Of a stretch of DNA of 64,000 nt, positions 1 through 64,000 are shown in pieces. A program made the translations under genes and the position numbers. A model generated the notes under the pieces. It was not told the origin of the DNA. It worked only from the letters and a program-made list of their open reading frames with translations, and made no database searches. The DNA is taken from NCBI RefSeq assembly GCF_017812015.1, contig NZ_JADQTN010000002.1:310001-374000 (forward strand), given 5' to 3'. The DNA comes from Pontixanthobacter sp. CEM42 (GTDB lineage Bacteria > Pseudomonadota > Alphaproteobacteria > Sphingomonadales > Sphingomonadaceae). How positions within the stretch are numbered: position 1 is the stretch's first letter; each line of letters starts with the position of its first letter.

Positions 1-256
1 TCAGATCATGTTTGGCGATGAAGTTCTGGTGCTTCTTCGGCGAACATTTGCTGATACCGAGAATGGTCGCACCAGCCTTCTCAAAATCGGCTTTGAGAGC
101 GGAGAAATCCTTCGCTTCATTGGTGCAGCCGGGGGTGTTGTCCTTGGGATAGAAGAACAAGACCAATTTTTGCCCTTTGAAATCGGACGCTTTCACAGTT
201 CCGCCATCGGGCGTTTCCATTGGAATATCGGGCATCGTCGAACCAGCTTCAGTCAT
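1..256 (-). CDS. bcp: Bcp/PrxQ-type peroxiredoxin (3' end outside window)
   Basis: The first 85 codons are visible. The protein is a thiol peroxidase that reduces hydrogen and alkyl peroxides in the cytoplasm, recycled by thioredoxin. It opens MTEAGSTMPDIPM and carries the family core FYPKDNTPGCTNEAKDFS at about residues 40-57, where the Cys in PGCT is the peroxidatic residue. A second Cys five residues on, usual in Bcp, is replaced here by Lys/Asp. Another Cys in GISKCSPKKH near residue 73 may matter for resolving. The ATG overlaps the glnE stop codon as ATGA, so the two are probably translationally coupled. The missing part is the C-terminal half. Confidence 0.93.
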   Translation of the reverse strand, partial: MTEAGSTMPDIPMETPDGGTVKASDFKGQKLVLFFYPKDNTPGCTNEAKDFSALKADFEKAGATILGISKCSPKKHQNFIAKHDL

Positions 257-2970
257 TCGGGCGTCTCCAGTTTAACATCAAAAATCTCTTTCCAGCTTGC
301 CGCGACAATCTGCCGCGCTTCGCTGAACCTGCGCAATAGATCGGAGTAGTCCGCACACTTGCAAGCCTTAGCGAGTGCTACGGCAGCACTCGAAGCAGGC
401 TTCACTCCATCTGGAGCAAGCAATCGAGCAGACACCAGCAGGCGGGTCATTAGATCATGCGCATCACTCAAAGCATCGGGTACCAGCTTTTGTTCCGTCA
501 GCGCCGCAATTGCTCCTCGTAGATCGGGCGTGAATGCCACGCGGTCCCTGAGCTGCAGGTAATGCACAAGGAATTCAAGATCGACCAAACCTCCGCGTGA
601 GAGCTTGGCGTCCAGCGGGCCTTTCGCGGGTTTGTGCGCCGCCATTTCATCACGCATCTTCAGCACATCTTTGCGCAGCACATTGGGGTCGCGTGGCTGG
701 TCAAGCACCGAAGCAATGATGGTCTCGAGGTTGGCCTTCGCCTCGGGCGGGCCGACAAGAACGCGCGCGCGCGTCAGCGCCATATGCTCCCAAGTCCACG
801 CATCCTCGCGCTGATATTTGGCAAAGCTCTCAATGCTGACAGCAAGCGGTCCCTGCGCGCCCTGCGGCCTCAAGCGTGTATCGACTTCATAGAGCGCGCC
901 CTGCGCTGTAGGTACGCTGAGCGCGGCACTCACGCGCTGCGCCAGCCGGTTGTAGTAGAGCGTCGCGCCAAGCGGTCGCGGGCCATTGGATTCCGGCGCA
1001 TGCGACCCGCTGAACAGATAGATAATATCAAGATCGGAGGCATGGGTCAGCGCTCCGCCGCCTAGCCGACCGAGACCAATGATTGCAAGTTCGCTGTCTT
1101 CGATCAACCCATGCGTCTGCGCAAAGTCAGCGCGCGCAGCTTGCGCAGCAACCGAAAGCGAGGCTTCCGCAACGTGAGAAAGACCTGCGGCGAGGTCCAG
1201 CGGGTCCTGTGCCGCCTCGATCAATTGCACGCCCATCGCGAAGCGCTTTTCGCCCGTAACGATACGGATGCGATCAAGAATGCGTTCGTAGTCGTCTCCA
1301 GCCTCGGCTTGAGTCATACTGCTCTTGAGCGCGTCAACATCGCCCGGAAGATCAAGCGCGCTGCGATCAATCAAGCTGTCGAGCAGTTCTGGCCGTCTGC
1401 TCAGCTCATCGGCCAACGGATCAGCTAGCGTCAGGATGCGCACCAACTGGTCGAACAGTCCCGGGCGAGCCTCAAGCAAGCGGAAGAGATTGATCGCGCT
1501 TGGTGTTTTACTCAGGAAACTCTCCCACCGAAGGAGTGCGCGCTTGGGGTTAGTCGCCTCTGACAGCGCCTCGAGCAATGCAGGCAATATCGCCTCAAAC
1601 GCTGCAATCGCGGCTGGACTGCGCAACGCTCTGATCTTCCCGTCGCTCCATGCACGGATCCGTGCGGCCAATTCAGCGGGATCCGGAAAGCCAAGCTGGT
1701 CGAGATTGTCCTTCAATGTATCGCCGCCCGGCACCGCGACACTCCGCGAGCCATCGACATCGATCAATGCGTCGAAATGCGCTGCCACTTGACCGGTTAT
1801 GTCGCGCAAATCATCGAGCAGCGCTTTCGCATCATCATATCCGCCCAGCCTGGCAACATTCTCCAGCGCTTCACCTTCAGGCAACGAATGCGTCTGATGG
1901 TTGTTCACCATTTGCAGTCGATGCTCGATTGTGCGCAACCGATCATAAGACACGCCCAATTCCTCGGCATCAGCGGGACTAATGATCTCTGCTGCCGCCA
2001 GAGCATCGAGCGCTGCACGCGTTCCGCGAAGCCGCAGGGATGGATTGCGCCCACCATGGATTAACTGGTGCGTTTGAGTGTAGAATTCGACCTCGCGAAT
2101 GCCGCCGCGCCCCTGTTTTATGTTAAACCCGGGCTGCGGTTCGCTTGGCCCTGCATGGGTGGTGCGGATTTGTGCGGTTAGACGGCCGATCTCTTCGATA
2201 GCTCCGAAATCAAGGCTGCGCCGCCAGACAAAAGGCCGGATCGATTCAAGAAACTCCTCGCCAGCTTCGATGTCGCCCGATGCCGCCCGAGACCGGATAA
2301 AAGCAGCCCGCTCCCACGCCAAAGCCGACGATTCATAATGTGTCAGCGCAGCATTCAAGGGGATCGCCAAAGGGCTGACTTCAGAAGCAGGCCGCAATCG
2401 CAGATCCACGCGAAAGACAAACCCTTCCGCCGTATTGTTTGATAGCAGTTGGACAATTTCCCGCGCGTAGCGCTGCGCCGCCTCGCCCGGTTCGTCGCGC
2501 TCTCTGCGCGGCAAAGTTTCCGGATCAAACAGCAAGATCGGATCGATATCCGAACTGTAATTGAGCTCGCACGCACCATGCTTACCCAACGCAATGCCAA
2601 TCATCCCCACAGGCTCGGCATCGGGCACACGGCGCCTAATCGCAGCCGAAATCGCCGTATCTAGCGCGCGATCAGCCAACGCTGAAAGTTCGGTCATCAC
2701 ACGCCCGACAGGGAATTCGCCCGCCATATCGCCAATCGCCAGCGCTGTGGAATATGCCAACCGCTCGCGCCTTAGGCTCACGCCGATATCGGAGACACCA
2801 TCGCCAGCCTGCTTGGCCCACTCCAACGCTTCCTCGCCATGCCCATTAGCAAGTAGCTCGGCCAATTCGGGTTGGCGCTCCAAAGCGTTGCACAGGAAAG
2901 GCGAATACGCACGCGCCCGCTCCATCGCCGATTGCCAATCAGGGGAAGATCGCGTGCCGTTCATCCGCAT
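253..2970 (-). CDS. glnE: Bifunctional glutamine synthetase adenylyltransferase/deadenylase
   Basis: GlnE adds AMP to glutamine synthetase under nitrogen excess and removes it under limitation, under control of PII. Both nucleotidyltransferase domains are present: the N-terminal one has NYSSDIDPILLF near residue 140 (de-adenylylation) and the C-terminal one has HASDLDIIYLFSG near residue 645 (adenylylation). Each is followed by a helical GlnE domain. Length, about 905 residues, fits the shorter alphaproteobacterial form. An in-frame ATG at 3033 would add 21 residues, but ATG at 2970 follows a purine-rich ggggcaaggg stretch and avoids running into the divergent peptidase leader. The gene overlaps bcp by four bases. 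Confidence 0.95.
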   Translation of the reverse strand: MRMNGTRSSPDWQSAMERARAYSPFLCNALERQPELAELLANGHGEEALEWAKQAGDGVSDIGVSLRRERLAYSTALAIGDMAGEFPVGRVMTELSALADRALDTAISAAIRRRVPDAEPVGMIGIALGKHGACELNYSSDIDPILLFDPETLPRRERDEPGEAAQRYAREIVQLLSNNTAEGFVFRVDLRLRPASEVSPLAIPLNAALTHYESSALAWERAAFIRSRAASGDIEAGEEFLESIRPFVWRRSLDFGAIEEIGRLTAQIRTTHAGPSEPQPGFNIKQGRGGIREVEFYTQTHQLIHGGRNPSLRLRGTRAALDALAAAEIISPADAEELGVSYDRLRTIEHRLQMVNNHQTHSLPEGEALENVARLGGYDDAKALLDDLRDITGQVAAHFDALIDVDGSRSVAVPGGDTLKDNLDQLGFPDPAELAARIRAWSDGKIRALRSPAAIAAFEAILPALLEALSEATNPKRALLRWESFLSKTPSAINLFRLLEARPGLFDQLVRILTLADPLADELSRRPELLDSLIDRSALDLPGDVDALKSSMTQAEAGDDYERILDRIRIVTGEKRFAMGVQLIEAAQDPLDLAAGLSHVAEASLSVAAQAARADFAQTHGLIEDSELAIIGLGRLGGGALTHASDLDIIYLFSGSHAPESNGPRPLGATLYYNRLAQRVSAALSVPTAQGALYEVDTRLRPQGAQGPLAVSIESFAKYQREDAWTWEHMALTRARVLVGPPEAKANLETIIASVLDQPRDPNVLRKDVLKMRDEMAAHKPAKGPLDAKLSRGGLVDLEFLVHYLQLRDRVAFTPDLRGAIAALTEQKLVPDALSDAHDLMTRLLVSARLLAPDGVKPASSAAVALAKACKCADYSDLLRRFSEARQIVAASWKEIFDVKLETPE

Positions 2971-3065
2971 TGCCCTTGCCCCAATTCGCCAGCTTTGCAA
3001 TGGAGGCGCATCACAAATCCATCGCTGGCCCATTGCGGCTGCGCGAGGACCGAAGAGGAATTCAC

Positions 3066-4736
3066 ATGATCCGCAAATGCCTTGCTTTATCGGCTGCGCT
3101 TATGCTCGCCGCATGCAATACCGCACCCGAACTGGATATTCCCGATGTGGAGCCGGGCGAGATTTCGCAAGAGACGATGGTCGATATCACCCGTCAACTG
3201 TCTTCTGACGAGTTCGATGGCCGGATGCCTGGCACGGCGGGCGAGGAGAAAACCGTCACGCTACTGATCGAGAAATATAAAGCCGCAGGACTGAAGCCGG
3301 GCAATGGCGATAGCTGGGTTCAGAAAGTTCCGCTGGTTGAAATTACTGGCAAGGATTTCTCACCCCTGACGATCAAAGGAGAGGGCACAGAGATCAATCT
3401 GGAAGCGCGAAAAGATTGGGTCGGCGTGACCTACCGCGAAGACGCGACCACTTCGCTGGAAGATAGCGAGTTGGTATTCGTCGGTTACGGAATCACCGCA
3501 CCGGAGCGCGGCTGGAACGACTATGAAGGTCTCGACATGGCGGGCAAAACTGCCGTCATTCTGGTCAACGACCCCGACTATGGTACCGGCACGCTAGAGG
3601 GCCCCTTCAATGGCGATGCGATGACCTATTACGGGCGCTGGACCTATAAGTATGAAGCCGCAGCCAAGGCTGGCGCAGCAGGCGCGATCATTGTCCATGA
3701 TACCGAGCCGGCATCCTATGGCTGGAACGTGGTCGAAAGCAGCTGGTCCGGCCCACAAGCCTATGCCCAACGCGGCGCGAATGCACCTGAGCTAACACTG
3801 GTAAATGGTTGGGTGCAAAAAGATGCAGCCGCCAAGATTATGGAGACCGCCGGTCAGGATCTGGCCAAGCTATCCGAAGCAGCGAAGGAAAAGGGCTTCA
3901 AAGCGGTACCGCTCGGCCTAACCGCCAGTGCCAGCTTCTCCAACGATATCAAGAAGTATGAAACGCAGAACGTGATCGGGATCCTGCCCGGGACCGAGCG
4001 TCCCGATGAGTATGTAATGCACACCGCGCATTGGGATCATCTCGGTCGCTGCACAGCAGCACCTGATGGAGACGACATCTGCAATGGTGCTATCGACAAT
4101 GCGACGGGTACCGCAGCGTTGGTCGCTCTCGCACAAGCGCATGCGCAGGCAGGCGCGCCCGCACGCAGCTTGGTTTTCTTGGCAGTGACGGCTGAAGAAC
4201 AAGGCTTGCTCGGCGCAGACTATTACGCAGCCAATCCGATCTTCCCGCTCGCGCAAACCGTTGGCGGCATCAATATGGACGCCCTGCCAGTGGTGGGTGT
4301 TTCGAAAGACGTGACAGTCGTGGGACCCGGCAAATCCAAGCTTGACGACTTCCTGAACAAGGCGCTCGAACTCGATGGCCGCACTGCGACACCCAATCCG
4401 AACCCAGAAGCAGGATATTACTATCGCTCGGATCATTTCGCCTTTGCCAAGCGCGGCGTGCCGATGCTCTATGTCAAAGGCGGCGAAGATCTTGTCGATG
4501 GTGGCCGCGAGGCTGGTGAGGCAGCGGCGAAAGACTACCGCGCCAACCGCTATCATGGACCTAAAGATGAGTTCGATGAGAGCTGGGATTGGAGCGGGGT
4601 GATGGCCGATTTGCAACTCTTCTACCGCCTTGGCCAAATGCTCGGCAACAGCACTAGCTGGCCCAATTGGGTCGAGGGTGATGAGTTCGAAGGAATCCGC
4701 AACGAAAGCTGCGCGGCTGCCGAAAGCGGCTGCTGA
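3066..4736 (+). CDS. M28-family metallopeptidase lipoprotein with PA domain
   Basis: Probable zinc aminopeptidase or carboxypeptidase-like enzyme on the periplasmic side. The start at 3066 follows agaggaa and gives a lipoprotein signal, MIRKCLALSAALMLAACN, with Cys17 as lipidation site; an upstream in-frame ATG at 2970 would bury it. A protease-associated insert covers roughly residues 130-290. M28 metal ligands and catalytic acid are all visible: HTAHWDHLG near 320, GAIDNATG near 343, TAEEQGL near 375, NMDAL near 403 and RSDHFAF near 455. Substrate unknown. It is divergent from glnE across a 95-base gap. Confidence 0.92.
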   Translation: MIRKCLALSAALMLAACNTAPELDIPDVEPGEISQETMVDITRQLSSDEFDGRMPGTAGEEKTVTLLIEKYKAAGLKPGNGDSWVQKVPLVEITGKDFSPLTIKGEGTEINLEARKDWVGVTYREDATTSLEDSELVFVGYGITAPERGWNDYEGLDMAGKTAVILVNDPDYGTGTLEGPFNGDAMTYYGRWTYKYEAAAKAGAAGAIIVHDTEPASYGWNVVESSWSGPQAYAQRGANAPELTLVNGWVQKDAAAKIMETAGQDLAKLSEAAKEKGFKAVPLGLTASASFSNDIKKYETQNVIGILPGTERPDEYVMHTAHWDHLGRCTAAPDGDDICNGAIDNATGTAALVALAQAHAQAGAPARSLVFLAVTAEEQGLLGADYYAANPIFPLAQTVGGINMDALPVVGVSKDVTVVGPGKSKLDDFLNKALELDGRTATPNPNPEAGYYYRSDHFAFAKRGVPMLYVKGGEDLVDGGREAGEAAAKDYRANRYHGPKDEFDESWDWSGVMADLQLFYRLGQMLGNSTSWPNWVEGDEFEGIRNESCAAAESGC

Positions 4737-4770
4737 ACTCTATACCAACCGAACCTCCGAAAGCCGGTCC

Positions 4771-5763
4771 ATGACCATCCATATGCCGCCCGAATGGGCA
4801 CCGCAGGATTGGTTGTGGATCGGCTTTCCACATGATGCAGACGAATGGCCGGGCTATCTTGAGCGTGCTCAAGAGCAAATCGCCGCTTTTGCCAATGCGG
4901 TTGCTGAAAGCGGGCAAGAGGTTCGCTTGCTTGTGCGCAATGAAGCCAATGAGGCGCGGGCACGCGAATTGGTCAGCGATGCCGTAACGCTGGAACCCCG
5001 AAGCTACGGCGATATCTGGCTGCGCGATACGGGGCCTTTGATCGTTTCGCGCGGGGCACAGCGCGTCGCCAAACGCTTTGGCTTCAATGGCTGGGGCGGT
5101 AAATATCTGATGGAAGGTGACCAAACAATCGGTTCGGAGATTGCCGCCGATGCTGGCTTGCTGGTCGAAATATCCGACTGGATTCTCGAAGGCGGCGCGA
5201 TTGATGGTGACGGCACCGGATTGGTCGTAACTACCGAACAATGTTTGCTCAACCCAAACCGCAATCCTGATCTATCGCGCGCTGATATCGAGCAAAGATT
5301 GAAGGACGACTTGGGGTTCGAGCGTGTACTATGGCTCGGCGACGGCTTGGTCAACGATCACACCGACGGCCATGTCGACAACCTCGCGCGGTTTGTCGCC
5401 GCGAATACTTTGCTCATTCCCACACCATCGGGACCGGATGATCCGAATATCGGGATCTATGGTGCTGCTCGCACTCGCGCCGAAGCCGCCGAAGTGAGCA
5501 TCATCGACGTCCCGTCACCCGGACTGATTGAACGCGACGGACAAATCGAACCGGCGAGCTACGTCAACTTCGCCATCACAACACATCTGGTTGTGGTGCC
5601 CACCTTCGGCTCCGGGCATGATGATGCAGGTGTCGCCGCGATAGCCGCACTGTTCGCTGATCGGGCAACGATTGGACTTCCTGCCGATGCCGTTCTGGCT
5701 GGAGGCGGCGGGTTCCATTGTGCCAGCCAGCAATTGCCCGCCGGAAAGTTAACCAGCCGTTAG
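4771..5763 (+). CDS. aguA: Agmatine deiminase
   Basis: Converts agmatine to N-carbamoylputrescine plus ammonia (polyamine synthesis or agmatine catabolism), cytoplasmic. Family signatures of the PAD/agmatine deiminase fold are complete: WLRDTGP near residue 87, EGGAIDGDGTG near 140, NDHTDGHVDNLARF near 192-205 and the catalytic Cys in GGGFHCASQQLP near 316. At 330 residues it is close to the bacterial family. Start chosen at MTIHMPPEWAPQ, which matches the usual N-terminus; the longer frame from 4630 overlaps the peptidase. The usual partner aguB (N-carbamoylputrescine amidase) is not adjacent. Confidence 0.93.
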   Translation: MTIHMPPEWAPQDWLWIGFPHDADEWPGYLERAQEQIAAFANAVAESGQEVRLLVRNEANEARARELVSDAVTLEPRSYGDIWLRDTGPLIVSRGAQRVAKRFGFNGWGGKYLMEGDQTIGSEIAADAGLLVEISDWILEGGAIDGDGTGLVVTTEQCLLNPNRNPDLSRADIEQRLKDDLGFERVLWLGDGLVNDHTDGHVDNLARFVAANTLLIPTPSGPDDPNIGIYGAARTRAEAAEVSIIDVPSPGLIERDGQIEPASYVNFAITTHLVVVPTFGSGHDDAGVAAIAALFADRATIGLPADAVLAGGGGFHCASQQLPAGKLTSR

Positions 5764-5786
5764 GATTTGCCGACGATAGCAGGCGC

Positions 5787-5909
5787 ATGGCCAATGCAAT
5801 CAAAGCCCTCAATATCTCTTCCGACGATGTAATCGCGCCTGTGCGTGCGATGATCGTCAGCGGCTGCGGACTGGCCTTGATTTTCGCAGGGACATTCCAT
5901 CCTTTCTGA
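5787..5909 (+). CDS. Possible small membrane protein, 40 residues
   Basis: A short reading frame that begins 23 bases after aguA and ends 72 bases before the next gene. The product begins MANAIKALNISSDD and ends with one hydrophobic stretch, MIVSGCGLALIFAGTF, enough for a single membrane span. The upstream sequence has only a weak ribosome site. I do not recognise it. It could be a real small protein or chance. Confidence 0.35.
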   Translation: MANAIKALNISSDDVIAPVRAMIVSGCGLALIFAGTFHPF

Positions 5910-5914
5910 CATTT

Positions 5915-5932
5915 CGGCGTAACCGAACGCCG
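5915..5932. terminator. Perfect 6-bp hairpin after aguA and small ORF
   Basis: Arms cggcgt and acgccg with a six-base loop, six bases after the small-ORF stop. It could end aguA transcripts, but no run of T follows. Confidence 0.35.
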
Positions 5933-5949
5933 CCCATGATCGAATGGCA

Positions 5950-5969
5950 GTGAAACACCACAGTTTCAC
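5950..5969. promoter_or_regulatory. Perfect 7-bp inverted repeat just before the DUF1223 gene
   Basis: Arms gtgaaac and gtttcac with a six-base spacer, ending 12 bases before the start codon at 5982. It may be an operator or a leader hairpin that limits access to the ribosome site. Confidence 0.4.
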
Positions 5970-5981
5970 GAGAGCTTTCGC

Positions 5982-6740
5982 ATGCAGAAATCGGGTCTTA
6001 TCGTCGCCAGCGGAATCACCGCTCTTGTCGCAATCGGGGCGGCCACTTTGTCATCTGGGCAAGTCGATGCGCGGCAGGGAACCAAATTATCTGGTCCGAT
6101 TGCATCGGCAAATGCACCCGTCGTACTCGAGCTCTTCACCAGTCAGGGCTGCTCATCCTGTCCTCCCGCCGACAAACTCGCCACGCGCCTTGCGAAAGAC
6201 CCTTCGCTGCTCGTGATCTCCCGCCCGGTGACCTATTGGGACCGGCTAGGCTGGAAAGACACGCTGGGCAAGCAAGAGAACACCGATCTTCAGCGCGCCT
6301 ATGCCCGTAAAGGGAATGAGGGCGCAGGAGTCTACACGCCGCAGATCGTAGTCGATGGCCGTCATGGAGCAGTCGGCTCGAATGAGCGCAATGTAACCGC
6401 CCTAGCGCGCGAAGCCGGTATGAAAAACAAGCCGCAACTTGTGATCGACAAATCGGCAAGCGGTGCCGTCACCATCTCCATCATGGGCAAGTTTGCTCCA
6501 GACGCTGAACTTAGCCTGGTGGCCCTGTCCTCCCACGAAACTGTGAAGATCGGTCGCGGTGAGAATGGTGGGCGGACGATCAACTACACCAATGTTCTCG
6601 TCGACGAGACCCGCCTCGGCACTGCCAAACGAACACTCACAATTGCCCCAAAGCAAATGCAGAACCGTTATGCCGACCGCTACGCCGTAATCCTGCGTGA
6701 GCCCAACGCTGGACCGATTGTGGCAGGGCAAATGCTCTAG
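5982..6740 (+). CDS. DUF1223 (thioredoxin-like) exported protein
   Basis: DUF1223 family, a thioredoxin-like fold of unknown cellular role. The N-terminus is a signal peptide or anchor (residues about 5-28). The domain starts with PVVLELFTSQGCSSCPPADKL at about residues 46-66, whose CSSC motif is the expected redox pair. Further family landmarks are HVTYWDRLGWKD-like (here PVTYWDRLGWKD) near 85 and YTPQIVVDGR near 120. Length 252 is typical. It converges on the TauE gene with only two bases between stops. Confidence 0.85.
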   Translation: MQKSGLIVASGITALVAIGAATLSSGQVDARQGTKLSGPIASANAPVVLELFTSQGCSSCPPADKLATRLAKDPSLLVISRPVTYWDRLGWKDTLGKQENTDLQRAYARKGNEGAGVYTPQIVVDGRHGAVGSNERNVTALAREAGMKNKPQLVIDKSASGAVTISIMGKFAPDAELSLVALSSHETVKIGRGENGGRTINYTNVLVDETRLGTAKRTLTIAPKQMQNRYADRYAVILREPNAGPIVAGQML

Positions 6741-6742
6741 GC

Positions 6743-7492
6743 CTAACTGCCCAGTAACCTTGCAAGCGACGCCAGCGCAGTCGCAGCCAACACGACCATG
6801 ACGAAGATGCGCCACGCCGTATCGCTGACCTTACCAAAGGCTAGCGCGCCCACGTGATTGCCGAGCAGAACCGCAGGAAAAAGCAGAACGCCGAGGACAA
6901 TCAAACCCCAATCCAGCAAGCCAATCGCCGCACCCGACCCAAGACCAGCTCCGGCAGCAATCGTGAAGATAAGCAGCATCGAAGGTTTGGCGATCTCTTT
7001 AGGAATATCGCGGCCCAGATAATAGGGGACGACCGGCGGGCCAGGCATACCTGCAAAGCCGGTTAGCAATCCGCTGATGATGCCGACGATACCGGTCTGG
7101 ACAGCGCCAGGCTGATGTGCAGGCCGCTTGGGCAAGAACATCGCAAAGAACGCCGATAGCGCGATCAAAGCGATCAATACCCGCGCCAGCGCCGGAGCTG
7201 TTATGCTGAGGAGATAGAGACCCGGGAACGTTGCAATGACAACCAACAGGCTGATGGTCCACGCCGACTTTTCGGCTTCCCGCATGATGCGTTTGATCTC
7301 ACTCAGACCGATCAGCACCGCCACGACGTTCGTTGCCAGCACTGCCTCAACCGGGGACATCGCCAGCGCAAGCACAGGTACCAGCAAAATGGCCAAGCCA
7401 AACCCCGCCAGCCCGCGAATGAAAGCCGCACCAAATGCTGCAGCAAGCGCCACTGCAATCTGCAGAGCCGTATAGCTCGCTAGCATTTCCAT
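6743..7492 (-). CDS. TauE/SafE-family membrane permease
   Basis: An inner-membrane protein of 249 residues with about seven or eight hydrophobic segments. It has the two internally repeated family motifs: RGLAGFGLAILLVPVL near residue 25 and LLTGFAGMPGPPVVPYYL near 142. Members move sulfite, sulfoacetate or other small organic anions outward or inward; the substrate cannot be read here. It begins 14 bases after the thrS stop on the same strand, so it is probably co-transcribed with thrS and subject to the same leader. Confidence 0.88.
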   Translation of the reverse strand: MEMLASYTALQIAVALAAAFGAAFIRGLAGFGLAILLVPVLALAMSPVEAVLATNVVAVLIGLSEIKRIMREAEKSAWTISLLVVIATFPGLYLLSITAPALARVLIALIALSAFFAMFLPKRPAHQPGAVQTGIVGIISGLLTGFAGMPGPPVVPYYLGRDIPKEIAKPSMLLIFTIAAGAGLGSGAAIGLLDWGLIVLGVLLFPAVLLGNHVGALAFGKVSDTAWRIFVMVVLAATALASLARLLGS

Positions 7493-7506
7493 CTCAGCTC
7501 AACGCA

Positions 7507-9525
7507 TCACGCTGTTGTTACCTCAGGGCGCAAATCGGGCGCGGTAGCGTTTGCCTTCAGCATCGCGATTGCTTCATCAAGCGAAAGGACTTGCTGGTCC
7601 TTTTCACCGAGAGTGCGGATGGCAACCGTGCCTTCCTCCTGCTCTCGCTTGCCGACAACCAGCAGATGCGGAACCTTCTTCAGCGAATGTTCGCGAACCT
7701 TATAATTGATCTTCTCGTTCCGAAGGTCAGCCTCGGCGCGAATGCCGGCGGCTTCCAGCTTCGCCAGAACTTCGCCTGCATATCCGTCAATATCCGAAAC
7801 AATCGGAGCAACTACGGCCTGCATAGGCGCGAGCCATAGCGGGAGCTTGCCTGCATAGTTCTCGATCAGAATGCCGATAAAGCGCTCATACGAACCAAAG
7901 ATTGCGCGGTGCAGCATCACAGGGCGATGCTTGCCGCCATCTTCGCCGATAAATGTTGCATCAAGACGTTCGGGCAGCACGCGGTCAGACTGGATCGTAC
8001 CGACCTGCCATGTCCGGCCAATCGCATCGGTCAGATGCCATTCGAGCTTAGGCGCATAGAATGCACCTTCGCCAGGCAGTTCTTCCCAACCATATTCCTC
8101 AGTCGCCATGCCAGCATCGGCCACCGCATCGCGCAGTTCCTGCTCGGCCTTGTCCCAATCTTTGTCAGAGCCAAAGCGCTGCTCCGGGCGCGTGGCAAGT
8201 TTGATCGCGAACTTCTCAAAACCAAGGTCTTTGTAGACCCTCGCTGCGAGCTGGCAGAACTTGCGCGTTTCTTCGACCACCTGATCTTCCGTGCAGAAGA
8301 TATGTGCGTCATCCTGCGTGAACTGACGCACACGCATCAATCCGTGCAGTGCGCCATGCGGTTCATTGCGGTGGCAACAACCCATTTCGCCAAGCCGGAT
8401 CGGCAGATCGCGATAAGACGTGATTCCTTGTTTGAAGACCTGAACATGCGCTGGGCAGTTCATTGGCTTGAGCGCCATCCAATCAGCGTCGCCGCTGATG
8501 ACGGGGCCTTCGTCTTCAACATTGGGAACCTCATCCGGGATCACGAACATGTTCTCGCGATACTTGCCCCAGTGGCCCGATTTCTCCCATTGGCGCGCGT
8601 CCATCACTTGCGGCGTTTTGATTTCCTGATAGCCGCCGCCATCCATCATCCGGCGCATATAGGCCTCCAGCTCGCGCCAGATTTTGTAGCCGTTCGGGTG
8701 CCAGAAGACGCTACCATGCGCCTCTTCCTGCAAGTGGAATAGATCCATCTCGCGGCCAAGCTTACGGTGATCACGTTTGCCCGCTTCTTCCAAGCGGTGA
8801 AGATGGGCGTTGAGCTGCTTCTTATTGAGCCAGCCCGTGCCGTAAATCCGCGTTAGCTGTGCATTCGCCTGATCGCCGCGCCAGTAAGCACCAGCGACGC
8901 GCATCAGCTTGAATGCTGCAGGATCGAGTTTGCCCGTGCTCGGAAGGTGAGGCCCGCGGCACATATCCATCCAGTCATCGCCGGACCAATAGACCGTCAG
9001 CTCTTCGCCTTCAGGCAATTCTGCCGCCCATTCGGCCTTAAAGCTCTCGCCATCGGCTTGCCACTTGTCGATCAATGCCTGACGGCTCCACGCTTCACGG
9101 CGCAGAGGTTTGTCAGCCTTGATGATTTCGCGCATCTTCTCTTCGATCTTGGGAAGATCATCCATGCCAAACGGATCGCGGCCTTCAGGCGCCATCACAT
9201 CGTAATAGAAGCCGTCATCTGTCGAGGGGCCGAAGGTAATCTGCGTGCCGGGCCAGATCGATTGGACTGCCTCTGCCAAAACGTGCGCATAATCGTGACG
9301 CGCGAGTTCAAGCGCGTCTTCTTCGTCGCGAGATGTAATGAGCGCTAGCTCGGCATCGCCTTCGAACGGGCGGCCAAGATCGCGCACTTCGCCGTCAACT
9401 TTTGCTGCCAAAGCCGCTTTCGCTAGGCCCGGACCGATAGCCGCCGCCACGTCCGCAGGCGTCGAGCCTTCGGGCATTTCGCGTACCGATCCATCGGGCA
9501 GGCTGATTTTGAAAAGTTCGCTCAT
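7507..9525 (-). CDS. thrS: Threonyl-tRNA synthetase
   Basis: Class II synthetase charging tRNA-Thr. Domain order matches the bacterial enzyme: TGS domain at about residues 1-60, editing (HxxxH-type) domain with [12 protein letters not shown] near 80, catalytic core with [11 protein letters not shown] (zinc ligand Cys) and [22 protein letters not shown], and an anticodon-binding domain from about 570. Length 672 is standard. The start is preceded by a weak ggacga site. A long 5' leader with a Thr-rich peptide and hairpins lies upstream (9526-9738), which suggests threonine- or tRNA-Thr-responsive control. Confidence 0.97.
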
Positions 9526-9547
9526 CGAATTCGTCCGTTCTTATTTT

Positions 9548-9577
9548 GGTGCGCCATGGCAGAATCATGCGCGCACC
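9548..9577 (-). promoter_or_regulatory. Bulged hairpin close to thrS start
   Basis: On the minus strand, arms ggtgcgc and gcgcacc close a hairpin that continues for four more pairs past a one-base bulge. It ends 22 bases before the thrS start and is followed by AAAATAAG, not by a T run, so it does not look like an intrinsic terminator. It might influence ribosome loading on thrS. Confidence 0.45.
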
Positions 9578-9625
9578 GGAAGAGTCGGTGTCCTTAAACT
9601 TACGATTTCAGGAGGTGGCACCGTA

Positions 9626-9643
9626 CCGCCCGAAACCGGGCGG
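9626..9643 (-). promoter_or_regulatory. Candidate attenuator hairpin in thrS leader
   Basis: A perfect 7-bp stem, ccgcccg/cgggcgg with a GTTT loop on the minus strand, starting 12 bases after the leader-peptide stop. Its left arm can instead pair with gggggcag inside the leader-peptide gene (codons 17-19), which gives two mutually exclusive structures, as in leader-peptide attenuators. No U tract follows, so termination would need Rho or the effect may be on translation. Confidence 0.55.
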
Positions 9644-9654
9644 CAGTGGCAGGC

Positions 9655-9726
9655 TCAACGCGCGACCATCTGCCCCCGGACAAAGCCGGTGGTAGTGGTT
9701 GTGGTCAAGATACTGACTTTGTGCAT
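9655..9726 (-). CDS. Threonine-rich leader peptide of thrS (23 residues)
   Basis: A 24-codon frame between the thrS promoter and thrS. The peptide starts MHKVSILTTTTTTGFVRG; codons 8-13 are six threonine codons in a row (acc aca acc act acc acc). Such a run of the cognate amino acid is the hallmark of ribosome-mediated attenuation (known for thr, his, leu, trp and pheST leaders). A ribosome stalled on these codons would leave the following gggggcag free to pair with the hairpin at 9626-9643. No clear ribosome site precedes the ATG; the promoter geometry suggests a leaderless message. Confidence 0.72.
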   Translation of the reverse strand: MHKVSILTTTTTTGFVRGQMVAR

Positions 9727-9732
9727 AGCGAT

Positions 9733-9761
9733 TATGTAGCCGCGAAGGATTTAACATTCAA
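9733..9761 (-). promoter_or_regulatory. Predicted sigma-70 promoter of thrS-tauE
   Basis: On the minus strand TTGAAT (9761-9756) and TACATA (9738-9733) are 17 bases apart. A start about seven bases after the -10 falls at the ATG of the leader peptide (9726). The -35 overlaps the stop codon of phoD. Confidence 0.5.
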
Positions 9762-11443
9762 CCAATGTCGCCAATGTCGAGTTTATGGCTACCTGCCTCG
9801 CTGGAAATGCGCTGCGTCCCGGCCAACGCGGTAGACTTCGCCCGGACAGTTTCAAGGAAACGGTACTCCGATGTAGCCTTTGTGGGCGTTAGCTCGACTG
9901 ACATATAGCCGCGGTTCTTGGTGTTGGCCCATTTGAGCTGCTCGTTCGCCTGCACCGATTGCGCGGCCATGTCCTCCGGCTTGATCCAGGTCAGGAAACC
10001 TTCCATGCCGGGAGAGGATACCGAGTGACCGGCGAATTCGATTCCAGCAGGAACGCCCATATTGCCGAGCTCTGACGCCCAGCCATTGTGGCTGTCGCCC
10101 GCCAGAACGATCAGGTTGGCGTCAGCCTCTTGCGCAGATTTGAGCAAGCGTTCGCGCGCCGCGGGATAGCCGTCCCACGCATCCATATTGAACGGTAGGC
10201 CAGCCATGCTGGTGAGCACGCCGCCCATGATCCGGTTGCGGATATATTCGGGCAGAGCATCGGTCATGCCCTCGGCGATATTCGGAGAGGATTTGAGGCT
10301 GGTCATCACGGTCTGCTGGAGCAGAACTTGCCACGCCTTCCCGGCTTTGCGTGAGGCCATCATGCCATCGGCCAGCCAGCCTTCTTGCACTTCGCCCATC
10401 AGGGTCCGCGATGAATCGCGCCATTCATCATTCTCGAATGCCTGCAATGCAGCGAGAATTTTGCCGGGGTCTTTGTCGCCGCGCCCGATAATCTCGCGCA
10501 GATCGAACGGCTTGGTCCGGGCCTCAAGTCGGGTTTCTAGGCGGAACAGCGTCGCCAGATCGCCAATCTCATAGGCAGCCCAAGGCGCATCTGAGACCGG
10601 CATCCATTCGCGTTTGGCACGCACCGCCGCTCGCTTGCGCGCGTCCCACGGTCCTTCGGTCTCAAGCTGGTGGTTCTGCGCGCCCGTTGCGTAGCTGTCA
10701 TTTGCGCTCTCATGATCGTCAGGCACATGCAGCATCGGGAATAGTTGGTGTAGCCGCTGCAGATCAGGATCGCTGCGATATTGTGCATAACGTGCGCGGT
10801 AATCGGCCAGCTCGATGATCTCGTGATCGATACCGCGCATTCTGCCCGGCAGTTTCTGCTCCTCGGTCGGATAGACACCCCGACCATATTCATAGATGTA
10901 ATCACCAGTGTGCAGCACCAGATCAGTGTCATCCGCTTCAGCTATGTGCGCATAGGCATTGAACCAGCCGAAGCCGATATTGGAGCAGCCGACGACCGCC
11001 AGCCGGAAGCGAGAGGTGGGCCCCTGCGGCAAAGTCCGCGTGCGGCCGATCTGAGACATTTGCCCATCGGGCGCGAAAAATCGGAAGTAATACCAGCTGT
11101 CAGCCTGCAAGCCATTCGCGACCGGCTTCACGCACCAATCATGCTCGGCGCGCGCAGTCACGCTTCCACCTGCGACCACCTCCGCAAAGGCCGCATCGCG
11201 CGACACTTCCCATTCCAAAGTGGTGTCCTGCGCCGCCTGAAACCGGGACCAGAGCAAGACACTGTCCGCGCTCGGTTCGCCGCTCGCGACGCCATATCCG
11301 AAACCCGGCAATGCTTTCGCCGTGACCGTTCCAGAAAGCGCAGTCAGTCCCGCGCCAAGCAATCCAGTACGAAACAGAGTGCGGCGGTCAAGCTGGGGTA
11401 TGCGGGCTGCCGCCGAAGGCATTGGGAGTGAGTCAGTCTTCAT
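9758..11443 (-). CDS. phoD: PhoD-type alkaline phosphatase, Tat-exported
   Basis: A periplasmic phosphodiesterase/phosphomonoesterase of the PhoD family, which frees phosphate from esters and uses Fe/Ca. The N-terminus carries a twin-arginine signal, RRTLFRTGLLGAGLTAL (residues about 21-37). The family core VLHTGDYIYEYGRGVYP lies near residue 178, HVPDDHESANDSY near 240 and LAGDSHNGWASELG near 450. Length 561 is normal. It is alone on its transcript: the thrS promoter lies at its 3' end and a divergent operon at its 5' side. A Pho box was not evident upstream. Confidence 0.9.
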   Translation of the reverse strand: MKTDSLPMPSAAARIPQLDRRTLFRTGLLGAGLTALSGTVTAKALPGFGYGVASGEPSADSVLLWSRFQAAQDTTLEWEVSRDAAFAEVVAGGSVTARAEHDWCVKPVANGLQADSWYYFRFFAPDGQMSQIGRTRTLPQGPTSRFRLAVVGCSNIGFGWFNAYAHIAEADDTDLVLHTGDYIYEYGRGVYPTEEQKLPGRMRGIDHEIIELADYRARYAQYRSDPDLQRLHQLFPMLHVPDDHESANDSYATGAQNHQLETEGPWDARKRAAVRAKREWMPVSDAPWAAYEIGDLATLFRLETRLEARTKPFDLREIIGRGDKDPGKILAALQAFENDEWRDSSRTLMGEVQEGWLADGMMASRKAGKAWQVLLQQTVMTSLKSSPNIAEGMTDALPEYIRNRIMGGVLTSMAGLPFNMDAWDGYPAARERLLKSAQEADANLIVLAGDSHNGWASELGNMGVPAGIEFAGHSVSSPGMEGFLTWIKPEDMAAQSVQANEQLKWANTKNRGYMSVELTPTKATSEYRFLETVRAKSTALAGTQRISSEAGSHKLDIGDIG

Positions 11444-11516
11444 TCCGAACGCATAGGCCTACCGTGTGACACAGCCAAGACTTGCAGGCAATTGGGACAA
11501 GCAACCCAATCATTAT

Positions 11517-11566
11517 GTCAATGATGCTTGACTTATCGTGAATCCAATGTAAATGAAGCTTTACAT
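11517..11566 (+). promoter_or_regulatory. Promoter with two dyads ahead of the small-membrane-protein/XRE operon
   Basis: TTGACT at 11528-11533 is a good -35; the -10 falls near 11549-11555 (gtaaat). Two perfect inverted repeats with six-base spacers sit on it: gtcaa/ttgac (11517-11532) over the -35 and atgtaaa/tttacat (11547-11566) over the -10. Centres are 32 bp apart, about three helix turns. They are candidate operators for the XRE regulator encoded in the same operon. Confidence 0.5.
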
Positions 11567-11586
11567 AACGAAAGGGATCGTTGACT

Positions 11587-11760
11587 ATGACTCAAGTTTA
11601 CAAAGCTCTGCTGCTTGCTTCCGTAATGATAGGAATTGCCGTGCTGGCAGTGTTCGACATTGTTCCGGAAGAGTTCGCCCAATGGGCACCGCTCGCTCTT
11701 CTCGCAATCTTCCCGACCGCGTGGATGGGAAGCCACAGAAAATGTGAGGTGGCCCAATGA
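11587..11760 (+). CDS. Small membrane protein (57 residues), first gene of XRE operon
   Basis: The product starts MTQVYKALLLASVMIGIAVLAVF and has two hydrophobic segments (about residues 5-23 and 33-48) around the turn DIVPEEFAQW. The ribosome site aaaggga is nine bases ahead of the ATG. Its stop overlaps the next start as ATGA. I do not recognise the family; position in an operon with a membrane protein and an XRE regulator, and a clear ribosome site, argue that it is real. Confidence 0.7.
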   Translation: MTQVYKALLLASVMIGIAVLAVFDIVPEEFAQWAPLALLAIFPTAWMGSHRKCEVAQ

Positions 11761-12371
11761 CCGACACACTGAAAGCTCCGCAATCAGGCAGAGGTCCGAT
11801 GGTATATGTCGGGATAATGTTCGCCGCGATTGGAACGGTGATCGCGCTCGCCGCAACCGGTGCGATCAACGGACCGACAGCGCTTGTCCTGATGATTGCC
11901 CCGCTATGGCTGATCATTCCAGCGATCAAGGCAGCCAATCGCAAGGCCAATGCCTCTTGCGGCGGGAAGGGCATAGCAAACAGGCGCTATCTCAGGCGGA
12001 TCGCGATGTTCACATCATTCTATCTCGCCACGCTCGCGCTGATGACATTTGTTTCGAAGAGCTATGATCCGTCGCTGGAGCTGCGCACGTTTCTGGCCAT
12101 CTTGCCTGGTTTAGCCATCGCTGGGATGTTCTGGGCAATCGGGCGACTAATCATCGAACAAACCGATGAATTCATCCGCATGCTCACTATCCGCCAATCG
12201 CTCTGGGCCACAGGTTTTGCATTGAGTGCTGCGTCGGTCTGGGGCTTTCTCGAGCAAGCCGATATTGTCATTCATGTTGACGCATATTGGTGGGCTGTGT
12301 GGTGGTTCTTCGGCCTTGGGGTCGGCGCAATTGCCAACCGCATCCAATATGGCACATGGGGCGCGGCATGA
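11757..12371 (+). CDS. Four-TM membrane protein of unknown function
   Basis: The 204-residue product has hydrophobic segments near residues 15-35, 40-60, 85-103, 115-135, 145-165 and 175-190, so about four to six spans. A conserved-looking central section, RRIAMFTSFYLATLALMTF then IEQTDEFIRMLTIRQSLWATGFAL, separates them. Many sphingomonads pair such a protein with a small XRE regulator. Function unknown. It overlaps both neighbours by four bases, so the three genes are one translational unit. Confidence 0.75.
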   Translation: MTDTLKAPQSGRGPMVYVGIMFAAIGTVIALAATGAINGPTALVLMIAPLWLIIPAIKAANRKANASCGGKGIANRRYLRRIAMFTSFYLATLALMTFVSKSYDPSLELRTFLAILPGLAIAGMFWAIGRLIIEQTDEFIRMLTIRQSLWATGFALSAASVWGFLEQADIVIHVDAYWWAVWWFFGLGVGAIANRIQYGTWGAA

Positions 12372-12559
12372 AGAACCGGCTCAAGGTACTTCGTGCAGAA
12401 CGCGATTGGAGCCAGCAAGATTTGGCCGATCGGCTCGGCGTATCGCGGCAGAGCGTCAACGCGATCGAGACCGGTAAATATGATCCGTCATTGCCGCTGG
12501 CCTTCACCATCGCCGAAACTTTTGCTATGTCTATTGAAGAGATATTCGAGCGAGGCTGA
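12368..12559 (+). CDS. XRE-family transcriptional regulator (63 residues)
   Basis: A minimal helix-turn-helix protein: MKNRLKVLRAERDWSQQDLADRLGVSRQSVNAIETGKYDPSLPLAF, with the recognition helix at about residues 27-38. Almost the whole protein is the HTH domain, with a short dimerisation tail. Start at 12368 is set by the ATGA overlap; the longer frame from 12287 is within the upstream gene. It probably controls its own operon through the dyads at 11517-11566. Confidence 0.88.
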   Translation: MKNRLKVLRAERDWSQQDLADRLGVSRQSVNAIETGKYDPSLPLAFTIAETFAMSIEEIFERG

Positions 12560-12574
12560 TCGGAGGGATCACAA

Positions 12575-12676
12575 ATGCGATATGCTGTTCTCTTGTTTGT
12601 AGCCTTTTTGGGCGGCTGTCACGACGGGCCTGCCGGACAATGCGACGAACCAATGGAACTTCCAACATTGTATTGA
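12575..12676 (+). CDS. Very small predicted lipoprotein (33 residues)
   Basis: Fifteen bases after the XRE stop. A strong ribosome site, cggaggga, precedes the ATG by eight bases. The peptide MRYAVLLFVAFLGGCHDGPAG has a hydrophobic core and a lipobox LGGC with Cys15; only 18 residues would remain after processing, including one more Cys. Unrecognised. The quality of the ribosome site and lipobox makes chance less likely. Confidence 0.5.
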   Translation: MRYAVLLFVAFLGGCHDGPAGQCDEPMELPTLY

Positions 12677-12718
12677 TCACTGCTTGCGTGATGCTGTGTG
12701 ATCGGGAATGAGCGCTGC

Positions 12719-13471
12719 ATGACCAGCGTTCAATTTTTTCAAGTGCCCATTGGTGAGCAGCCTGGTGAGCACATAGCGTTTCGCCATCTGGACCACGCGA
12801 GCCACAAACCCACTCTCGTATTCTTGCCCGGCTATATGTCCGATATGGACGGCGGCAAAGCGACCGCACTGCTCGAATGGGCAGCGCAGCAATCAATCGG
12901 CTGCCTATTGCTTGACTATTCAGGCTGCGGCCAGAGCTGCGGTGACTTTGCCGATGGCACATTGTCCAAATGGCGCGATGAAGTGCTGGCGCTGATCCAG
13001 GCACGCGGAATCGATAATGTGGTTCTGATCGGGTCTTCGATGGGCGGTTGGTTGATGCTGATGATTGCGCTGGCTTTGGGGCCACGCCTGTCGGGAATAG
13101 TTGGCATAGCTTCCGCGCCTGACTTCACTGATTGGGGGCGTTCCGATGCTGACAAGGAGAAACTCGACGCGGGCGAAACCATATTTGATGACAATCCATA
13201 CGGCCCTGAACCCACGCCGATGTATGCCGAATTCTGGAAAGACGGTCAGGCCAACCGGCTTCTGACTTCCGAGATTGCAATCGACTGCCCGGTCCGCCTG
13301 CTGCACGGCGAACGGGACACGGATGTCCCGCACCGCATCAGTTTAGAGATCGCGAAACGGCTCCGTTCGGACGATGTACAGGTAACCTTGATCAAAGACG
13401 GTGATCACCGCCTGTCTCGCGATAGCGATATCACGCTGATGCTGAGTCAGGTGCAAAACCTGCTCGACTAG
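12719..13471 (+). CDS. Alpha/beta hydrolase
   Basis: A 250-residue serine hydrolase of the alpha/beta fold; substrate unknown. Catalytic triad by motif: nucleophile Ser in LIGSSMGGW near residue 106, Asp in LLHGERDTDVPH near 198 and His in DGDHRLS near 228. HFLPGYMSDMDG-type oxyanion loop (here FLPGYMSDMDGGK) lies near 42. The start MTSVQFFQVP is preferred over one seven codons upstream. Cytoplasmic: no signal peptide. It heads a likely operon with the TPR and luciferase-like genes (18 bases to the next start). Confidence 0.88.
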   Translation: MTSVQFFQVPIGEQPGEHIAFRHLDHASHKPTLVFLPGYMSDMDGGKATALLEWAAQQSIGCLLLDYSGCGQSCGDFADGTLSKWRDEVLALIQARGIDNVVLIGSSMGGWLMLMIALALGPRLSGIVGIASAPDFTDWGRSDADKEKLDAGETIFDDNPYGPEPTPMYAEFWKDGQANRLLTSEIAIDCPVRLLHGERDTDVPHRISLEIAKRLRSDDVQVTLIKDGDHRLSRDSDITLMLSQVQNLLD

Positions 13472-13489
13472 TCCTACGGAGATTTTCTG

Positions 13490-14353
13490 GTGCTTTCCGC
13501 TACTCTTGCCCTGCTGCTGCAAGTCGGCCCCAATCCGGGCGCCGCGCCGGTTACCGCCGTGCCGCCCGAACTTGATGAGCTGCGCCGAAGACAGCGCACC
13601 GAACAAAATGCCAATGGCAATGACAATGACGGTCTCGCTCCCGTCGCCGACCGCCTGCAGTCATGTCTCGTCCGCGCAGAGCAAGATAGCACCGCGGCGC
13701 GGATTGAAGCCGAGGCATGGTTCAATAGCGCAATCGGGCTAACCCGCGCGCAAGCTCTGCAATGCCGCGGCTATGCAGAGGCCAATTTGGGCCAATGGGC
13801 CGATGCTGCGCGCAGCTTCATTGCCGCGCGCGATGATAGCGATGCAGTCGATGCCAAATATCGCGCACGGCTAGGCGCGATGGCTGCCAACGCATTGCTG
13901 ACTGCGGGAAATACCGAAAGCGCATTGCCCGTGCTGGATCGTGCCAAGGATGACTCAACCGAAGCAGAGTTCACCCAATTGAGTGCAGAGATAGAGATCG
14001 ACCGCGCTCGCGCCTTAGTAAGCCAGAACAAGCTGGCCGCCGCATCGGAAGCCCTCTCGGAAGCGCGGACACTCGCCCCGATGAGTGTCCGCGCTTGGCT
14101 TCTGTCAGCGACACTGTCGCGCCGGACTGATGATCTGGCAGCGGCACAAACTCAGATCGAGCAGGCAGCGATGCTTGATCCTGCCAATCCGGAGATTGGC
14201 TTGGAGGCCGGTGTGATCGCCGTACTTTCGGGCAATGACGGGGCAGCACGGCTGAGCTGGCAATCGATTGTGACGCTTGCGCCAGATAGTCCCCAAGCAA
14301 CTACCGCAAAATCCTATCTCGCTCAGCTAGAGAACACCGAAGAGCAACCATGA
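13490..14353 (+). CDS. Tetratricopeptide-repeat exported protein
   Basis: GTG start with cggag nine bases ahead. A short hydrophobic N-terminus (MLSATLALLLQVGPNP) suggests export. After a charged linker rich in N and D, repeats with TPR spacing run from about residue 70 to the end (for example AQALQCRGYAEANLGQWADAA, AQTQIEQAAMLDPANPEIGLE). TPRs form protein-protein scaffolds; no catalytic motif. The stop overlaps the next start as ATGA. Confidence 0.8.
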   Translation: MLSATLALLLQVGPNPGAAPVTAVPPELDELRRRQRTEQNANGNDNDGLAPVADRLQSCLVRAEQDSTAARIEAEAWFNSAIGLTRAQALQCRGYAEANLGQWADAARSFIAARDDSDAVDAKYRARLGAMAANALLTAGNTESALPVLDRAKDDSTEAEFTQLSAEIEIDRARALVSQNKLAAASEALSEARTLAPMSVRAWLLSATLSRRTDDLAAAQTQIEQAAMLDPANPEIGLEAGVIAVLSGNDGAARLSWQSIVTLAPDSPQATTAKSYLAQLENTEEQP

Positions 14354-15333
14354 TCCCCCTATCCGTTCTCGATCTGGTGCCCGTCCGCGAAAGCGGGACA
14401 CTTTCCGAAGCGTATTCAGCAGCGGCAAGTCTGGCCCAAGCCGCCGAGCGCTGCGAATATAAGCGCTATTGGGTTGCCGAACATCACGCGATGGAAGGCA
14501 TTGCAGGTGCTGCGGCATCGGTCGTGCTCGCTCATATCGGCAACGCAACATCAACTATTCGCATCGGCTCAGGCGGGATCATGCTGCCCAATCACAACCC
14601 GTTTGTGATCGCCGAGCAGTTCGGCACGCTTGCAGCATTGTTCCCCGGACGGATCGACCTCGGCTTGGGAAGAGCACCGGGTGCCGGACCCGAATTGCAA
14701 CGTGCCTTGCGCAAGAATTTGAACCAAGCCGCTGAGTACTTTCCGCAAGATGTGACCGAACTACGAGCGCTGTTCACTGGTGATATCGATTTGCCTGTGA
14801 CCGCCACGCCGGGTCGCGGTGCCGATGTCGAAATGTGGATGCTAGGATCGAGCCTGTTCGGTGCGCAGCTCGCTGCGAAACTGGGCATGCCTTATGCATT
14901 CGCTTCGCATTTCGCGCCCGACCATCTGGATGCCGCGTTGGAAATGTACCGACGAGACTTTCAACCATCGGAGGCTCTCGAAAAGCCACATGCAATGGCA
15001 GCGATGACGATTATTGCGGCTGATACTGACGAGCAGGCGGAACTGATCGCGACGTCGCAATTGCAGGCATTCGTGCGCCTGCGAACCGGTAGTCCCGGCA
15101 AGCTACCGCCGCCAATCGAGTATTATCGCACCTCACTTCCGGCACAAGCACAGGCAATGTTGGCGCATATTGGTCAGGCCAGCGCGATTGGCTCGCCAGC
15201 CACAGTCAAAGCGAATGTCGAAGCGTTTATCAAACGCACCGGGGCGGACGAGATTATCGTTGCCGGCTCAACTTTTGACCCCGAAGACCGCATCCGCTCG
15301 CTCGAACTCACGATGGATGTGTTGGGCGGTTAA
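14350..15333 (+). CDS. LLM-class (bacterial luciferase-like) flavin oxidoreductase
   Basis: A member of the luciferase-like monooxygenase superfamily, using reduced FMN or F420; the group without a known substrate. Motifs: IPLSVLDLVPVRESGT at the N-terminus, YWVAEHHAMEGIAGAA near 38, IRIGSGGIMLPNHNP near 65-80 and RIDLGLGRAPGAGPELQRAL near 100. Length 327 is typical. Translationally coupled to the TPR gene. Confidence 0.9.
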   Translation: MIPLSVLDLVPVRESGTLSEAYSAAASLAQAAERCEYKRYWVAEHHAMEGIAGAAASVVLAHIGNATSTIRIGSGGIMLPNHNPFVIAEQFGTLAALFPGRIDLGLGRAPGAGPELQRALRKNLNQAAEYFPQDVTELRALFTGDIDLPVTATPGRGADVEMWMLGSSLFGAQLAAKLGMPYAFASHFAPDHLDAALEMYRRDFQPSEALEKPHAMAAMTIIAADTDEQAELIATSQLQAFVRLRTGSPGKLPPPIEYYRTSLPAQAQAMLAHIGQASAIGSPATVKANVEAFIKRTGADEIIVAGSTFDPEDRIRSLELTMDVLGG

Positions 15334-15413
15334 GCGTACATCACCGACCCTACGGCTTGGCGGGTCACAGCTTTTCTGCAATCGTATGCAAGAGCCGCTT
15401 GCAGGTCTCGCCC

Positions 15414-15486
15414 GATAGGCCTATCCGCCGCGCATCACAGCCCGCAAACACGCGGCGCTAGGCAATACCAACCGGGCGATGCGCCC
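15414..15486 (+). promoter_or_regulatory. Structured 5' leader of NAD-glutamate dehydrogenase gene
   Basis: Three symmetric elements in a row: the 12-base palindrome gataggcctatc (15414-15425), a 7-bp stem cgccgcg/cgcggcg with an 18-base loop (15426-15457) and a short stem gggcg/cgccc with an ATG loop (15474-15486). The last ends 15 bases before the start codon, just ahead of the ribosome site acggag. They may be a leader RNA, or the palindrome may be an operator. Confidence 0.4.
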
Positions 15487-15500
15487 ACGGAGCTTTACGG

Positions 15501-18500
15501 ATGGGTTCAAATACCACCGGCCAGAGTCCCAAAGGTCAAAGTCCCAAAGATAAACCTCGCAATTTTGCCCCGAAGCCTGTTCGCCGTAAGGCTGAACACA
15601 CAAAGCTGACGGACGCGCTTACCAAGCAAATGCGCGAGTCGCTGCTGCCAGGCGACACCCCGTTTGAAGCGAACAAGCTGCGCGAAGCTGCTGCATTTCT
15701 GCTGGACACAGCCGCACGGCGCGAGACCAAGATTTCATCGATCTCCCTTGCTTCGGCCAGCGATGGTCACCGCTTTATGCGGATTGCCATCGTCAATGAC
15801 GACATGCCGTTTCTTGTCGACTCGCTAGCAGCCACAATCGCAGCGCAGGGCCTCGCGATTGACCGACTGGTTCACCCGGTTGTCGCGGTAACGCGCAACG
15901 AGAATGGCGAGCTCCAGACTATCACCAAGACATCGTCCAAAGACGAAGCGCATGAATCGATGATTTACATCGAAACCACGCGAATCGACGCCAAGAAACG
16001 GCGCGATCTGGAAAAGGTTCTTCGCGTTACCTTGGGTGATGTACGCGCGGCAGTCAGCGATTGGCCCAAACTGCGCGAAGTCATGATCGCCGATGCAGCG
16101 CATGTGCTTGGCTTGGGCGCCGACAAAGAAGGCGCTGCGCTACTTGAATGGCTCGATAACGGCATGCTGACGCAGCTCGGACACGTTACGCGCAAACGCG
16201 ATGGCAGCGAAACCGGCCGGATCGGTATCTGCCGCAAGAGCGCCAAAGAACTCCTGTCCAACCAGTCCTACGATCGTGCCTTTGCATGGTTCGACGATCC
16301 GGCAAACCGCACCAAGCGCGTTCCCCTGATTATCAAGGCGAACCAGCTGGCCAACGTGCACCGGCGTGTTCCGCTCGACCTGTTTCTCGTGCCTGTGGTC
16401 GCGAAGGGCAAGGTGACGGCGTTGTCAGTACACGCCGGGGTTTGGACCAGCGCCGCTTTGGCTGCGAAGCCGGATGAGGTCCCGAGCCTGCGCTCGCATA
16501 TGAGCCGACTGATGGACAAGTTCGGCTTCGATGCCAGCGGCCACGCCGGCAAGGCTCTGGTTCACGCGCTCACCGCATTGCCGCATGATCTGATCATCGG
16601 CTTTTCCGATATCGATATTGCACGCGTCGCGACGGCCATGATGGGTCTTGTCGATCGGCCGCGACCGCGACTTGCTATTGTCGAAGCACCGCTGTCACGC
16701 CACCTCTTCGCCTTTGTTTGGCTGCCGCGCGATATGCTGTCCACGCAGGTCCGCGAGCAAATCCAGACATTGCTCAAAGACGGTGCGGGCGCCCAATTGC
16801 TCGACTGGAGCCTGCAGGTCGAAGGCGGTAATCTGGCGATGCTCCGCTTCGTGCTCGACATCCGCGATGGCGATGCGTGCTTTGATGAAGCAGCGATAGA
16901 ACAACGTATGCAAAACATGCTGCGTGGTTGGTCCGAAGCGGTCGAGCATGAATTGTCTCAGCTGGAAGATGCTGGCCGCGCAGCCGCGATTGCCACGCGC
17001 TATGCCGACATATTCCCGGCTTCCTACCGCACAACATATGGCGCGGTAGAAGCAGCCCGTGACATTCGCCGTATGCGGCACTTGCTGACAATCGACAGCG
17101 CGACATCAGCAAGTCAGGCTCCCCAGCGCGATGCGCGGCTTTACCATTTGGACGGCGATCCAAGCGATTGCCTGCGCCTCAAAATCTACGAGCATGAAGG
17201 TGCCTTGCCTCTGTCAGACGCGGTTCCCGCGCTGGAGAATTTCGGCTTTGAAGTCCGTTCGGAAATTCCAACGGCATTGGATGGCGGCAAGCTCGGTACG
17301 ATACATGACTTCACGCTGGCTCTACCAGCTGGCGTCGATGTCGCGCCAATTCTGGAACGCGCCGATGCAATCGAAGCAGCCATCGCGTCGGTTCTCAACG
17401 AAGTGGCCGAGGATGACCCGTTCAACCGTTTGGTGATTGGCACCGGCCTGGCGGAGCGGGAGGCCAATTGGCTGCGCGCATTCTATCGCTATCTTCGCCA
17501 AGCCGGAATGGGCTTCACCATTTACACTGTGGTCGATGCATTACGCGGGGCACCAGCAGTTACCCGCGCGCTGATCGAACGTTTCACCGCCGCACATGAC
17601 CCTGAATTCTCGGGCAAGCGCGATGACGCCATTGCCAGCGCCGAAGCGGCAATCAAGCAGGGCCTATCCAAAGTCGCAGCGATCAATGATGACCGGTTGC
17701 TGCGCCTGTATCATGCACTGATCAAAGCGATCTTGCGGACCAATTGCTTTGCACCCGCAGGCGCTGAAGCACTGGCCTTTAAAATCCAGTCCGACCTCGT
17801 GCCCAATCTGCCTAAGCCTGTGCCGTGGCGCGAGATATTCGTCTATTCGACCCGCGTCGAAGGCATTCACTTGCGCGCCGGACCAGTTGCGCGGGGCGGG
17901 CTACGCTGGTCCGACCGTCGCGATGACTTCCGCACCGAAGTCCTTGGACTGATGAAAGCACAGCGCGTCAAGAACGCGGTGATTGTACCAACCGGCGCAA
18001 AAGGTGGCTTCTATCCCAAGCAGCTACCTTCACCCGCCATCGACCGCGATGGTTGGGCCGCTGAAGGCCGCGCAAGCTATGAAGTGTTTATCCGCACATT
18101 GCTGACCATCACAGACAATATCGTCGGTGACAAAGTGGTGCACCCCGACGCGGTTGTGCCGCTCGACGGCGAAGATCCCTATTTCGTGGTCGCTGCTGAC
18201 AAGGGCACTGCTACATTTTCTGACGTGGCCAACGGTATCGCTGAATCGCGCGACTTTTGGCTCGACGACGCCTTTGCCAGCGGCGGTTCCAACGGATACG
18301 ATCACAAAGCCATGGGCATTACCGCAAAAGGCGCGTGGGTGTCTGTTCAACGGCATTTCCTTGAAATGGGTGTTGATGTCCAAAGCGATCCGGTCCGCGT
18401 GGTCGGCTGCGGCGATATGTCGGGCGATGTGTTCGGCAACGGTATGCTGCTGTCGAAGAGCATCAAGATTATCGCCGCTTTCGACCACCGACACATCTTT

Positions 18501-20285
18501 ATCGACCCCGATCCGGATGCGGCAACGAGCTGGAAAGAGCGCAAACGCCTGTTCGATCTGCCGCGCTCAAGCTGGGAAGATTACAATAGCAAGCTGATTT
18601 CCAAAGGTGGCGGCGTCTATCCGCGCGCTTCCAAAATTATCAAACTATCAGCGGCGGGCGCAAAGGCGCTCGGTCTAGAAACGCGCGAGATTGAGCCTGA
18701 GGCTTTGATTTCTGCGGTTATGAAAGCGCCTGTTGACCTGATCTGGTTCGGCGGCATCGGAACCTACATCAAGGGCTCTTCCGAAAATAACGTCCAGGTT
18801 GGTGATCCGGCGAATGACTCGCTCCGGGTTGATGCCAGCGAAGTGCGCGCCAAGGTCATTGGTGAAGGCGCAAATCTAGGTGTGACTCAAGCCGCGCGGA
18901 TCGAATTCTCGATGAATGGCGGTCGACTCAACGCCGATTTCATCGACAATTCGGCGGGCGTCGATTGTTCGGATAATGAGGTCAACATCAAGATCGCGCT
19001 CGCGGCAGCACGGCGCTCGGGCAAATTGTCCGAGAAGAAGCGTAACACGCTGCTTGCCTCGATGACCGATGAGGTTTCGAACCTCGTATTAGAAAACAAC
19101 CGCCTGCAAGCGCTTGCTCTGTCGATTGCCGAAGCAGGCGGAGCAGGCGCAATGGCATCGCAGTTGCGCTTGATCGAGGCCCTCGAAGATCGCGGCGCGC
19201 TGGACCGGCGAACCGAAGGCATTGCCGATGGCGAAGCTCTATCGCGCCGTGCAAGCGATGGCGTTGGTCTAACTCGCCCCGAGTTGGCGGTGTTGCTTTC
19301 ATCGACCAAACTGGTTCTGCAGGACGCCATAGAGAAAACATCCTTGCCCGATGATGCGAGCTTGCTCGATCCACTTGTCGATTATTTCCCGACACCGATG
19401 CGCAAAAAATATCGCGCGGAGATCGAAGGGCACCGCCTGCGGCGCGAAATCATCGCGACGGCACTGGCCAATAAAGTCATCAACCGGATGGGAATTATCC
19501 ATCCTTTCGAACTGGCCGAGGAAGAGGGCGTTGGCCTTGGCGATGTTTGCGCATCGTTCATTTCCGCAACCCACTTATTCAATGTCGAGGCGCTCTGGAC
19601 CAAGCTCGAGAACACCAAAATGCCGGAAACTGCACGCATCTTGCTATTCCGCCATATTGCAGGCGTGATGCGCAGTCAGATGGCTGATCTGATGCGCGCG
19701 GGCGCGAGCATTAAAATGCCGTCAGAAATGATAGCGACCTTGAACAAAGGCGTTGTCGAACTCTCAAGCGGAACCGAAGGCTTGCTCTCGGCAGAAACGC
19801 GGCACCAGACCGACAAGCTCCGCGACGAGTTTATTGCTGCGGGCGCGCCTGATTCCATCGCATCGGAAGTCGCGCATCTTTATGATCTCGACGGTTCGGT
19901 AGGACTGGCTTCGCTAGCGAGGAAAGCCGAGATCAAGACGCGTCCGCTCACGGCCGCGTTTACCGATCTTGGCGAACGCTTGGGTCTCGACTGGGCGCAG
20001 GGTACTGCTGCGATGAGCAACCCTTCCGATGTATGGGAGCGATTGCTAGTGGCCGGTTTAGCCCGTGATTTCCAGCAAATGAGACTCGACTTCCTGCGCC
20101 GCCTTTCACGGCGGAAGGGAGCTAAGAAGGACCCGCTCGGCGCAGTCGCCAACTGGGCTGGCGAGCATGAAGCTGCCATTCGGCAATTCCGCAATATGAT
20201 CCGCCGTGCGCAGGTCCAAACGGCGGTCGCCCCGGCGATGCTAGCGCAGATTGCAAGCCAAGCTAGGAACCTGCTAGGCCGCTAG
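15501..20285 (+). CDS. NAD-specific glutamate dehydrogenase, large (180 kDa) type
   Basis: Oxidatively deaminates glutamate to 2-oxoglutarate and ammonia with NAD. This is the large GDH class (as GdhZ of Caulobacter): about 700 residues of regulatory ACT-like domains, the catalytic domain around 790-1200, and a C-terminal helical region. Catalytic-core motifs: [24 protein letters not shown] near 790-815, [17 protein letters not shown] near 825 and [14 protein letters not shown] near 1090. The N-terminus has a short repeat, [12 protein letters not shown]. Length 1594 matches the family. Two downstream genes follow at 1 and 3 bases, so it heads an operon. Confidence 0.96.
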
Positions 20286-20286
20286 C

Positions 20287-21513
20287 ATGGATCATGCAGA
20301 TGTATTGATTGTCGGCACCGGGCATGGCGGGGCGCAAGCTGCGATTGCTCTACGCCAAAACGGTCACGAAGGTTCGATCACAATGATCGGGCGCGAGCGC
20401 ACTCATCCTTATGAGCGCCCGCCATTGTCCAAAGAATATCTGGCAGGCGACAAGCCGTTCGAGCGGATTTATATCCGCCCGCCACAATTTTGGGCCGACA
20501 AGAATATCGATGTGCGGCTTGGCAAAGCGGTGATCGAAGTCGATCCGGTTGGTAAAACCGTGTTGATGAGCGACGACAGCAAAATGTCCTATCGCAAGAT
20601 GATCTGGGCAACCGGCGGTGATGCACGGCGGCTATCGTGCAGCGGTTCGGATTTGGAAGGCATCCATACGGTTCGCAATCATACCGATGTCGAACGGATG
20701 ATGGGTGAGCTGGAAGGCGGGGTGAAGCACGCGGTCGTAGTCGGCGGCGGCTATATCGGACTAGAGGCTGCAGCGGTCTTGCGCAAAATGGGCCGCAACG
20801 TTGTGCTTCTCGAAGCATTACCGCGCGTATTGGCGCGCGTTGCCAGCGAAGAGCTTTCCCAATTCTACCAGAACGAACACCGGGCGCAGGGTGTCGATAT
20901 TCGGCTTGAAGCGATGGTAGAATCCATCATTGGCGAAGATGGCAAAGTCACCGCCGTAAAGCTTGCGACCGGTGAAGAAATTGCCGCTGATATGGTGGTA
21001 GTCGGGATCGGCATTGTACCGTCTGTAGGTCCGCTGATCGCTGCGGGTGCGGCAGGATCAAACGGCGTCGATGTCGACGAATATTGCCGGACAACTCTCG
21101 ATGACATTCACGCGATTGGTGACTGTGCAGCGCATGCCAATGCCTATGCTGACGGGGCGGTCATTCGGGTTGAATCTGTCCAGAACGCCAATGACATGGC
21201 CACCACCACAGCAAAGTCGATCATGGGCGACAAGCAGCCCTATCATGCGTTCCCGTGGTTCTGGTCGAACCAATATGATCTGCGCTTGCAAACTGCAGGT
21301 TTGTCGTTGGGATATGATCAGACAGTAGTGCGCGGCGATCCGGTAGACCGGAAGTTCTCTGTTCTGTATCTGAAAGAGGGCCGGTTGATTGCGCTGGACT
21401 GCGTGAACAACGTCAAAGACTATGCACAGGGGCGCAAGCTGGTGGAAGCACGGCTAACACCCGAGCTTGATGTGCTTGCCGATATCGAAATCCCGCTGAA
21501 GAGCTTGCTCTAA
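20287..21513 (+). CDS. FAD-dependent ferredoxin reductase
   Basis: NADH-dependent reductase that passes electrons to a [2Fe-2S] ferredoxin, as in P450 and dioxygenase chains. FAD site [13 protein letters not shown] (residues 7-19), substrate-side motif [17 protein letters not shown] near 40, NAD site [13 protein letters not shown] near 148-160, second FAD motif [10 protein letters not shown] near 275 and a reductase C-terminal domain with [14 protein letters not shown] near 320. Length 408 is standard for putidaredoxin-reductase-like proteins. It starts two bases after gdh. No ferredoxin is adjacent; a CYP153-type P450 lies 4.7 kb downstream. Confidence 0.92.
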
Positions 21514-21516
21514 ACC

Positions 21517-22665
21517 ATGTTCGCACCAAATGACGGTATGCCCATGCTGAATGGGCTGAAAGTGGTCGATATGACCAGCATCGTCTTTGGTCCTTATTGC
21601 ACGCAGATACTGGCCGATTTTGGCGCTGAAGTGACGAAAATCGAGGCGCCTGGCGGAGACTTCTTTCGGTACGCTGGCAAGCCTGCGCAGACCACAGGTA
21701 TGGGACCAGGTTTTGTTGCGCTCAATCGCGGAAAGAAATCGGTTCTGCTCGACTTGAAAGAGCAGGCCGACGCCGAGCGGTTGCGCTCCATGATCGCTGA
21801 AGCGGATATCTTCATTCACAATGTCCGCAGCGAAGCCATCGATCGCCTAGGCTTTGGTGCTGACGCGATGCAGGCGCTTAATCCGGCGCTGATCTATGTC
21901 CAGTGCGTCGGCTTCGGATCGGACGGCCCCTATGACGGGCTACAAGCCTATGACGATGTGATCCAAGCGGCGAGCGGCGCGGCCAGCCTGTTACCGCGTG
22001 TCGATGGCAATCCTGCGCCGCGTTATCTTCCCTCGCTGGTGGCGGACAAGGTGGCTGGCTTGCATGCGGCCTATGCAGCGATGGCAGCGGTGATCCACCG
22101 GATGCGGACAGGCAAAGGGCAAGTGGTTGAAGTGCCAATGTTCGAGGCATTCACCAGCTTCCTGATGAAAGAGCATTTGGCAGGGCTAACCTTTGATCCG
22201 CCCAACGCCAATGCGGGATATGACCGGCAGATCGATCCGGACCGCCAGCCATTCCCGACCAAGGATGGTTATATCTCCATCGTCCCCTACCGACCCGGCC
22301 ATTTCCAGCTTGTGATTGGTTTGATGGGTGACGAAGAATTCGCCGCACAGGAGCGCTTTGCCAGACCCAAAGGCCTCGCTGCGGCGCTGCCAGAACTCTA
22401 TGGGAAAATTGCCGAACTGGCCCCATCGCGCACCACCGCCGAATGGCTGGAAGTGTTCCGCGAAGCACAAATTCCAGCCATGGCGGTTCGCGATCTGAAC
22501 GATATGCTGGATGATCCGCATCTGGATGCGACCGGCTTTTTCGCGACGACTGAACACCCCACCGAAGGCCCAATCCGGCAAACGCGCGAGCCGTCACGCT
22601 TCTCCGGATGGAATGCTGGCGATCTAGGCAATGCTCCCAACCTTGGCGAACATAACGAGGACTAG
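21517..22665 (+). CDS. Family III CoA transferase (CaiB/BaiF)
   Basis: Transfers CoA between carboxylic acids. Family landmarks: [33 protein letters not shown]-type N-terminus (start may be 21517 or 21538), [13 protein letters not shown] near 68, and [17 protein letters not shown] near 172, whose Asp is the catalytic residue that forms the acyl-CoA anhydride. Length 382 is normal. Substrate unknown. Last gene of the gdh-reductase-CoA transferase set; its stop overlaps the convergent queG stop. Confidence 0.92.
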
Positions 22666-23729
22666 CTTAGCTTAGCCAACGCCCAATCGGCTGCTTCAGC
22701 AACCGCAGGATCGGGATCATCTGCAAGCTTTTGCACCTGCGGGACGAGCGCCTGATCATTGCTATTGCCCGCCGCAATCAGACAGTTTCGCACAAACCGG
22801 TCACGCCCGATCCGTTTGATCGGCGAGCCTGAAAAAAGCGCGCGGAATGCGGTATCATCCAGCCCAAGAAAATCTGCCAGCTTGGGCGCGATTAGCTCGT
22901 CACGCGGAGCGAACGCCTTATGCCGCGCCGCTGTGTCGGCAAATTTGTTCCAAGGGCAAACGGCGAGGCAATCGTCGCAGCCATAGATGCGGTTGCCCAT
23001 CGGTTTGCGGAACTCTTCAGGGATGGGGCCCTTATGCTCGATGGTGAGGTAGGAAATGCACCGCCTTGCATCGACGACATATGGCTGCGGAAAGGCATCG
23101 GTCGGGCAGGCATCATGGCAGGCAGTGCACGATCCGCATTGATCGCCATGCGGTTCGTCCGGCGCAAATGGCACCGTCGTGTAAATCGCGCCGAGAAACA
23201 GCCAGCTTCCGTGCTCGCTGCTGACCAAATTGCTGTGCTTGCCCTGCCAACCGATGCCGGACGCCTCACCCAGCGGTTTTTCCATCACCGGCGCGGTATC
23301 AACGAACACTTTTAGCTGCGGCTCTTCAAGCCCGAGCTTTTTCGCTTCCGCCACCAGCCAACGCGCCAATGCCTTGAGCGCCTTCTTGACTGTATCGTGA
23401 TAATCGCGGCCCTGCGCATAGACCGATATTCGCGCTTTGTCGGGATGCTCTTCCAGCGCCAGCGGATCGACATCGGGCGCATAGCTCATACCCAGCGCGA
23501 TCACGCTTTGCGCCGCTGGCCACATGCTTTGCGGGCCCTGCCGCACATCGGCGCGGTCGGCCATCCATTCCATCGAGCCGTGATTGCCAACATCCAGCCA
23601 TTCGCGCAGCCGCGCTGCACGCACCGGATCATCTTCAGCCGAAGTGAAGCCCACGCTGGCAAAACCCAGACGCCGCGCTTCCTCGATCAGACGATCCTTA
23701 AGGCCAACAATTACTGGCGCGTTAACCAC
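22662..23729 (-). CDS. queG: Epoxyqueuosine reductase
   Basis: Catalyses the last step of queuosine synthesis in tRNA, reducing epoxyqueuosine with cobalamin and two [4Fe-4S] clusters. Cluster motifs: [12 protein letters not shown] near residue 198 and [14 protein letters not shown] near 250. The N-terminal cobalamin-binding part contains [13 protein letters not shown] near 85. A short HEAT-like tail is visible at the C-terminus. Length 355 is standard. It stands alone between a convergent CoA transferase and a divergent ABC operon. Confidence 0.95.
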
Positions 23730-23842
23730 GATTGGGGTTACTCCCGTTCACATGCGGCGCGTAACCGGCGCGCATGCACATGCCGCTAAGCGATACGCCC
23801 CTTGAACACAACGGGGCCGGATATGAAGAGACAAACGCCTCC

Positions 23843-24811
23843 ATGAATGACACCAGCCCACCACGCGATACCAGACCACTAGCGATTGAAGCGCGCGGCT
23901 TGGTTAAGAACTTCGAGGGGACGCTGGCGGTTGATGGAGTCGATATCTCGGTTCCAGAAGGCGCGATTTACGGCATTCTTGGCCCCAATGGCGCGGGCAA
24001 GACTACGACATTACGGATGTTGCTGGGCATTATCGATCCCGATGCGGGTGTGCGCCGCGTATTCGGCCATGACGATCCGCACCAGATCGCCAAGCTGATT
24101 GGCTATCTGCCCGAAGAACGCGGGCTGTACCCGGCGATGAAAGCCTATGAAGCGATCGGCTTTATGGGCGCGCTACGCGGCTTGCCGCTCGAAGAGGGTA
24201 AAGCACGCGGGCGCGAATTGCTGGAGAAGCACGATTTGGGTCATGCGGTGGATCGCCAGATTCGCCAGCTCTCCAAAGGCATGGCGCAAACGGTGCAATT
24301 GCTGGGCACGTTAGTGCACCGACCCAAGCTGGTCGTGCTGGACGAGCCGTTTTCAGGCCTTGATGCGATCAACCAAGGCAAGCTGGAGCGGATGATCCGC
24401 GATCTGGCAGCAGCCGGCACCACGGTCATCTTTTCGACGCATGTGATCCACCATGCCGAACGGCTCTGTGAAGGTGTCGCGATTATTGCAGGCGGCAAGG
24501 TCCCCTATGCGGGGTCTGTCGAAGCCGCTCGTGATCGTATCCCGGCACAGGTTCGCCTCGAAACTCGCGAGCGCAAAGGCCGCTGGCTCAAGGCCTTACC
24601 CGATGATGTTCGCCGCGAAGGTGATTTCTGGAACTTCTCGCTTCCTGAAAGCGGGATCGAGACATTGCTCCGCGCCTTGATTGAAGGCGAAGCAGGTATT
24701 CTGTCGCTCTCTATCGAACGCGCCGGATTGCACGATGCATTTGTCCATATCGCCGGCGAGGCAGCGGCACGCGCGCTCGAAGCCGACAATGCAGCGGAGG
24801 TTTCACGATGA
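23843..24811 (+). CDS. ABC transporter ATP-binding protein (NatA/CcmA-like)
   Basis: ATPase of an ABC-2-type exporter. Walker A GPNGAGKTTTLRM near residue 52, Q-loop YLPEERGLYP near 92, signature LSKGMAQTVQLLG near 152, Walker B LVVLDEPFSGLDAINQ near 173 and switch His STHVIHHAE near 210. An accessory C-terminal domain extends to residue 322. Start taken as MNDTSPPRD; ATG at 23774 in the same frame would add 23 residues. Overlaps the permease gene by four bases. Confidence 0.92.
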   Translation: MNDTSPPRDTRPLAIEARGLVKNFEGTLAVDGVDISVPEGAIYGILGPNGAGKTTTLRMLLGIIDPDAGVRRVFGHDDPHQIAKLIGYLPEERGLYPAMKAYEAIGFMGALRGLPLEEGKARGRELLEKHDLGHAVDRQIRQLSKGMAQTVQLLGTLVHRPKLVVLDEPFSGLDAINQGKLERMIRDLAAAGTTVIFSTHVIHHAERLCEGVAIIAGGKVPYAGSVEAARDRIPAQVRLETRERKGRWLKALPDDVRREGDFWNFSLPESGIETLLRALIEGEAGILSLSIERAGLHDAFVHIAGEAAARALEADNAAEVSR

Positions 24812-26049
24812 GTCAGCAAACACACCCCGCGTCGCGTCTATCGACTCTGCAGGCCGCTTTCGTGGTCGCGCGGCGTGACTTCCTTGCGATTCTGTTTAGC
24901 CGCGCTTTTCTGTTCTTCCTACTCGGCCCGCTTTTTCCGATCATCGTCGGCGGTCTAGCAGGCGGAATTGGTAGCGAAGTTCAGCGTGAGGCGACGTCGG
25001 TGGAAATCGGTATCGGGATGAACGAGGCCGATACGGCGTCCATGATCGCCTCTGCCGATGCGATGCGTGAGGGCATGGGGGGCTATATTCCGCCTATGGT
25101 TGCGCTGAGCGATGAGCAACGTGCCATGGAGCCAAAGCAAATCCTGCGCGAACGCGTTGGCAATTTCGCAGCGATCGTCAGCGGAACGCCAGAAGCGCCG
25201 AAACTGACTGCGCCCGAGGGACAGATCGACCGGTGGCGCGGACAAGTCGGCCTGGTTGCGGCGGGCAGCATCGGCAGTGCACCCAACCAATTTCCCGATA
25301 TCGCCAGCGAAGTCGTTGCCAGCAGCGGCGCAACCGAGAAACGCAACCGCGTACTCACGGCACAAGCGGGTCAAATGTTGCTATTCCTGCTGACGATGCT
25401 GCTTGGCGGAATGGTCCTGTCCAATCTCGTCGAGGAGAAGGGCAACAAGATCATCGAAGTGCTGGCCGCGGCGATCCCGATGGACGCGGTGTTCTTCGGC
25501 AAGCTGTTTGCGATGCTCGGCGTGTCATTCGTCGGCATTATGGTGTGGGGCGGCGTCGGCGGATTGATCTTCCTTGGTGGCGGATTCTCCATGGGCAGCT
25601 TCGCCGCACCGGCGGTGGGTTGGCCGATCTTCCTCGGCCTCGGCGTGATCTATTTTGCGATGGGCTATCTGATCCTTGGCTCGCTGTTCCTTGCTATCGG
25701 ATCGATGGCGGCCACCGTGCGCGAAGTGCAAACGCTGTCCATGCCCGTCACCATGTTACAGCTGATGGTGTTCTTCTTCGCGACTTACGCAATGGCTAAG
25801 CCGGGATCGACGATGGAAATAACCGCCGCGATCTTCCCGTTCAGCTCCCCCTTCGCAATGCTGGCGCGGGCTGCCCAGCTTGAAGAGCTGTGGCCGCATG
25901 CGCTGGCGATTGCATGGCAAGCAGTTGCCGTTGCGATCTTCGTCAAGCTGGGCGCGACTCTGTTCCGCCGCCGGGTGATGAAGTCGGGGCCGCGCGGCGC
26001 GAACACAAAGAAGCGGCGGTTCTGGCAGCGCAAGGCTGCCGCAAACTAG
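24808..26049 (+). CDS. ABC-2-type permease (NatB-like)
   Basis: Membrane partner of the preceding ATPase. One N-terminal span (about residues 28-52) followed by a large outer-face domain (about 55-185), then five spans from about 190 to 395, with VLSNLVEEKGNKIIEVLAAAIPM near 205, the typical NatB/YhaP cytoplasmic loop. Lys/Arg-rich C-terminus. This class exports sodium, drugs or peptides; substrate cannot be told. 413 residues. Confidence 0.9.
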   Translation: MSQQTHPASRLSTLQAAFVVARRDFLAILFSRAFLFFLLGPLFPIIVGGLAGGIGSEVQREATSVEIGIGMNEADTASMIASADAMREGMGGYIPPMVALSDEQRAMEPKQILRERVGNFAAIVSGTPEAPKLTAPEGQIDRWRGQVGLVAAGSIGSAPNQFPDIASEVVASSGATEKRNRVLTAQAGQMLLFLLTMLLGGMVLSNLVEEKGNKIIEVLAAAIPMDAVFFGKLFAMLGVSFVGIMVWGGVGGLIFLGGGFSMGSFAAPAVGWPIFLGLGVIYFAMGYLILGSLFLAIGSMAATVREVQTLSMPVTMLQLMVFFFATYAMAKPGSTMEITAAIFPFSSPFAMLARAAQLEELWPHALAIAWQAVAVAIFVKLGATLFRRRVMKSGPRGANTKKRRFWQRKAAAN

Positions 26050-26221
26050 AGCACTTGCGGCTGCAAAACGCCGGCGCACACTGATTGCGCAAGTTGATTG
26101 CTTAGGGGCGCATGAATCAGTCCCGAATCGAAACGCACTATTGACATTGGGGTAAGTAAGCGCAGGATGCAGTCATTGCGCTGACGCCCGATGACAGGGC
26201 GCGGCGAAGGAGAGAATGCAC

Positions 26222-27532
26222 ATGGCCACTATTGCGCCGGAAAAGCCCGAATACCGCACATCCCCGACCGCTTATGAAGTGCTGGTCGAGCACCTTAAGC
26301 AACATCCGGAAGACACGCCGCAGCATACGCATCCCTATGACGTAAGCCGCAGCGATATCTATTTCGAAGATCGTTGGCAGCCGATTTTTGCCGAAATGCG
26401 CGCCAAGGGGCCGCTGCATTACGTGCCTGAGAGTCCGTATGGCGCCTATTGGAATGTCGTTTCCAATAAAGCCATCCAGCATGTTGAGGCGTTACCTGAA
26501 CTGTTCTCCTCAAGCTGGGAACATGGCGGCATCACCATTCTCGAGCGTGAAGAGGAAGAAGGTCTAGAGCTTCCGATGTTCATCGCGATGGACCGGCCCA
26601 AACATACCGGCCAGCGCCGCACCGTTGCCCCCGCTTTCACGCCCAAAGAAATGAAGCGGATGGACGAAGAGATTCGGCAGCGCACAGGCGAGTTGCTCGA
26701 TAGCCTCCCGCGCGGGGAAGTGTTCGACTGGGTCGATAAGGTCTCTATCGAGCTCACGACCGGCATGCTCGCAATCCTGTTCGGCTTCCCGTGGGAAGAC
26801 CGGCGATTGCTGACCTATTGGTCCGACTGGGCGGGCGACACCGAGATCGCAACGGTCAAAGATTTGACCCCCGAACGCGAAAAGGTTCTCCACGAGATGG
26901 GCGCCTATTTCCAGCAGCTGTGGATGCAGCGTGCGCAGGAAGAACCGGGCCCTGATCTGATCTCCATGATGATCAATTCGCCAGCGATGAACCAGATGGA
27001 TCCGCGCGAATTTATGGGCAATCTGATACTGCTGATTGTCGGTGGCAACGACACAACCCGCAACACGATGTCAGGCATCGTCCATGCTTTCGACAAGTTT
27101 CCCGATCAGCGGAAATTGTTCGAAGAACAACCCGACCTGATCCCCAACGCCGTGCAGGAATGCATCCGTTATCAAACGCCGCTCGCGCATATGCGCCGCA
27201 CTGCATCCGAGGATACCGAATTGTTCGGAGAGCAGATCAAGAAGGGTGACAAGCTGATCCTGTGGTACCTTTCGGCCAATCGTGACGAAGCGTTGTTCGA
27301 CGATGCTGACAAGCTGGATATCACCCGCGAAAATGCCCGCCGCCAATTGGCGTTCGGCTATGGCATCCACCGCTGCGTCGGTGCTCGCCTTGCCGAACTA
27401 CAGCTCCGCATCCTGCTGGAAGAAATGCACAAGCGACGGATGCGGGTGCATGTCGCGGGCGATGTTGAGCGTGTCAAAGCCAACTTCGTCCATGGTTTCC
27501 GCAAACTCGAAGTCGAAATCACCGAATTCTAG
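26222..27532 (+). CDS. Cytochrome P450, CYP153-like (alkane/fatty-acid terminal hydroxylase)
   Basis: Heme monooxygenase that resembles the soluble bacterial CYP153 family, which adds a terminal hydroxyl to medium-chain alkanes or fatty acids. I-helix VGGNDTTRNTM near residue 278, ExxR in ECIRYQTP near 315, heme loop LAFGYGIHRCVGARLAE near 378-394 with the Cys ligand. HMRRTASEDTELFG before the last beta sheets fits CYP153. ATG at 26222 is preferred because aaggag is nine bases away; ATG at 26216 is too close. Needs ferredoxin and reductase: a reductase lies at 20287, but no ferredoxin is seen. Confidence 0.9.
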   Translation: MATIAPEKPEYRTSPTAYEVLVEHLKQHPEDTPQHTHPYDVSRSDIYFEDRWQPIFAEMRAKGPLHYVPESPYGAYWNVVSNKAIQHVEALPELFSSSWEHGGITILEREEEEGLELPMFIAMDRPKHTGQRRTVAPAFTPKEMKRMDEEIRQRTGELLDSLPRGEVFDWVDKVSIELTTGMLAILFGFPWEDRRLLTYWSDWAGDTEIATVKDLTPEREKVLHEMGAYFQQLWMQRAQEEPGPDLISMMINSPAMNQMDPREFMGNLILLIVGGNDTTRNTMSGIVHAFDKFPDQRKLFEEQPDLIPNAVQECIRYQTPLAHMRRTASEDTELFGEQIKKGDKLILWYLSANRDEALFDDADKLDITRENARRQLAFGYGIHRCVGARLAELQLRILLEEMHKRRMRVHVAGDVERVKANFVHGFRKLEVEITEF

Positions 27533-27617
27533 GCAAGTCCTAACTTTCGAGAGATGAAACCTTTCAGGCTGTCTCATCGTATATAAAGATAGGACAATCT
27601 GCCGAAGGAGGGTTCTG

Positions 27618-28115
27618 ATGTCTGACCTTACTACGCCCACACGCCGGTCCTTTATCGGATGGCTATCAGCGGGCGCTGCGGTTCCAGCACTGACCGCCTG
27701 CGGAAGTGCACCTGCAGAAGCGAAGAATTTCCCGGTTAAGCTGACCAATGCGCAGTGGCGCGGCAAGCTGACCAAGGCCGAATATTACGTGCTGCGCGAA
27801 GCGGGTACAGAGCGGCCCTACTCGTCCCCACTCGATAAGGAAAAGCGCAAAGGCACTTTCGTCTGCGCGGGGTGCAAGAACCGCCTCTATGCATCGTCGA
27901 CCAAATATGACAGCCGCACAGGCTGGCCCAGTTTCTGGAAGCCGCTATCCGGTGCGATTGTTACACAGACCGACTACAAAATCGGCTATCCACGCACCGA
28001 AGTGCTGTGCGCCGATTGTGGCGGACATTTGGGGCATGTGTTCAGCGACGGACCAAAGCCAACGGGCAAGCGCTATTGTATGAACGGCGTGGCGATGGAT
28101 TTCGTCCCGGCCTGA
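27618..28115 (+). CDS. msrB: Methionine-R-sulfoxide reductase B, Tat-exported
   Basis: Reduces methionine-R-sulfoxide in proteins. The N-terminus is a twin-arginine signal, TPTRRSFIGWLSAGAAV, that ends in a lipobox-like LTAC (Cys28), so it acts outside the cytoplasm, perhaps lipid-anchored. Zinc-binding CxxC pairs: CAGC near 77 and CADC near 132. Catalytic Cys in KRYCMNGVAM near 155. Strong ribosome site gaaggagg. 165 residues. Together with the lipoprotein MsrA at 45126 it can make a periplasmic repair system. Confidence 0.94.
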   Translation: MSDLTTPTRRSFIGWLSAGAAVPALTACGSAPAEAKNFPVKLTNAQWRGKLTKAEYYVLREAGTERPYSSPLDKEKRKGTFVCAGCKNRLYASSTKYDSRTGWPSFWKPLSGAIVTQTDYKIGYPRTEVLCADCGGHLGHVFSDGPKPTGKRYCMNGVAMDFVPA

Positions 28116-28118
28116 CCC

Positions 28119-29900
28119 TTATTTCTCGACCCGCCAGACCTGAAATTCTGCGGGACCATCCATTGGAACCGCCGAAAGCCATGCTGGTGGATTGCCAGCA
28201 ATAAGCTGTGCGGCCAGACCCTCTGGATTGGCTTCTGCATAGAATGTCGGCTCAGCTGTATCGGTACAGAGCACGACATAATCGGCGCCGTGCTCGGCGA
28301 CTCGTACCGGGGCATCCATCAGATCACCGCTAAATGCCAAAATGACATCGCGCATTGCGATGTTTGCACGGTGGTGACCGGTCGCAACGACTGCGTGATC
28401 CGATTTGAGCAAAATTGATGGCCCGATATCGAGCGGAGCGAAGATAACACCGGTCGGCAATGCACCCAATTTGGGGGTCTGCTCGCTGAGCATGCAGCGC
28501 GACTCGGCTACCTGCTCAGTCAGGGCGTTCTGCGCCACTGAAGAACCAAATGCGGGCTCAACCAATTTGTACAGGGTTACAGGTGTCGCTGGCAGCAGAA
28601 CCAAAACAATCGCTGCGGCTGATAGCGCCTTGGCGCCAGGTCCCTCTGCCAAGCGCAGACGTCGCAGCAAGCGCGTTGCGAGCCATGCCAGCGGGATAGC
28701 CGCAATAACCCCCGCCAATGCGGTTGAGCGCCATACAAACAGTGCCAGCACGATACCTGCGAGCAGCAGCAACGTATATTCAGTCCACCAGATACGCAGC
28801 CAGTTGCGACTGCGGAGCGCCAACAAGCCGCTCGCAACAAGCGCGATGATTAGCTGGGCGAGTAGCGGGATGGCGGACAGCAATTCCTGCTCCCAGAAGG
28901 GCCGGCCTTCCAAAATATTGACATGCCAGAAGTCGCGCACAACAGGATCGAGCTCAGCGAAAGGCGTTGCCAGACATGTCGGCGATGAGAGACCGAAAAA
29001 CGTCAATCCAGCCGCGCCTGCCAAGCCGAACAATCCGGCCAATGCAAAGGCAGGCACTCTGGGTGCGGCGGCAATAGCGCCGGTTCCCAATGCCGTGATA
29101 ACAAAGAAGCCCAGATGCGCGGGCGATACCGCATCGCAATGCTGCGCCAAATCGCCAATGCCGCGTGTCGCCAGAAACAATATTGCCCAACCTGCAGCCA
29201 GCGCCTGCATATAGGCGGTGAGCCACCAGCGTTCGGCCCGGTCGCGGAACCAGCGAATCGCAAGCACTCCGCCAAACGCGGCGGCCATCGGCAGTAGCTC
29301 TATCGAGATAGACAGCCCCCATGCCATGGCCAGGCCCGCAATTGCGCCTCCTTTCCATGGCGCGCGGATGGAAACCGCCCCCAGTGCCAGCGCTACGCAA
29401 AAAATCTGCCATCCATGATGGTCAAGCCGCATCGGTTGAAGCTGAAACACAACTGGCGAAAGCAGTCCGATGCACAGGCAGGCAAGCCCTGCAACTTGCA
29501 CGTCGAATGTGCGCCACGCCAAGCGGCCAATGACACAGAGGATCGCGCCGAGCGTCAGCAACGGCACAATCACCATCGCAGCAGTTTCTGCCGCAGAAGG
29601 ACCAATCAGCGGAGTGAGGATCAGGATAACTAACGCGATCGGAATATCGACCAGCCGTGACCAGTGCATCAACGTGCCATCCGGCGGATCAATCCGGTAC
29701 TGATGGAGATCGAACCAACTTTGGCCGCCAAGCAAATCGCGAACCTGCACCAGCCGCAAGGCATCGTCGGGACCGGGAAACTGGTTCTGGCTTAACCCTT
29801 GGAAACCAATTGCCACAAAAATCGCTGACAGAACCAGCCAGACCAACGCGATCCGGCGGTTGGGGTGCTCATGGGCACGCTGTCTGCGATCCGCTTGCAT
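28119..29900 (-). CDS. Large membrane protein with GT-C glycosyltransferase features
   Basis: 593 residues with about eleven or twelve spans and a soluble C-terminal part from about 440. The first outer loop has PDDALRLVQVRDLLGGQSWFD near residue 43-63, an acidic motif placed as in lipid-phosphate-dependent GT-C transferases (STT3/PMT-like). Family and substrate not recognised. Twelve bases separate its start from the GtrA stop; together with GtrA and the flavoprotein it suggests lipid-linked sugar modification of the envelope. Confidence 0.7.
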   Translation of the reverse strand: MQADRRQRAHEHPNRRIALVWLVLSAIFVAIGFQGLSQNQFPGPDDALRLVQVRDLLGGQSWFDLHQYRIDPPDGTLMHWSRLVDIPIALVILILTPLIGPSAAETAAMVIVPLLTLGAILCVIGRLAWRTFDVQVAGLACLCIGLLSPVVFQLQPMRLDHHGWQIFCVALALGAVSIRAPWKGGAIAGLAMAWGLSISIELLPMAAAFGGVLAIRWFRDRAERWWLTAYMQALAAGWAILFLATRGIGDLAQHCDAVSPAHLGFFVITALGTGAIAAAPRVPAFALAGLFGLAGAAGLTFFGLSSPTCLATPFAELDPVVRDFWHVNILEGRPFWEQELLSAIPLLAQLIIALVASGLLALRSRNWLRIWWTEYTLLLLAGIVLALFVWRSTALAGVIAAIPLAWLATRLLRRLRLAEGPGAKALSAAAIVLVLLPATPVTLYKLVEPAFGSSVAQNALTEQVAESRCMLSEQTPKLGALPTGVIFAPLDIGPSILLKSDHAVVATGHHRANIAMRDVILAFSGDLMDAPVRVAEHGADYVVLCTDTAEPTFYAEANPEGLAAQLIAGNPPAWLSAVPMDGPAEFQVWRVEK

Positions 29901-29912
29901 AGTCGTTCTATC

Positions 29913-30329
29913 TCACGATGCGGCGCGAAACACTACGCGGCTACGCAGCAACCATGTCATGGTGAAGCTGGCGGCAATCGCTACCAGTTTGGCAAGCCGC
30001 GGATCAATCGCATAGAAGTCTGCGGCACCTACGATAGCGGTAGTCAGCGCCAGCCCCAACAACGCCGAGATCACAAACAAAGCTTTCTGCTTAGTACGCT
30101 TATGTCCTCTTTCGGCGACAGTGTCGGTAAAGACCGTGCGGCTGGACAGGATCCAATGCGCCAGAATGCCAGCGCTGTACCCGATGGCAGAGGCAAGCGC
30201 GGCCAGTGCGCCCATCGATAGCAAGATCAGAAAACAGCCGACATCGACCGCCAATGCGCCAACGCTTGCCAGCAGATAGCGCAGCAAGCGGATATCACGC
30301 ATTTTTAGCAGCAAGGCAGTCACTGTCAT
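29913..30329 (-). CDS. GtrA-like flippase-type membrane protein
   Basis: GtrA family, four spans in 138 residues (about 14-34, 40-60, 78-98 and 106-126). GtrA proteins are thought to move undecaprenyl-linked or dolichyl-linked sugars across the inner membrane. Family landmark RYLLASVGALAVDVGCFLIL near residue 16. Middle gene of the FAD-GtrA-GT-C set. Confidence 0.87.
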   Translation of the reverse strand: MTVTALLLKMRDIRLLRYLLASVGALAVDVGCFLILLSMGALAALASAIGYSAGILAHWILSSRTVFTDTVAERGHKRTKQKALFVISALLGLALTTAIVGAADFYAIDPRLAKLVAIAASFTMTWLLRSRVVFRAAS

Positions 30330-30350
30330 TTCGCTCCCGTCGCATTAAAA

Positions 30351-30412
30351 TTGGGGAGAATACCATCCTGCGCCGATCCCCCCTGAACCGGCACAAGATG
30401 GTTCTCCCCCAA
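30351..30412 (-). promoter_or_regulatory. Long imperfect hairpin between flavoprotein and gtrA
   Basis: Arms at 30351-30367 and 30397-30412 pair over 15-16 positions (ttgggg..agaa..ccatc) with a small bulge and a 29-base loop. It fills the 88-base gap inside the operon, so it could act as a partial terminator or RNA-stability element that sets unequal expression of the two sides. Confidence 0.45.
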
Positions 30413-30417
30413 CTCGG

Positions 30418-32061
30418 TCAGGCGACCTTGCGCCCTTGATCTTGAGCTTCCCCATCAGGCTTGATCCGTTCCGGCACGCCGCGCAGCGAATTAAGCGCAG
30501 CGGCCTGATCTTCGGTGATTTCATATTCATCGGTTTCATCGGATGCTTCGCGCGCCGGGATCGCTTTCTCAGCACCCTCGTCACCCGCTTCGTGATATTC
30601 CGCATCTTCGTTGACGCACCACGTGTCGTAAAGGCGCTTGCCAGCGACGATGTTCTCGGTGGTCAGCATCGCGGTCATCATCGCGTGATCCTGGTTATTG
30701 TAGCGGTGCATACCGTTGCGGCCGACCAAATGCAGCGTCGGGAATTTCTCTTCAAGCTCCGCCCGCATGGCTTCGACATTGGCTGCGTAATCCTCGTCAT
30801 AGACCGGATAGGCTTTTTCCTGACGCACAACTGCGCCGTCAATCACGTCTTTCGGGTCGCACAGGCCGAGGATTTCCATTTCCTTCTTCGCGAGTTCGAT
30901 CAGATCATTATCATCCGATGCCCACAGGCCGTCGCCTTCAAAGCAGAAATATTCGAGACCAACGCAGGCCACATCCTCGTCCGGCACCATTTCGGGCGAC
31001 CAGCTACGGAAGTTTTGCACGCGGCCAACCTGAACCTTGTCATCATGGATGTAGATCCAATTGTCGGGGAACAGATCTTCCGATTTGATCTTCAGCGCAA
31101 CCGTTAGGAAATCACGATATTTGAGGTTCGATGCATTGAGTGTCGTATCCGGCAGCGGGTGCAGACGCGCCGCCAGCTCACGCATTGGCGCTGAGCTGAT
31201 CGCGTCCTTCGCCTTAACGACGATCTTGCTGCCATCTTTGTCGGTCGCGCTCATGCGCCAGCCGCCACTGCCATCACTGGCGAGCTGCTCAAGGCCGTGG
31301 CCCATCACAATTGTGCCACTAGCCGCGATGATTTTGTCGCGCGCAGCATCCCACATCATACCAGGACCCAAACGCGGGTAACGGAAGGTTTCGAGCAGTG
31401 TCTTGGCGGCCTGGCCGTCATTGGGTTTCTTGTTCAGACCCATAGAGCGTTTGAGGCCATCAATGACCGCGCTCCAAAGCGAGAGGCCTTTGATCCGCTG
31501 AGCGGCCCAGTCGGCGCTCATTTCATCGCATGGCATGCCCCACACCTTCTCGGTGTAGGTCTTGAAGAAGATCGAATAGAGTTTCTTGCCAAACTGGTTG
31601 GTGGTCCAGTCTTCGAAGCTCTTCACTTCGGCAATCGGAAACAGTTTATAGCGCAGATAGCTGACCATACAGGCCGTCGAACGCAAAATTCCCAGATTGC
31701 CGAGCGCTTCAAATGCGCGCAGCGGGTAAGAGTAGAATTTACCTTCATAATAAATCCGGCTCATGCGCGGACGTTGGATGAAGTCATCTGGCAGAATCTC
31801 ATTCCACAGATCGACAACTTGCTGGCTCTTGGAGAAGAACCGGTGTCCACCAATGTCGAAGCGGTAGCCTTCATGCTCCACCGTACGGCTGATGCCGCCG
31901 ACATAAGTTTCGTCTTTTTCGATAATCGCAACCGTCTTGCCTTGCTTGGTTAGCAGATAGCCTGCGGTCAGACCTGCCGGACCTGCCCCGATGATCGCCA
32001 CATCGACGTTCAACTCTTTGGCCGAAAATTTAGGCAATTCCGTAGACGCAGTGTCAGTCAT
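30418..32061 (-). CDS. FAD-dependent oxidoreductase, UDP-galactopyranose-mutase/protoporphyrinogen-oxidase-like
   Basis: Flavoprotein with dinucleotide motif VAIIGAGPAGLTAGYLL near residue 20-36, ISRTVEHEGYRFDIGGHRFF near 58-78 and a C-terminal FAD-binding VGRNGMHRYNNQDHAMMTAM near 455. The GGHRFF motif and RIYYEGKFYSYPL resemble UDP-galactopyranose-mutase relatives in glycan gene clusters. Length 547 includes an acidic tail. Likely acts on a nucleotide- or lipid-linked sugar; exact reaction unknown. First gene of the three-gene set. Confidence 0.8.
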   Translation of the reverse strand: MTDTASTELPKFSAKELNVDVAIIGAGPAGLTAGYLLTKQGKTVAIIEKDETYVGGISRTVEHEGYRFDIGGHRFFSKSQQVVDLWNEILPDDFIQRPRMSRIYYEGKFYSYPLRAFEALGNLGILRSTACMVSYLRYKLFPIAEVKSFEDWTTNQFGKKLYSIFFKTYTEKVWGMPCDEMSADWAAQRIKGLSLWSAVIDGLKRSMGLNKKPNDGQAAKTLLETFRYPRLGPGMMWDAARDKIIAASGTIVMGHGLEQLASDGSGGWRMSATDKDGSKIVVKAKDAISSAPMRELAARLHPLPDTTLNASNLKYRDFLTVALKIKSEDLFPDNWIYIHDDKVQVGRVQNFRSWSPEMVPDEDVACVGLEYFCFEGDGLWASDDNDLIELAKKEMEILGLCDPKDVIDGAVVRQEKAYPVYDEDYAANVEAMRAELEEKFPTLHLVGRNGMHRYNNQDHAMMTAMLTTENIVAGKRLYDTWCVNEDAEYHEAGDEGAEKAIPAREASDETDEYEITEDQAAALNSLRGVPERIKPDGEAQDQGRKVA

Positions 32062-32069
32062 AAATACCC

Positions 32070-32090
32070 CCGGATGAATGTATGATCCGG
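32070..32090 (-). promoter_or_regulatory. Perfect hairpin over the flavoprotein leader
   Basis: Arms ccggat and atccgg with a nine-base spacer, 9-29 bases ahead of the start codon at 32061. The stem takes in part of the ggggg that would serve as ribosome site, and cctcc on the far arm could pair with it. It could therefore reduce translation. Confidence 0.4.
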
Positions 32091-32152
32091 AGGTGAAGGA
32101 AAATGGTTAGGAGATGGTTAACGCGCTCGCTGAAACTTGGCGCAAGCCGCCC

Positions 32153-32836
32153 CTATTGGCCAATGTGTCCTGCTCCAGAGAGTCCACCGGCTCTGGCGAT
32201 CTTGCTGCCCGATTTGCTCCGCAAATGCAGGTCACGGATAAGCAGAGCGAGATTGGCGAGCGAGAAGGTGGTATCGAACACAAGCCCGTAGACGCCTTCT
32301 TTGCGCCACCGAACACGAGCCTCGATATCGGGCATTCCGGGGGCCTCAATGCGGATTAGCTGGTCTATCGACAGCTTGCTATCGCACTGAACATTGCCGC
32401 CTTGGCGCGATAGATTGGCCAGTTTGGCTTTCAATCTCATCCCATGCGCGTGGAGCGTAACGGGAAGTTCCAGATCGAAGCGAAGGTCCCTTTTGGGGTG
32501 TTCGCTCAAACCCATCACAATCGCGTCGACCTCGATCGGCGTATGAAATTCGAAGCCGGCTTCGCCATCGCGTTGCCAAACCATGTCTGCTGGATAACAG
32601 TCGCCGGATTGGAGTTCGAGCGCGATGCGAGTGCTTTTTTCGATAGGGTGAAAGCTGCGGATGCTGAACCCGGTCGCAGAGATATCGCGCACCACGCACA
32701 GGAATTGTTGGTCATCGATGATCAGTTTTGCCGTGCGAATAAGCAGCGTAAAGCGCGGCGCCGCACGCGGCTCCACGTCTACTGATATTTCCGGGCCTTG
32801 CGGCATTTCCGGATTACTCTGCATGCTTTCCCCCAA
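32153..32836 (-). CDS. Tandem PilZ-domain protein
   Basis: Two PilZ-like beta-barrel domains: the first at about residues 25-115 (PRFTLLIRTAKLIIDDQQFLC then VRDISATGFSIRS) and the second at about 120-205 (KRDLRFDLELPVTLHAHG then LANLSRQGGNVQCD). PilZ domains bind cyclic di-GMP through RxxxR and D/NxSxxG; here the RxxxR motifs are only partly kept (PKRDLR) while DISATG and NLSRQG are present, so binding is uncertain. 227 residues, no signal peptide. Single gene. Confidence 0.82.
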   Translation of the reverse strand: MGESMQSNPEMPQGPEISVDVEPRAAPRFTLLIRTAKLIIDDQQFLCVVRDISATGFSIRSFHPIEKSTRIALELQSGDCYPADMVWQRDGEAGFEFHTPIEVDAIVMGLSEHPKRDLRFDLELPVTLHAHGMRLKAKLANLSRQGGNVQCDSKLSIDQLIRIEAPGMPDIEARVRWRKEGVYGLVFDTTFSLANLALLIRDLHLRSKSGSKIARAGGLSGAGHIGQ

Positions 32837-32949
32837 TTCAACCTCTGCCCGATAGCAACAGCCAGTTTGAAAAGGGTTAAGACTGATTGGCTGCCAACCG
32901 CCTAGCCGCGAAATAGGGAAGAACGCGTAACATCCGAAATTGGCAACCG

Positions 32950-32965
32950 ATCCCTGGACGGGGAT
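32950..32965 (-). terminator. Short hairpin at the 3' end of tRNA-Leu
   Basis: Arms atccc/gggat with a six-base loop; the first base is the A of the tRNA CCA end. No T run. It resembles the larger hairpin next to tRNA-Arg and may mark the end of the precursor. Confidence 0.35.
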
Positions 32966-33049
32966 GGTACGGGTGACTGGACTCGAACCAGCACGATCAA
33001 AGATCAGGGGATTTTAAGTCCCCGGCGTCTACCATTCCGCCACACCCGC
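32965..33049 (-). tRNA. tRNA-Leu (anticodon UAA)
   Basis: Read on the minus strand: acceptor gcgggtg pairs with cacccgt, then discriminator A and an encoded CCA. Anticodon loop cttaaaa within a ggggac/cccc-type stem gives UAA. The variable arm (ctgatctttgatcgtg) is long, as in class II tRNAs, and the T arm is ggttcgagtcc. 85 bases including CCA. Confidence 0.96.
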
Positions 33050-33157
33050 ATCATCGGCCCACACAGGATCCGCATAGGACGAGGAGCGCCCTAACCGCAA
33101 TCGCGGAAAAGGCAAATGTATGATGTGAAAGGTTCCCTGCGCTGCGGCAGAGAAGTC

Positions 33158-33439
33158 CTAGCTCGGGTTCAGGCGCTCGCGCATTTCTTTGCCCGGCTTG
33201 AAATAGGGCACTCGTTTCGCAGGAACTTGGACGGTTTCACCCGTTCGCGGGTTGCGGCCCGTGCGCGCTTCGCGTTCGCGAGTTGAAAACGCGCCAAAGC
33301 CGCGCAATTCCACCCGGCCACCTTCGGCGAGGCGCTTGGTGATCTCGTCGAAGAATATATCGACAACCTGCTCGACCTCCTCCGCGCGAAGATCGGGATT
33401 ATCCTTAGCCAAGGCCTGTAAAAGTTCTGACCGTATCAT
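33158..33439 (-). CDS. ihfB: Integration host factor beta subunit
   Basis: Small DNA-bending protein of the HU/IHF family (93 residues); with IhfA it bends DNA at specific sites in replication, recombination and transcription. The DNA-binding arm [31 protein letters not shown] (written in part) matches the beta subunit and the N-terminus [15 protein letters not shown] supports IhfB over HU. Its own promoter must lie in 33440-33530. Confidence 0.93.
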
Positions 33440-33647
33440 CGTGTCTCCCTTGCTCCCCCGTCGCCTCTGTGGACGAATCTCCTAGCAAGCTCTGTTTGGC
33501 CCCATATGGAGCAGCGCAACCCTGCCGTTCATGTGGCAGAAATATATCAATCGCGCAATCCGCAGATTGCCCAACGGATCAAGATTCTCGACGAACTACG
33601 TGAAGAGCGACATCATTGAAGCCACCGGCTGGCTTAAGCTGCTGCCT

Positions 33648-33989
33648 CTAGGCTGATTCCAACAATTCAGCTGGCTTGATGCCTAACCGCTCCATGCGCG
33701 CGCGAATTTCAGGCCATTCTTCGGAAACAAACTGATCCCGCTCGGACTTACGCAGTTTCTCTGCCGCACCGTTGACCACATACATGCCGACGCCGCGCTG
33801 TACCTCGACGAGCCCATCAGTCTGGAATTGCTGATACGCCTTGGCCACCGTTAAAGGATTTGCACCCTGCTCAGCGGCGAAAGCTCGCACTGACGGGAGC
33901 ATCGCGCCTTCCGCATAATCACCCTCGATGATTGCCGCAGCGATTTGATCGCGCAGCTTCAGATAGACGGGGCGGGATTGCTGGGTCAT
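33648..33989 (-). CDS. GntR-family regulator, YtrA subgroup
   Basis: 113 residues. Winged helix-turn-helix at about 8-75: PVYLKLRDQIAAAIIEGDYAEG, MLPSVRAFAAEQGANPLTVAKAYQQF and the wing GLVEVQRGVGMYVV. The short C-terminal tail without a large effector domain is typical of YtrA-type regulators, which often control ABC or transport genes nearby. Ribosome site aggaa. An inverted repeat at 34027 lies in its promoter region; the POT peptide transporter is divergent. Confidence 0.9.
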   Translation of the reverse strand: MTQQSRPVYLKLRDQIAAAIIEGDYAEGAMLPSVRAFAAEQGANPLTVAKAYQQFQTDGLVEVQRGVGMYVVNGAAEKLRKSERDQFVSEEWPEIRARMERLGIKPAELLESA

Positions 33990-34026
33990 GCCAAGTTCCT
34001 AGGAGGTTTCCTCATGTCAGGTGCTT

Positions 34027-34044
34027 CAGTGCCATAATACACTG
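34027..34044. promoter_or_regulatory. Dyad cagtg-N8-cactg upstream of gntR
   Basis: A perfect 5-bp inverted repeat with an eight-base centre containing tattat on the minus strand, 38-55 bases ahead of the GntR start codon. Size and place fit an autoregulatory operator of the YtrA/GntR type. Confidence 0.4.
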
Positions 34045-34200
34045 CGCCGCGTCAAGTTCCCGAAAAGGCCGAGAAAGCCTGAGAAAAGACAGTTTCCTGT
34101 GAAACTAGCGCTTCACATGGGCGAATTGGGCGCTAGTGTGCCGCCTTTCAGCGCCTGCGGGAGTGGGGCGCTATAAAGACAATTTGGGGAGCATGCACGC

Positions 34201-35844
34201 ATGCACGAGTTCATTTTCACATTCGATTCGCTGTTTGAGCTATGGACCTTTTGGATCGCCGTAGTCGCACTTGCAGCGTTCCTTCTCGGCGGAACGTATA
34301 TCGTGACCCGCCCGCAGCCTGAATTTGCGGGCCATCCAAAAGGGCTGTTCCTGCTGTTCCTTGCCGAAATGTGGGAGCGTTTCTCCTATTACGGTATGCG
34401 CGCACTGCTGATTTTCTATCTCGTGCAGCATTGGGCGTTCTCTGACGGTGATGCCTCGATTATTTACGGCGCCTACACAGCGCTCGTCTACATCACTCCC
34501 GTTGTCGGTGGTTATCTTGCCGACCGCTATTTAGGCCAGCGCAAGGCGGTCCTGTTCGGCGCCGTATTGCTCACCTTTGGTCACTTCTTCATGGCCTTTG
34601 AGGGCACCGGCGGTCAGGACGATCCGACGATCAATGTATTCTGGGCTGCACTTGCTTTGATCATTGTGGGTTCGGGCTTCCTGAAAGCCAATATCTCGGT
34701 CATTGTCGGACAGCTCTACTCGCGCACCGATATCCGCCGCGATCCCGCTTATACCATTTTCTACATGGGCATTAACGTTGGTGCTGCGACAGCATCGATC
34801 ATCTGCGGCTTCCTGGGCCAAACCTATGGTTGGGAGTATGGCTTCGGTCTCGCCGGCTTCGGCATGCTGATCGGTCTGGTCTTCTTTGTCCTGGGCAAAC
34901 CATTGCTTCTCGGCAAAGGCGAACCAAAAGACCCTGCAAAGCTCAAAGGTGGCAAGGAATGGGGCATCTACGGTGCCGGCCTTGCGATGGTTGCACTGTG
35001 CTGGGCTGCGATCCAGTATCAAGAACTGGTCGGATATGTCTTGGGTGCTTTCGGTGGCGGCCTGGTCCTCTATGTCTTGTTCACTGCGGTCACCAAACTC
35101 GCTCCGGAGGAGCGCGACCGGATCTTCGCGGCTATGTTCCTGATTCTGACATCCATCGTGTTCTGGGCATTGTTTGAACAAGCAGGCTCGTCTCTCAACC
35201 TGTTCACCGATCGCCATGTCGATACGGCAGGGGTGAACGCGTCGATGTTCCAATCAATCAACGCGATCTACATTGTGCTGCTTGCACCGGTGTTCGCGAT
35301 GATGTGGCAAAGTCTTGCGCGCAAGGGCAAGGAGCCTTCGACACCGATGAAGTTCGGCCTAGCGATTGTGCAAGTTGGCCTCGGCTTCCTGGTACTGGTT
35401 TGGGGCTCGGAAGGAGCAGGTGTTGGCGTACCGACACCGGTCATCTTCATCTTCCTGATCTACCTCCTCCACACCACCGGCGAACTGTGCCTCAGCCCGG
35501 TCGGCCTAAGCGCTATGAACCGGCTTTCGCCCGGACACATGGCTTCGCTGATTATGGGTACGTGGTTCTTCGCATCAGCGACCGGTAACTTTGCAGCTGG
35601 CCTGATTGCTGCCGCGACCGGCGGTGAAGGCGTTGGCGAAGAGGCGGGCAAACAAGTTGTTCTCGATGTCTACGAGACTGTCGGCCTCTATGCTGTCGGC
35701 GTGGGTATCGCGGCAATGGTCGTTAGCCCTCTGATCAAGAAGCTTATGCACCTCGATACGCTGAAGGATGATGCGCTTGAAGGAGCGGCAGAAGCCGGAC
35801 TTGAAGCCCAAGAGGGTGGCGTTCACCCTGCGACCAAAGGCTGA
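34201..35844 (+). CDS. POT-family proton-coupled di/tripeptide transporter
   Basis: Major-facilitator protein of the POT/PTR2 family that takes up di- and tripeptides with protons. The first-helix signature EMWERFSYYGMRALLIFYL (residues about 55-73) contains the ExxERFxYY motif for proton coupling, and about twelve to fourteen spans follow. Length 547 is a little over the usual 480-500 because of an extra N-terminal span. Ribosome site ggggag. Only 23 bases before the amidohydrolase lipoprotein, so peptide uptake and hydrolysis are probably co-expressed. Confidence 0.94.
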   Translation: MHEFIFTFDSLFELWTFWIAVVALAAFLLGGTYIVTRPQPEFAGHPKGLFLLFLAEMWERFSYYGMRALLIFYLVQHWAFSDGDASIIYGAYTALVYITPVVGGYLADRYLGQRKAVLFGAVLLTFGHFFMAFEGTGGQDDPTINVFWAALALIIVGSGFLKANISVIVGQLYSRTDIRRDPAYTIFYMGINVGAATASIICGFLGQTYGWEYGFGLAGFGMLIGLVFFVLGKPLLLGKGEPKDPAKLKGGKEWGIYGAGLAMVALCWAAIQYQELVGYVLGAFGGGLVLYVLFTAVTKLAPEERDRIFAAMFLILTSIVFWALFEQAGSSLNLFTDRHVDTAGVNASMFQSINAIYIVLLAPVFAMMWQSLARKGKEPSTPMKFGLAIVQVGLGFLVLVWGSEGAGVGVPTPVIFIFLIYLLHTTGELCLSPVGLSAMNRLSPGHMASLIMGTWFFASATGNFAAGLIAAATGGEGVGEEAGKQVVLDVYETVGLYAVGVGIAAMVVSPLIKKLMHLDTLKDDALEGAAEAGLEAQEGGVHPATKG

Positions 35845-35867
35845 TTTGACAATTGGAGACTGAAGCG

Positions 35868-37250
35868 ATGCGCTACCGTGCCTTAACCGTTCTGGGGGGC
35901 GCGGTGGCGCTCGCTGCATGTTCCGCTAACGGCCAATCAAAACCGGCCAGTGTGTCAGATACGCCGGCCTCGGCAGGAAGCGTGGAGACACCTTACGCTT
36001 CAACCTACACCCCTTATCCGGGCGCACCGACCGCATTGGTTGGTGCCACAATCTACGATGGCGCTGGCGGCCAGATCGATGGCGGCACAGTCTTGTTCGC
36101 AGACGGCAAAATTGTCGAAATTGGCGGGGCCGATCTTGCGATTCCAGCGGGCTACACCCGGATCGATGGGAGCGGGAAATTCGTGACGCCCGGTATCATC
36201 GATATCCATAGCCATTTGGGCGACTATCCCAGCCCTTCTGTCCAAGCGCATTCGGACGGTAATGAAGTGACCAGCCCGACCACACCCGAAGTATGGGCCG
36301 AACATTCGGTCTGGCCGCAAGACCCCGGCTTCAGCCGCGCGTTGGCCAATGGCGGCATCACTGCGCTGCAAATCCTACCCGGCTCTGCGAACCTTATGGG
36401 CGGCCGCACGGTAACGCTCAAAAACGTCCCGAGCCGCACCGTCCAGGGGATGAAATTCCCGGGCGCTCCTTACGGCATGAAAATGGCCTGCGGTGAAAAC
36501 CCGAAACGCGTTTATGGCAATCGCGGCCGCATGCCGTCGACGCGGATGGGCAATTTCGCGGTCAACCGGCAGACTTGGCTTGATGCCAAAGAATATGCCG
36601 ATGGTGACCGAGAGAACCGCAATCTCGCCAAGGAAACGTTGGCCGGCGTTCTCGACGGTGATATTCTGATCCACAATCACTGCTACCGCGCCGATGAAAT
36701 GGCTCTGGTGCTCGATATGAGCAAAGAGTTCGGCTACAAAGTAAGCGCGTTTCATCATGCGGTTGAGGCCTATAAAATCGGTGATCTACTGAAAGATGCG
36801 GGCACCTGCTCAGCCATCTGGGCCGATTGGTACGGCTTCAAGATGGAAAGCTATGACGGAATTCCTGAGAACGCCGCTTTGCTGCAAAATGCGGATGCGT
36901 GCGTGGTGATCCATTCGGATGACGAGAACGGCATTCAGCGGCTCAATCAGGAAGCCTCCAAAGCGCAGGCCGCTGGCAAGCGAATGGGCATCGATATTTC
37001 CGATGCGACGGTAATTTCTTGGCTTACACTCAACGCAGCAAAAGCGATGGGGATCGACGATATGACCGGCAGCTTAAGCAGCGGTAAGATGGCTGATGTC
37101 GTGCTGTGGAACGGCGATCCACTGAGCGTTTATTCGCGGCCGGAGAAAGTCTGGGTCGATGGTGCGATGCTATACGATGCGAATGATCCTAAGCGCAGGC
37201 CGGTGAGCGATTTCGAGCTTGGCCAACCCGGTGAAGGAGATGTGAAATGA
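35868..37250 (+). CDS. Amidohydrolase-family lipoprotein
   Basis: Metal-dependent amidohydrolase (imidazolonepropionase-like) exported as a lipoprotein: MRYRALTVLGGAVALAACSANG with Cys18. Metal site: IIDIHSHLGDY near residue 107 (HxH), a Lys in MKFPGAPYG, LIHNHCYR near 267, AFHHAVEAY near 293 and VIHSDDENG near 347 (Asp). Related enzymes cleave dipeptides. Start at 35868 is chosen over a TTG at 35853 because it has ggag at the right distance. Its stop overlaps the next start as ATGA. Confidence 0.9.
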   Translation: MRYRALTVLGGAVALAACSANGQSKPASVSDTPASAGSVETPYASTYTPYPGAPTALVGATIYDGAGGQIDGGTVLFADGKIVEIGGADLAIPAGYTRIDGSGKFVTPGIIDIHSHLGDYPSPSVQAHSDGNEVTSPTTPEVWAEHSVWPQDPGFSRALANGGITALQILPGSANLMGGRTVTLKNVPSRTVQGMKFPGAPYGMKMACGENPKRVYGNRGRMPSTRMGNFAVNRQTWLDAKEYADGDRENRNLAKETLAGVLDGDILIHNHCYRADEMALVLDMSKEFGYKVSAFHHAVEAYKIGDLLKDAGTCSAIWADWYGFKMESYDGIPENAALLQNADACVVIHSDDENGIQRLNQEASKAQAAGKRMGIDISDATVISWLTLNAAKAMGIDDMTGSLSSGKMADVVLWNGDPLSVYSRPEKVWVDGAMLYDANDPKRRPVSDFELGQPGEGDVK

Positions 37251-38539
37251 AGCGTCTTTTCAAACTAGCAGCCGCATGTTCGGCATTCGCATTTACAGTC
37301 CCCGCCGCAGCGCAGGATATCGCTATCACCGGCGCTACTGTTGCTACCGGTGATGGAAGCGCCCCGATTGAAAACGCCACAGTTCTGGTCCGTGGCGGCA
37401 AGGTCGTCGCAGCCGGAACAGGCGTGACTGTTCCGGCAGGCATGGAGACCATCGATGGTGCTGGCAAATGGGTCACCCCAGGTATCTTCGCAGCCGTCAC
37501 CGATATCGGTGTGTTCGACGTTAGCGGGGTCAGCAACAGCAATGATGCGGGTGCGAGCAATTCGCGCTTCAGTGCGGCGCTTGATATTAGCCAGGCGATT
37601 AATCCCGCCTCAGAGCATATTTCAGTCAGCCGTGCAGGCGGTGTAACCCGCGCGACCGTGGCCCATGCTCCTGGAGACTCGATCTTTGCCGGGCAAGGCG
37701 CAACGATTGATCTTGGCGTCGATCCCGATCCGATCACGCAGGCGCGGTCATTCCAAATGGTGGTGTTGGGCGAACGCGGGGCGCGTATCGCCGGTGGTGG
37801 ACGCACCGCTTCGAACCTTGAGCTGCGCAACGCGATGGCAGAGGCAAAAGCCTATGTCGCGGGTGATTGGGAAGGTGAGGATGCCTTGCTGACCCGGCCT
37901 GATGTCCAGTCGCTGGTGCCGGTCATTTCAGGCAAGCAGAAGCTCTACGTCCATGCCGAACGGGCATCGGATATCCGCAAAGTCATTGCGTTAAAGCAAG
38001 AGTTCGCCAAGCTGGACTTGGTTCTGCTGGGCGCGAGCGAAGGTTGGCTGGTGGCAAATGCACTTGCTGCATCGGGCATTCCAGTGCTCGCCGATCCGCT
38101 CGATGATCTGCCCTCCAGCTTTGAGCAGCTCGCAGCGACACAAAGCAACATCGGACGGATGACCGAAGCAGGTGTGAAAGTGGCTATCGGCGGCGTTGGC
38201 GCGTTCGAACAGCCACGCAATTTGACCCAATATGCCGGAAATCTCGTCGCGTTACGCAAAGTGCCGCGCGCCAGCGGTTTGACCTGGGGTCAGGCCTTCG
38301 CTTCGATCACTTCCATACCGGCAGAGATCAGCGGATTGGGCGGTAAGGCAGGCATATTACGCGCCGGTGCGATGGGCGACGTTGTGATTTGGGACGGTGA
38401 TCCGCTTGAGCTATCGTCGAATCCGACGCGAGTGTTCATTGATGGCGTTGAGCAGCCACTCAGCAATCATCAGACACGCTTGCGTGATCGGTATCGCGAT
38501 CTGGATGAGAGCAATCTGCCAAAAGCCTATGACTGGTAA
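37247..38539 (+). CDS. Amidohydrolase-like protein lacking metal ligands
   Basis: Same fold as the preceding gene (GGKVVAAGTGVTVPAGMETIDGAGKWVTPGI near residue 45-75 and GDVVIWDGDPLELSSNPTRVFIDG near the end), with an N-terminal signal peptide ending in PAAAQ. The HxH site is replaced: after VTPGI it reads FAAVTDIG instead of IDIHSHLG. The later His and Asp positions read LLGASEGW and AIGGVGA. So it is probably not catalytic and may support its partner, with which it overlaps by four bases. 430 residues. Confidence 0.87.
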   Translation: MKRLFKLAAACSAFAFTVPAAAQDIAITGATVATGDGSAPIENATVLVRGGKVVAAGTGVTVPAGMETIDGAGKWVTPGIFAAVTDIGVFDVSGVSNSNDAGASNSRFSAALDISQAINPASEHISVSRAGGVTRATVAHAPGDSIFAGQGATIDLGVDPDPITQARSFQMVVLGERGARIAGGGRTASNLELRNAMAEAKAYVAGDWEGEDALLTRPDVQSLVPVISGKQKLYVHAERASDIRKVIALKQEFAKLDLVLLGASEGWLVANALAASGIPVLADPLDDLPSSFEQLAATQSNIGRMTEAGVKVAIGGVGAFEQPRNLTQYAGNLVALRKVPRASGLTWGQAFASITSIPAEISGLGGKAGILRAGAMGDVVIWDGDPLELSSNPTRVFIDGVEQPLSNHQTRLRDRYRDLDESNLPKAYDW

Positions 38540-38563
38540 GCCAAGACAATAAGGGTCCACATA

Positions 38564-39067
38564 ATGCACAAGATTTTCACCACGGCGCTAAGCGCTGTGA
38601 TGTTCAGCGCAATACCGGCACAGGCACAAGACGCAGAAACCGAGGACGAGGCCGTTGAGCCCGAACGCGGCGCTGCCTGGCACAATGCGCAGCAGGCTGC
38701 ATTGGCGGAGCGGACTTACAAGGATGGCTGGCGCTGGATTGAGGGCGGCCTGCTGTGGCGCCACGTCAAAGGCAACCGGACCGGCGCGCGCGCCACGGTC
38801 CAAGATACGGTCACACTGCATTATGCAGGAACCTTCATCGATGGAACGACGTTCGACAGTTCCTACGACCGTGGTCAGCCCGCGACATTCCCGCTCGGCA
38901 GACTGATAGAGGCTTGGCAGCTGGCTGTGCCGCAAATGACTGTTGGGGATACTATCGAAATCGCCGCGCCCGCTTCGATTGCCTATGGCACACGCGGCGG
39001 CGGCCCAATCCCCGGAGGTGCGACCCTATTGTTCACCATCGAGTTGCTGGGCATCAAGGGGCGCTAG
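38564..39067 (+). CDS. FKBP-type peptidyl-prolyl isomerase, exported
   Basis: N-terminal signal peptide (MHKIFTTALSAVMFSAIPAQAQ) and a single FKBP domain at about residues 75-167: VTLHYAGTFIDGTTFDSSYDRG, FPLGRLIEAWQLAVPQMTVGD and PASIAYGTRGGGPIPGGATLLFTIELL. Helps proline isomerisation in periplasmic proteins, probably including the exported amidohydrolases encoded just ahead (24 bases gap). 167 residues. Confidence 0.92.
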   Translation: MHKIFTTALSAVMFSAIPAQAQDAETEDEAVEPERGAAWHNAQQAALAERTYKDGWRWIEGGLLWRHVKGNRTGARATVQDTVTLHYAGTFIDGTTFDSSYDRGQPATFPLGRLIEAWQLAVPQMTVGDTIEIAAPASIAYGTRGGGPIPGGATLLFTIELLGIKGR

Positions 39068-39080
39068 CAGCACCACATTC

Positions 39081-39431
39081 TTACTCTGAAACATTCCAAT
39101 CGCGCGGCTTTTCATCGCCACCGAACAGGTGCTCCGCGCTCCAATCGCTGATCGCAGAATATGCAGGCTGCAGCGCATGACCCGCTTCGGTTAGCTGATA
39201 GCACGCGCGCTTCGCGTCAGGCGGATCGCGCAATAGCAGACCCGCTTCAATCATCAGCGCCAACCGCGATGACAAGGTGGCGCGGCTGATAGGCAAGCGG
39301 TTCTTGAACTCTTCGAACTGCGACACGCCCAGAAATGCCTCGCGCAGAATCAACAAGACCCATCTGTCACCCAAGATGCGAGAAGCCCGGCCAATCGGGC
39401 ATGGTGAGCGGGAGGCTTCATAACGCTTCAT
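39081..39431 (-). CDS. HxlR-family transcriptional regulator
   Basis: 116 residues with a winged helix: CPIGRASRILGDRWVLLILREAFLGVSQFEEF at 11-42, ISRATLSSRLALMIEAGLL near 48-66 and the wing YQLTEAG near 77. The N-terminal Cys11 is at the place of the redox-sensing Cys in HxlR/YodB-type regulators, so it may sense quinones or electrophiles. It is divergent from the thioesterase across 75 bases that hold two inverted repeats. Confidence 0.92.
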   Translation of the reverse strand: MKRYEASRSPCPIGRASRILGDRWVLLILREAFLGVSQFEEFKNRLPISRATLSSRLALMIEAGLLLRDPPDAKRACYQLTEAGHALQPAYSAISDWSAEHLFGGDEKPRDWNVSE

Positions 39432-39432
39432 C

Positions 39433-39449
39433 AGTCTGCATTACAGACT
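39433..39449. promoter_or_regulatory. Operator-like dyad 1 (agtctg-N5-cagact)
   Basis: Perfect 6-bp inverted repeat whose first base is two bases upstream of the HxlR start codon. It shares the aagtctg half-site with the second dyad and probably binds the HxlR protein for autorepression. Confidence 0.55.
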
Positions 39450-39475
39450 TGATCCTAGGTCATGCAAGTGCCATT

Positions 39476-39494
39476 AAGTCTGCTTTATAGACTT
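39476..39494. promoter_or_regulatory. Operator-like dyad 2 (aagtct-N7-agactt)
   Basis: Perfect 6-bp inverted repeat 12 bases ahead of the thioesterase start. Its centre is 44 bp from the centre of dyad 1, about four helix turns, so two bound dimers would face the same side of the DNA. Confidence 0.55.
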
Positions 39495-39506
39495 TGGAGT
39501 GTCACC

Positions 39507-39959
39507 ATGACCGCATCGCGTTTCGATTCCCCTGAAGCCTCCATTGCATACATGAGGGAGGTTGCCGTCAAACGCTCGGGCTTTTCCAACTGGCTCGGCG
39601 TCGAACCCATTACGGTTTGGGGCGGCGAGGCAGAATTAGAGCTCGTTCTCCGCGACGAGATGACTCAACATCACGGCTTCGCCCATGGCGCAATCGTAGG
39701 GCTAATGGCCGACAATGCCTGCGCTTGGGCCGCGGCAAGCGCTGTCGGCGATGTGGTCACCGGATCCTACACGATCAATTTTCTTGCGCCCGCTATCGGG
39801 ACAAAGCTCCGCTCGAAGGGGACGGTCATCAAAGCGGGCAAACGGCAGGTCGTCGTGCGCGCAGATGTGTGGGCCGAGGAGGATGACGGCGCATCAAAAC
39901 TTGTCGCAAGCGCGCAGGGTACAATCGTACCGACGGGTCAGGTTGAGCAGAAGCGCTAG
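39507..39959 (+). CDS. PaaI-family hotdog thioesterase
   Basis: Hydrolyses acyl- or aryl-CoA thioesters. HHGFAHGAIVGLMADNACAWAA near residue 58-78 is the PaaI signature (HGG/A helix with the catalytic acid), followed by TGSYTINFLAPAIGTKLRSKG. 150 residues, cytoplasmic. Start chosen at 39507 after ttggag; the longer frame from 39462 would read through dyad 2. Probably repressed by the divergent HxlR regulator, so the substrate may be an electrophilic or aromatic CoA ester. Confidence 0.92.
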   Translation: MTASRFDSPEASIAYMREVAVKRSGFSNWLGVEPITVWGGEAELELVLRDEMTQHHGFAHGAIVGLMADNACAWAAASAVGDVVTGSYTINFLAPAIGTKLRSKGTVIKAGKRQVVVRADVWAEEDDGASKLVASAQGTIVPTGQVEQKR

Positions 39960-40753
39960 GACCCTTTGAAATCAGGCAGGCGCTTCTCCAGCAAAGCGTC
40001 GATTCCCTCCATGTGGTCTTCGGTGTGATGCATTAACGCCTGCGTATTGGCAGCCAGTTCCAGCGCCGTATCATAAGTAATCGACCGCCCTTGGCGCAGC
40101 AGGTTTTTGGTCTGACGCAGAGCATGCGGCGGCATTGCTGCAATCTTGGCCGCAAGCGCTTCAGTTTCATCCATCAAGCTGCCGCTATCTACCACGCGGC
40201 TGACGAGGCCCCATTCGCACGCCTTCGCCGCGTCGATCACATCACCGGTGTAGAATAGCTCTGCCGCACGCGCCTCACCGATCACACGCGGTAATATCCA
40301 AGTGCCGCCATCACCGGGAATGATCCCGAGCTTGAGGAAGGTGACTCCAAATTTAGCTCGATCCGAAGCAATTCGCATATCCGCCAGACACGCCAGATCG
40401 CATCCCAACCCTATAGCCGCGCCATTGACCGCCGCAATCAAAGGCACTTTCAAGCCATACAGCGCTCGCAGGATAAGATGGATATTGGTGCGATAGCCAT
40501 TTGCAATCTCGACCGGATTTCCGCCAAAATTGCCGGAGCGCTCGCGCATGGCCTTTACATCACCGCCTGCCGAGAACGCCTTGCCCGCGCCGGTCAGAAT
40601 AGCGCACCGCACATCCGGATCGGCATTGATGGCATCGCACGCCGCAACGAATTCGTTGCCATCGCCGTCCGCGCCGAGAGCGTTCATCGCATCGGGCCGA
40701 TTGAGCGTCAGAGTCGTCACGTGATTAGCGTTGGAAATCGTCAGAAGAGACAT
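39956..40753 (-). CDS. Enoyl-CoA hydratase/isomerase (crotonase) family
   Basis: Crotonase fold, 265 residues. Oxyanion-hole motifs GKAFSAGGDVKAM near residue 58 and AVNGAAIGLGCDLACLADMRIAS near 108-130, then KFGVTFLKLGIIPGDGGTWILPR near 133-155. By eye the Glu144 position of rat hydratase is Phe here (VTF) while the Glu164 position is kept (ARAAELF) and an Asp sits in PGDGG. The reaction may therefore not be simple hydration. Overlaps the convergent thioesterase stop. Confidence 0.88.
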   Translation of the reverse strand: MSLLTISNANHVTTLTLNRPDAMNALGADGDGNEFVAACDAINADPDVRCAILTGAGKAFSAGGDVKAMRERSGNFGGNPVEIANGYRTNIHLILRALYGLKVPLIAAVNGAAIGLGCDLACLADMRIASDRAKFGVTFLKLGIIPGDGGTWILPRVIGEARAAELFYTGDVIDAAKACEWGLVSRVVDSGSLMDETEALAAKIAAMPPHALRQTKNLLRQGRSITYDTALELAANTQALMHHTEDHMEGIDALLEKRLPDFKGS

Positions 40754-40762
40754 ATCGGTTTC

Positions 40763-41584
40763 CTATTCGGCCGCTACTTGTGATGCAGCGATCCCCGCAT
40801 CCAACTCGGTCAGCCACACATATTGTGCCGATTGCGGTTCGGGATCGAAGATCAGATCATGACCAGCGCCATCGAATATCTGGAATGTCCCAGTGGGTGC
40901 TAGATCCGCCAATGTCTCGCCATGGCTTGGCGGGATCATTGTATCGGCTGAGCCATGCTGGACCAGAACTGGCACTGTGATGTCCCGCAGCTTAGCCGCG
41001 TTATCGAACCGATCGCGCACGAGAATTCGCACTGGCATCCATGGCACAGCCGCGCTCGCAACGTCCGGAACGCTGGTAAAGGGCGAAGCGAGGATGAGCG
41101 CCTTCGGGCGAATTTCGGTTGCCATTTGCGTTGCAGTACCGCTGCCAATCGAGTTCCCGATCAGAATGGTCTGATCCTGCCGGATGCCCTGTGCCTCCAA
41201 GAATGCCAATGCAGCGCGACCATCCTTATAAAACCCGCCCTCGGAAGGCTCGCCTTCATTGCCGCCATAGCCGCGATATTCGACCAGCAGCAGCCCATAC
41301 CCCTTCTGGCCCATGCGCGATGTCGCCGCAGCACTACCCAGCAAAGTGCCGCCATTGCCATGAAAGTAAACCGCCGTTGGCTGCCCCTCTTCAGCAGATC
41401 GATAGAAAGAGCGAAGCGTCAGACCATCGCTGGTCTGCAATGCGATTTCCTCAAACCCCTCTGGCAAAGGAACCACATCCTGAGGCGCAGGATAGATCAT
41501 CCGGCCCTGTTGGAAGTAGAGAAGCGCCGCCACTGCCAGATAGACAATGACCGCAACCGATACCGCACCGATCAGCCAGCGCAT
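40763..41584 (-). CDS. Membrane-anchored alpha/beta hydrolase (BEM46/ABHD13-like)
   Basis: A single N-terminal span (MRWLIGAVSVAVIVYLAVAALLYF) and a hydrolase domain. Triad: Ser in IGNSIGSGTA near residue 142, Asp in HGSADTMIPP near 212 and His in GAGHDLIFD near 240. Oxyanion motif VYFHGNGGTL near 72. 273 residues. Family members are uncharacterised lipid or peptide hydrolases. Nine bases precede the crotonase start, so the pair is likely co-transcribed from the dxs side. Confidence 0.88.
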   Translation of the reverse strand: MRWLIGAVSVAVIVYLAVAALLYFQQGRMIYPAPQDVVPLPEGFEEIALQTSDGLTLRSFYRSAEEGQPTAVYFHGNGGTLLGSAAATSRMGQKGYGLLLVEYRGYGGNEGEPSEGGFYKDGRAALAFLEAQGIRQDQTILIGNSIGSGTATQMATEIRPKALILASPFTSVPDVASAAVPWMPVRILVRDRFDNAAKLRDITVPVLVQHGSADTMIPPSHGETLADLAPTGTFQIFDGAGHDLIFDPEPQSAQYVWLTELDAGIAASQVAAE

Positions 41585-41589
41585 TTAAC

Positions 41590-43515
41590 TTACGCCCGCG
41601 CTTCTTCGATCCCGGCGCTGTTGTGACGTAGCGCTTTCAAAACGGTGTCGACGATATCCGGAGCATTGAGGCCAGCTTGGTCATATTGCTTGCCCGGTGC
41701 GTCCTGATCCTGGAACATATCGGGCAGGCGCATGGTCCGGATTTTCAAGCCTGTATCGGTCAGGCCATTGTCGCTCGCGAAAGTCAGCACATGCGCGCCA
41801 AGCCCGCCAATTGCAGCTTCTTCGATTGTAATCACCGCCTCATGCGTTCGCATCAGCCGTTCGATCAGATCGGTATCGAGCGGCTTGGCAAAGCGAAGGT
41901 CTGCGACCGTCGTGGAGAGACCTTTGGCCTCCAACTCGTCTGCTGCCTTCAGACTTTCGGCCAGACGCGTGCCCAAGGACAGGAGTGCAACCTTATTGCC
42001 CTCACGAACAACTCGTCCCTTGCCGATTTCGAGCTTCTCGAGCTTTTCCGGAATGGGAACGCCGGTGCCCGCGCCGCGCGGATAGCGGAACGCGATCGGG
42101 CCATCATCATACTCCGCAGCTGTGTAGGTCATATGCGCGAGTTCGGCCTCGTCAGCCGCCGCCATAACCACGAAGTTGGGAAGCGTAGAAAGGTAGGTCA
42201 CATCGAACGAGCCAGCGTGGGTTGCGCCATCCGCGCCAACCAGACCGGCACGGTCAATTGCAAAGCGCACCGGCAGATTCTGGATCGCCACGTCATGGAC
42301 AATCTGGTCATATGCGCGCTGCAGGAATGTCGAATATATTGCCGCAAACGGCCGCATGCCCTGCGCGGCCAAGCCAGCGGCAAAGGTCACGCCGTGCTGT
42401 TCGGCTATACCGACATCGAACGCCTTATCGGGATGCGCCTGCGCGAACTTATCAACGCCGGTGCCCGAAGGCATCGCAGCGGTAATTGCGCAGATTTTGG
42501 GATCGGTTTCCGCCAGCTTCGCCAAGGTTTCGCCAAATACATTTTGATAGTTTGGCGGACCGCCGCCCGGGCCTTTATCCTGCTTGCCGCTGACCACATC
42601 GAACTTTGCCACGCCATGATATTTGTCGGCACTGTTCTCGGCAGGTTCGTAGCCCTTGCCTTTGGTCGTTACGACATGGACCAAAATCGGACCCTGCTCG
42701 CTGTCGCGAACATTCTCGAGAACCGGCAGAAGATGGTCGAGATTGTGACCGTCAATCGGACCGACATAGTAGAAGCCGAGCTCTTCAAACAACGTGCCAC
42801 CGGTGACCATACCGCGCGTATGGCTCTCAACCGTACCCAGTGATTTGTGGACCCGCCGCGACAGTTTGGAGGCCATCTTCGAGGCAAGACTGCGAAGACC
42901 GAGATATTCGCTCGAGGAAACCATCCGCGCGAGATAGGCACTCAACCCGCCAACCGGCGGCGCGATCGACATGTCGTTATCGTTAAGGATGACCACCAAC
43001 CGGTTGCCCGCCTGCTCAGCGTTATTCATCGCTTCGTAGGCCATGCCAGCACTCATCGCTCCGTCACCGATTACAGCAATGCCCCGCCCCGGCTTGTCGT
43101 TCAGCTTGTTGGCAACCGCAAAACCAAGCCCAGCCGAGATCGAAGTCGAGCTATGCGCAGCACCAAACGGATCATATTCACTTTCGCTGCGCTTGGTGAA
43201 GCCAGAAAGGCCGCCACCCTGACGCAAAGTGCGAATCCGGTCACGACGTCCCGTCAAAATTTTGTGCGGATAGGCCTGATGGCCAACATCCCAGATCAAC
43301 CGGTCTTCAGGCGTATTGAACACATAGTGGATTGCGACCGTCAATTCGACCACACCCAGACCCGATCCCAAATGTCCTCCCGTCGAACCAACTGCGGAGA
43401 TCATTTCATCTCGCAATTCGTCAGAAAGTTGCCGAAGCTCTTCGGGTTTCAGTTTTCTGAGATCTGTTGGGGTATCGACAGTATCGAGCAGCGGCGTGTC
43501 AGGTCGTGAAGTCAT
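41590..43515 (-). CDS. dxs: 1-deoxy-D-xylulose-5-phosphate synthase
   Basis: First enzyme of the MEP pathway: pyruvate and glyceraldehyde-3-phosphate to DXP, using thiamine diphosphate. ThDP motif [16 protein letters not shown] near residue 148-163 with [15 protein letters not shown] near 178, [21 protein letters not shown] near 45 and the transketolase-type [16 protein letters not shown] near 365. Length 641 is standard. In sphingomonads its flux feeds carotenoids, ubiquinone and hopanoids. No riboswitch seen upstream. Confidence 0.97.
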
Positions 43516-43591
43516 AACAACGCTCTACACCGCGAAAACAAAACTGTCGATGAACGCTTTATCGATAAAAATGCACAATTCACCGCTGACC

Positions 43592-44524
43592 CTATTTCGA
43601 TGCAAGCACGAACGGGCGGCCCTGTTCGATAATGTGTAGACGGCCGACCAGCCGCTCCAATGCTAGATCCGCTGGGTGTTCCTGCAACATCGCTTGGAGC
43701 GATTCGGCACCCTCGCCCTGTCCTTGCTCGACTTGAGTCATTGCCCGGTCAATTTGCGTAGCATATCCAGCGTGTTCATCTGCAAGCGGTTCATAAAGAT
43801 CAAGCGCGGTTCCCACGCCTGCCAGCACAACCCTGCCCATCGGCCGGTAGGTGATCGCAGGAGCTTGCCGGCGGACATCTTCGCTCACCAGAATCGCAGT
43901 GCCAAGATGCTTGTTGGCCCCCTCCAACCGCGCTGCGGTGTTCATACCGTCGCCTAGCGCAGTATATTGGATCCGTTTCTTCCCGCCAAAATTCCCGACA
44001 ATGACCGACCCATAATGCAGTCCGATGCGCGTTCGACCGAGCTGCTCGCCTTCTAGGGCGAACGCGCGCCTCAGCTTCTCGGCGCAGTCCTGCAGGGCCA
44101 AGGCGCAGGCAACGCTTTGATTGGCATCACTGTCCTGAGCGAGTGGCGCGCCCCAGAATGCAACGATTGAATCGCCGACAAATTTGTCGATGGTTCCGCC
44201 ATATTGGAGAATCACGTCGCACATCTCATCGAGATACCGGTTGAGGATGCGCGCGGTCGTGCGCGGGGATTGATGATGGCTCGCTTGCGTAAACCCCTCA
44301 AGGTCCGTGAACAGCATGAACAGTCCACGCTCCTCGCTATCTAGTGAGAGCTTGTGCGGGTCATCGATAATCTCCTGCGCTACACTCGCCGACAGATATC
44401 TGCCGAGAGCGCCCTGCGCATAGGCACGCTCACGAGAGGTTCGCGCGCCCAACAAATAACCGAACGCCAACAGCATGAAGATGAAACAAAGAAGCCAACC
44501 GATCATAGCAGTCCACTCGGTCAC
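43592..44524 (-). CDS. Membrane-anchored class III adenylate/guanylate cyclase
   Basis: One N-terminal span (about residues 6-26) and a class III cyclase domain at about 70-240. Metal-binding Asp in MLFTDLEGFTQASHH near 72 and Asp in KFVGDSIVAFWGAPL near 118; IGLHYGSVIVGNFGGKKRIQYTALGDGMNTAARLE near 170-205 (written in parts) covers the dimer-wing region. 310 residues, with a C-terminal part of unknown role. No HAMP or sensor domain is obvious. Makes cAMP or cGMP. Confidence 0.9.
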   Translation of the reverse strand: MTEWTAMIGWLLCFIFMLLAFGYLLGARTSRERAYAQGALGRYLSASVAQEIIDDPHKLSLDSEERGLFMLFTDLEGFTQASHHQSPRTTARILNRYLDEMCDVILQYGGTIDKFVGDSIVAFWGAPLAQDSDANQSVACALALQDCAEKLRRAFALEGEQLGRTRIGLHYGSVIVGNFGGKKRIQYTALGDGMNTAARLEGANKHLGTAILVSEDVRRQAPAITYRPMGRVVLAGVGTALDLYEPLADEHAGYATQIDRAMTQVEQGQGEGAESLQAMLQEHPADLALERLVGRLHIIEQGRPFVLASK

Positions 44525-44607
44525 TATGCGTTGACCGAGTGATAAGTGGCAGGCTTAACTTCACAGTAAGTATAATTAGCCTGCCGCGTACCGAGCAGGC
44601 CGAAACG

Positions 44608-45072
44608 CTAGTTGCAGCTGGAGCAAATCCCGCGAATCTCGATGATCGGGCGGCGGGTGTTGAACTTTGCACCATCCGCAACGCCGCGTACTTTGCTGGA
44701 AATATCATCATTATCGATATGCGTTGCTTCGCCGCATTCGTCGCAAACCAGAAAAATGCAATCATGCGTGCAGCCTGGATGACTATTAGCAAGGTATGCG
44801 TTGGAGCTTTCTACTCGCAGCGCCAGATTATTACCGACGAACAGGTCGAGGATCCGATACACACTATTGGGTGCAACCCGCTTGCCACGCTTGGCAGAAA
44901 GGTTGTCAGCAATGTCATAGGCCGAAGCTGGGCGATCATGCCGCGCAAGCTCTTCAAAAACATCAGACCGCATACTGGTCCATTGCTCACCCGAAGCGAC
45001 TAGCGATTCGCGGGCGGCATCAATCAGGTTGTCGCCCGAATGCTCGTGATGGTTATGTGCGTGCTGTGCCAT
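44608..45072 (-). CDS. zur: Fur-family regulator, probably Zur
   Basis: Metal-dependent repressor of 154 residues. Winged helix PASAYDIADNLSAKRGKRVAPNSVYRILDLFVGNNL near residues 50-85 (in part). A His-rich N-terminus (MAQHAHNHHEHSG) and CTHDCIFLVCDECGEATHID near 100 with ICSSC at the end supply the regulatory and structural zinc sites (two CxxC). This layout is closer to Zur than Fur. A start 12 codons upstream (45108) is possible but lacks a better ribosome site. Confidence 0.8.
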   Translation of the reverse strand: MAQHAHNHHEHSGDNLIDAARESLVASGEQWTSMRSDVFEELARHDRPASAYDIADNLSAKRGKRVAPNSVYRILDLFVGNNLALRVESSNAYLANSHPGCTHDCIFLVCDECGEATHIDNDDISSKVRGVADGAKFNTRRPIIEIRGICSSCN

Positions 45073-45125
45073 ACCGCCAATATAGCGATCTATGGCCAGA
45101 GTTTCCACTCTGTGAGCTTACCGGC

Positions 45126-45803
45126 TTAGTTGCGGACGAATTTTGCCCGGTAATGCGACGGGTAAAGCCGCTTCAGGGCAGCCACTTTGGGCTTGTCCCA
45201 CCGGCGGATGTAACCATGCGTAGGGTTCCGGATCATGAAATCCTGATGATATTCTTCGGCCTCGTAGAACTTCTTGTAGCGCTCGACCTTGGTCACAATC
45301 GGGCTCGACCATTTGCCTGACGCTTCCATTTGTTTGAGATAGGCTGAAGCGACTTTACGCTGCTCTGCATTCACAGGAACGAGAGCTGCGCGATATTGGC
45401 TGCCGCGATCAGGGCCTTGACGGTTGTAGAGCGTCGGGTCCGCGACAACCGAGAAGAAAATCCTCAGCAATTCATCATAGCGGACCACTTTGGGATCATA
45501 CACGATGCGAACCGCCTCTGCATGACCGGTAACGCCGGTATTGGTTTGATCATATGTCGCGGTCGCCGCGTTGCCACCGTGATAGCCGGACACCGCGCTC
45601 TTCACGCCTTTGACGTGGCTGAACACACCTTCGACGCCCCAGAAACAACCGCCTGCGAAGACAGCAGTCTTCAGGCCTAGGCCTTCATTGGCGAAACGCT
45701 TTGCAGCAGGCGCTGCGACAACATTTTCCGCAGCAAGAGCCTCACTGGCGCAGCCTGACAGCGCCAAGGCCGCAGCCGCAATTGGAAAAAGAGCGCGCTT
45801 CAC
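45126..45803 (-). CDS. msrA: Methionine-S-sulfoxide reductase A, lipoprotein
   Basis: Reduces methionine-S-sulfoxide in proteins. GTG start; MKRALFPIAAAALALSGCASE is a lipoprotein signal with Cys18, so the enzyme sits in the periplasm or on a membrane. Catalytic Cys in AVFAGGCFWGVEGVF near residue 53; family landmarks GYHGGNAATATYDQTNTGVTGHAEAV near 73-98 (in part) and DRGSQYRAALV near 132. 225 residues. Its GTG overlaps the stop of the small upstream gene as GTGA. Confidence 0.93.
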   Translation of the reverse strand: MKRALFPIAAAALALSGCASEALAAENVVAAPAAKRFANEGLGLKTAVFAGGCFWGVEGVFSHVKGVKSAVSGYHGGNAATATYDQTNTGVTGHAEAVRIVYDPKVVRYDELLRIFFSVVADPTLYNRQGPDRGSQYRAALVPVNAEQRKVASAYLKQMEASGKWSSPIVTKVERYKKFYEAEEYHQDFMIRNPTHGYIRRWDKPKVAALKRLYPSHYRAKFVRN

Positions 45804-45937
45804 GAGAATGTTGCAGCTACCGCTTCGGGAAGCAGCTGATTGCCCAACTCTGGGCTGATCTGAAATGCAACAATGAACGCACCGACCAAGAAGCCGATGG
45901 CGAAATTGCGCGGCATATCTGTTTTAAAAATGCTCAT
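45800..45937 (-). CDS. Small single-span protein ahead of msrA (45 residues)
   Basis: Reading frame that overlaps the msrA start by four bases. The product starts MSIFKTDMPRNFAIGFLVGAFIVAF, with one hydrophobic span at about residues 11-26, and ends GNQLLPEAVAATFS. A start 18 codons upstream (45991) is possible. Coupled translation suggests it is real and works with, or sets the expression of, MsrA. Unrecognised. Confidence 0.6.
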   Translation of the reverse strand: MSIFKTDMPRNFAIGFLVGAFIVAFQISPELGNQLLPEAVAATFS

Positions 45938-46051
45938 GGCGAATATCTTTCTCGAATCTCGAGAGCGCCTTGTAGTCACCAGCTCTTTCAATCCGGTGAA
46001 CGCTCTGTTGTTATAGGGAGATACGTTGGGAACGGCCGAAAGGTTTCAGAA

Positions 46052-46346
46052 TTTTTGTTTGGCCTCTAGCGTCGGCGTTCGCGTCCGCTTTTTGTTTAGT
46101 CCCTCAGTCGCCGGGCGGGATGCCTCCGCATCCCTTGGCTACCTCGCATAAGCTCGGGCGCGCGGTCGCGCTTGCGGTCGGCTAGTCGCCGACCGGATCG
46201 GCGCAAGCCAGTTATCTCGCGCCCGTTCTTGGTCGCGGCAGCCATAGGGCCAAGCGGCCCGCCCGCAGCGAAGCGACCGTAAGGGAGCAAAAGCGAGGAT
46301 AGCAAAGCGAGCGGATGCGAACGCCGACGCTAGAGGCCAACAAAAA
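46052..46346. repeat. 295-bp hairpin-rich element with 36-bp terminal inverted repeats
   Basis: The only gap over 300 bases (45938-46347) is filled mainly by this element. Left arm 46052-46088 and right arm 46311-46346 match at 35 of 36 positions plus a one-base gap (core ggcctctagcgtcggcgttc). Inside are three strong hairpins: 46117-46134 (gggatg/catccc), 46175-46195 (cggtcggc/gccgaccg, with a further outer stem) and 46247-46260 (gggcc/ggccc). The right arm ends two bases before the purH stop. It looks like a MITE-type element or a structured RNA. No transposase. The frames inside it are likely spurious. Confidence 0.7.
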
Positions 46347-46347
46347 C

Positions 46348-47937
46348 TCAATGCCTGAAGTGGCGCATTCCGGTGAATACCATTGCCAGACCCGCTTCAT
46401 TCGCTGCAGCGATCACTTCATCATCGCGCATTGAACCGCCCGGTTGAATGATCGCGGTAGCGCCTGCCTCTGCAGCCGCAAGCAGCCCGTCAGCGAAGGG
46501 GAAAAACGCGTCCGATGCCACGGCGCTGCCGACGGCACGGCTTTCGTCCCATTCGTATTTCTCGGCAGCTTCTGCGGCTTTCATAGCGGCAATACGCGAA
46601 CTGTCGCGGCGGTTCATCTGGCCCGCGCCGATGCCCGCCGTCGCTCCATCCTTGGCGTAAACAATTGCGTTAGACTTCACATGGCGGGCCACGGTCCAAG
46701 CAAACAAACAGTCTTGCAGCTCTTGCTCGGTCGGTTGGCGTTCTGTCACCACTTTCAGATCGGCTTCACTAATCGCGCCATTGTCGCGAGACTGGACGAG
46801 GAGGCCGCCAGTGATCGGCTTAACCGAGAGGCCGCCGCGCCGCGGATCGGGCAAATCGCCGGTAACGAGCAAGCGCAAATTCTTCTTCTTGGCAAAGGCT
46901 GCGCGGGCTTCGTCGCTCACTTCCGGTGCAATCACGACTTCGGTGAATATCTTGCAAATCGCTTCCGCAGTGGGGCCGTCCAGCGGGACATTGACCGCAA
47001 CGATGCCGCCAAAGGCGGACACGCTGTCACACGCCAAAGCCTCTTCCCATGCTTCGAGCAGGCTGCCGCGCTGCGCAACGCCGCACGGGTTAGCGTGCTT
47101 GACAACAACCACTGCCGGATCGCCGCCCGCGAATTCCGCGCAGAGCTCCAGAGCAGCATCAGCGTCATTATAATTGTTGTAGCTGAGTTCCTTGCCCTGC
47201 AATTGTTCGGCCTGCGCAATGCCCTTCGCTGCTGGTCCGACAGGAGTGTAAAGTGCAGCCTTTTGGTGCGGGTTTTCACCATAGCGGAGCTCGACTGGCG
47301 CCTTGCCGTTCACAGCGAGCATATCGGGGAACATCTGACCTTGGTCGGCAAAGGCGAACCACTGGCTGATCATCGAGTCATAGGCCGCTGTTGCGCCAAA
47401 TGCCTTCGCCGCCATTTTCTTGCGGAAGTCCATCGACGTCGCGCCGCCGCTGGCCTCCAGCTCTTCAGTCAAAGTGCCGTAATCAGCGGGATCAGTGACA
47501 ATCGTCACAAACGCATGGTTCTTCGCCGCTGAGCGTACCATGCTTGGTCCGCCAATATCGATATTCTCGATAATTTCAGGCCGCTCGGCGCCGCGCATAA
47601 CGGTTGCTTCGAAGGGATAGAGGTTCACCACCACCAGATCGATCGCACCAATTGCATGCTGTTCCATCGCAGCGAAATGCTCGGGATTGTCGCGCACGGC
47701 CAACAGGCCGCCATGAACCATCGGGTGGAGGGTCTTGACGCGGCCATCCATCATCTCAGGAAAGCCAGTCAGGTCAGACACATCCTTAACGTCCAGCCCG
47801 GCGTCGCGCAGTGCCTTCGCTGTGCCACCGGTCGACACGAGCTCCACACCACGCGCAGCCAAGCTTTGGCCCAGTTCTATCAAACCGCTTTTGTCGGACA
47901 CTGACAGCAGGGCCCGTTTGATGATGACGTCAGTCAT
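46348..47937 (-). CDS. purH: Bifunctional AICAR formyltransferase/IMP cyclohydrolase
   Basis: Last two steps of purine synthesis, AICAR to FAICAR to IMP. N-terminal cyclohydrolase domain with [30 protein letters not shown] near residue 13-43 (in part) and C-terminal formyltransferase with [15 protein letters not shown] near 249 and [12 protein letters not shown] near 275 (catalytic Lys-His). Length 529 is standard. It lies downstream of the heparinase and rpe genes on the same strand. Confidence 0.97.
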
Positions 47938-47946
47938 TGTGCGAAA

Positions 47947-49839
47947 TTATCCCATTTTCTTGAGCAGCCAGGAGAATCGTCCTCCGCCGCGCGATGTCAT
48001 ACCTTGAATTACCAATTGCTGGATCGGCTGCGGCCGTCCGCCGCCATCGACCCACATGCTTTCTTCTATCGAGAGGTCACCGTCATCGTCGCCTGACGCG
48101 AGGCGGAACTGCCAATAGGTGCCGTCAGGAAGCGCCAAGCCAGCACCTTTCTTGTCGTCCGAAAGCCCCAACTCAATCCCGGCACCGATATGGAAGCGAA
48201 TGGCAAAGCCGATCTTGCCGCGCTTGCCCTTTTTACCGACCGGTACCAGCAGATCTTCACCGCGAAGCTCACTGCCATCTTCGCGCATGATCAACATCCT
48301 GCGATGGTTCAGCCCAAAGCGGGCGGCATAGCCATCGTGGCTGGCTTCAATCCGCGTGGCCAGACCCTGCTCAACCTTCATGGTCTTGCGGTCGACTTCA
48401 ACCTCGCTGACGCCCGCGCCCAGCTTACCATTGATATGGACGGCAGTGGAGTTTGCATCATCAAGTGTCAGCGTCGAATGCGCCGCGGTCGCGCGCAGTC
48501 CTTGCTCGATTCGCGCGGGAACTTGCCCCCCTGCAAAGGCCGCCCCGCCGCAATTGACTACAATGCGTTGCCCCCGCGAGCACAGTTCAAACGCCAAAGT
48601 CGAGGCACAGCCCGAACGGGCATTGCGCGCCAAGGGCGGTGGGGCCGCATCGAAAATCAGCGTTGTCTTGTTCTTCGCAATCCGTTGATAGCCCCATTGC
48701 CGGACATTCTTGAGCGGACGCGCACGAACAGTGCTCGCATCAATCAACGCGGCAATCCGGTCTGCCCGGATAGCCCCCGCACCTTGCCAACTCGACAGAC
48801 TGCCGTCCGAATGGATCAAAGTAAGCAGCGGCGGAACCAGCAGATTCAACATTGTATCAAGCGCTTCTGGCGGATCGCGATCTGTTGCACGATAGCAGGC
48901 AGACAGATCAATCAGCAGCGCGATTGCATCCATCTGGGCCAGCGGACTGCGTGACAATGTGCCACCATCATCAGCGACCAATTCGCCCAATGTGCGGATA
49001 AGACCAGCTTCACCAAACAAACGGCGCGGGCGGCCTTCGGGCATCAGCAAGCCCGCCGCAACAATCGCGCACCATCCGGCAACTTCGCCCATACGGTCAG
49101 GCGCCTTAGCGACATTACGGTCGAGCCAGCGAGCGGTGCCCGCCATAGCTTCGATGATCCGCAGCCGCTTGTCGGAGTCACTGCCTGACAAAATCAACGG
49201 TGCGTGCACCAACCAGTTCATCAGGCGATGGCCGACATTCTCCACGTGCCAAGGCGCATTCTTGCCAGGCTTCTCATTGGCATCAAGCCATGCATCCATC
49301 ACGCGTTCTGCCGTAGCAGTGCATTGCTCGCGCGGCGCAGACACAGCGAGATCGCGCATCCACGAGAACCCGTGCACAACGCGCTCGAACGGCGGCGTCA
49401 GGCGCGCGGTCGGGGCAAAGTCCATCTGTGCAATCGGCGCCTTGACGCCATGCACTAGGAAGTGACCGGCGCGCAGGGCAACGCCTGCCGCACGCTCGCC
49501 CGATAGCGGTGTAGTAACCGTCGCCAGAAGGCGTGGTTTTGCAGGTTTGGAAAATGGTGATGTCAATGTCGAGGCCGACACGCCAAGGCGGTAGGCCATT
49601 CGGATCAAGCGCTCGCCAGCCCCGATTGAGGGGGGCGCGAAATCGGTAACAACCAGTGCGCGTCCCGGCTCCAAGGTTTCACGCTTTGCCGAATGAGCAG
49701 CGCTCTCTTCGGCAATGAGCGCGTCACCAGAATCGCCAACACCCAGAGGGATAGCCATGCCCTCTTCGCCCGGCTCCAACTCCAGCTGTTCAGCCGCATT
49801 GTCGCTGGCGGCTCTTGTATGGGTCGCCGCGTCAACCAC
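47947..49839 (-). CDS. Heparinase II/III-family protein
   Basis: Polysaccharide-lyase-like protein: an alpha/alpha-toroid N-terminal part (about residues 100-330) and a C-terminal heparinase II/III beta-sandwich (about 375-600) that contains HSTLTLDDANSTAVHING near 455. Many bacteria carry it next to purH and rpe; the substrate is unknown, possibly an exopolysaccharide or cell-wall glycan. The start is taken as GTG at 49839, whose codon overlaps the rpe stop (TAGTG); ATG at 49758 is the alternative. 630 residues, no signal peptide seen. Confidence 0.85.
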   Translation of the reverse strand: MVDAATHTRAASDNAAEQLELEPGEEGMAIPLGVGDSGDALIAEESAAHSAKRETLEPGRALVVTDFAPPSIGAGERLIRMAYRLGVSASTLTSPFSKPAKPRLLATVTTPLSGERAAGVALRAGHFLVHGVKAPIAQMDFAPTARLTPPFERVVHGFSWMRDLAVSAPREQCTATAERVMDAWLDANEKPGKNAPWHVENVGHRLMNWLVHAPLILSGSDSDKRLRIIEAMAGTARWLDRNVAKAPDRMGEVAGWCAIVAAGLLMPEGRPRRLFGEAGLIRTLGELVADDGGTLSRSPLAQMDAIALLIDLSACYRATDRDPPEALDTMLNLLVPPLLTLIHSDGSLSSWQGAGAIRADRIAALIDASTVRARPLKNVRQWGYQRIAKNKTTLIFDAAPPPLARNARSGCASTLAFELCSRGQRIVVNCGGAAFAGGQVPARIEQGLRATAAHSTLTLDDANSTAVHINGKLGAGVSEVEVDRKTMKVEQGLATRIEASHDGYAARFGLNHRRMLIMREDGSELRGEDLLVPVGKKGKRGKIGFAIRFHIGAGIELGLSDDKKGAGLALPDGTYWQFRLASGDDDGDLSIEESMWVDGGGRPQPIQQLVIQGMTSRGGGRFSWLLKKMG

Positions 49840-50501
49840 TAGCCATCGCCCTTCAGCGCAGCGATATTGGCGGCATATTGTCCCGGCCCGCCTTTGAAAG
49901 TGGCAGACCCCGCGACCAGCACATCCGCGCCTGCGGCAACGCATTGTTTGGCAGTCTCAGGATTAACCCCACCATCGACCTCAAGGTGTATCTCGCGACC
50001 AGTCGCATCGATCATTTTGCGGATCGCTTCGATCTTGCGCAATTGGCTGGAGATAAAGCTCTGGCCGCCGAAACCGGGGTTCACACTCATCACCAACACC
50101 AGATCAATATCGTCGATCAGATAGTCAAGCGCGCTTTCTGGTGTCGCGGGATTAAGCGAAACACCAGCCTTCTTGCCCAAATTCTTGATCGCCTGAACCG
50201 TGCGATGCGTATGCGCGCCTGCCTCAGGGTGGACCGTAATGATATCAGCCCCGGCATTGGCGAAATCTTCCAGATATTGATCAACCGGGCTGATCATCAA
50301 ATGGACGTCAAAGACTTTGTCCGTATGCGGGCGCAAAGCCTCCACTACATCGGGGCCAATCGTAATGTTCGGAACATAATGCCCATCCATCACATCGACA
50401 TGGACCCAATCGCAACCTGCTTCGTCAATCGCGCGGACCTCTTCGCCCAGCCGAGCGAAGTCGGCGGAGAGAATTGAGGGAGAAATCAGTGGTTGGGCCA
50501 T
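49839..50501 (-). CDS. rpe: Ribulose-phosphate 3-epimerase
   Basis: Interconverts ribulose-5-phosphate and xylulose-5-phosphate in the pentose phosphate pathway. TIM-barrel motifs: [17 protein letters not shown] near 6-22, [19 protein letters not shown] near 32-50, [11 protein letters not shown] near 67, [14 protein letters not shown] near 135 and [12 protein letters not shown] near 172. 220 residues. First gene of the rpe-heparinase-purH set. Confidence 0.97.
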
Positions 50502-50729
50502 GAAAGCGAAGCCTGTTTGAACGCGAAAGTCCGGATACTCACCGGCCTAGATGTCGCGAGTCGCCGCCACAAGCGGAGCATCCGCGCTTTTCCACACACG
50601 GTGACAGCGCAAAGCAATCAAAAACAGCCGGATTTCCGCAGTTCAGCAAGAATTCAGGGCCATTGCAGCATATCTAGGGCATATTGTAGTGGGTCGGCCT
50701 TGCGCTGCTCACTTGCACAGAAACATATT

Positions 50730-50745
50730 TGCGCCTGCGGGCGCA
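50730..50745 (+). promoter_or_regulatory. Perfect hairpin ahead of the first DUF2141 gene
   Basis: Arms tgcgcc/ggcgca with a four-base loop, 20 bases before the start codon at 50765. The rest of the gap 50502-50764 shows no gene; promoters for rpe and for this gene must lie in it. Confidence 0.35.
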
Positions 50746-50764
50746 TCTGCAACGGGTTGAATCG

Positions 50765-51259
50765 ATGATTACACATACTCTCAAATTGAGCGCGACTGCG
50801 CTTGCGGCAGGCGGATTGCTGGCGGCGACGCCTGCAACAGCGCAATATCGCAACACGATCTCCAATGACCTGTCGAAATGCTCCTCAGGATCCAATTCCG
50901 CGGTCAAAGTGACCGTCTCGGGCATTCAGACGTCTACCGGAAAAATCCGTGTGCAAAGCTACAAGGGCACAAAGGCCGAATGGCTTAAGAGCGGTAAGTG
51001 GCTCAGCCGTATCGAGACGGGCGCGCGAAAAGGCACAATGACTTTCTGCCTACCGGTTTCGGGCCCGGGCACTTATGCGATCGCAGTCCGTCACGACAAA
51101 AACGGCAATGGCAAAACCGATATCTGGAAGGACGGCGGGGCAATGTCGAACAACCCCAGCATTAACATCTTCAATCTGGGGAAGCCGAGCTACAAAAAAA
51201 CCCGCTTTACCGTAGGCCAAGGCGTAAAATCGATCAGCATCAATATGCGCTACATGTAA
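50765..51259 (+). CDS. DUF2141 exported protein
   Basis: 164 residues with a signal peptide (MITHTLKLSATALAAGGLLAATPATAQY in part) and a DUF2141 domain, a beta-rich fold of unknown role. Landmarks: VKVTVSGIQTSTGKIRVQSY near 42, FCLPVSGPGTYAIAVRHDKNGNGKTD near 97-122 and ISINMRYM at the end. A Ca-binding-like DKNGNGKTD loop is present. A paralogue is encoded at 58462. Start is at 50765; an earlier frame from 50729 has a poorer start. Confidence 0.88.
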   Translation: MITHTLKLSATALAAGGLLAATPATAQYRNTISNDLSKCSSGSNSAVKVTVSGIQTSTGKIRVQSYKGTKAEWLKSGKWLSRIETGARKGTMTFCLPVSGPGTYAIAVRHDKNGNGKTDIWKDGGAMSNNPSINIFNLGKPSYKKTRFTVGQGVKSISINMRYM

Positions 51260-51279
51260 GCGCGCATGACACGCTGAGT

Positions 51280-52182
51280 TTACTTGGCGCGGCGTGATCG
51301 CCAAACTTTGAAAAGAACGGCAGGTGCCGCAAGGATCGGATGTTTTTCGCGCCAAGGCGTGACCTCCACCTCAACACCGGTATGCCGTTGGACTTTCCAT
51401 GCTGCATAGCGCGCTGCGCCGTCGAACGTGGTGCTGGCTTTGAGCAAGCGAATTACGTTGAGAGGCTTGCCCCAACGGCGGCGAGCGCGCCACTCCTTAC
51501 GGACATCTGCTTTCCAATCTTCCCAATCACTGGGCATATCCAGTGTGATCTGATCATTTGCGCTGACAAAGCGAATTTTCGCAGCAGTCAGCGCGGCGGG
51601 GAGCAATCCATCGAAATGCGCGCGATTGAGCGATAAGATCGAATTCTCTCGCCCGGCTTTCTCAACGCGAAACTCTGCCTTGTACGTCTCCTGAAACAAG
51701 GCCCGCCAGTAATCGTCTTCGGTGCCAGTGTCCGGACCAAGCGCGACTGCAAACCGAGCGGCAGTTATAGCAGCTGCTGCTATACCATCCGCAACTTCCT
51801 TTTCTGCCAATGCATCCTTGCTCCACACCAACGCGCTCGGCTGCACGAAACGCGCCCAGATTGTCGTATCACGCAGTGTGCCCCCTGCCGCCAACTGGAA
51901 TGTTTCCACTGGCATTGTCGCAACTTTGGCGCGTAGCTGCGTGCCTTCGAATTCCCATTCGTGATAGCTCACACGCGGCCATATCTTCTCGATCTGCGGG
52001 CCGGGCATCAGCAGATAAAAGTCGAGCACACCGTCCAGCTCGCCAGTGCGCAAATTTGAACCGTAAAACAAAGCAGCTCGCGCTCCTGCCGCTTTGGCAA
52101 GGTGCCCTGCGAAAGCCGAAATGGCGGGATGTATGTCAGCGGAAAGGCTTCGCCGAATACGCTGCTCAAGCGTACCGGTCAC
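51280..52182 (-). CDS. Nucleotidyltransferase-fold protein, Tam41-like
   Basis: 300 residues, cytoplasmic. Residues 36-58 read ARAALFYGSNLRTGELDGVL then DFYLLM: a GS motif followed by Asp50 and Asp54-Phe, the arrangement of the Tam41/Mmp37 family (mitochondrial phosphatidate cytidylyltransferase), where the usual DxD is DF[I/Y]. Tam41 turns phosphatidic acid and CTP into CDP-diacylglycerol. The gene overlaps the lipid-kinase gene by four bases. I infer lipid nucleotidylation; other nucleotidyltransferase roles are possible. Confidence 0.65.
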   Translation of the reverse strand: MTGTLEQRIRRSLSADIHPAISAFAGHLAKAAGARAALFYGSNLRTGELDGVLDFYLLMPGPQIEKIWPRVSYHEWEFEGTQLRAKVATMPVETFQLAAGGTLRDTTIWARFVQPSALVWSKDALAEKEVADGIAAAAITAARFAVALGPDTGTEDDYWRALFQETYKAEFRVEKAGRENSILSLNRAHFDGLLPAALTAAKIRFVSANDQITLDMPSDWEDWKADVRKEWRARRRWGKPLNVIRLLKASTTFDGAARYAAWKVQRHTGVEVEVTPWREKHPILAAPAVLFKVWRSRRAK

Positions 52183-53171
52183 GGAACAACAAAGCTGAGT
52201 GCTGGCCCGGTTGAAACCGTGTAATGTCCTGCCGGAAATACTTCGCCATCCAGAATGAACTCGTCGCCCACATCCATCTCGTAATGATCGGCTTGCGCGT
52301 GATGCACACCTTTTTCAGGCAACCATTTGGGTAGCCAGCCGGACAAGATGGCAGGCATCAGCGCCAAGGTGCGGCGGCGTGGGTGATCCAAGACAACCAG
52401 CTTCAGGCCTTCGTGAAATTTGCCAAACAGCTTCAAGCCGACAGGGAATTTTTCCAACGTCGAAGACAGCATAAATACGCGTCGCTCCGGATCGCCAAAA
52501 GCGCTGTGCGGAACCTCTTGCTTGGCGTCTCCAAGCAGCAACCGCAGGGCTACACCGCGCCGCCAAACATTCTCATCGCTGCCCAACAGTCCCTGAAGAA
52601 TGCCCCAAGCGGACGTGACGCCAACAGCCAGACTGTTAAACGCGCCCATTTTGTGCGCATCCTGGCCAGCGCGGACACCCAGAGTGAAGCCTCCTGCACC
52701 GAGAATAAAGCCCTGATGCACCATGCCATCGCCATCTATCGGAGAGACAACTAGAGGCCGCCGGATTTTCCGCTTCCTCGACTTGTATGCGGCAATCACG
52801 CCCGGCAATGTCCAGCGACTGGGCGCACCAAGATCGACGTTCAGAGCGTTGGTTTTGCCCTTTGGCAGTACCGCCAAAGCAGGCCAATTATCGCCAAACA
52901 CGCCGCGGCCGCAGGTTAGTACATCGCGGACGGTTCCGTCGCCGCCGTTGATAACCAGCAGATCAATTTTCCGCTCGACAAACTGCGCCAAGGCAGCCGA
53001 GATTTCCGGATGGGTTGCCGGCTCTTCCAGATAGACATTCGGCATCGAAGCCGCATCCAGATACCGCCCCCGATTGCGATGGCTGCGTGCATTATAGATG
53101 ACGCCCACGACCGGCTCCGGCGCACTATCACCCCCGGGTGAAGGCGTCATATTGGCGGTCGATCCGGTCAT
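52179..53171 (-). CDS. Diacylglycerol-kinase-family lipid kinase
   Basis: 330 residues, DAGK/LCB5 catalytic domain at the N-terminus: VIYNARSHRNRG near 24-35 and LLVINGGDGTVRDVLT at 71-86, where GGDGT binds ATP. The C-terminal half matches the beta-sandwich of YegS/DgkB kinases. Substrate may be diacylglycerol, a long-chain base or ceramide (a kinase of this family is reported for ceramide in Caulobacter). No signal or span. Translation is coupled to the Tam41-like gene (ATGA). Confidence 0.88.
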   Translation of the reverse strand: MTGSTANMTPSPGGDSAPEPVVGVIYNARSHRNRGRYLDAASMPNVYLEEPATHPEISAALAQFVERKIDLLVINGGDGTVRDVLTCGRGVFGDNWPALAVLPKGKTNALNVDLGAPSRWTLPGVIAAYKSRKRKIRRPLVVSPIDGDGMVHQGFILGAGGFTLGVRAGQDAHKMGAFNSLAVGVTSAWGILQGLLGSDENVWRRGVALRLLLGDAKQEVPHSAFGDPERRVFMLSSTLEKFPVGLKLFGKFHEGLKLVVLDHPRRRTLALMPAILSGWLPKWLPEKGVHHAQADHYEMDVGDEFILDGEVFPAGHYTVSTGPALSFVVP

Positions 53172-53278
53172 TGCTGTGCCGCCTTAGACTCTGCCGCCTC
53201 GTTTTTCACTAGGGTTTGGCAAATATTTCGGCAATTTCGTTTTGACTGCCGTCGAAACTGCAATTCTGGGGAGACGAT

Positions 53279-54514
53279 GTGGCAAAATTGCGATATTCTG
53301 CTGTTATGTACACAGCCGATTTACTCGACTCCGCGCGCAATCTGTCCAGCCATATTATCTCGCTCAGACGCGCGATCCACGCTGAGCCAGAACTGGGCCT
53401 GCAAACTCCGAAAACAAGCGCAAAGGTGCGTGCCGCATTGGCCGATCTGCCGCTTACTTGGCGCGAGGGTGGGGCAACGACAGGAATGGTCGCCACACTC
53501 AAAGGAACACAAGAAGCGGCTGGCCCAACACGACGGGTTTTGCTGCGCGGGGATATGGATGCTCTGCCAATGGCGGAGGATACCGGCTTAGAATTCGCCT
53601 CAACCATAGAAGGTCGGATGCATGCGTGCGGGCATGACACGCACACAGCAATGCTTGCGGCTGCAGCCGAGCTTTTGTCCAGCAAACGGGATGAATTCGC
53701 AGGCGAGGTCCAGTTTATGTTCCAGCCGGGCGAAGAGGGCTATCACGGCGCACGTTTTATGCTCGATGACGGATTAATCGATCCGCTACCTGATGCCGCC
53801 TTCGCCCTACATATTATGCCGAACGCTGCGCATGGCGTGATTGCGGGCAAGCCCGGACCATTGATGGCTGCCGCGGACCAATTCGACATCCGCGTGACGG
53901 GCCAAGGTGGGCACGCTTCCATGCCGCACGACACGCGTGATCCGGTCCCGGTCGCGGCGGAGATCGTCACTTCGTTGCAAAGCATGGTTACGCGCCGCTT
54001 CAACGCTGCCGATGCTGTGGTGGTGACTGTAACTCAGCTTGATGCGGGGACTGCACATAATGTGATTCCCGATTTCGCGACACTCAGCGGCACTATGCGG
54101 ACTTTGTCGCATGAGCACCGCGCAAAGGTGCACGCTCTTATGCGCGAAGTTACCGCCGGAATTGCTAAAGCGCATGGCGTTGAAGCCGAAGTGACAATTA
54201 CCGAAGGTTTCCCGGTCACTCTGTGCGATCCGAAGGCGGTTGAACTCGGCCAGTTCGTCACCCGTGAAACGCTTGGCAGCGACGCTTGGCGTGACCTTCC
54301 TGCGCCGATCATGGGCGCAGAAGATTTCTCCTACGTGCTGGAGAAAGTGCCGGGCGCGATGTTCTTCCTCGGCGTAGCGCCTGAGGGGGATGACTGGTCA
54401 TCTTGCTGCGGCATCCATTCGCCGCGGATGCATGTCGATGAAAGCGCATTGCCATACGGGACTGCGGTCCTCGCCGGATGCGCTTTGCGCTTCCTCGAGC
54501 GCGGTTTCGCCTAA
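53279..54514 (+). CDS. M20-family amidohydrolase (hippurate hydrolase-like)
   Basis: Metal-dependent peptidase/amidase of the M20D group. Motifs: LLRGDMDALPMAEDTG near 83-98, GRMHACGHDTHTAMLAAAA near 111-128 and FMFQPGEEGYHGARFM near 147-162 (EE), with HASMPHDTRDPV near 213. GTG start at 53279 has gggag at seven bases; ATG at 53306 has none. 411 residues. Released acyl or aryl groups from N-acyl amino acids would suit the acyl-CoA ligase that follows. Confidence 0.92.
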   Translation: MAKLRYSAVMYTADLLDSARNLSSHIISLRRAIHAEPELGLQTPKTSAKVRAALADLPLTWREGGATTGMVATLKGTQEAAGPTRRVLLRGDMDALPMAEDTGLEFASTIEGRMHACGHDTHTAMLAAAAELLSSKRDEFAGEVQFMFQPGEEGYHGARFMLDDGLIDPLPDAAFALHIMPNAAHGVIAGKPGPLMAAADQFDIRVTGQGGHASMPHDTRDPVPVAAEIVTSLQSMVTRRFNAADAVVVTVTQLDAGTAHNVIPDFATLSGTMRTLSHEHRAKVHALMREVTAGIAKAHGVEAEVTITEGFPVTLCDPKAVELGQFVTRETLGSDAWRDLPAPIMGAEDFSYVLEKVPGAMFFLGVAPEGDDWSSCCGIHSPRMHVDESALPYGTAVLAGCALRFLERGFA

Positions 54515-54602
54515 GCAGCATTTACGGGAACCGCCGAACACGACATGGTTACCAGCATACGAGCCGAGCGATTCGGCCATGAGGATGCTGGAGAGAGACT
54601 AC

Positions 54603-56159
54603 ATGCCCGAAGACTATCCCTATTTCCCGACTTACGGCGAGGCTTTGGCCCATTATGCCGAGCATACGCCAGACCAAATCGCGCTTCGCTTCGGCGACCG
54701 CGTTACCGACTATAAGAGCTACGATCGCCACGCGACGCAAATTGCCAACGGGCTTATGGAAATGGGCCTCTCCAAAGGGGACCGCGTTGCCTATTTTGGC
54801 AAGAATAGCGATCGCTCGGTCGAACTGGCTCTCGGTGCAGCGCGCGCAGGCATGGTGTTCATCCCAATCATCTGGCGTCTCGCCCCGAAGGAGGTCGAGT
54901 TCATCCTGAATGACTCCGGTGCAGGCGTATTGTTCGTCGAGCCCGAATTTGCAGATCAATTGCCATTCGATGGCACAAAGGTCCTAACCGATGATAGCTT
55001 CGATGCCTGGCGCGATGCGCAATCAGATGCTGCGGTAGAAGTAGAAGTCGGTGCGCAAGACGCGCTACTGCAGCTCTACACATCAGGCACCACCGGTCTG
55101 CCCAAAGGCGTAGTGCTCAGTCACCACAATGGGACGCATCTGCGTCCGCTGATGAAAGAGCACAATATTTACTGGTACTGCCCCGATCCGGGTGACTCGC
55201 TGATCTTTGCGATGCCTTATGGCCATATTGCTGGTGTCGGCACCGCAATCAGCGGGGTGCTTGGCGGTTTGGAAGTGATCGTTCACCGCGAATTTGATCC
55301 CGCGCTGACGATTGCCGACGTCCAGAAATACAAAGTCAAATGGCTGTTCATCGTGCCTGCTGCACTTGGCATCATGCTGGCGCATCCGGACGCCGAGAAT
55401 GCCGACTTCTCTTCAGTCAAAGGGCTTACCTACGGTGCCAGCCCGATCCCGCTCGATATGCTTAAGGAAGGCGTCGCGCGCCTTAAATGCGACTTCGCGC
55501 AACTTTACGGCCTGACCGAGACATTTGGCACCGTAATCAGCCTGTCACCGGACGACCATAAACCCGAAAACATCGTCGGTCGCGAGCATGTGATGAAATC
55601 CGCCGGTCAACCGGTCCCCGGTGTTGAAGTGCGGATCATGGACGAGGATCTGAACCCGCTACCCGCCGGAGAAACCGGCGAAGTCGCAATTCGCAGCGAT
55701 TGTGTGATGCTTGGCTATTGGAACCGCCCGGAAGAAAACGAGAAAGCACTGATCGGGGATGGTTGGTTCCGCACTGGCGACGCCGGAATGGTCGATGCGG
55801 AGGGCTATCTCTACATCCAGGACCGGATCAAAGACATGATCATCACTGGCGGCGAGAATGTCTATCCCGCGCAAGTCGAAAGTGCGCTTTATGGCCACCC
55901 CGACATTGCCGACATCGCGGTGATCGGCATACCCGATGAGAAATGGGGTGAGGCCGTCAAAGCTGTCATCGTCGCCAAGCCAGGTTCGGACCTGAGCGAG
56001 AGCGATGTGATCGCTTACGCCAAGGATCAGATCGCAGGGTTCAAATGCCCGAAATCGGTCGATTTCATCGAAATGCTCCCGCGAAACCCATCCGGCAAAA
56101 TCCTTCGCCGTGAACTTCGTGCGCCCTATTGGGACGGCAAAGAGCGGGCGGTGAATTAG
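54603..56159 (+). CDS. Acyl-CoA synthetase (AMP-forming ligase)
   Basis: Activates a carboxylic acid (fatty or aromatic) to its CoA ester with ATP. Motifs: LQLYTSGTTGLPKGVVLSHHNG near 158-180, YGLTETFGTVISLSP near 302, GWFRTGDAGMVDAEGYLYIQDRIKDMI near 383-410 and PRNPSGKILRRELRAP near 500 with the catalytic Lys. 518 residues. Start at 54603 is preferred because ggagag precedes it; ATG at 54579 or 54585 is possible. Probably co-transcribed with the M20 gene 88 bases ahead. Confidence 0.93.
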   Translation: MPEDYPYFPTYGEALAHYAEHTPDQIALRFGDRVTDYKSYDRHATQIANGLMEMGLSKGDRVAYFGKNSDRSVELALGAARAGMVFIPIIWRLAPKEVEFILNDSGAGVLFVEPEFADQLPFDGTKVLTDDSFDAWRDAQSDAAVEVEVGAQDALLQLYTSGTTGLPKGVVLSHHNGTHLRPLMKEHNIYWYCPDPGDSLIFAMPYGHIAGVGTAISGVLGGLEVIVHREFDPALTIADVQKYKVKWLFIVPAALGIMLAHPDAENADFSSVKGLTYGASPIPLDMLKEGVARLKCDFAQLYGLTETFGTVISLSPDDHKPENIVGREHVMKSAGQPVPGVEVRIMDEDLNPLPAGETGEVAIRSDCVMLGYWNRPEENEKALIGDGWFRTGDAGMVDAEGYLYIQDRIKDMIITGGENVYPAQVESALYGHPDIADIAVIGIPDEKWGEAVKAVIVAKPGSDLSESDVIAYAKDQIAGFKCPKSVDFIEMLPRNPSGKILRRELRAPYWDGKERAVN

Positions 56160-56170
56160 GGCGCTAGGAT

Positions 56171-56476
56171 ATGTTCTCTCAGAATGTCGTGACCAAGCAC
56201 CACGGCCAACAAATACGAGTAACCAATGAGATGAACCTCTCATTGGCTGACTTTAAGTCGTTCGGATTAAGTTCAAGCGCGAAATTGTACATCGACGGAG
56301 ATCTCCGCGACGCAAGCAGTGCGAATTGGGTTGGTGGATCACGCCCCCTGCTCAGCGGCTCGGTGCAGCAAGGTAATCGACGATCAGTGATTGAGGTTTA
56401 CTGCAAATCGACACTATTCACGGTGAAGATAAAGATATGCGCTGATGGCAACTGGATCGCTGGCGACAATTTCTAG
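56171..56476 (+). CDS. Orphan hypothetical protein (101 residues)
   Basis: No family recognised. The product starts [20 protein letters not shown] and is rich in beta-type residues ([29 protein letters not shown]). The base composition is visibly less GC-rich than the neighbours, so it may be acquired DNA. A perfect 9-bp inverted repeat (56223-56246) covers an alternative ATG at 56231, which would give an 81-residue protein. Only an aggat site close to the ATG. Real gene status is uncertain. Confidence 0.45.
56223..56246. repeat. Perfect 9-bp inverted repeat in the orphan gene
   Basis: Arms ccaatgaga and tctcattgg with a six-base spacer (tgaacc); the internal ATG at 56231 is in it. Could be an operator, a hairpin or a mobile-element end. 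Confidence 0.45.
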
Positions 56477-56495
56477 CAGTTTTAGCTACAAGCAA

Positions 56496-56515
56496 CCTGA
56501 GAGGATGGTCTCAGG
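56496..56515 (+). terminator. Hairpin after the orphan gene
   Basis: Arms cctgaga/tctcagg with a six-base loop, followed by ctcgacatttt. A weak intrinsic-type terminator for the plus-strand genes, or a bidirectional one facing tRNA-Arg. Confidence 0.45.
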
Positions 56516-56573
56516 CTCGACATTTTCCGATCTTAGCAGCGCTCGACCTCGAACTTCGTTTCATCGCTAGATA

Positions 56574-56608
56574 CGCCAAGGGCGCGATCCCCACGGAGAT
56601 CGCGCCCT

Positions 56609-56613
<5 letters not shown>
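56574..56613 (-). terminator. Perfect 16-bp hairpin overlapping the tRNA-Arg 3' end
   Basis: Arms 56574-56589 and 56598-56613 (cgccaagggcgcgatc and its complement) with an eight-base loop. The inner arm includes the CCA end, the discriminator and the last acceptor base of tRNA-Arg. A strong terminator-type structure but with no clear T run. Confidence 0.65.
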
Positions 56614-56685
<72 letters not shown>

Positions 56686-56833
56686 GGATACAGGCGGTTG
56701 CCTGTGCCTCGATTTCCAAGACGAAGCGGCGCTTAGCAAAGGGGTGGCGGGCTTGCCAGCCCAAAACCGTGTGTGGCCAAACCGGTCGTTCATTAGCGTT
56801 TTGGCAAGCGCTTGGTGGTATCGCCTTCGCACA

Positions 56834-57232
56834 ATGGACAAGCCTACGCCCAAATTCACCAAGCCAGCCGGACAGGAACCGCGCGACACTAGCAGCAAGC
56901 TGAGTCGTCAATGGACCGCCGTTCAAGATGCCGCTCAAGCCGTGGCGATGATGGCCGGACTGGCTCCTGAAAAACCGAGCAGCAAGATTCGTAATTTTCC
57001 GGCACTGATTAAGGATGTCGAAGGCTGGAGGTTGGAATTGGCCAAGAGTCATATCGCCGACATGTCCGCGATGATGCAGCCCGGCGTCGCCGCTTTGCTT
57101 GCGGTCAATGCGCGCGGGCAAGATGCTACGGCGGCGGCTTTGACCCTGTGGCGTGAATATCATGCGGCTCGGGAAGCGGTGCTGGCGTTGCTCCCCGAAA
57201 CCGGAAAAATGGGTCCGCCCCGATCAGCATGA
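56834..57232 (+). CDS. Hypothetical protein (132 residues)
   Basis: Cytoplasmic protein of unknown function: MDKPTPKFTKPAGQEPRD, then an alpha-helical body with AVQDAAQAVAMMAGLAPEKPS and PALIKDVEGWRLELAKSHIADMSAMM. No catalytic motif is apparent. It lies upstream of mmcB on the same strand (39 bases between), so it may be co-transcribed. The longer frame from 56744 runs through the tRNA promoter region and is not used. Confidence 0.7.
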   Translation: MDKPTPKFTKPAGQEPRDTSSKLSRQWTAVQDAAQAVAMMAGLAPEKPSSKIRNFPALIKDVEGWRLELAKSHIADMSAMMQPGVAALLAVNARGQDATAAALTLWREYHAAREAVLALLPETGKMGPPRSA

Positions 57233-57271
57233 GCGCTTGACCAAGTTCTTGCTATGTTCCAGAGATGGAGC

Positions 57272-57769
57272 ATGGTGAATCACTCCGCTACACAAATATT
57301 GTCGGCACAATCACAGTTCGACGCGCAAGATGTTGCCCGCGGGATCCTGCGGCTGTTCGCGCGCAACGATATTTGGTGCATTCCGGAAATGCCGCTGCGC
57401 AACAATCGCCGCGCCGACTTGATGGGTATCGATCCCAAAGGGCGCGTGGTGATTGTCGAAATTAAAGTCAGCCGGGCCGATCTTCTCGGCGACAATAAGT
57501 GGCCCGATTATCTGGATTTTTGTGACCGCTTTTATTGGGGTCTACCGCCAGAACTGGATCGTGCACCGCTTGAGAGTGAGGCCTATCAACCCGAGAATTG
57601 CGGCATCATTGTCGCCGACAGCTATGATGCTGAAATACTTCGCCCCGCTCCGTCACAGCCATTGGCCGCCGCGCGGCGCAAAGTCGAAGTCGAACGGCTC
57701 GCCCGTACGGCCATGCGCAGACATGCATTCTGCGCCGACCCCGAATGCCCCCAGCCAGGCAAAAGCTGA
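57272..57769 (+). CDS. mmcB: MmcB-family DNA repair protein
   Basis: The family is known from Caulobacter as an SOS-type DNA-repair protein with a PD-(D/E)xK nuclease-like core. Motif here: RRADLMGIDPKGRVVIVEIKVSRADLLGD near residue 47-75, where the Asp and EIK make the D-ExK site; WPDYLDFCDRFYWGLP follows. 165 residues. Start MVNHSATQIL is chosen over an ATG six codons earlier because of ggag. A LexA box was not evident. Confidence 0.88.
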   Translation: MVNHSATQILSAQSQFDAQDVARGILRLFARNDIWCIPEMPLRNNRRADLMGIDPKGRVVIVEIKVSRADLLGDNKWPDYLDFCDRFYWGLPPELDRAPLESEAYQPENCGIIVADSYDAEILRPAPSQPLAAARRKVEVERLARTAMRRHAFCADPECPQPGKS

Positions 57770-57820
57770 TATTCCCGAATAGGTCTGTCGCTAAAGACTG
57801 GTCTTCGGCATAGAGGCGCA

Positions 57821-58543
57821 ATGCTCACTGCGATTATCATATCGGCACTGGCGATGACTGCGATTGTCGCGGTTCGTTACCTGATCACCAGCGGAGCTTT
57901 CGCTTGGGCCACGCGGCGCGTTCGCCCGGGACTTTATGACACATTAGATAGCCAGATCCGCAAGGAGATCGGCTGGTCCCTGCTATCTGCAGCGATCTAC
58001 GGTATTCCGGCGGGCGTCGTCGCATGGGGTTGGCAGAACCGCGGCTGGACGCAGATCTATACCGATTTTGCCGACTATCCGCTGTGGTATCTCCCGCTTT
58101 CGCTACTGATCTATCTGTTCCTCCACGATACGTGGTTTTACTGGACGCATCGCTGGATGCATCAGCCGAAGCTGTTCAAGCTGGCGCATGCTGTGCATCA
58201 CGCCAGCCGCCCGCCAACCGCCTGGGCGGCGATGAGTTTCCATCCGCTGGAGGCGATTACCGGCGCGGTTGTGATCCCCGCGCTCGTACTCTTGATCCCG
58301 ATTCATGTTGCCATGCTCGGCTTGGTTCTGGCGGTCATGACCATCATGGGCGTAACCAATCATATGGGTTGGGAGATGTTCCCTCGCTTTCTTGTTCATT
58401 CCAAGTTGGGGAAAGGGCTGATAACAGCCAGCCATCATCAGCGTCATCACGAGGCATATACATGCAATTACGGACTGTATTTCCGGTTTTGGGACAAACT
58501 TTGCGGCACCGACAAGGGGCTGTCGGACGCGTTTGTGCGCTAG
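57821..58543 (+). CDS. Fatty acid hydroxylase/sterol desaturase family enzyme
   Basis: Integral-membrane di-iron oxygenase of 240 residues with about four spans. The His boxes are complete: HDTWFYWTHRWMH near 102-114, HAVHHASRPP near 121-130, and HHQRHHEAYTCNYG near 204-217. Members hydroxylate or desaturate lipids, sterols, carotenoids or sphingoid bases. Substrate unknown. Its last 82 bases overlap the start of the next gene in another frame. Confidence 0.9.
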   Translation: MLTAIIISALAMTAIVAVRYLITSGAFAWATRRVRPGLYDTLDSQIRKEIGWSLLSAAIYGIPAGVVAWGWQNRGWTQIYTDFADYPLWYLPLSLLIYLFLHDTWFYWTHRWMHQPKLFKLAHAVHHASRPPTAWAAMSFHPLEAITGAVVIPALVLLIPIHVAMLGLVLAVMTIMGVTNHMGWEMFPRFLVHSKLGKGLITASHHQRHHEAYTCNYGLYFRFWDKLCGTDKGLSDAFVR

Positions 58544-58980
58544 CGTTGCTGCCCGCAGCCGCCCTGATGCTAGGCGGTAATACGCCTGCACAAGACGGCG
58601 CAGAGACCAGCACGGTACAGGTCACGGTGACCAATCTGCGCAACACCAAAGGTGTAGTGCGTGCGTGCATGACCACCAATCCCAAGCTGTTCCCGAAATG
58701 CCGCGGTGAGGCCAAGGCCTATTCGGTGACCGTTCCAGCCGCGACAACTGTCACGCTCAGCTTCAAGGATGTGAAGCCCGGCCGTTACGCCATTGCCCTG
58801 CTGCACGACGAGAACAATAACGGCAAAGCAGACCGCGCGCTTATGATGATGCCCAAAGAAGGATACGGCTTCTCCCGCGATGCCAAAGTCCGGATGGGGC
58901 CGCCCAAATTCAAGTCTGCCGCATTTGACGTCACATCAGAGGACCAGTCGCAATCAATCAAGATGCGCTACATGCTATAA
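58462..58980 (+). CDS. DUF2141 exported protein, second copy
   Basis: 172 residues: a basic N-terminus and signal peptide (RVCALALLPAAALMLGGNTPAQDG near 27-50) and a DUF2141 domain with VQVTVTNLRNTKGVVRACMTTN near 53, PGRYAIALLHDENNNGKADRALM near 110 and IKMRYML at the end. The end and the D-x-N-x-N-G loop match the copy at 50765. ATG 58462 is the only ATG ahead of the signal peptide and lies inside the hydroxylase gene. Confidence 0.82.
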   Translation: MQLRTVFPVLGQTLRHRQGAVGRVCALALLPAAALMLGGNTPAQDGAETSTVQVTVTNLRNTKGVVRACMTTNPKLFPKCRGEAKAYSVTVPAATTVTLSFKDVKPGRYAIALLHDENNNGKADRALMMMPKEGYGFSRDAKVRMGPPKFKSAAFDVTSEDQSQSIKMRYML

Positions 58981-58992
58981 AGTGACGTCACT
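58981..58992. repeat. 12-base palindrome agtgacgtcact
   Basis: Immediately after the DUF2141 stop. A second tgacgtca lies at 58926-58933 in the coding end, 57 bp away. Could be a regulator site for the next gene, or chance. Confidence 0.3.
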
Positions 58993-59050
58993 CCACCGCG
59001 CGCAGGATAAACGATCTTAACGCATTGTTTACCACGCGCCTTCATAAGAA

Positions 59051-59084
59051 CCCTTGAACTAATACCAAGGGGGCTTTTGAAGCC
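59051..59084 (+). promoter_or_regulatory. Two hairpins in the leader of the PAS_5-like gene
   Basis: Stem cccttg/caaggg (59051-59071) encloses the ribosome-site-like aaggggg, and a second small stem ggctt/aagcc with a three-base loop (59072-59084) abuts the ATG at 59085. Translation may need unfolding. Confidence 0.4.
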
Positions 59085-60785
59085 ATGGACACGTTGCGCG
59101 GAAACTTCGGATCAACGGATTATCAGTCCGATCAGGACGATTACGACAATTCGGACGACGAAACCGGTGGCGAACTGCCGCCAACCGCCATTGGTACGGA
59201 CGAGCGCCGCATGCAGGTGCGCGCTTATAATCATTGGGCGGGTCAGCTCGACGATCGCAACTTCCCATCCATTGAAGATCTGGAGCCGGAAGAGCTCACG
59301 GACTTCGGTCCGTACAGCGTCCTCCTGGATTTCACTGCCGGAATCGAAGACCCCTCAATCCAGTATCTTGGCAAAGAGCTTGCTGGCGAATGCGGCACCG
59401 AAGCTGAAATCTCTCAGCTTTCCGACGTGCCCAGCCGTTCGTTGCTAAGCCGGATTACAGATCACTACATGCAAATTCTCGCCAACCAGGCACCGATTGG
59501 CTTCGAAGCTGAATTCGTAAATCAACGCAATGCGACGATCATGTATCGCGGCATCCTGCTGCCATATTCCAGCGATGGCGAGACAATCGATTTCATCTAT
59601 GGTGTGATCAATTGGAAAGAAATGGCCGATCAGGCCACGACTGACGAGCTTTTGCTCGAAATCGATCAGGCGCTTGAGTTGGACGAAGCGGCGGGGGTCG
59701 CACGTGAACCCGATCCGGTTACGGACTGGGCCGACGGCCCCGGCACTGAAGCAGGCACTGACGCGCTTGAGCTTGGTGCAGATGATGAGGCTGCCGATGC
59801 TCCTGTCCACGCCGAAAGCGTGGACAATGACGGCCAATTCCCGACACCAGCCTTTGGCAGCGATGCCGATTCTGAAGAAGGCGATGACGAAGAGGAATAT
59901 GAAGATGACGCGGTGGTCGCGCGCCTGTCATCGCTTATCCAACCGCGTACCGGCATCTCCAGCGACCTTAGCGCGAACGATCATAGCGATGATTGGGACG
60001 AGGAAGGTTCCGGTATTATCGAGAACCCAGTTTCGCCTCTTGCGCAGAAACCATCTGCGCTGCTTCGCAAGAGCACTGTAGATCTGGCAGCGGCGGCTGA
60101 GCGCCACGCTGACGAAGAATTTGAAGAAACAGGCGAGCCCATCGCTGAACCGGCACCTGTTGCAATAAGCGAGAACGATGAAGGCGGTCTGTATGACTGC
60201 CTCGCCGACGCCCGTGAACTTGCGCAGACCGCACGCACCAGCGAAGATCGGACCCGTTCCGCACTCTATGCTGCGGTAGGCCGCGCCTATGACGTCAGCC
60301 TTGCTGCACAAGACGCACCAGAAGAATTTGAAGAGCTCGTCGCCGAAAACGGCTTGGCCATTCAAGAACGCGCCCCAATGACACCGATTGTGAAACTGGT
60401 GTTCGGCGCGGATTATGACAAAACTCGCCTGACTGAATATGCATCGGTACTGTCACACGCGCAGCGCGTTGGTATCGAGCGCGGCGGTCTGTCGGAGTTT
60501 CTGACGTCGGCCGATGGCGGGCTTAAAGGTGTGGTTCAGGCTGAGCGCCGGATTCGCAAAGAGGAAAGCGGCAAGGATGTCGCTCCGCTTGACGCTCCTA
60601 AACCTTCGATTGCCAAGAAACTCCGCAAGATTGAAGGCCAGCCGCTCGATACGCTCGATCCGCAAGGTGCAGAGTTTGGCGTGGTGATGATCCGTCGCCT
60701 GACAACGGGAGAGATCGTTGTACTTGGCGAAGTGTCGGAAGATATCCCGCTGGTCGAAAAAGTCGCGCGCAAGCTGCTGAAATAA
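59085..60785 (+). CDS. PAS_5-type domain protein with acidic central region
   Basis: 566 residues. An acidic start (DYQSDQDDYDNSDDETGGE) leads into a domain at about residues 40-195, RAYNHWAGQLDDRNFPSIEDLEPEELTDFGPYSVLLDF and SDVPSRSLLSRITDHYMQIL (in part), as in alphaproteobacterial PAS_5 proteins. The middle (about 200-370) is low-complexity Asp/Glu-rich; the end (about 380-566) is helical then globular (DTLDPQGAEFGVVMIRRLTTGEI). Function unknown, perhaps a sensor or scaffold; no kinase or output domain is seen. Confidence 0.82.
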   Translation: MDTLRGNFGSTDYQSDQDDYDNSDDETGGELPPTAIGTDERRMQVRAYNHWAGQLDDRNFPSIEDLEPEELTDFGPYSVLLDFTAGIEDPSIQYLGKELAGECGTEAEISQLSDVPSRSLLSRITDHYMQILANQAPIGFEAEFVNQRNATIMYRGILLPYSSDGETIDFIYGVINWKEMADQATTDELLLEIDQALELDEAAGVAREPDPVTDWADGPGTEAGTDALELGADDEAADAPVHAESVDNDGQFPTPAFGSDADSEEGDDEEEYEDDAVVARLSSLIQPRTGISSDLSANDHSDDWDEEGSGIIENPVSPLAQKPSALLRKSTVDLAAAAERHADEEFEETGEPIAEPAPVAISENDEGGLYDCLADARELAQTARTSEDRTRSALYAAVGRAYDVSLAAQDAPEEFEELVAENGLAIQERAPMTPIVKLVFGADYDKTRLTEYASVLSHAQRVGIERGGLSEFLTSADGGLKGVVQAERRIRKEESGKDVAPLDAPKPSIAKKLRKIEGQPLDTLDPQGAEFGVVMIRRLTTGEIVVLGEVSEDIPLVEKVARKLLK

Positions 60786-60834
60786 TGCTCGTTTGCCGCT
60801 AGGCATCGGAAGTCGAGGTAGCTAGCGTTGCCTC

Positions 60835-61947
60835 ATGCCAGTGTTCAATGACGCGCCAGTTCGCGTTCAACCCTATTTCGGATATCGCAATCAGCAACGG
60901 CTGGTCATCTCCGCACGCGCGCTACGTTCGGGTAAGGCCAATTTCAGCCGTGGCGGGCGCTGGCAAGCGATGCGTACGATGCTATCCCAATTTGCATCAC
61001 GCGAAGTTGAGGGACTGTCAGTTACACTTGAGTTTCAGGACTCGGCAGGACAGAAAACACATCATCCCGCAGAGACCGACCGTGAAGGCTTCGTCCATTT
61101 CGACGTGCCGTTGAGTGAGACCGCCCTGCCCAATGATCCGATGTGGGACGTGGTCGCCTTGCGCTGGAGCAACAGCGAGGGCGATCAATGTGTTGAGGGG
61201 CATGTCCTGGCGCCCAGCGGGCGGGCCAAGCTCGGTGTCATCTCCGATATCGACGACACCATTATTGAGACTGGCATCACCGGCAGCTTCCGTGCGATCA
61301 TTCGTAATTGGCGGCGCGTGCTCGCCGAAATGCCTGAGGAACGCCTTAATGTTCCCGGCGTAGACGCGTTCTATAGCTCACTGGGTGGTGGCTCCGTACT
61401 GCAAAACAGCGACCGGATGGGCAAAGCCGTGCCGACACTCAGCAAGCGTCCGTTCTTCTATGTATCCTCAAGCCCGTGGAACCTGTTTTCCTATCTTGTC
61501 GCGTTCAAGAAGACGCGCGACCTACCGCTTGGGCCGATCATGCTGCGCGATTGGGGCTTTAACCGCGAAACGCTCGGCTCAAGCAGCCATGGTGCGCATA
61601 AGCGCGATGCGATCGATACGATCTTAAGAACCTACCCTGATATGCGCTTCGCCTTAATCGGAGACGATAGTCAGGGAGATCTAACCGCTTATGGTGATAT
61701 TGTAGCCGATCATCCCGGCCGGATAGCAGCTGTGTTTATCCGAACGGTCGGAGCAGCCTTCTCTCCGGAAGAAATTGCCGCCAAGGCAGTAATCGAGGCA
61801 AATGCAGTCCCTCTGTGGCTCGGGGGCGATTACAAAACGGGCGAAGCCTTCCTGAAAGCGACAGGGCTTGCATCCGACAAGGAAGCCACGCAAATCGTCA
61901 CAACAATCGACAAGGCACACCCGAACGATCAGGAAGCGGTTTCATAA
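60835..61947 (+). CDS. App1-like phosphatidate phosphatase (DUF2183)
   Basis: Resembles the App1 family, whose yeast member is a phosphatidate phosphatase. The catalytic LGVISDIDDTIIETGIT near residue 133-149 is the DxDxT motif, with PFFYVSSSPWNLFSYL near 207 and LIGDDSQGDLTAYGDI near 270 of the HAD fold. An N-terminal beta domain covers residues 1-125. 370 residues, cytoplasmic or peripheral. Eight bases separate its stop from the next start zone. Confidence 0.87.
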   Translation: MPVFNDAPVRVQPYFGYRNQQRLVISARALRSGKANFSRGGRWQAMRTMLSQFASREVEGLSVTLEFQDSAGQKTHHPAETDREGFVHFDVPLSETALPNDPMWDVVALRWSNSEGDQCVEGHVLAPSGRAKLGVISDIDDTIIETGITGSFRAIIRNWRRVLAEMPEERLNVPGVDAFYSSLGGGSVLQNSDRMGKAVPTLSKRPFFYVSSSPWNLFSYLVAFKKTRDLPLGPIMLRDWGFNRETLGSSSHGAHKRDAIDTILRTYPDMRFALIGDDSQGDLTAYGDIVADHPGRIAAVFIRTVGAAFSPEEIAAKAVIEANAVPLWLGGDYKTGEAFLKATGLASDKEATQIVTTIDKAHPNDQEAVS

Positions 61948-61948
61948 T

Positions 61949-62938
61949 ATGGCGAGAAAAGGATTGCGGCGCATGGGATGGGCTCTGCTCATAGTGGTAT
62001 TGGTGGTCGGGACAGCTGCGCTGGCCTTGCAATATTCGATTGGGCGCAACGGCCCCAAGGTCCTCGATACGGTCGACGGGCTGGTTGGTGGATCGCGCGA
62101 TGTTGCGCTGGTGCATACCGAGAGTTTGGGTGAGCATTCCAAGCAGAAGCTATCCGTCTATCGCGTCGAGAATGGCAGTGAGGCTTCGACCGGACAGAAG
62201 CCAGTTCTCCTATTCGTCCATGGCGGTGGTTGGCGCAGCGGCGATATTGATGATTACGGCTTCTTTGCGCGCGGATTAGCGCCCGAAGGCTACGTAATTG
62301 TGCTGGTTGGCTATCGCTTGGGTCCGGATGGTACATTCCCGCGCATGTTGGAAGACACCGCCAAAGGTGTTGCTTGGACCAAAAACAACATCGCCCAATA
62401 TGGCGGTGACCCCAATGCAATCTTTATCGCAGGCCATTCCGCAGGCGCATATAATGTCGCGATGCTTGGGCTAGACCGCCAATGGGTGGGCCGCGAAGGC
62501 CTCGACACCAGCGATATTGCCGGTGTGATCGGTATCTCTGGCCCATATGATTTTTACCCATTCGATAGCGAATCGACCAAATTGGCATTTGGCGGCGCGG
62601 AGGATGGTCCCTCCACACAGCCGGTGAATTTTGCGCGCGCAGATGCGCCACCTTTACTTCTAATCCAAGGTGAGAAAGACACAGTTGTGTCACCCCGCCA
62701 CGCGCCGTCGCTGAAAAATGTCGTCGAAAAAGCGGGTGGTAAAGCCGAAACGGTGATGTTCGCCGATATGGATCACAATGCGCCAATATTGGCGACAGCC
62801 AGTCCTTGGCGGCGAGACCGTACGTTCATCGAAACGATCGCTGCATTCACCGCCAAAGTGCTGCAATCTCGCGAAACGGCGAGTGAGCCCGAAGTCACCG
62901 ACAACACTTCAGTTCCTGTTCAGGCCGAAACCGGCTAG
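61949..62938 (+). CDS. Membrane-anchored alpha/beta hydrolase (carboxylesterase-like)
   Basis: One N-terminal span (MGWALLIVVLVVGTAALAL, about residues 9-27) with a periplasmic esterase domain. HGGGWRSGDIDD near 91 is the HGGG oxyanion motif; nucleophile Ser in IAGHSAGAYNVAM near 157; Asp in LIQGEKDTVVSP near 238; His in MDHNAPIL near 273. Resembles the HSL/kynurenine-formamidase-like group. 329 residues. ATG at 61973 is an alternative start. Confidence 0.88.
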   Translation: MARKGLRRMGWALLIVVLVVGTAALALQYSIGRNGPKVLDTVDGLVGGSRDVALVHTESLGEHSKQKLSVYRVENGSEASTGQKPVLLFVHGGGWRSGDIDDYGFFARGLAPEGYVIVLVGYRLGPDGTFPRMLEDTAKGVAWTKNNIAQYGGDPNAIFIAGHSAGAYNVAMLGLDRQWVGREGLDTSDIAGVIGISGPYDFYPFDSESTKLAFGGAEDGPSTQPVNFARADAPPLLLIQGEKDTVVSPRHAPSLKNVVEKAGGKAETVMFADMDHNAPILATASPWRRDRTFIETIAAFTAKVLQSRETASEPEVTDNTSVPVQAETG

Positions 62939-62947
62939 CATGGCGTG

Positions 62948-64000
62948 ATGCGCTTTCCCTCTCCGCTCTCGAAATATCTTGGCCGCTTGCTCGCGCTTGT
63001 CGCAGCCATCACGATGGCCGCGCAGCCGGTAGCCGCGCAGTCGATCCTTCGCGATGCAGAGACCGAGGCTTTGCTCAATGATATGGCCGCTCCGCTGATC
63101 GAAGCGGCCGACCTGGAGCCGAACAATGTCGATATGGTGCTGATCAATGATCGGTCGATCAATGCGTTCGTCGCGGGCGGGCAAGCAATTTACATCCATT
63201 CGGGCCTGATCGAAGCCGCCGACACGGCGAACGAAGTTCAAGGCGTTATCGCGCATGAATTGGGCCATATAACCGGCGGGCATATCAACCGTATGCGCGA
63301 TGGGATTGGAACAGCCACTAACATTTCAATTCTGTCGATGCTGATTGGCGTTGCCGCAGCATTGGCCGGCGCTGGCGAAGCTGGCGTCGGAATAGTCGCC
63401 GCAGGCCAGCAAGCGGCACTGGGGAAGTTTCTGGCCTTCACGCGCGTGCAGGAGGCAAGCGCCGACGCTGCTGGCGCGGAATATCTCTCCAGAGCGGGCA
63501 TTTCCGGGCGCGGCTCCATCGAGTTCTTCAAGAAATTGCAGAATCTCGAATTTCGCTATGGCCGCAGTCAGGCTGATGAAGCCACCTTCGGCCGCACGCA
63601 CCCGCTATCGGGGGATCGGATCGCGCTCTTACGCGAAACCTATATTGCCGATCCTGCATGGGAAAGTCCCGATGATCCCGAATTGCAGGCGCGTTTCGAG
63701 CGGGTGAAGGCCAAGCTTTACGGCTACCAAGCCGACCCGAACCGGACATTGCGGAAGTTCCCCGAAACACGCCAAGATGTGCCCGCGCGCTATGCTCGTG
63801 CCTATGCCTATCACAAGAGTGCGTTGATTGATCTCGCACTCGGCGAAGCCGATGCGCTGATCGCAGTGAACCCGGCTGATCCCTATTTTCTCGAGCTAAA
63901 AGGTCAGGTTCTGCTCGAATCTGGACGACCGGAGGAAGCTATCGAACCGCTTCGAAAAGCAACGCAATTGACGCGCAACGAGCCGCTGATCGCCTCGATG
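62948..64000 (+). CDS. M48-family periplasmic protease with TPRs (BepA-like), cut by window end
   Basis: 351 codons are visible with no stop. Signal peptide MRFPSPLSKYLGRLLALVAA..AAQPVAAQ, then a zinc protease domain with VIAHELGHITGGHINRM near residue 100-116 (HExxH) and RTHPLSGDRIALLRE near 218. TPR-like helices start near 285 (ALIDLALGEADALIAVNPADPYFLELKGQVLLE in part). BepA/YfgC-type proteins clear or help fold outer-membrane proteins such as LptD. Nine bases after the esterase stop, so likely co-transcribed. Confidence 0.93.
   Translation, partial: MRFPSPLSKYLGRLLALVAAITMAAQPVAAQSILRDAETEALLNDMAAPLIEAADLEPNNVDMVLINDRSINAFVAGGQAIYIHSGLIEAADTANEVQGVIAHELGHITGGHINRMRDGIGTATNISILSMLIGVAAALAGAGEAGVGIVAAGQQAALGKFLAFTRVQEASADAAGAEYLSRAGISGRGSIEFFKKLQNLEFRYGRSQADEATFGRTHPLSGDRIALLRETYIADPAWESPDDPELQARFERVKAKLYGYQADPNRTLRKFPETRQDVPARYARAYAYHKSALIDLALGEADALIAVNPADPYFLELKGQVLLESGRPEEAIEPLRKATQLTRNEPLIASM

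Follow-up and report, generated by a model that had tools for sequence, protein, structure and literature searches.

A conserved threonine-codon leader and RNA switch ahead of thrS in Sphingomonadales, a probable ribosome-dependent attenuator

In the window, by which we mean the whole 64,000-nt stretch of Pontixanthobacter sp. CEM42 DNA analysed here, the threonyl-tRNA synthetase gene thrS is preceded by a short open reading frame with six consecutive threonine codons, and the best explanation overall, which sequence comparison makes probable, is that this frame is the leader of a Thr-sensing, ribosome-dependent attenuator of thrS. The two genes and the sensing codons are as follows.

7507..9525, minus strand: thrS, encoding threonyl-tRNA synthetase (672 aa), the proposed regulated gene
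9655-9726, minus strand: leader open reading frame MHKVSILTTTTTTGFVRGQMVAR, ATG start, 23 aa plus stop, from the list of open reading frames
9688..9705, minus strand: six consecutive Thr codons (segment a), the proposed sensing codons

Codons 8-13 of the leader read ACC ACA ACC ACT ACC ACC, all Thr, and the ATG of thrS lies 129 nt downstream of the leader stop. The identity of ThrS is supported by its TGS, tRNA_SAD, class II core and anticodon domains in a domain search. The initial annotation had placed a frame with a Thr run ahead of thrS, and the open reading frame list and our codon reading show that its place, length and content are accurate. It had also read the frame as a sign of attenuation, which the comparison of relatives supports through synonymous Thr codons and a covarying hairpin at a near-fixed distance.

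We pooled the thrS upstream regions of 8 genomes of the genus, 80 named loci and 100 further Sphingomonadales regions into 182 distinct regions, and counted as a leader any ATG or GTG frame of 20-29 codons whose stop lies 30-200 nt before thrS and which has at least 4 Thr in 8 codons. One locus (L009), a weak match that is not thrS, is left out of the scan, and five others (L076, L078, L082, L087 and L089) have an assumed thrS start that does not coincide with a start codon, which puts their distances off by a few codons. The results show that 74 of the 182 regions carry a leader by this rule, with at least 5 Thr in 8 codons in 70 and at least 6 in 55; 3640 dinucleotide shuffles give 7 frames with at least 4 Thr and none with at least 5 or at least 6. 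The count of 74 is a lower bound; the leader of genome G121 falls outside the distance rule. The next-best amino acid is Arg, with at least 4 in 15 regions and at least 5 in 2, and on the reverse complement at least 4 Thr occur in 1 region and at least 5 Val in 13, the Val runs probably being the Thr run in antisense. By the same rule the leader is absent from 108 of the 182 regions, among them that of the nearest relative, G005. A chance or low-complexity Thr run without function could be argued from the many Sphingomonadales in which the leader is missing, but this reading is refuted by the conservation, the shuffle controls, the covariation of the helices and the spacing, and we give it next to no credence. 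The leader is almost certainly real and under selection.

The leader peptide has 22-24 aa in 68 of the 74 leaders, and its stop lies 116-169 nt before thrS in 73. The exception is a locus from a metagenome-assembled genome (L019, 2882-3003), where the leader stop is 50 nt from thrS and most of the helix relay is missing. Counted over all Thr codons of 33 leaders, ACC is used 130 times, ACT 41, ACG 38 and ACA 15. The C-terminal part of the peptide often reads (R/P)xxRGRxVAR, a motif that reflects the codons CGG GGG CGG forming RNA segment b. An alignment of relatives, proposed with the initial annotation as a check, shows that the Thr run is kept, that its codons vary synonymously and that the distance to the hairpin is nearly fixed. 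Absence of the run from close relatives had been named as evidence against attenuation; in the genus, every genome except G005 (7 of 8) has the leader.

We next consider how the leader is distributed within the Sphingomonadales. Named leader loci belong to Erythrobacteraceae and Novosphingobium, with scattered cases in Sphingopyxis, Blastomonas, Sphingorhabdus and Sphingomonas. Mapped onto an 88-row FastTree tree of ThrS, the presence of the leader takes 11 changes to explain (at least 8 when judged by well-supported branches), compared with 26.6-26.8 for shuffled labels; it is thus clustered on the tree, yet repeatedly lost or gained. A covariance model (R1, from alignment A3), built from 37 of 39 rows selected as described below, gives 15 matches in 118 Sphingomonadales genomes at E ≤0.001. 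Fourteen of these precede thrS on its own strand, each in a different genome (6 in the model alignment and 8 not), and the fifteenth (G104) lies inside another coding frame. Seven of the 8 genomes in the genus show a single strong match, at thrS, and all other matches have E >0.1. At G005 (L291) the upstream sequence is unlike the other genus loci, and the leader and the promoter P1 are gone while a P2-like element is kept. At G121 (L289) a small exonuclease-like open reading frame stands between an intact attenuator and thrS; there d2:f is preserved as GCGCGCC/GGCGCGC and stops some 12 nt short of the start of that frame. The natural loss in G005 and the operon insertion in G121 are ready comparisons. 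In the genome of the window itself, no cognate leader is seen at trpE (L192) or ilvB (L190) among the listed open reading frames of at least 20 aa.

The leader is preceded by a promoter-like pair of motifs, P1.

9756..9761, minus strand: P1 -35, TTGAAT, read from the sequence and overlapping the stop codon of an upstream PhoD-family gene
9733..9738, minus strand: P1 -10, TACATA, 17 nt from the -35 and 6 nt before the leader ATG

An E. coli-style consensus scan of 9300-10100, whose consensus is of the E. coli type, scores no promoter. Relatives mostly have TTGA, GTGAC or ATGAC at the place of the -35, one spacer upstream, as read by eye. As for the spacing of the -10, TA lies at -13 or -12 from the leader start in 67 of 74 loci, a count in which the choice of start slightly favoured the -10 spacing, and the figure is 66 of 74 when the start is chosen by length alone; of the 52 loci where only one start is possible, 48 show it. 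Position -1 is occupied by C in 59 of 74. The predicted transcript start is the A of the leader AUG, and from this spacing the leader message is probably leaderless, as is that of S. meliloti trpL. The S. meliloti rnTrpL/peTrpL system is alphaproteobacterial as well, and its published description likewise has the AUG of the upstream frame at the 5' end of the transcript and mutually exclusive structures; it differs in serving Trp biosynthesis, in its transcription terminator and in the trans functions shown there (PMC7298713, PMC10117765). A leaderless start and a product of small-RNA size resemble rnTrpL as described in these sources and could mean that the main action of the leader, as a peptide or as attenuated RNA, is in trans, with control of thrS secondary (PMC7298713, PMC10117765). 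Peptide conservation beyond the Thr run, however, tracks the segment b codons CGG GGG CGG, and the strong R1 matches adjoin thrS, so we regard a mainly trans-acting role as very improbable and return to control of thrS in cis.

Between the Thr codons and thrS we find segments that can form a relay of helices.

9670..9678, minus strand: segment b (CGGGGGCAG), within the leader frame, the proposed partner of c during a stall on the Thr codons
9626..9643, minus strand: c:d hairpin CCGCCCG-GTTT-CGGGCGG, with covariation
9617..9623, minus strand: segment d2, the 5' arm of d2:f, a helix that encloses e
9603..9612, minus strand: segment e (CCTGAAATCG), complementary to 9629-9638, which comprises the loop and 3' arm of c:d
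9586..9593, minus strand: segment f, the 3' arm of d2:f

The c:d hairpin starts about 11 nt past the leader stop and 42-66 nt past the last Thr codon (median 45.5, 70 loci). In a MAFFT alignment of 73 leader regions (L019 left out), 92% of c:d cells and 91% of d:e cells are paired. Double-change cells number 16 for c:d, where shuffles reach at most 13, and 47 for d:e, where they reach at most 19. The b:c helix is paired in 91% of cells and has 8 double-change cells, shuffles giving no more than 5, figures to be read knowing that 86% are still paired when the partner is slid by 3 and that b is also constrained by coding. For d2:f, which in the window has 5 bp, one mismatch and one further pair, 57% of cells are paired on 73 rows against a shuffle mean of 55%, with f shifted by one column in a subgroup. 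In an alignment-free swap test, with partners drawn only from loci with a different helix and 70 loci left after three without an anchor (L070, L121 and L156) were dropped, the own partner of d2:f beats the swapped one in 61 of 70.

We also aligned 39 of the 74 leaders, chosen because their c:d stem is perfect and its loop has 4 nt; d:e and d2:f were not selection criteria. There c:d is 100% paired by construction, with 10 double-change cells; d:e is 97.7% paired, with 7 double-change cells; and d2:f is 99.1% paired, with 30 double-change cells, each with 0 of 500 shuffles. Sliding the partner abolishes the pairing of all three helices in these rows. The c:d and d:e helices are mutually exclusive, and both are backed by covariation. 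A further f:g helix is not supported (41% paired against a shuffle mean of 44%, 73 rows), and the a:b hairpin is 57% paired in a register that fits relatives poorly, rising to 79-88% when slid by 1-3. The leader, the Thr run, the promoter spacing, c:d, d:e and d2:f are established by sequence comparison, and b:c is less firm as a part of the switch.

We next predicted the folding of 70 loci for three ribosome positions: the stop codon, the second Thr codon and the fourth. At the stop, c:d averages 6.65 bp and d:e 0.36 bp; with the ribosome on the second and fourth Thr codon, b:c averages 3.1 and 3.9 bp, c:d 3.5 and 2.7 bp, and d:e 1.8 and 2.2 bp, respectively. On moving from the stop to a Thr-codon position, c:d drops in 57 of 70 loci, d:e grows in 34 of 70, and b:c grows in 58 of 70, the last being zero at the stop by construction. 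The d2:f helix is nearly unchanged on average (up in 21 of 70 and down in 21 of 70). In the RNA of the window, a ribosome on the fourth Thr codon still leaves c:d dominant at 5.13 bp, with b:c at 2.43 and d:e at 0.70. In predicted folding, one locus of the same genus (L005) switches cleanly and L010 shows no switch.

These elements very likely form a Thr-dependent RNA switch, which could work as follows. A P1 transcript beginning at the leader AUG would be leaderless and translated as such. While tRNA-Thr is charged, the ribosome would reach the stop and cover b, so that c:d pairs and e is kept from d; the d2:f hairpin would then be free to form, giving the OFF state, which would end transcription, probably via Rho or another factor. 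With uncharged tRNA-Thr, the ribosome would stall on the Thr codons and leave b exposed to pair with c, which would free d for e; d:e would disrupt c:d and d2:f and give the ON state, with read-through into thrS. A second promoter (P2) past the attenuator would provide a Thr-independent basal supply of thrS. The ribosome stall, the direction of control and the end of transcription in the OFF state are inferred.

The same Thr leader and switch could instead act on thrS translation by masking the ribosome-binding site, a reading that gains from the terminator search given below, in which all but one locus lacked a terminator, and from relatives in which such an output is possible, namely family f62, whose leader end is complementary to the thrS Shine-Dalgarno (SD) region, and G121, whose d2:f lies about 12 nt before the next start. 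In the Sphingomonadales, however, the predicted access of the SD and AUG is nearly equal at the two ribosome positions (70 loci: SD up in 2 and down in 1, AUG up in 7 and down in 5, mean differences 0.00), and the helices in the window lie about 61-118 nt before the start codon. SD masking was rejected for the Sphingomonadales on the predicted access, and we consider a translational output unlikely overall; output mainly at the level of transcription is the reading towards which we lean.

Only one of the 73 Sphingomonadales loci has, between the leader and thrS, a terminator-like hairpin (loop ≤14 nt) with a T-rich tail, and in 55 of the 73 no 8-nt stretch of this interval contains as many as 5 T. 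The attenuation proposed in the initial annotation is supported for the leader and the switch, but the classic intrinsic terminator is absent, so that a transcriptional output is the putative part. Canonical U-tract terminators are not enriched at positions 1-20000 of the window either (17 found and 20.7 expected from shuffles), and the absence of one before thrS therefore says little. A good-looking terminator-like site is seen at 12709-12732 on the plus strand. Because there is no U-tract, a factor, Rho or another, is proposed, and factor-dependent termination is the favoured output; that the factor is Rho is possible but somewhat short of probable. Between c:d and f, C exceeds G in 66 of 70 loci, which is only compatible with a Rho site.

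Downstream of the relay, a second promoter-like element is seen.

9577..9582, minus strand: P2-like -35, CTTCCG, 18 nt before CATGGC
9553..9558, minus strand: P2-like -10, CATGGC, of a putative basal thrS promoter

The pattern CTT(C/T)-N19/20-C(A/T)(T/A/G)(G/A)(G/A)(G/C), set after seeing the alignment, occurs in 68 of the 74 leader regions, where 0.7 would be expected by shuffling, and, with the same post hoc pattern, in 11 of 108 regions without a leader (1.6 expected). Its strict CATGG form is present at 42 of the 74 leader regions and at six of the 108 that have no leader (L002, L104, L118, L144, L159 and L171; 0.3 expected). The P2-like element probably gives thrS its basal expression. 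An in-frame thrS extension or a second upstream frame starting from CCATGG was rejected; by eye, the frame is not conserved. A conserved element just before the thrS start, often TTGTGCCATGG, can fold as a helix g:h, and its place resembles that of the ThrRS-bound hairpin described for E. coli thrS (PMC3858243), as would be expected if ThrRS bound a tRNA-like hairpin and blocked translation, the leader being secondary. The g:h helix, however, is not supported (67% of cells paired against a shuffle mean of 63% and maximum of 67%), the anticodon-like GU is missing in the window, and the fixed CTT-N19/20-CATGG spacing, kept in leader-less relatives, better fits a promoter. Feedback of the E. coli kind is accordingly given little weight, and the leader-based attenuator with a basal promoter is the reading that we carry forward.

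We also looked at thrS in other alphaproteobacterial families, covering 60 of 102 genomes outside the order (L234 in part). Taking one locus per family, a convincing Thr leader is found in 2 of 60 (L209 and L213), and a further one (L207) is doubtful. The families of the two convincing loci, f61 and f62, were sampled more widely. In family f61, 8 of 10 loci (L280 and L282-L288) have Thr-rich, leaderless leaders such as MTARTTTTATTTRTSCGGP. All 8 of these leader loci have a terminator with a U-tract, in seven of the form GACCCTCC...GGAGGGTTTTTT with a matching G-rich arm in the leader, an arrangement that reads as a textbook antiterminator/terminator attenuator before thrS. At L281 of this family the locus is cut by the contig end, with the apparent end of a leader visible.

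In family f62 (L254-L278), 24 of 25 loci have a leaderless frame under TTGACx-N17-TA..., and the 25th was mislocated by the script. All 24 leaders end in Arg-Thr-stop, with CGA ACT TGA in the printed ones, and 15 of the 24 have two adjacent Thr. At 15 loci a duplex between the end of the leader and the thrS SD region is predicted, with a mean of 10.6 bp, and in folding the SD is unpaired at 0.42 when the RNA is free versus 0.49 with the leader masked. A swap test of the duplex between the Thr codons and the SD gives a lower value for the own partner in 6 of 15, and own and swapped partners are not usefully different. A wider reading, which we hold less likely than not, is that alphaproteobacterial thrS is controlled by Thr-reading leaderless upstream frames that arose separately in three or more lineages, unless divergence has obscured a shared origin, and that use a different output device in each: an intrinsic terminator in f61, a terminator-less relay with a basal promoter in the Sphingomonadales, and in f62 a leader end whose Thr codons cover the SD, where a stalled ribosome would be an activator.

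Rfam searches at the gathering score give no family matches at nine related loci, and the region in the window has two weak matches only, on the plus strand. T-box has no match in 9300-9900 of the window at E up to 1, nor at the nine related loci at the gathering score. The thrABC leader (Rfam RF00506) is a known case of a Thr run read by the ribosome; it has mixed Thr/Ile codons and an intrinsic terminator, and it differs in controlling Thr biosynthesis. In E. coli, feedback acts on thrS itself, but the sensor there is the enzyme, ThrRS, which binds an operator on its own mRNA and represses translation, with no leader peptide in the account available (PMC3858243). The closest precedent is Streptomyces lividans TK24, described as having a leaderless thrL with two Thr codons before thrS, followed by one hairpin without U-rich sequence (PMC8079986). 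It shares the leaderless Thr leader peptide before thrS and the hairpin lacking a U-rich tail; it differs in having two Thr codons only, belongs to another phylum and comes from RNA-seq of one strain, and the passages on thrL give no conservation or alternative structures (PMC8079986).

Within the Alphaproteobacteria, the Rhodobacterales uORFC-8-2 motif is described as a Cys upstream frame before cysS for which ribosome-mediated attenuation has been proposed (PMC8632094). Like the thrS leader, it combines an aminoacyl-tRNA synthetase gene, an upstream frame with tandem cognate codons and two stems; it differs in amino acid and gene, in an intrinsic-terminator-like 3' end, in belonging to another order and, as described, in having no Thr (PMC8632094). 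S. meliloti SEP5, a small frame that contains six codons for Thr and three for Lys and lies in the 5'-UTR of an aspartate dehydrogenase gene, has been suggested to be a leader (PMC10117765); it is thus a Thr-rich possible leader in an alphaproteobacterium, but before another gene and with mixed Thr/Lys codons. A small leader coding sequence before trpS is mentioned for C. crescentus (PMC4117421).

The initial annotation had suggested a distinct mode of control and knew of no description. For the Alphaproteobacteria, no thrS leader was found among the papers listed by searches of mainly open-access literature, but S. lividans thrL and the Rhodobacterales cysS frame are precedents. The principle is therefore known, and what appears to be new is the pairing of gene and taxon, the conserved multi-helix relay and the lack of an intrinsic terminator. 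If true, the attenuator would be a third mode of bacterial thrS control, beside ThrRS-mRNA binding and T-boxes, and would extend the attenuators of alphaproteobacterial aminoacyl-tRNA synthetase genes beyond the cysS upstream frame. A relay without a U-tract also raises the testable question of ribosome-dependent attenuators without intrinsic terminators in GC-rich bacteria. For the cell, the leader would probably provide a means of sensing threonine shortage.
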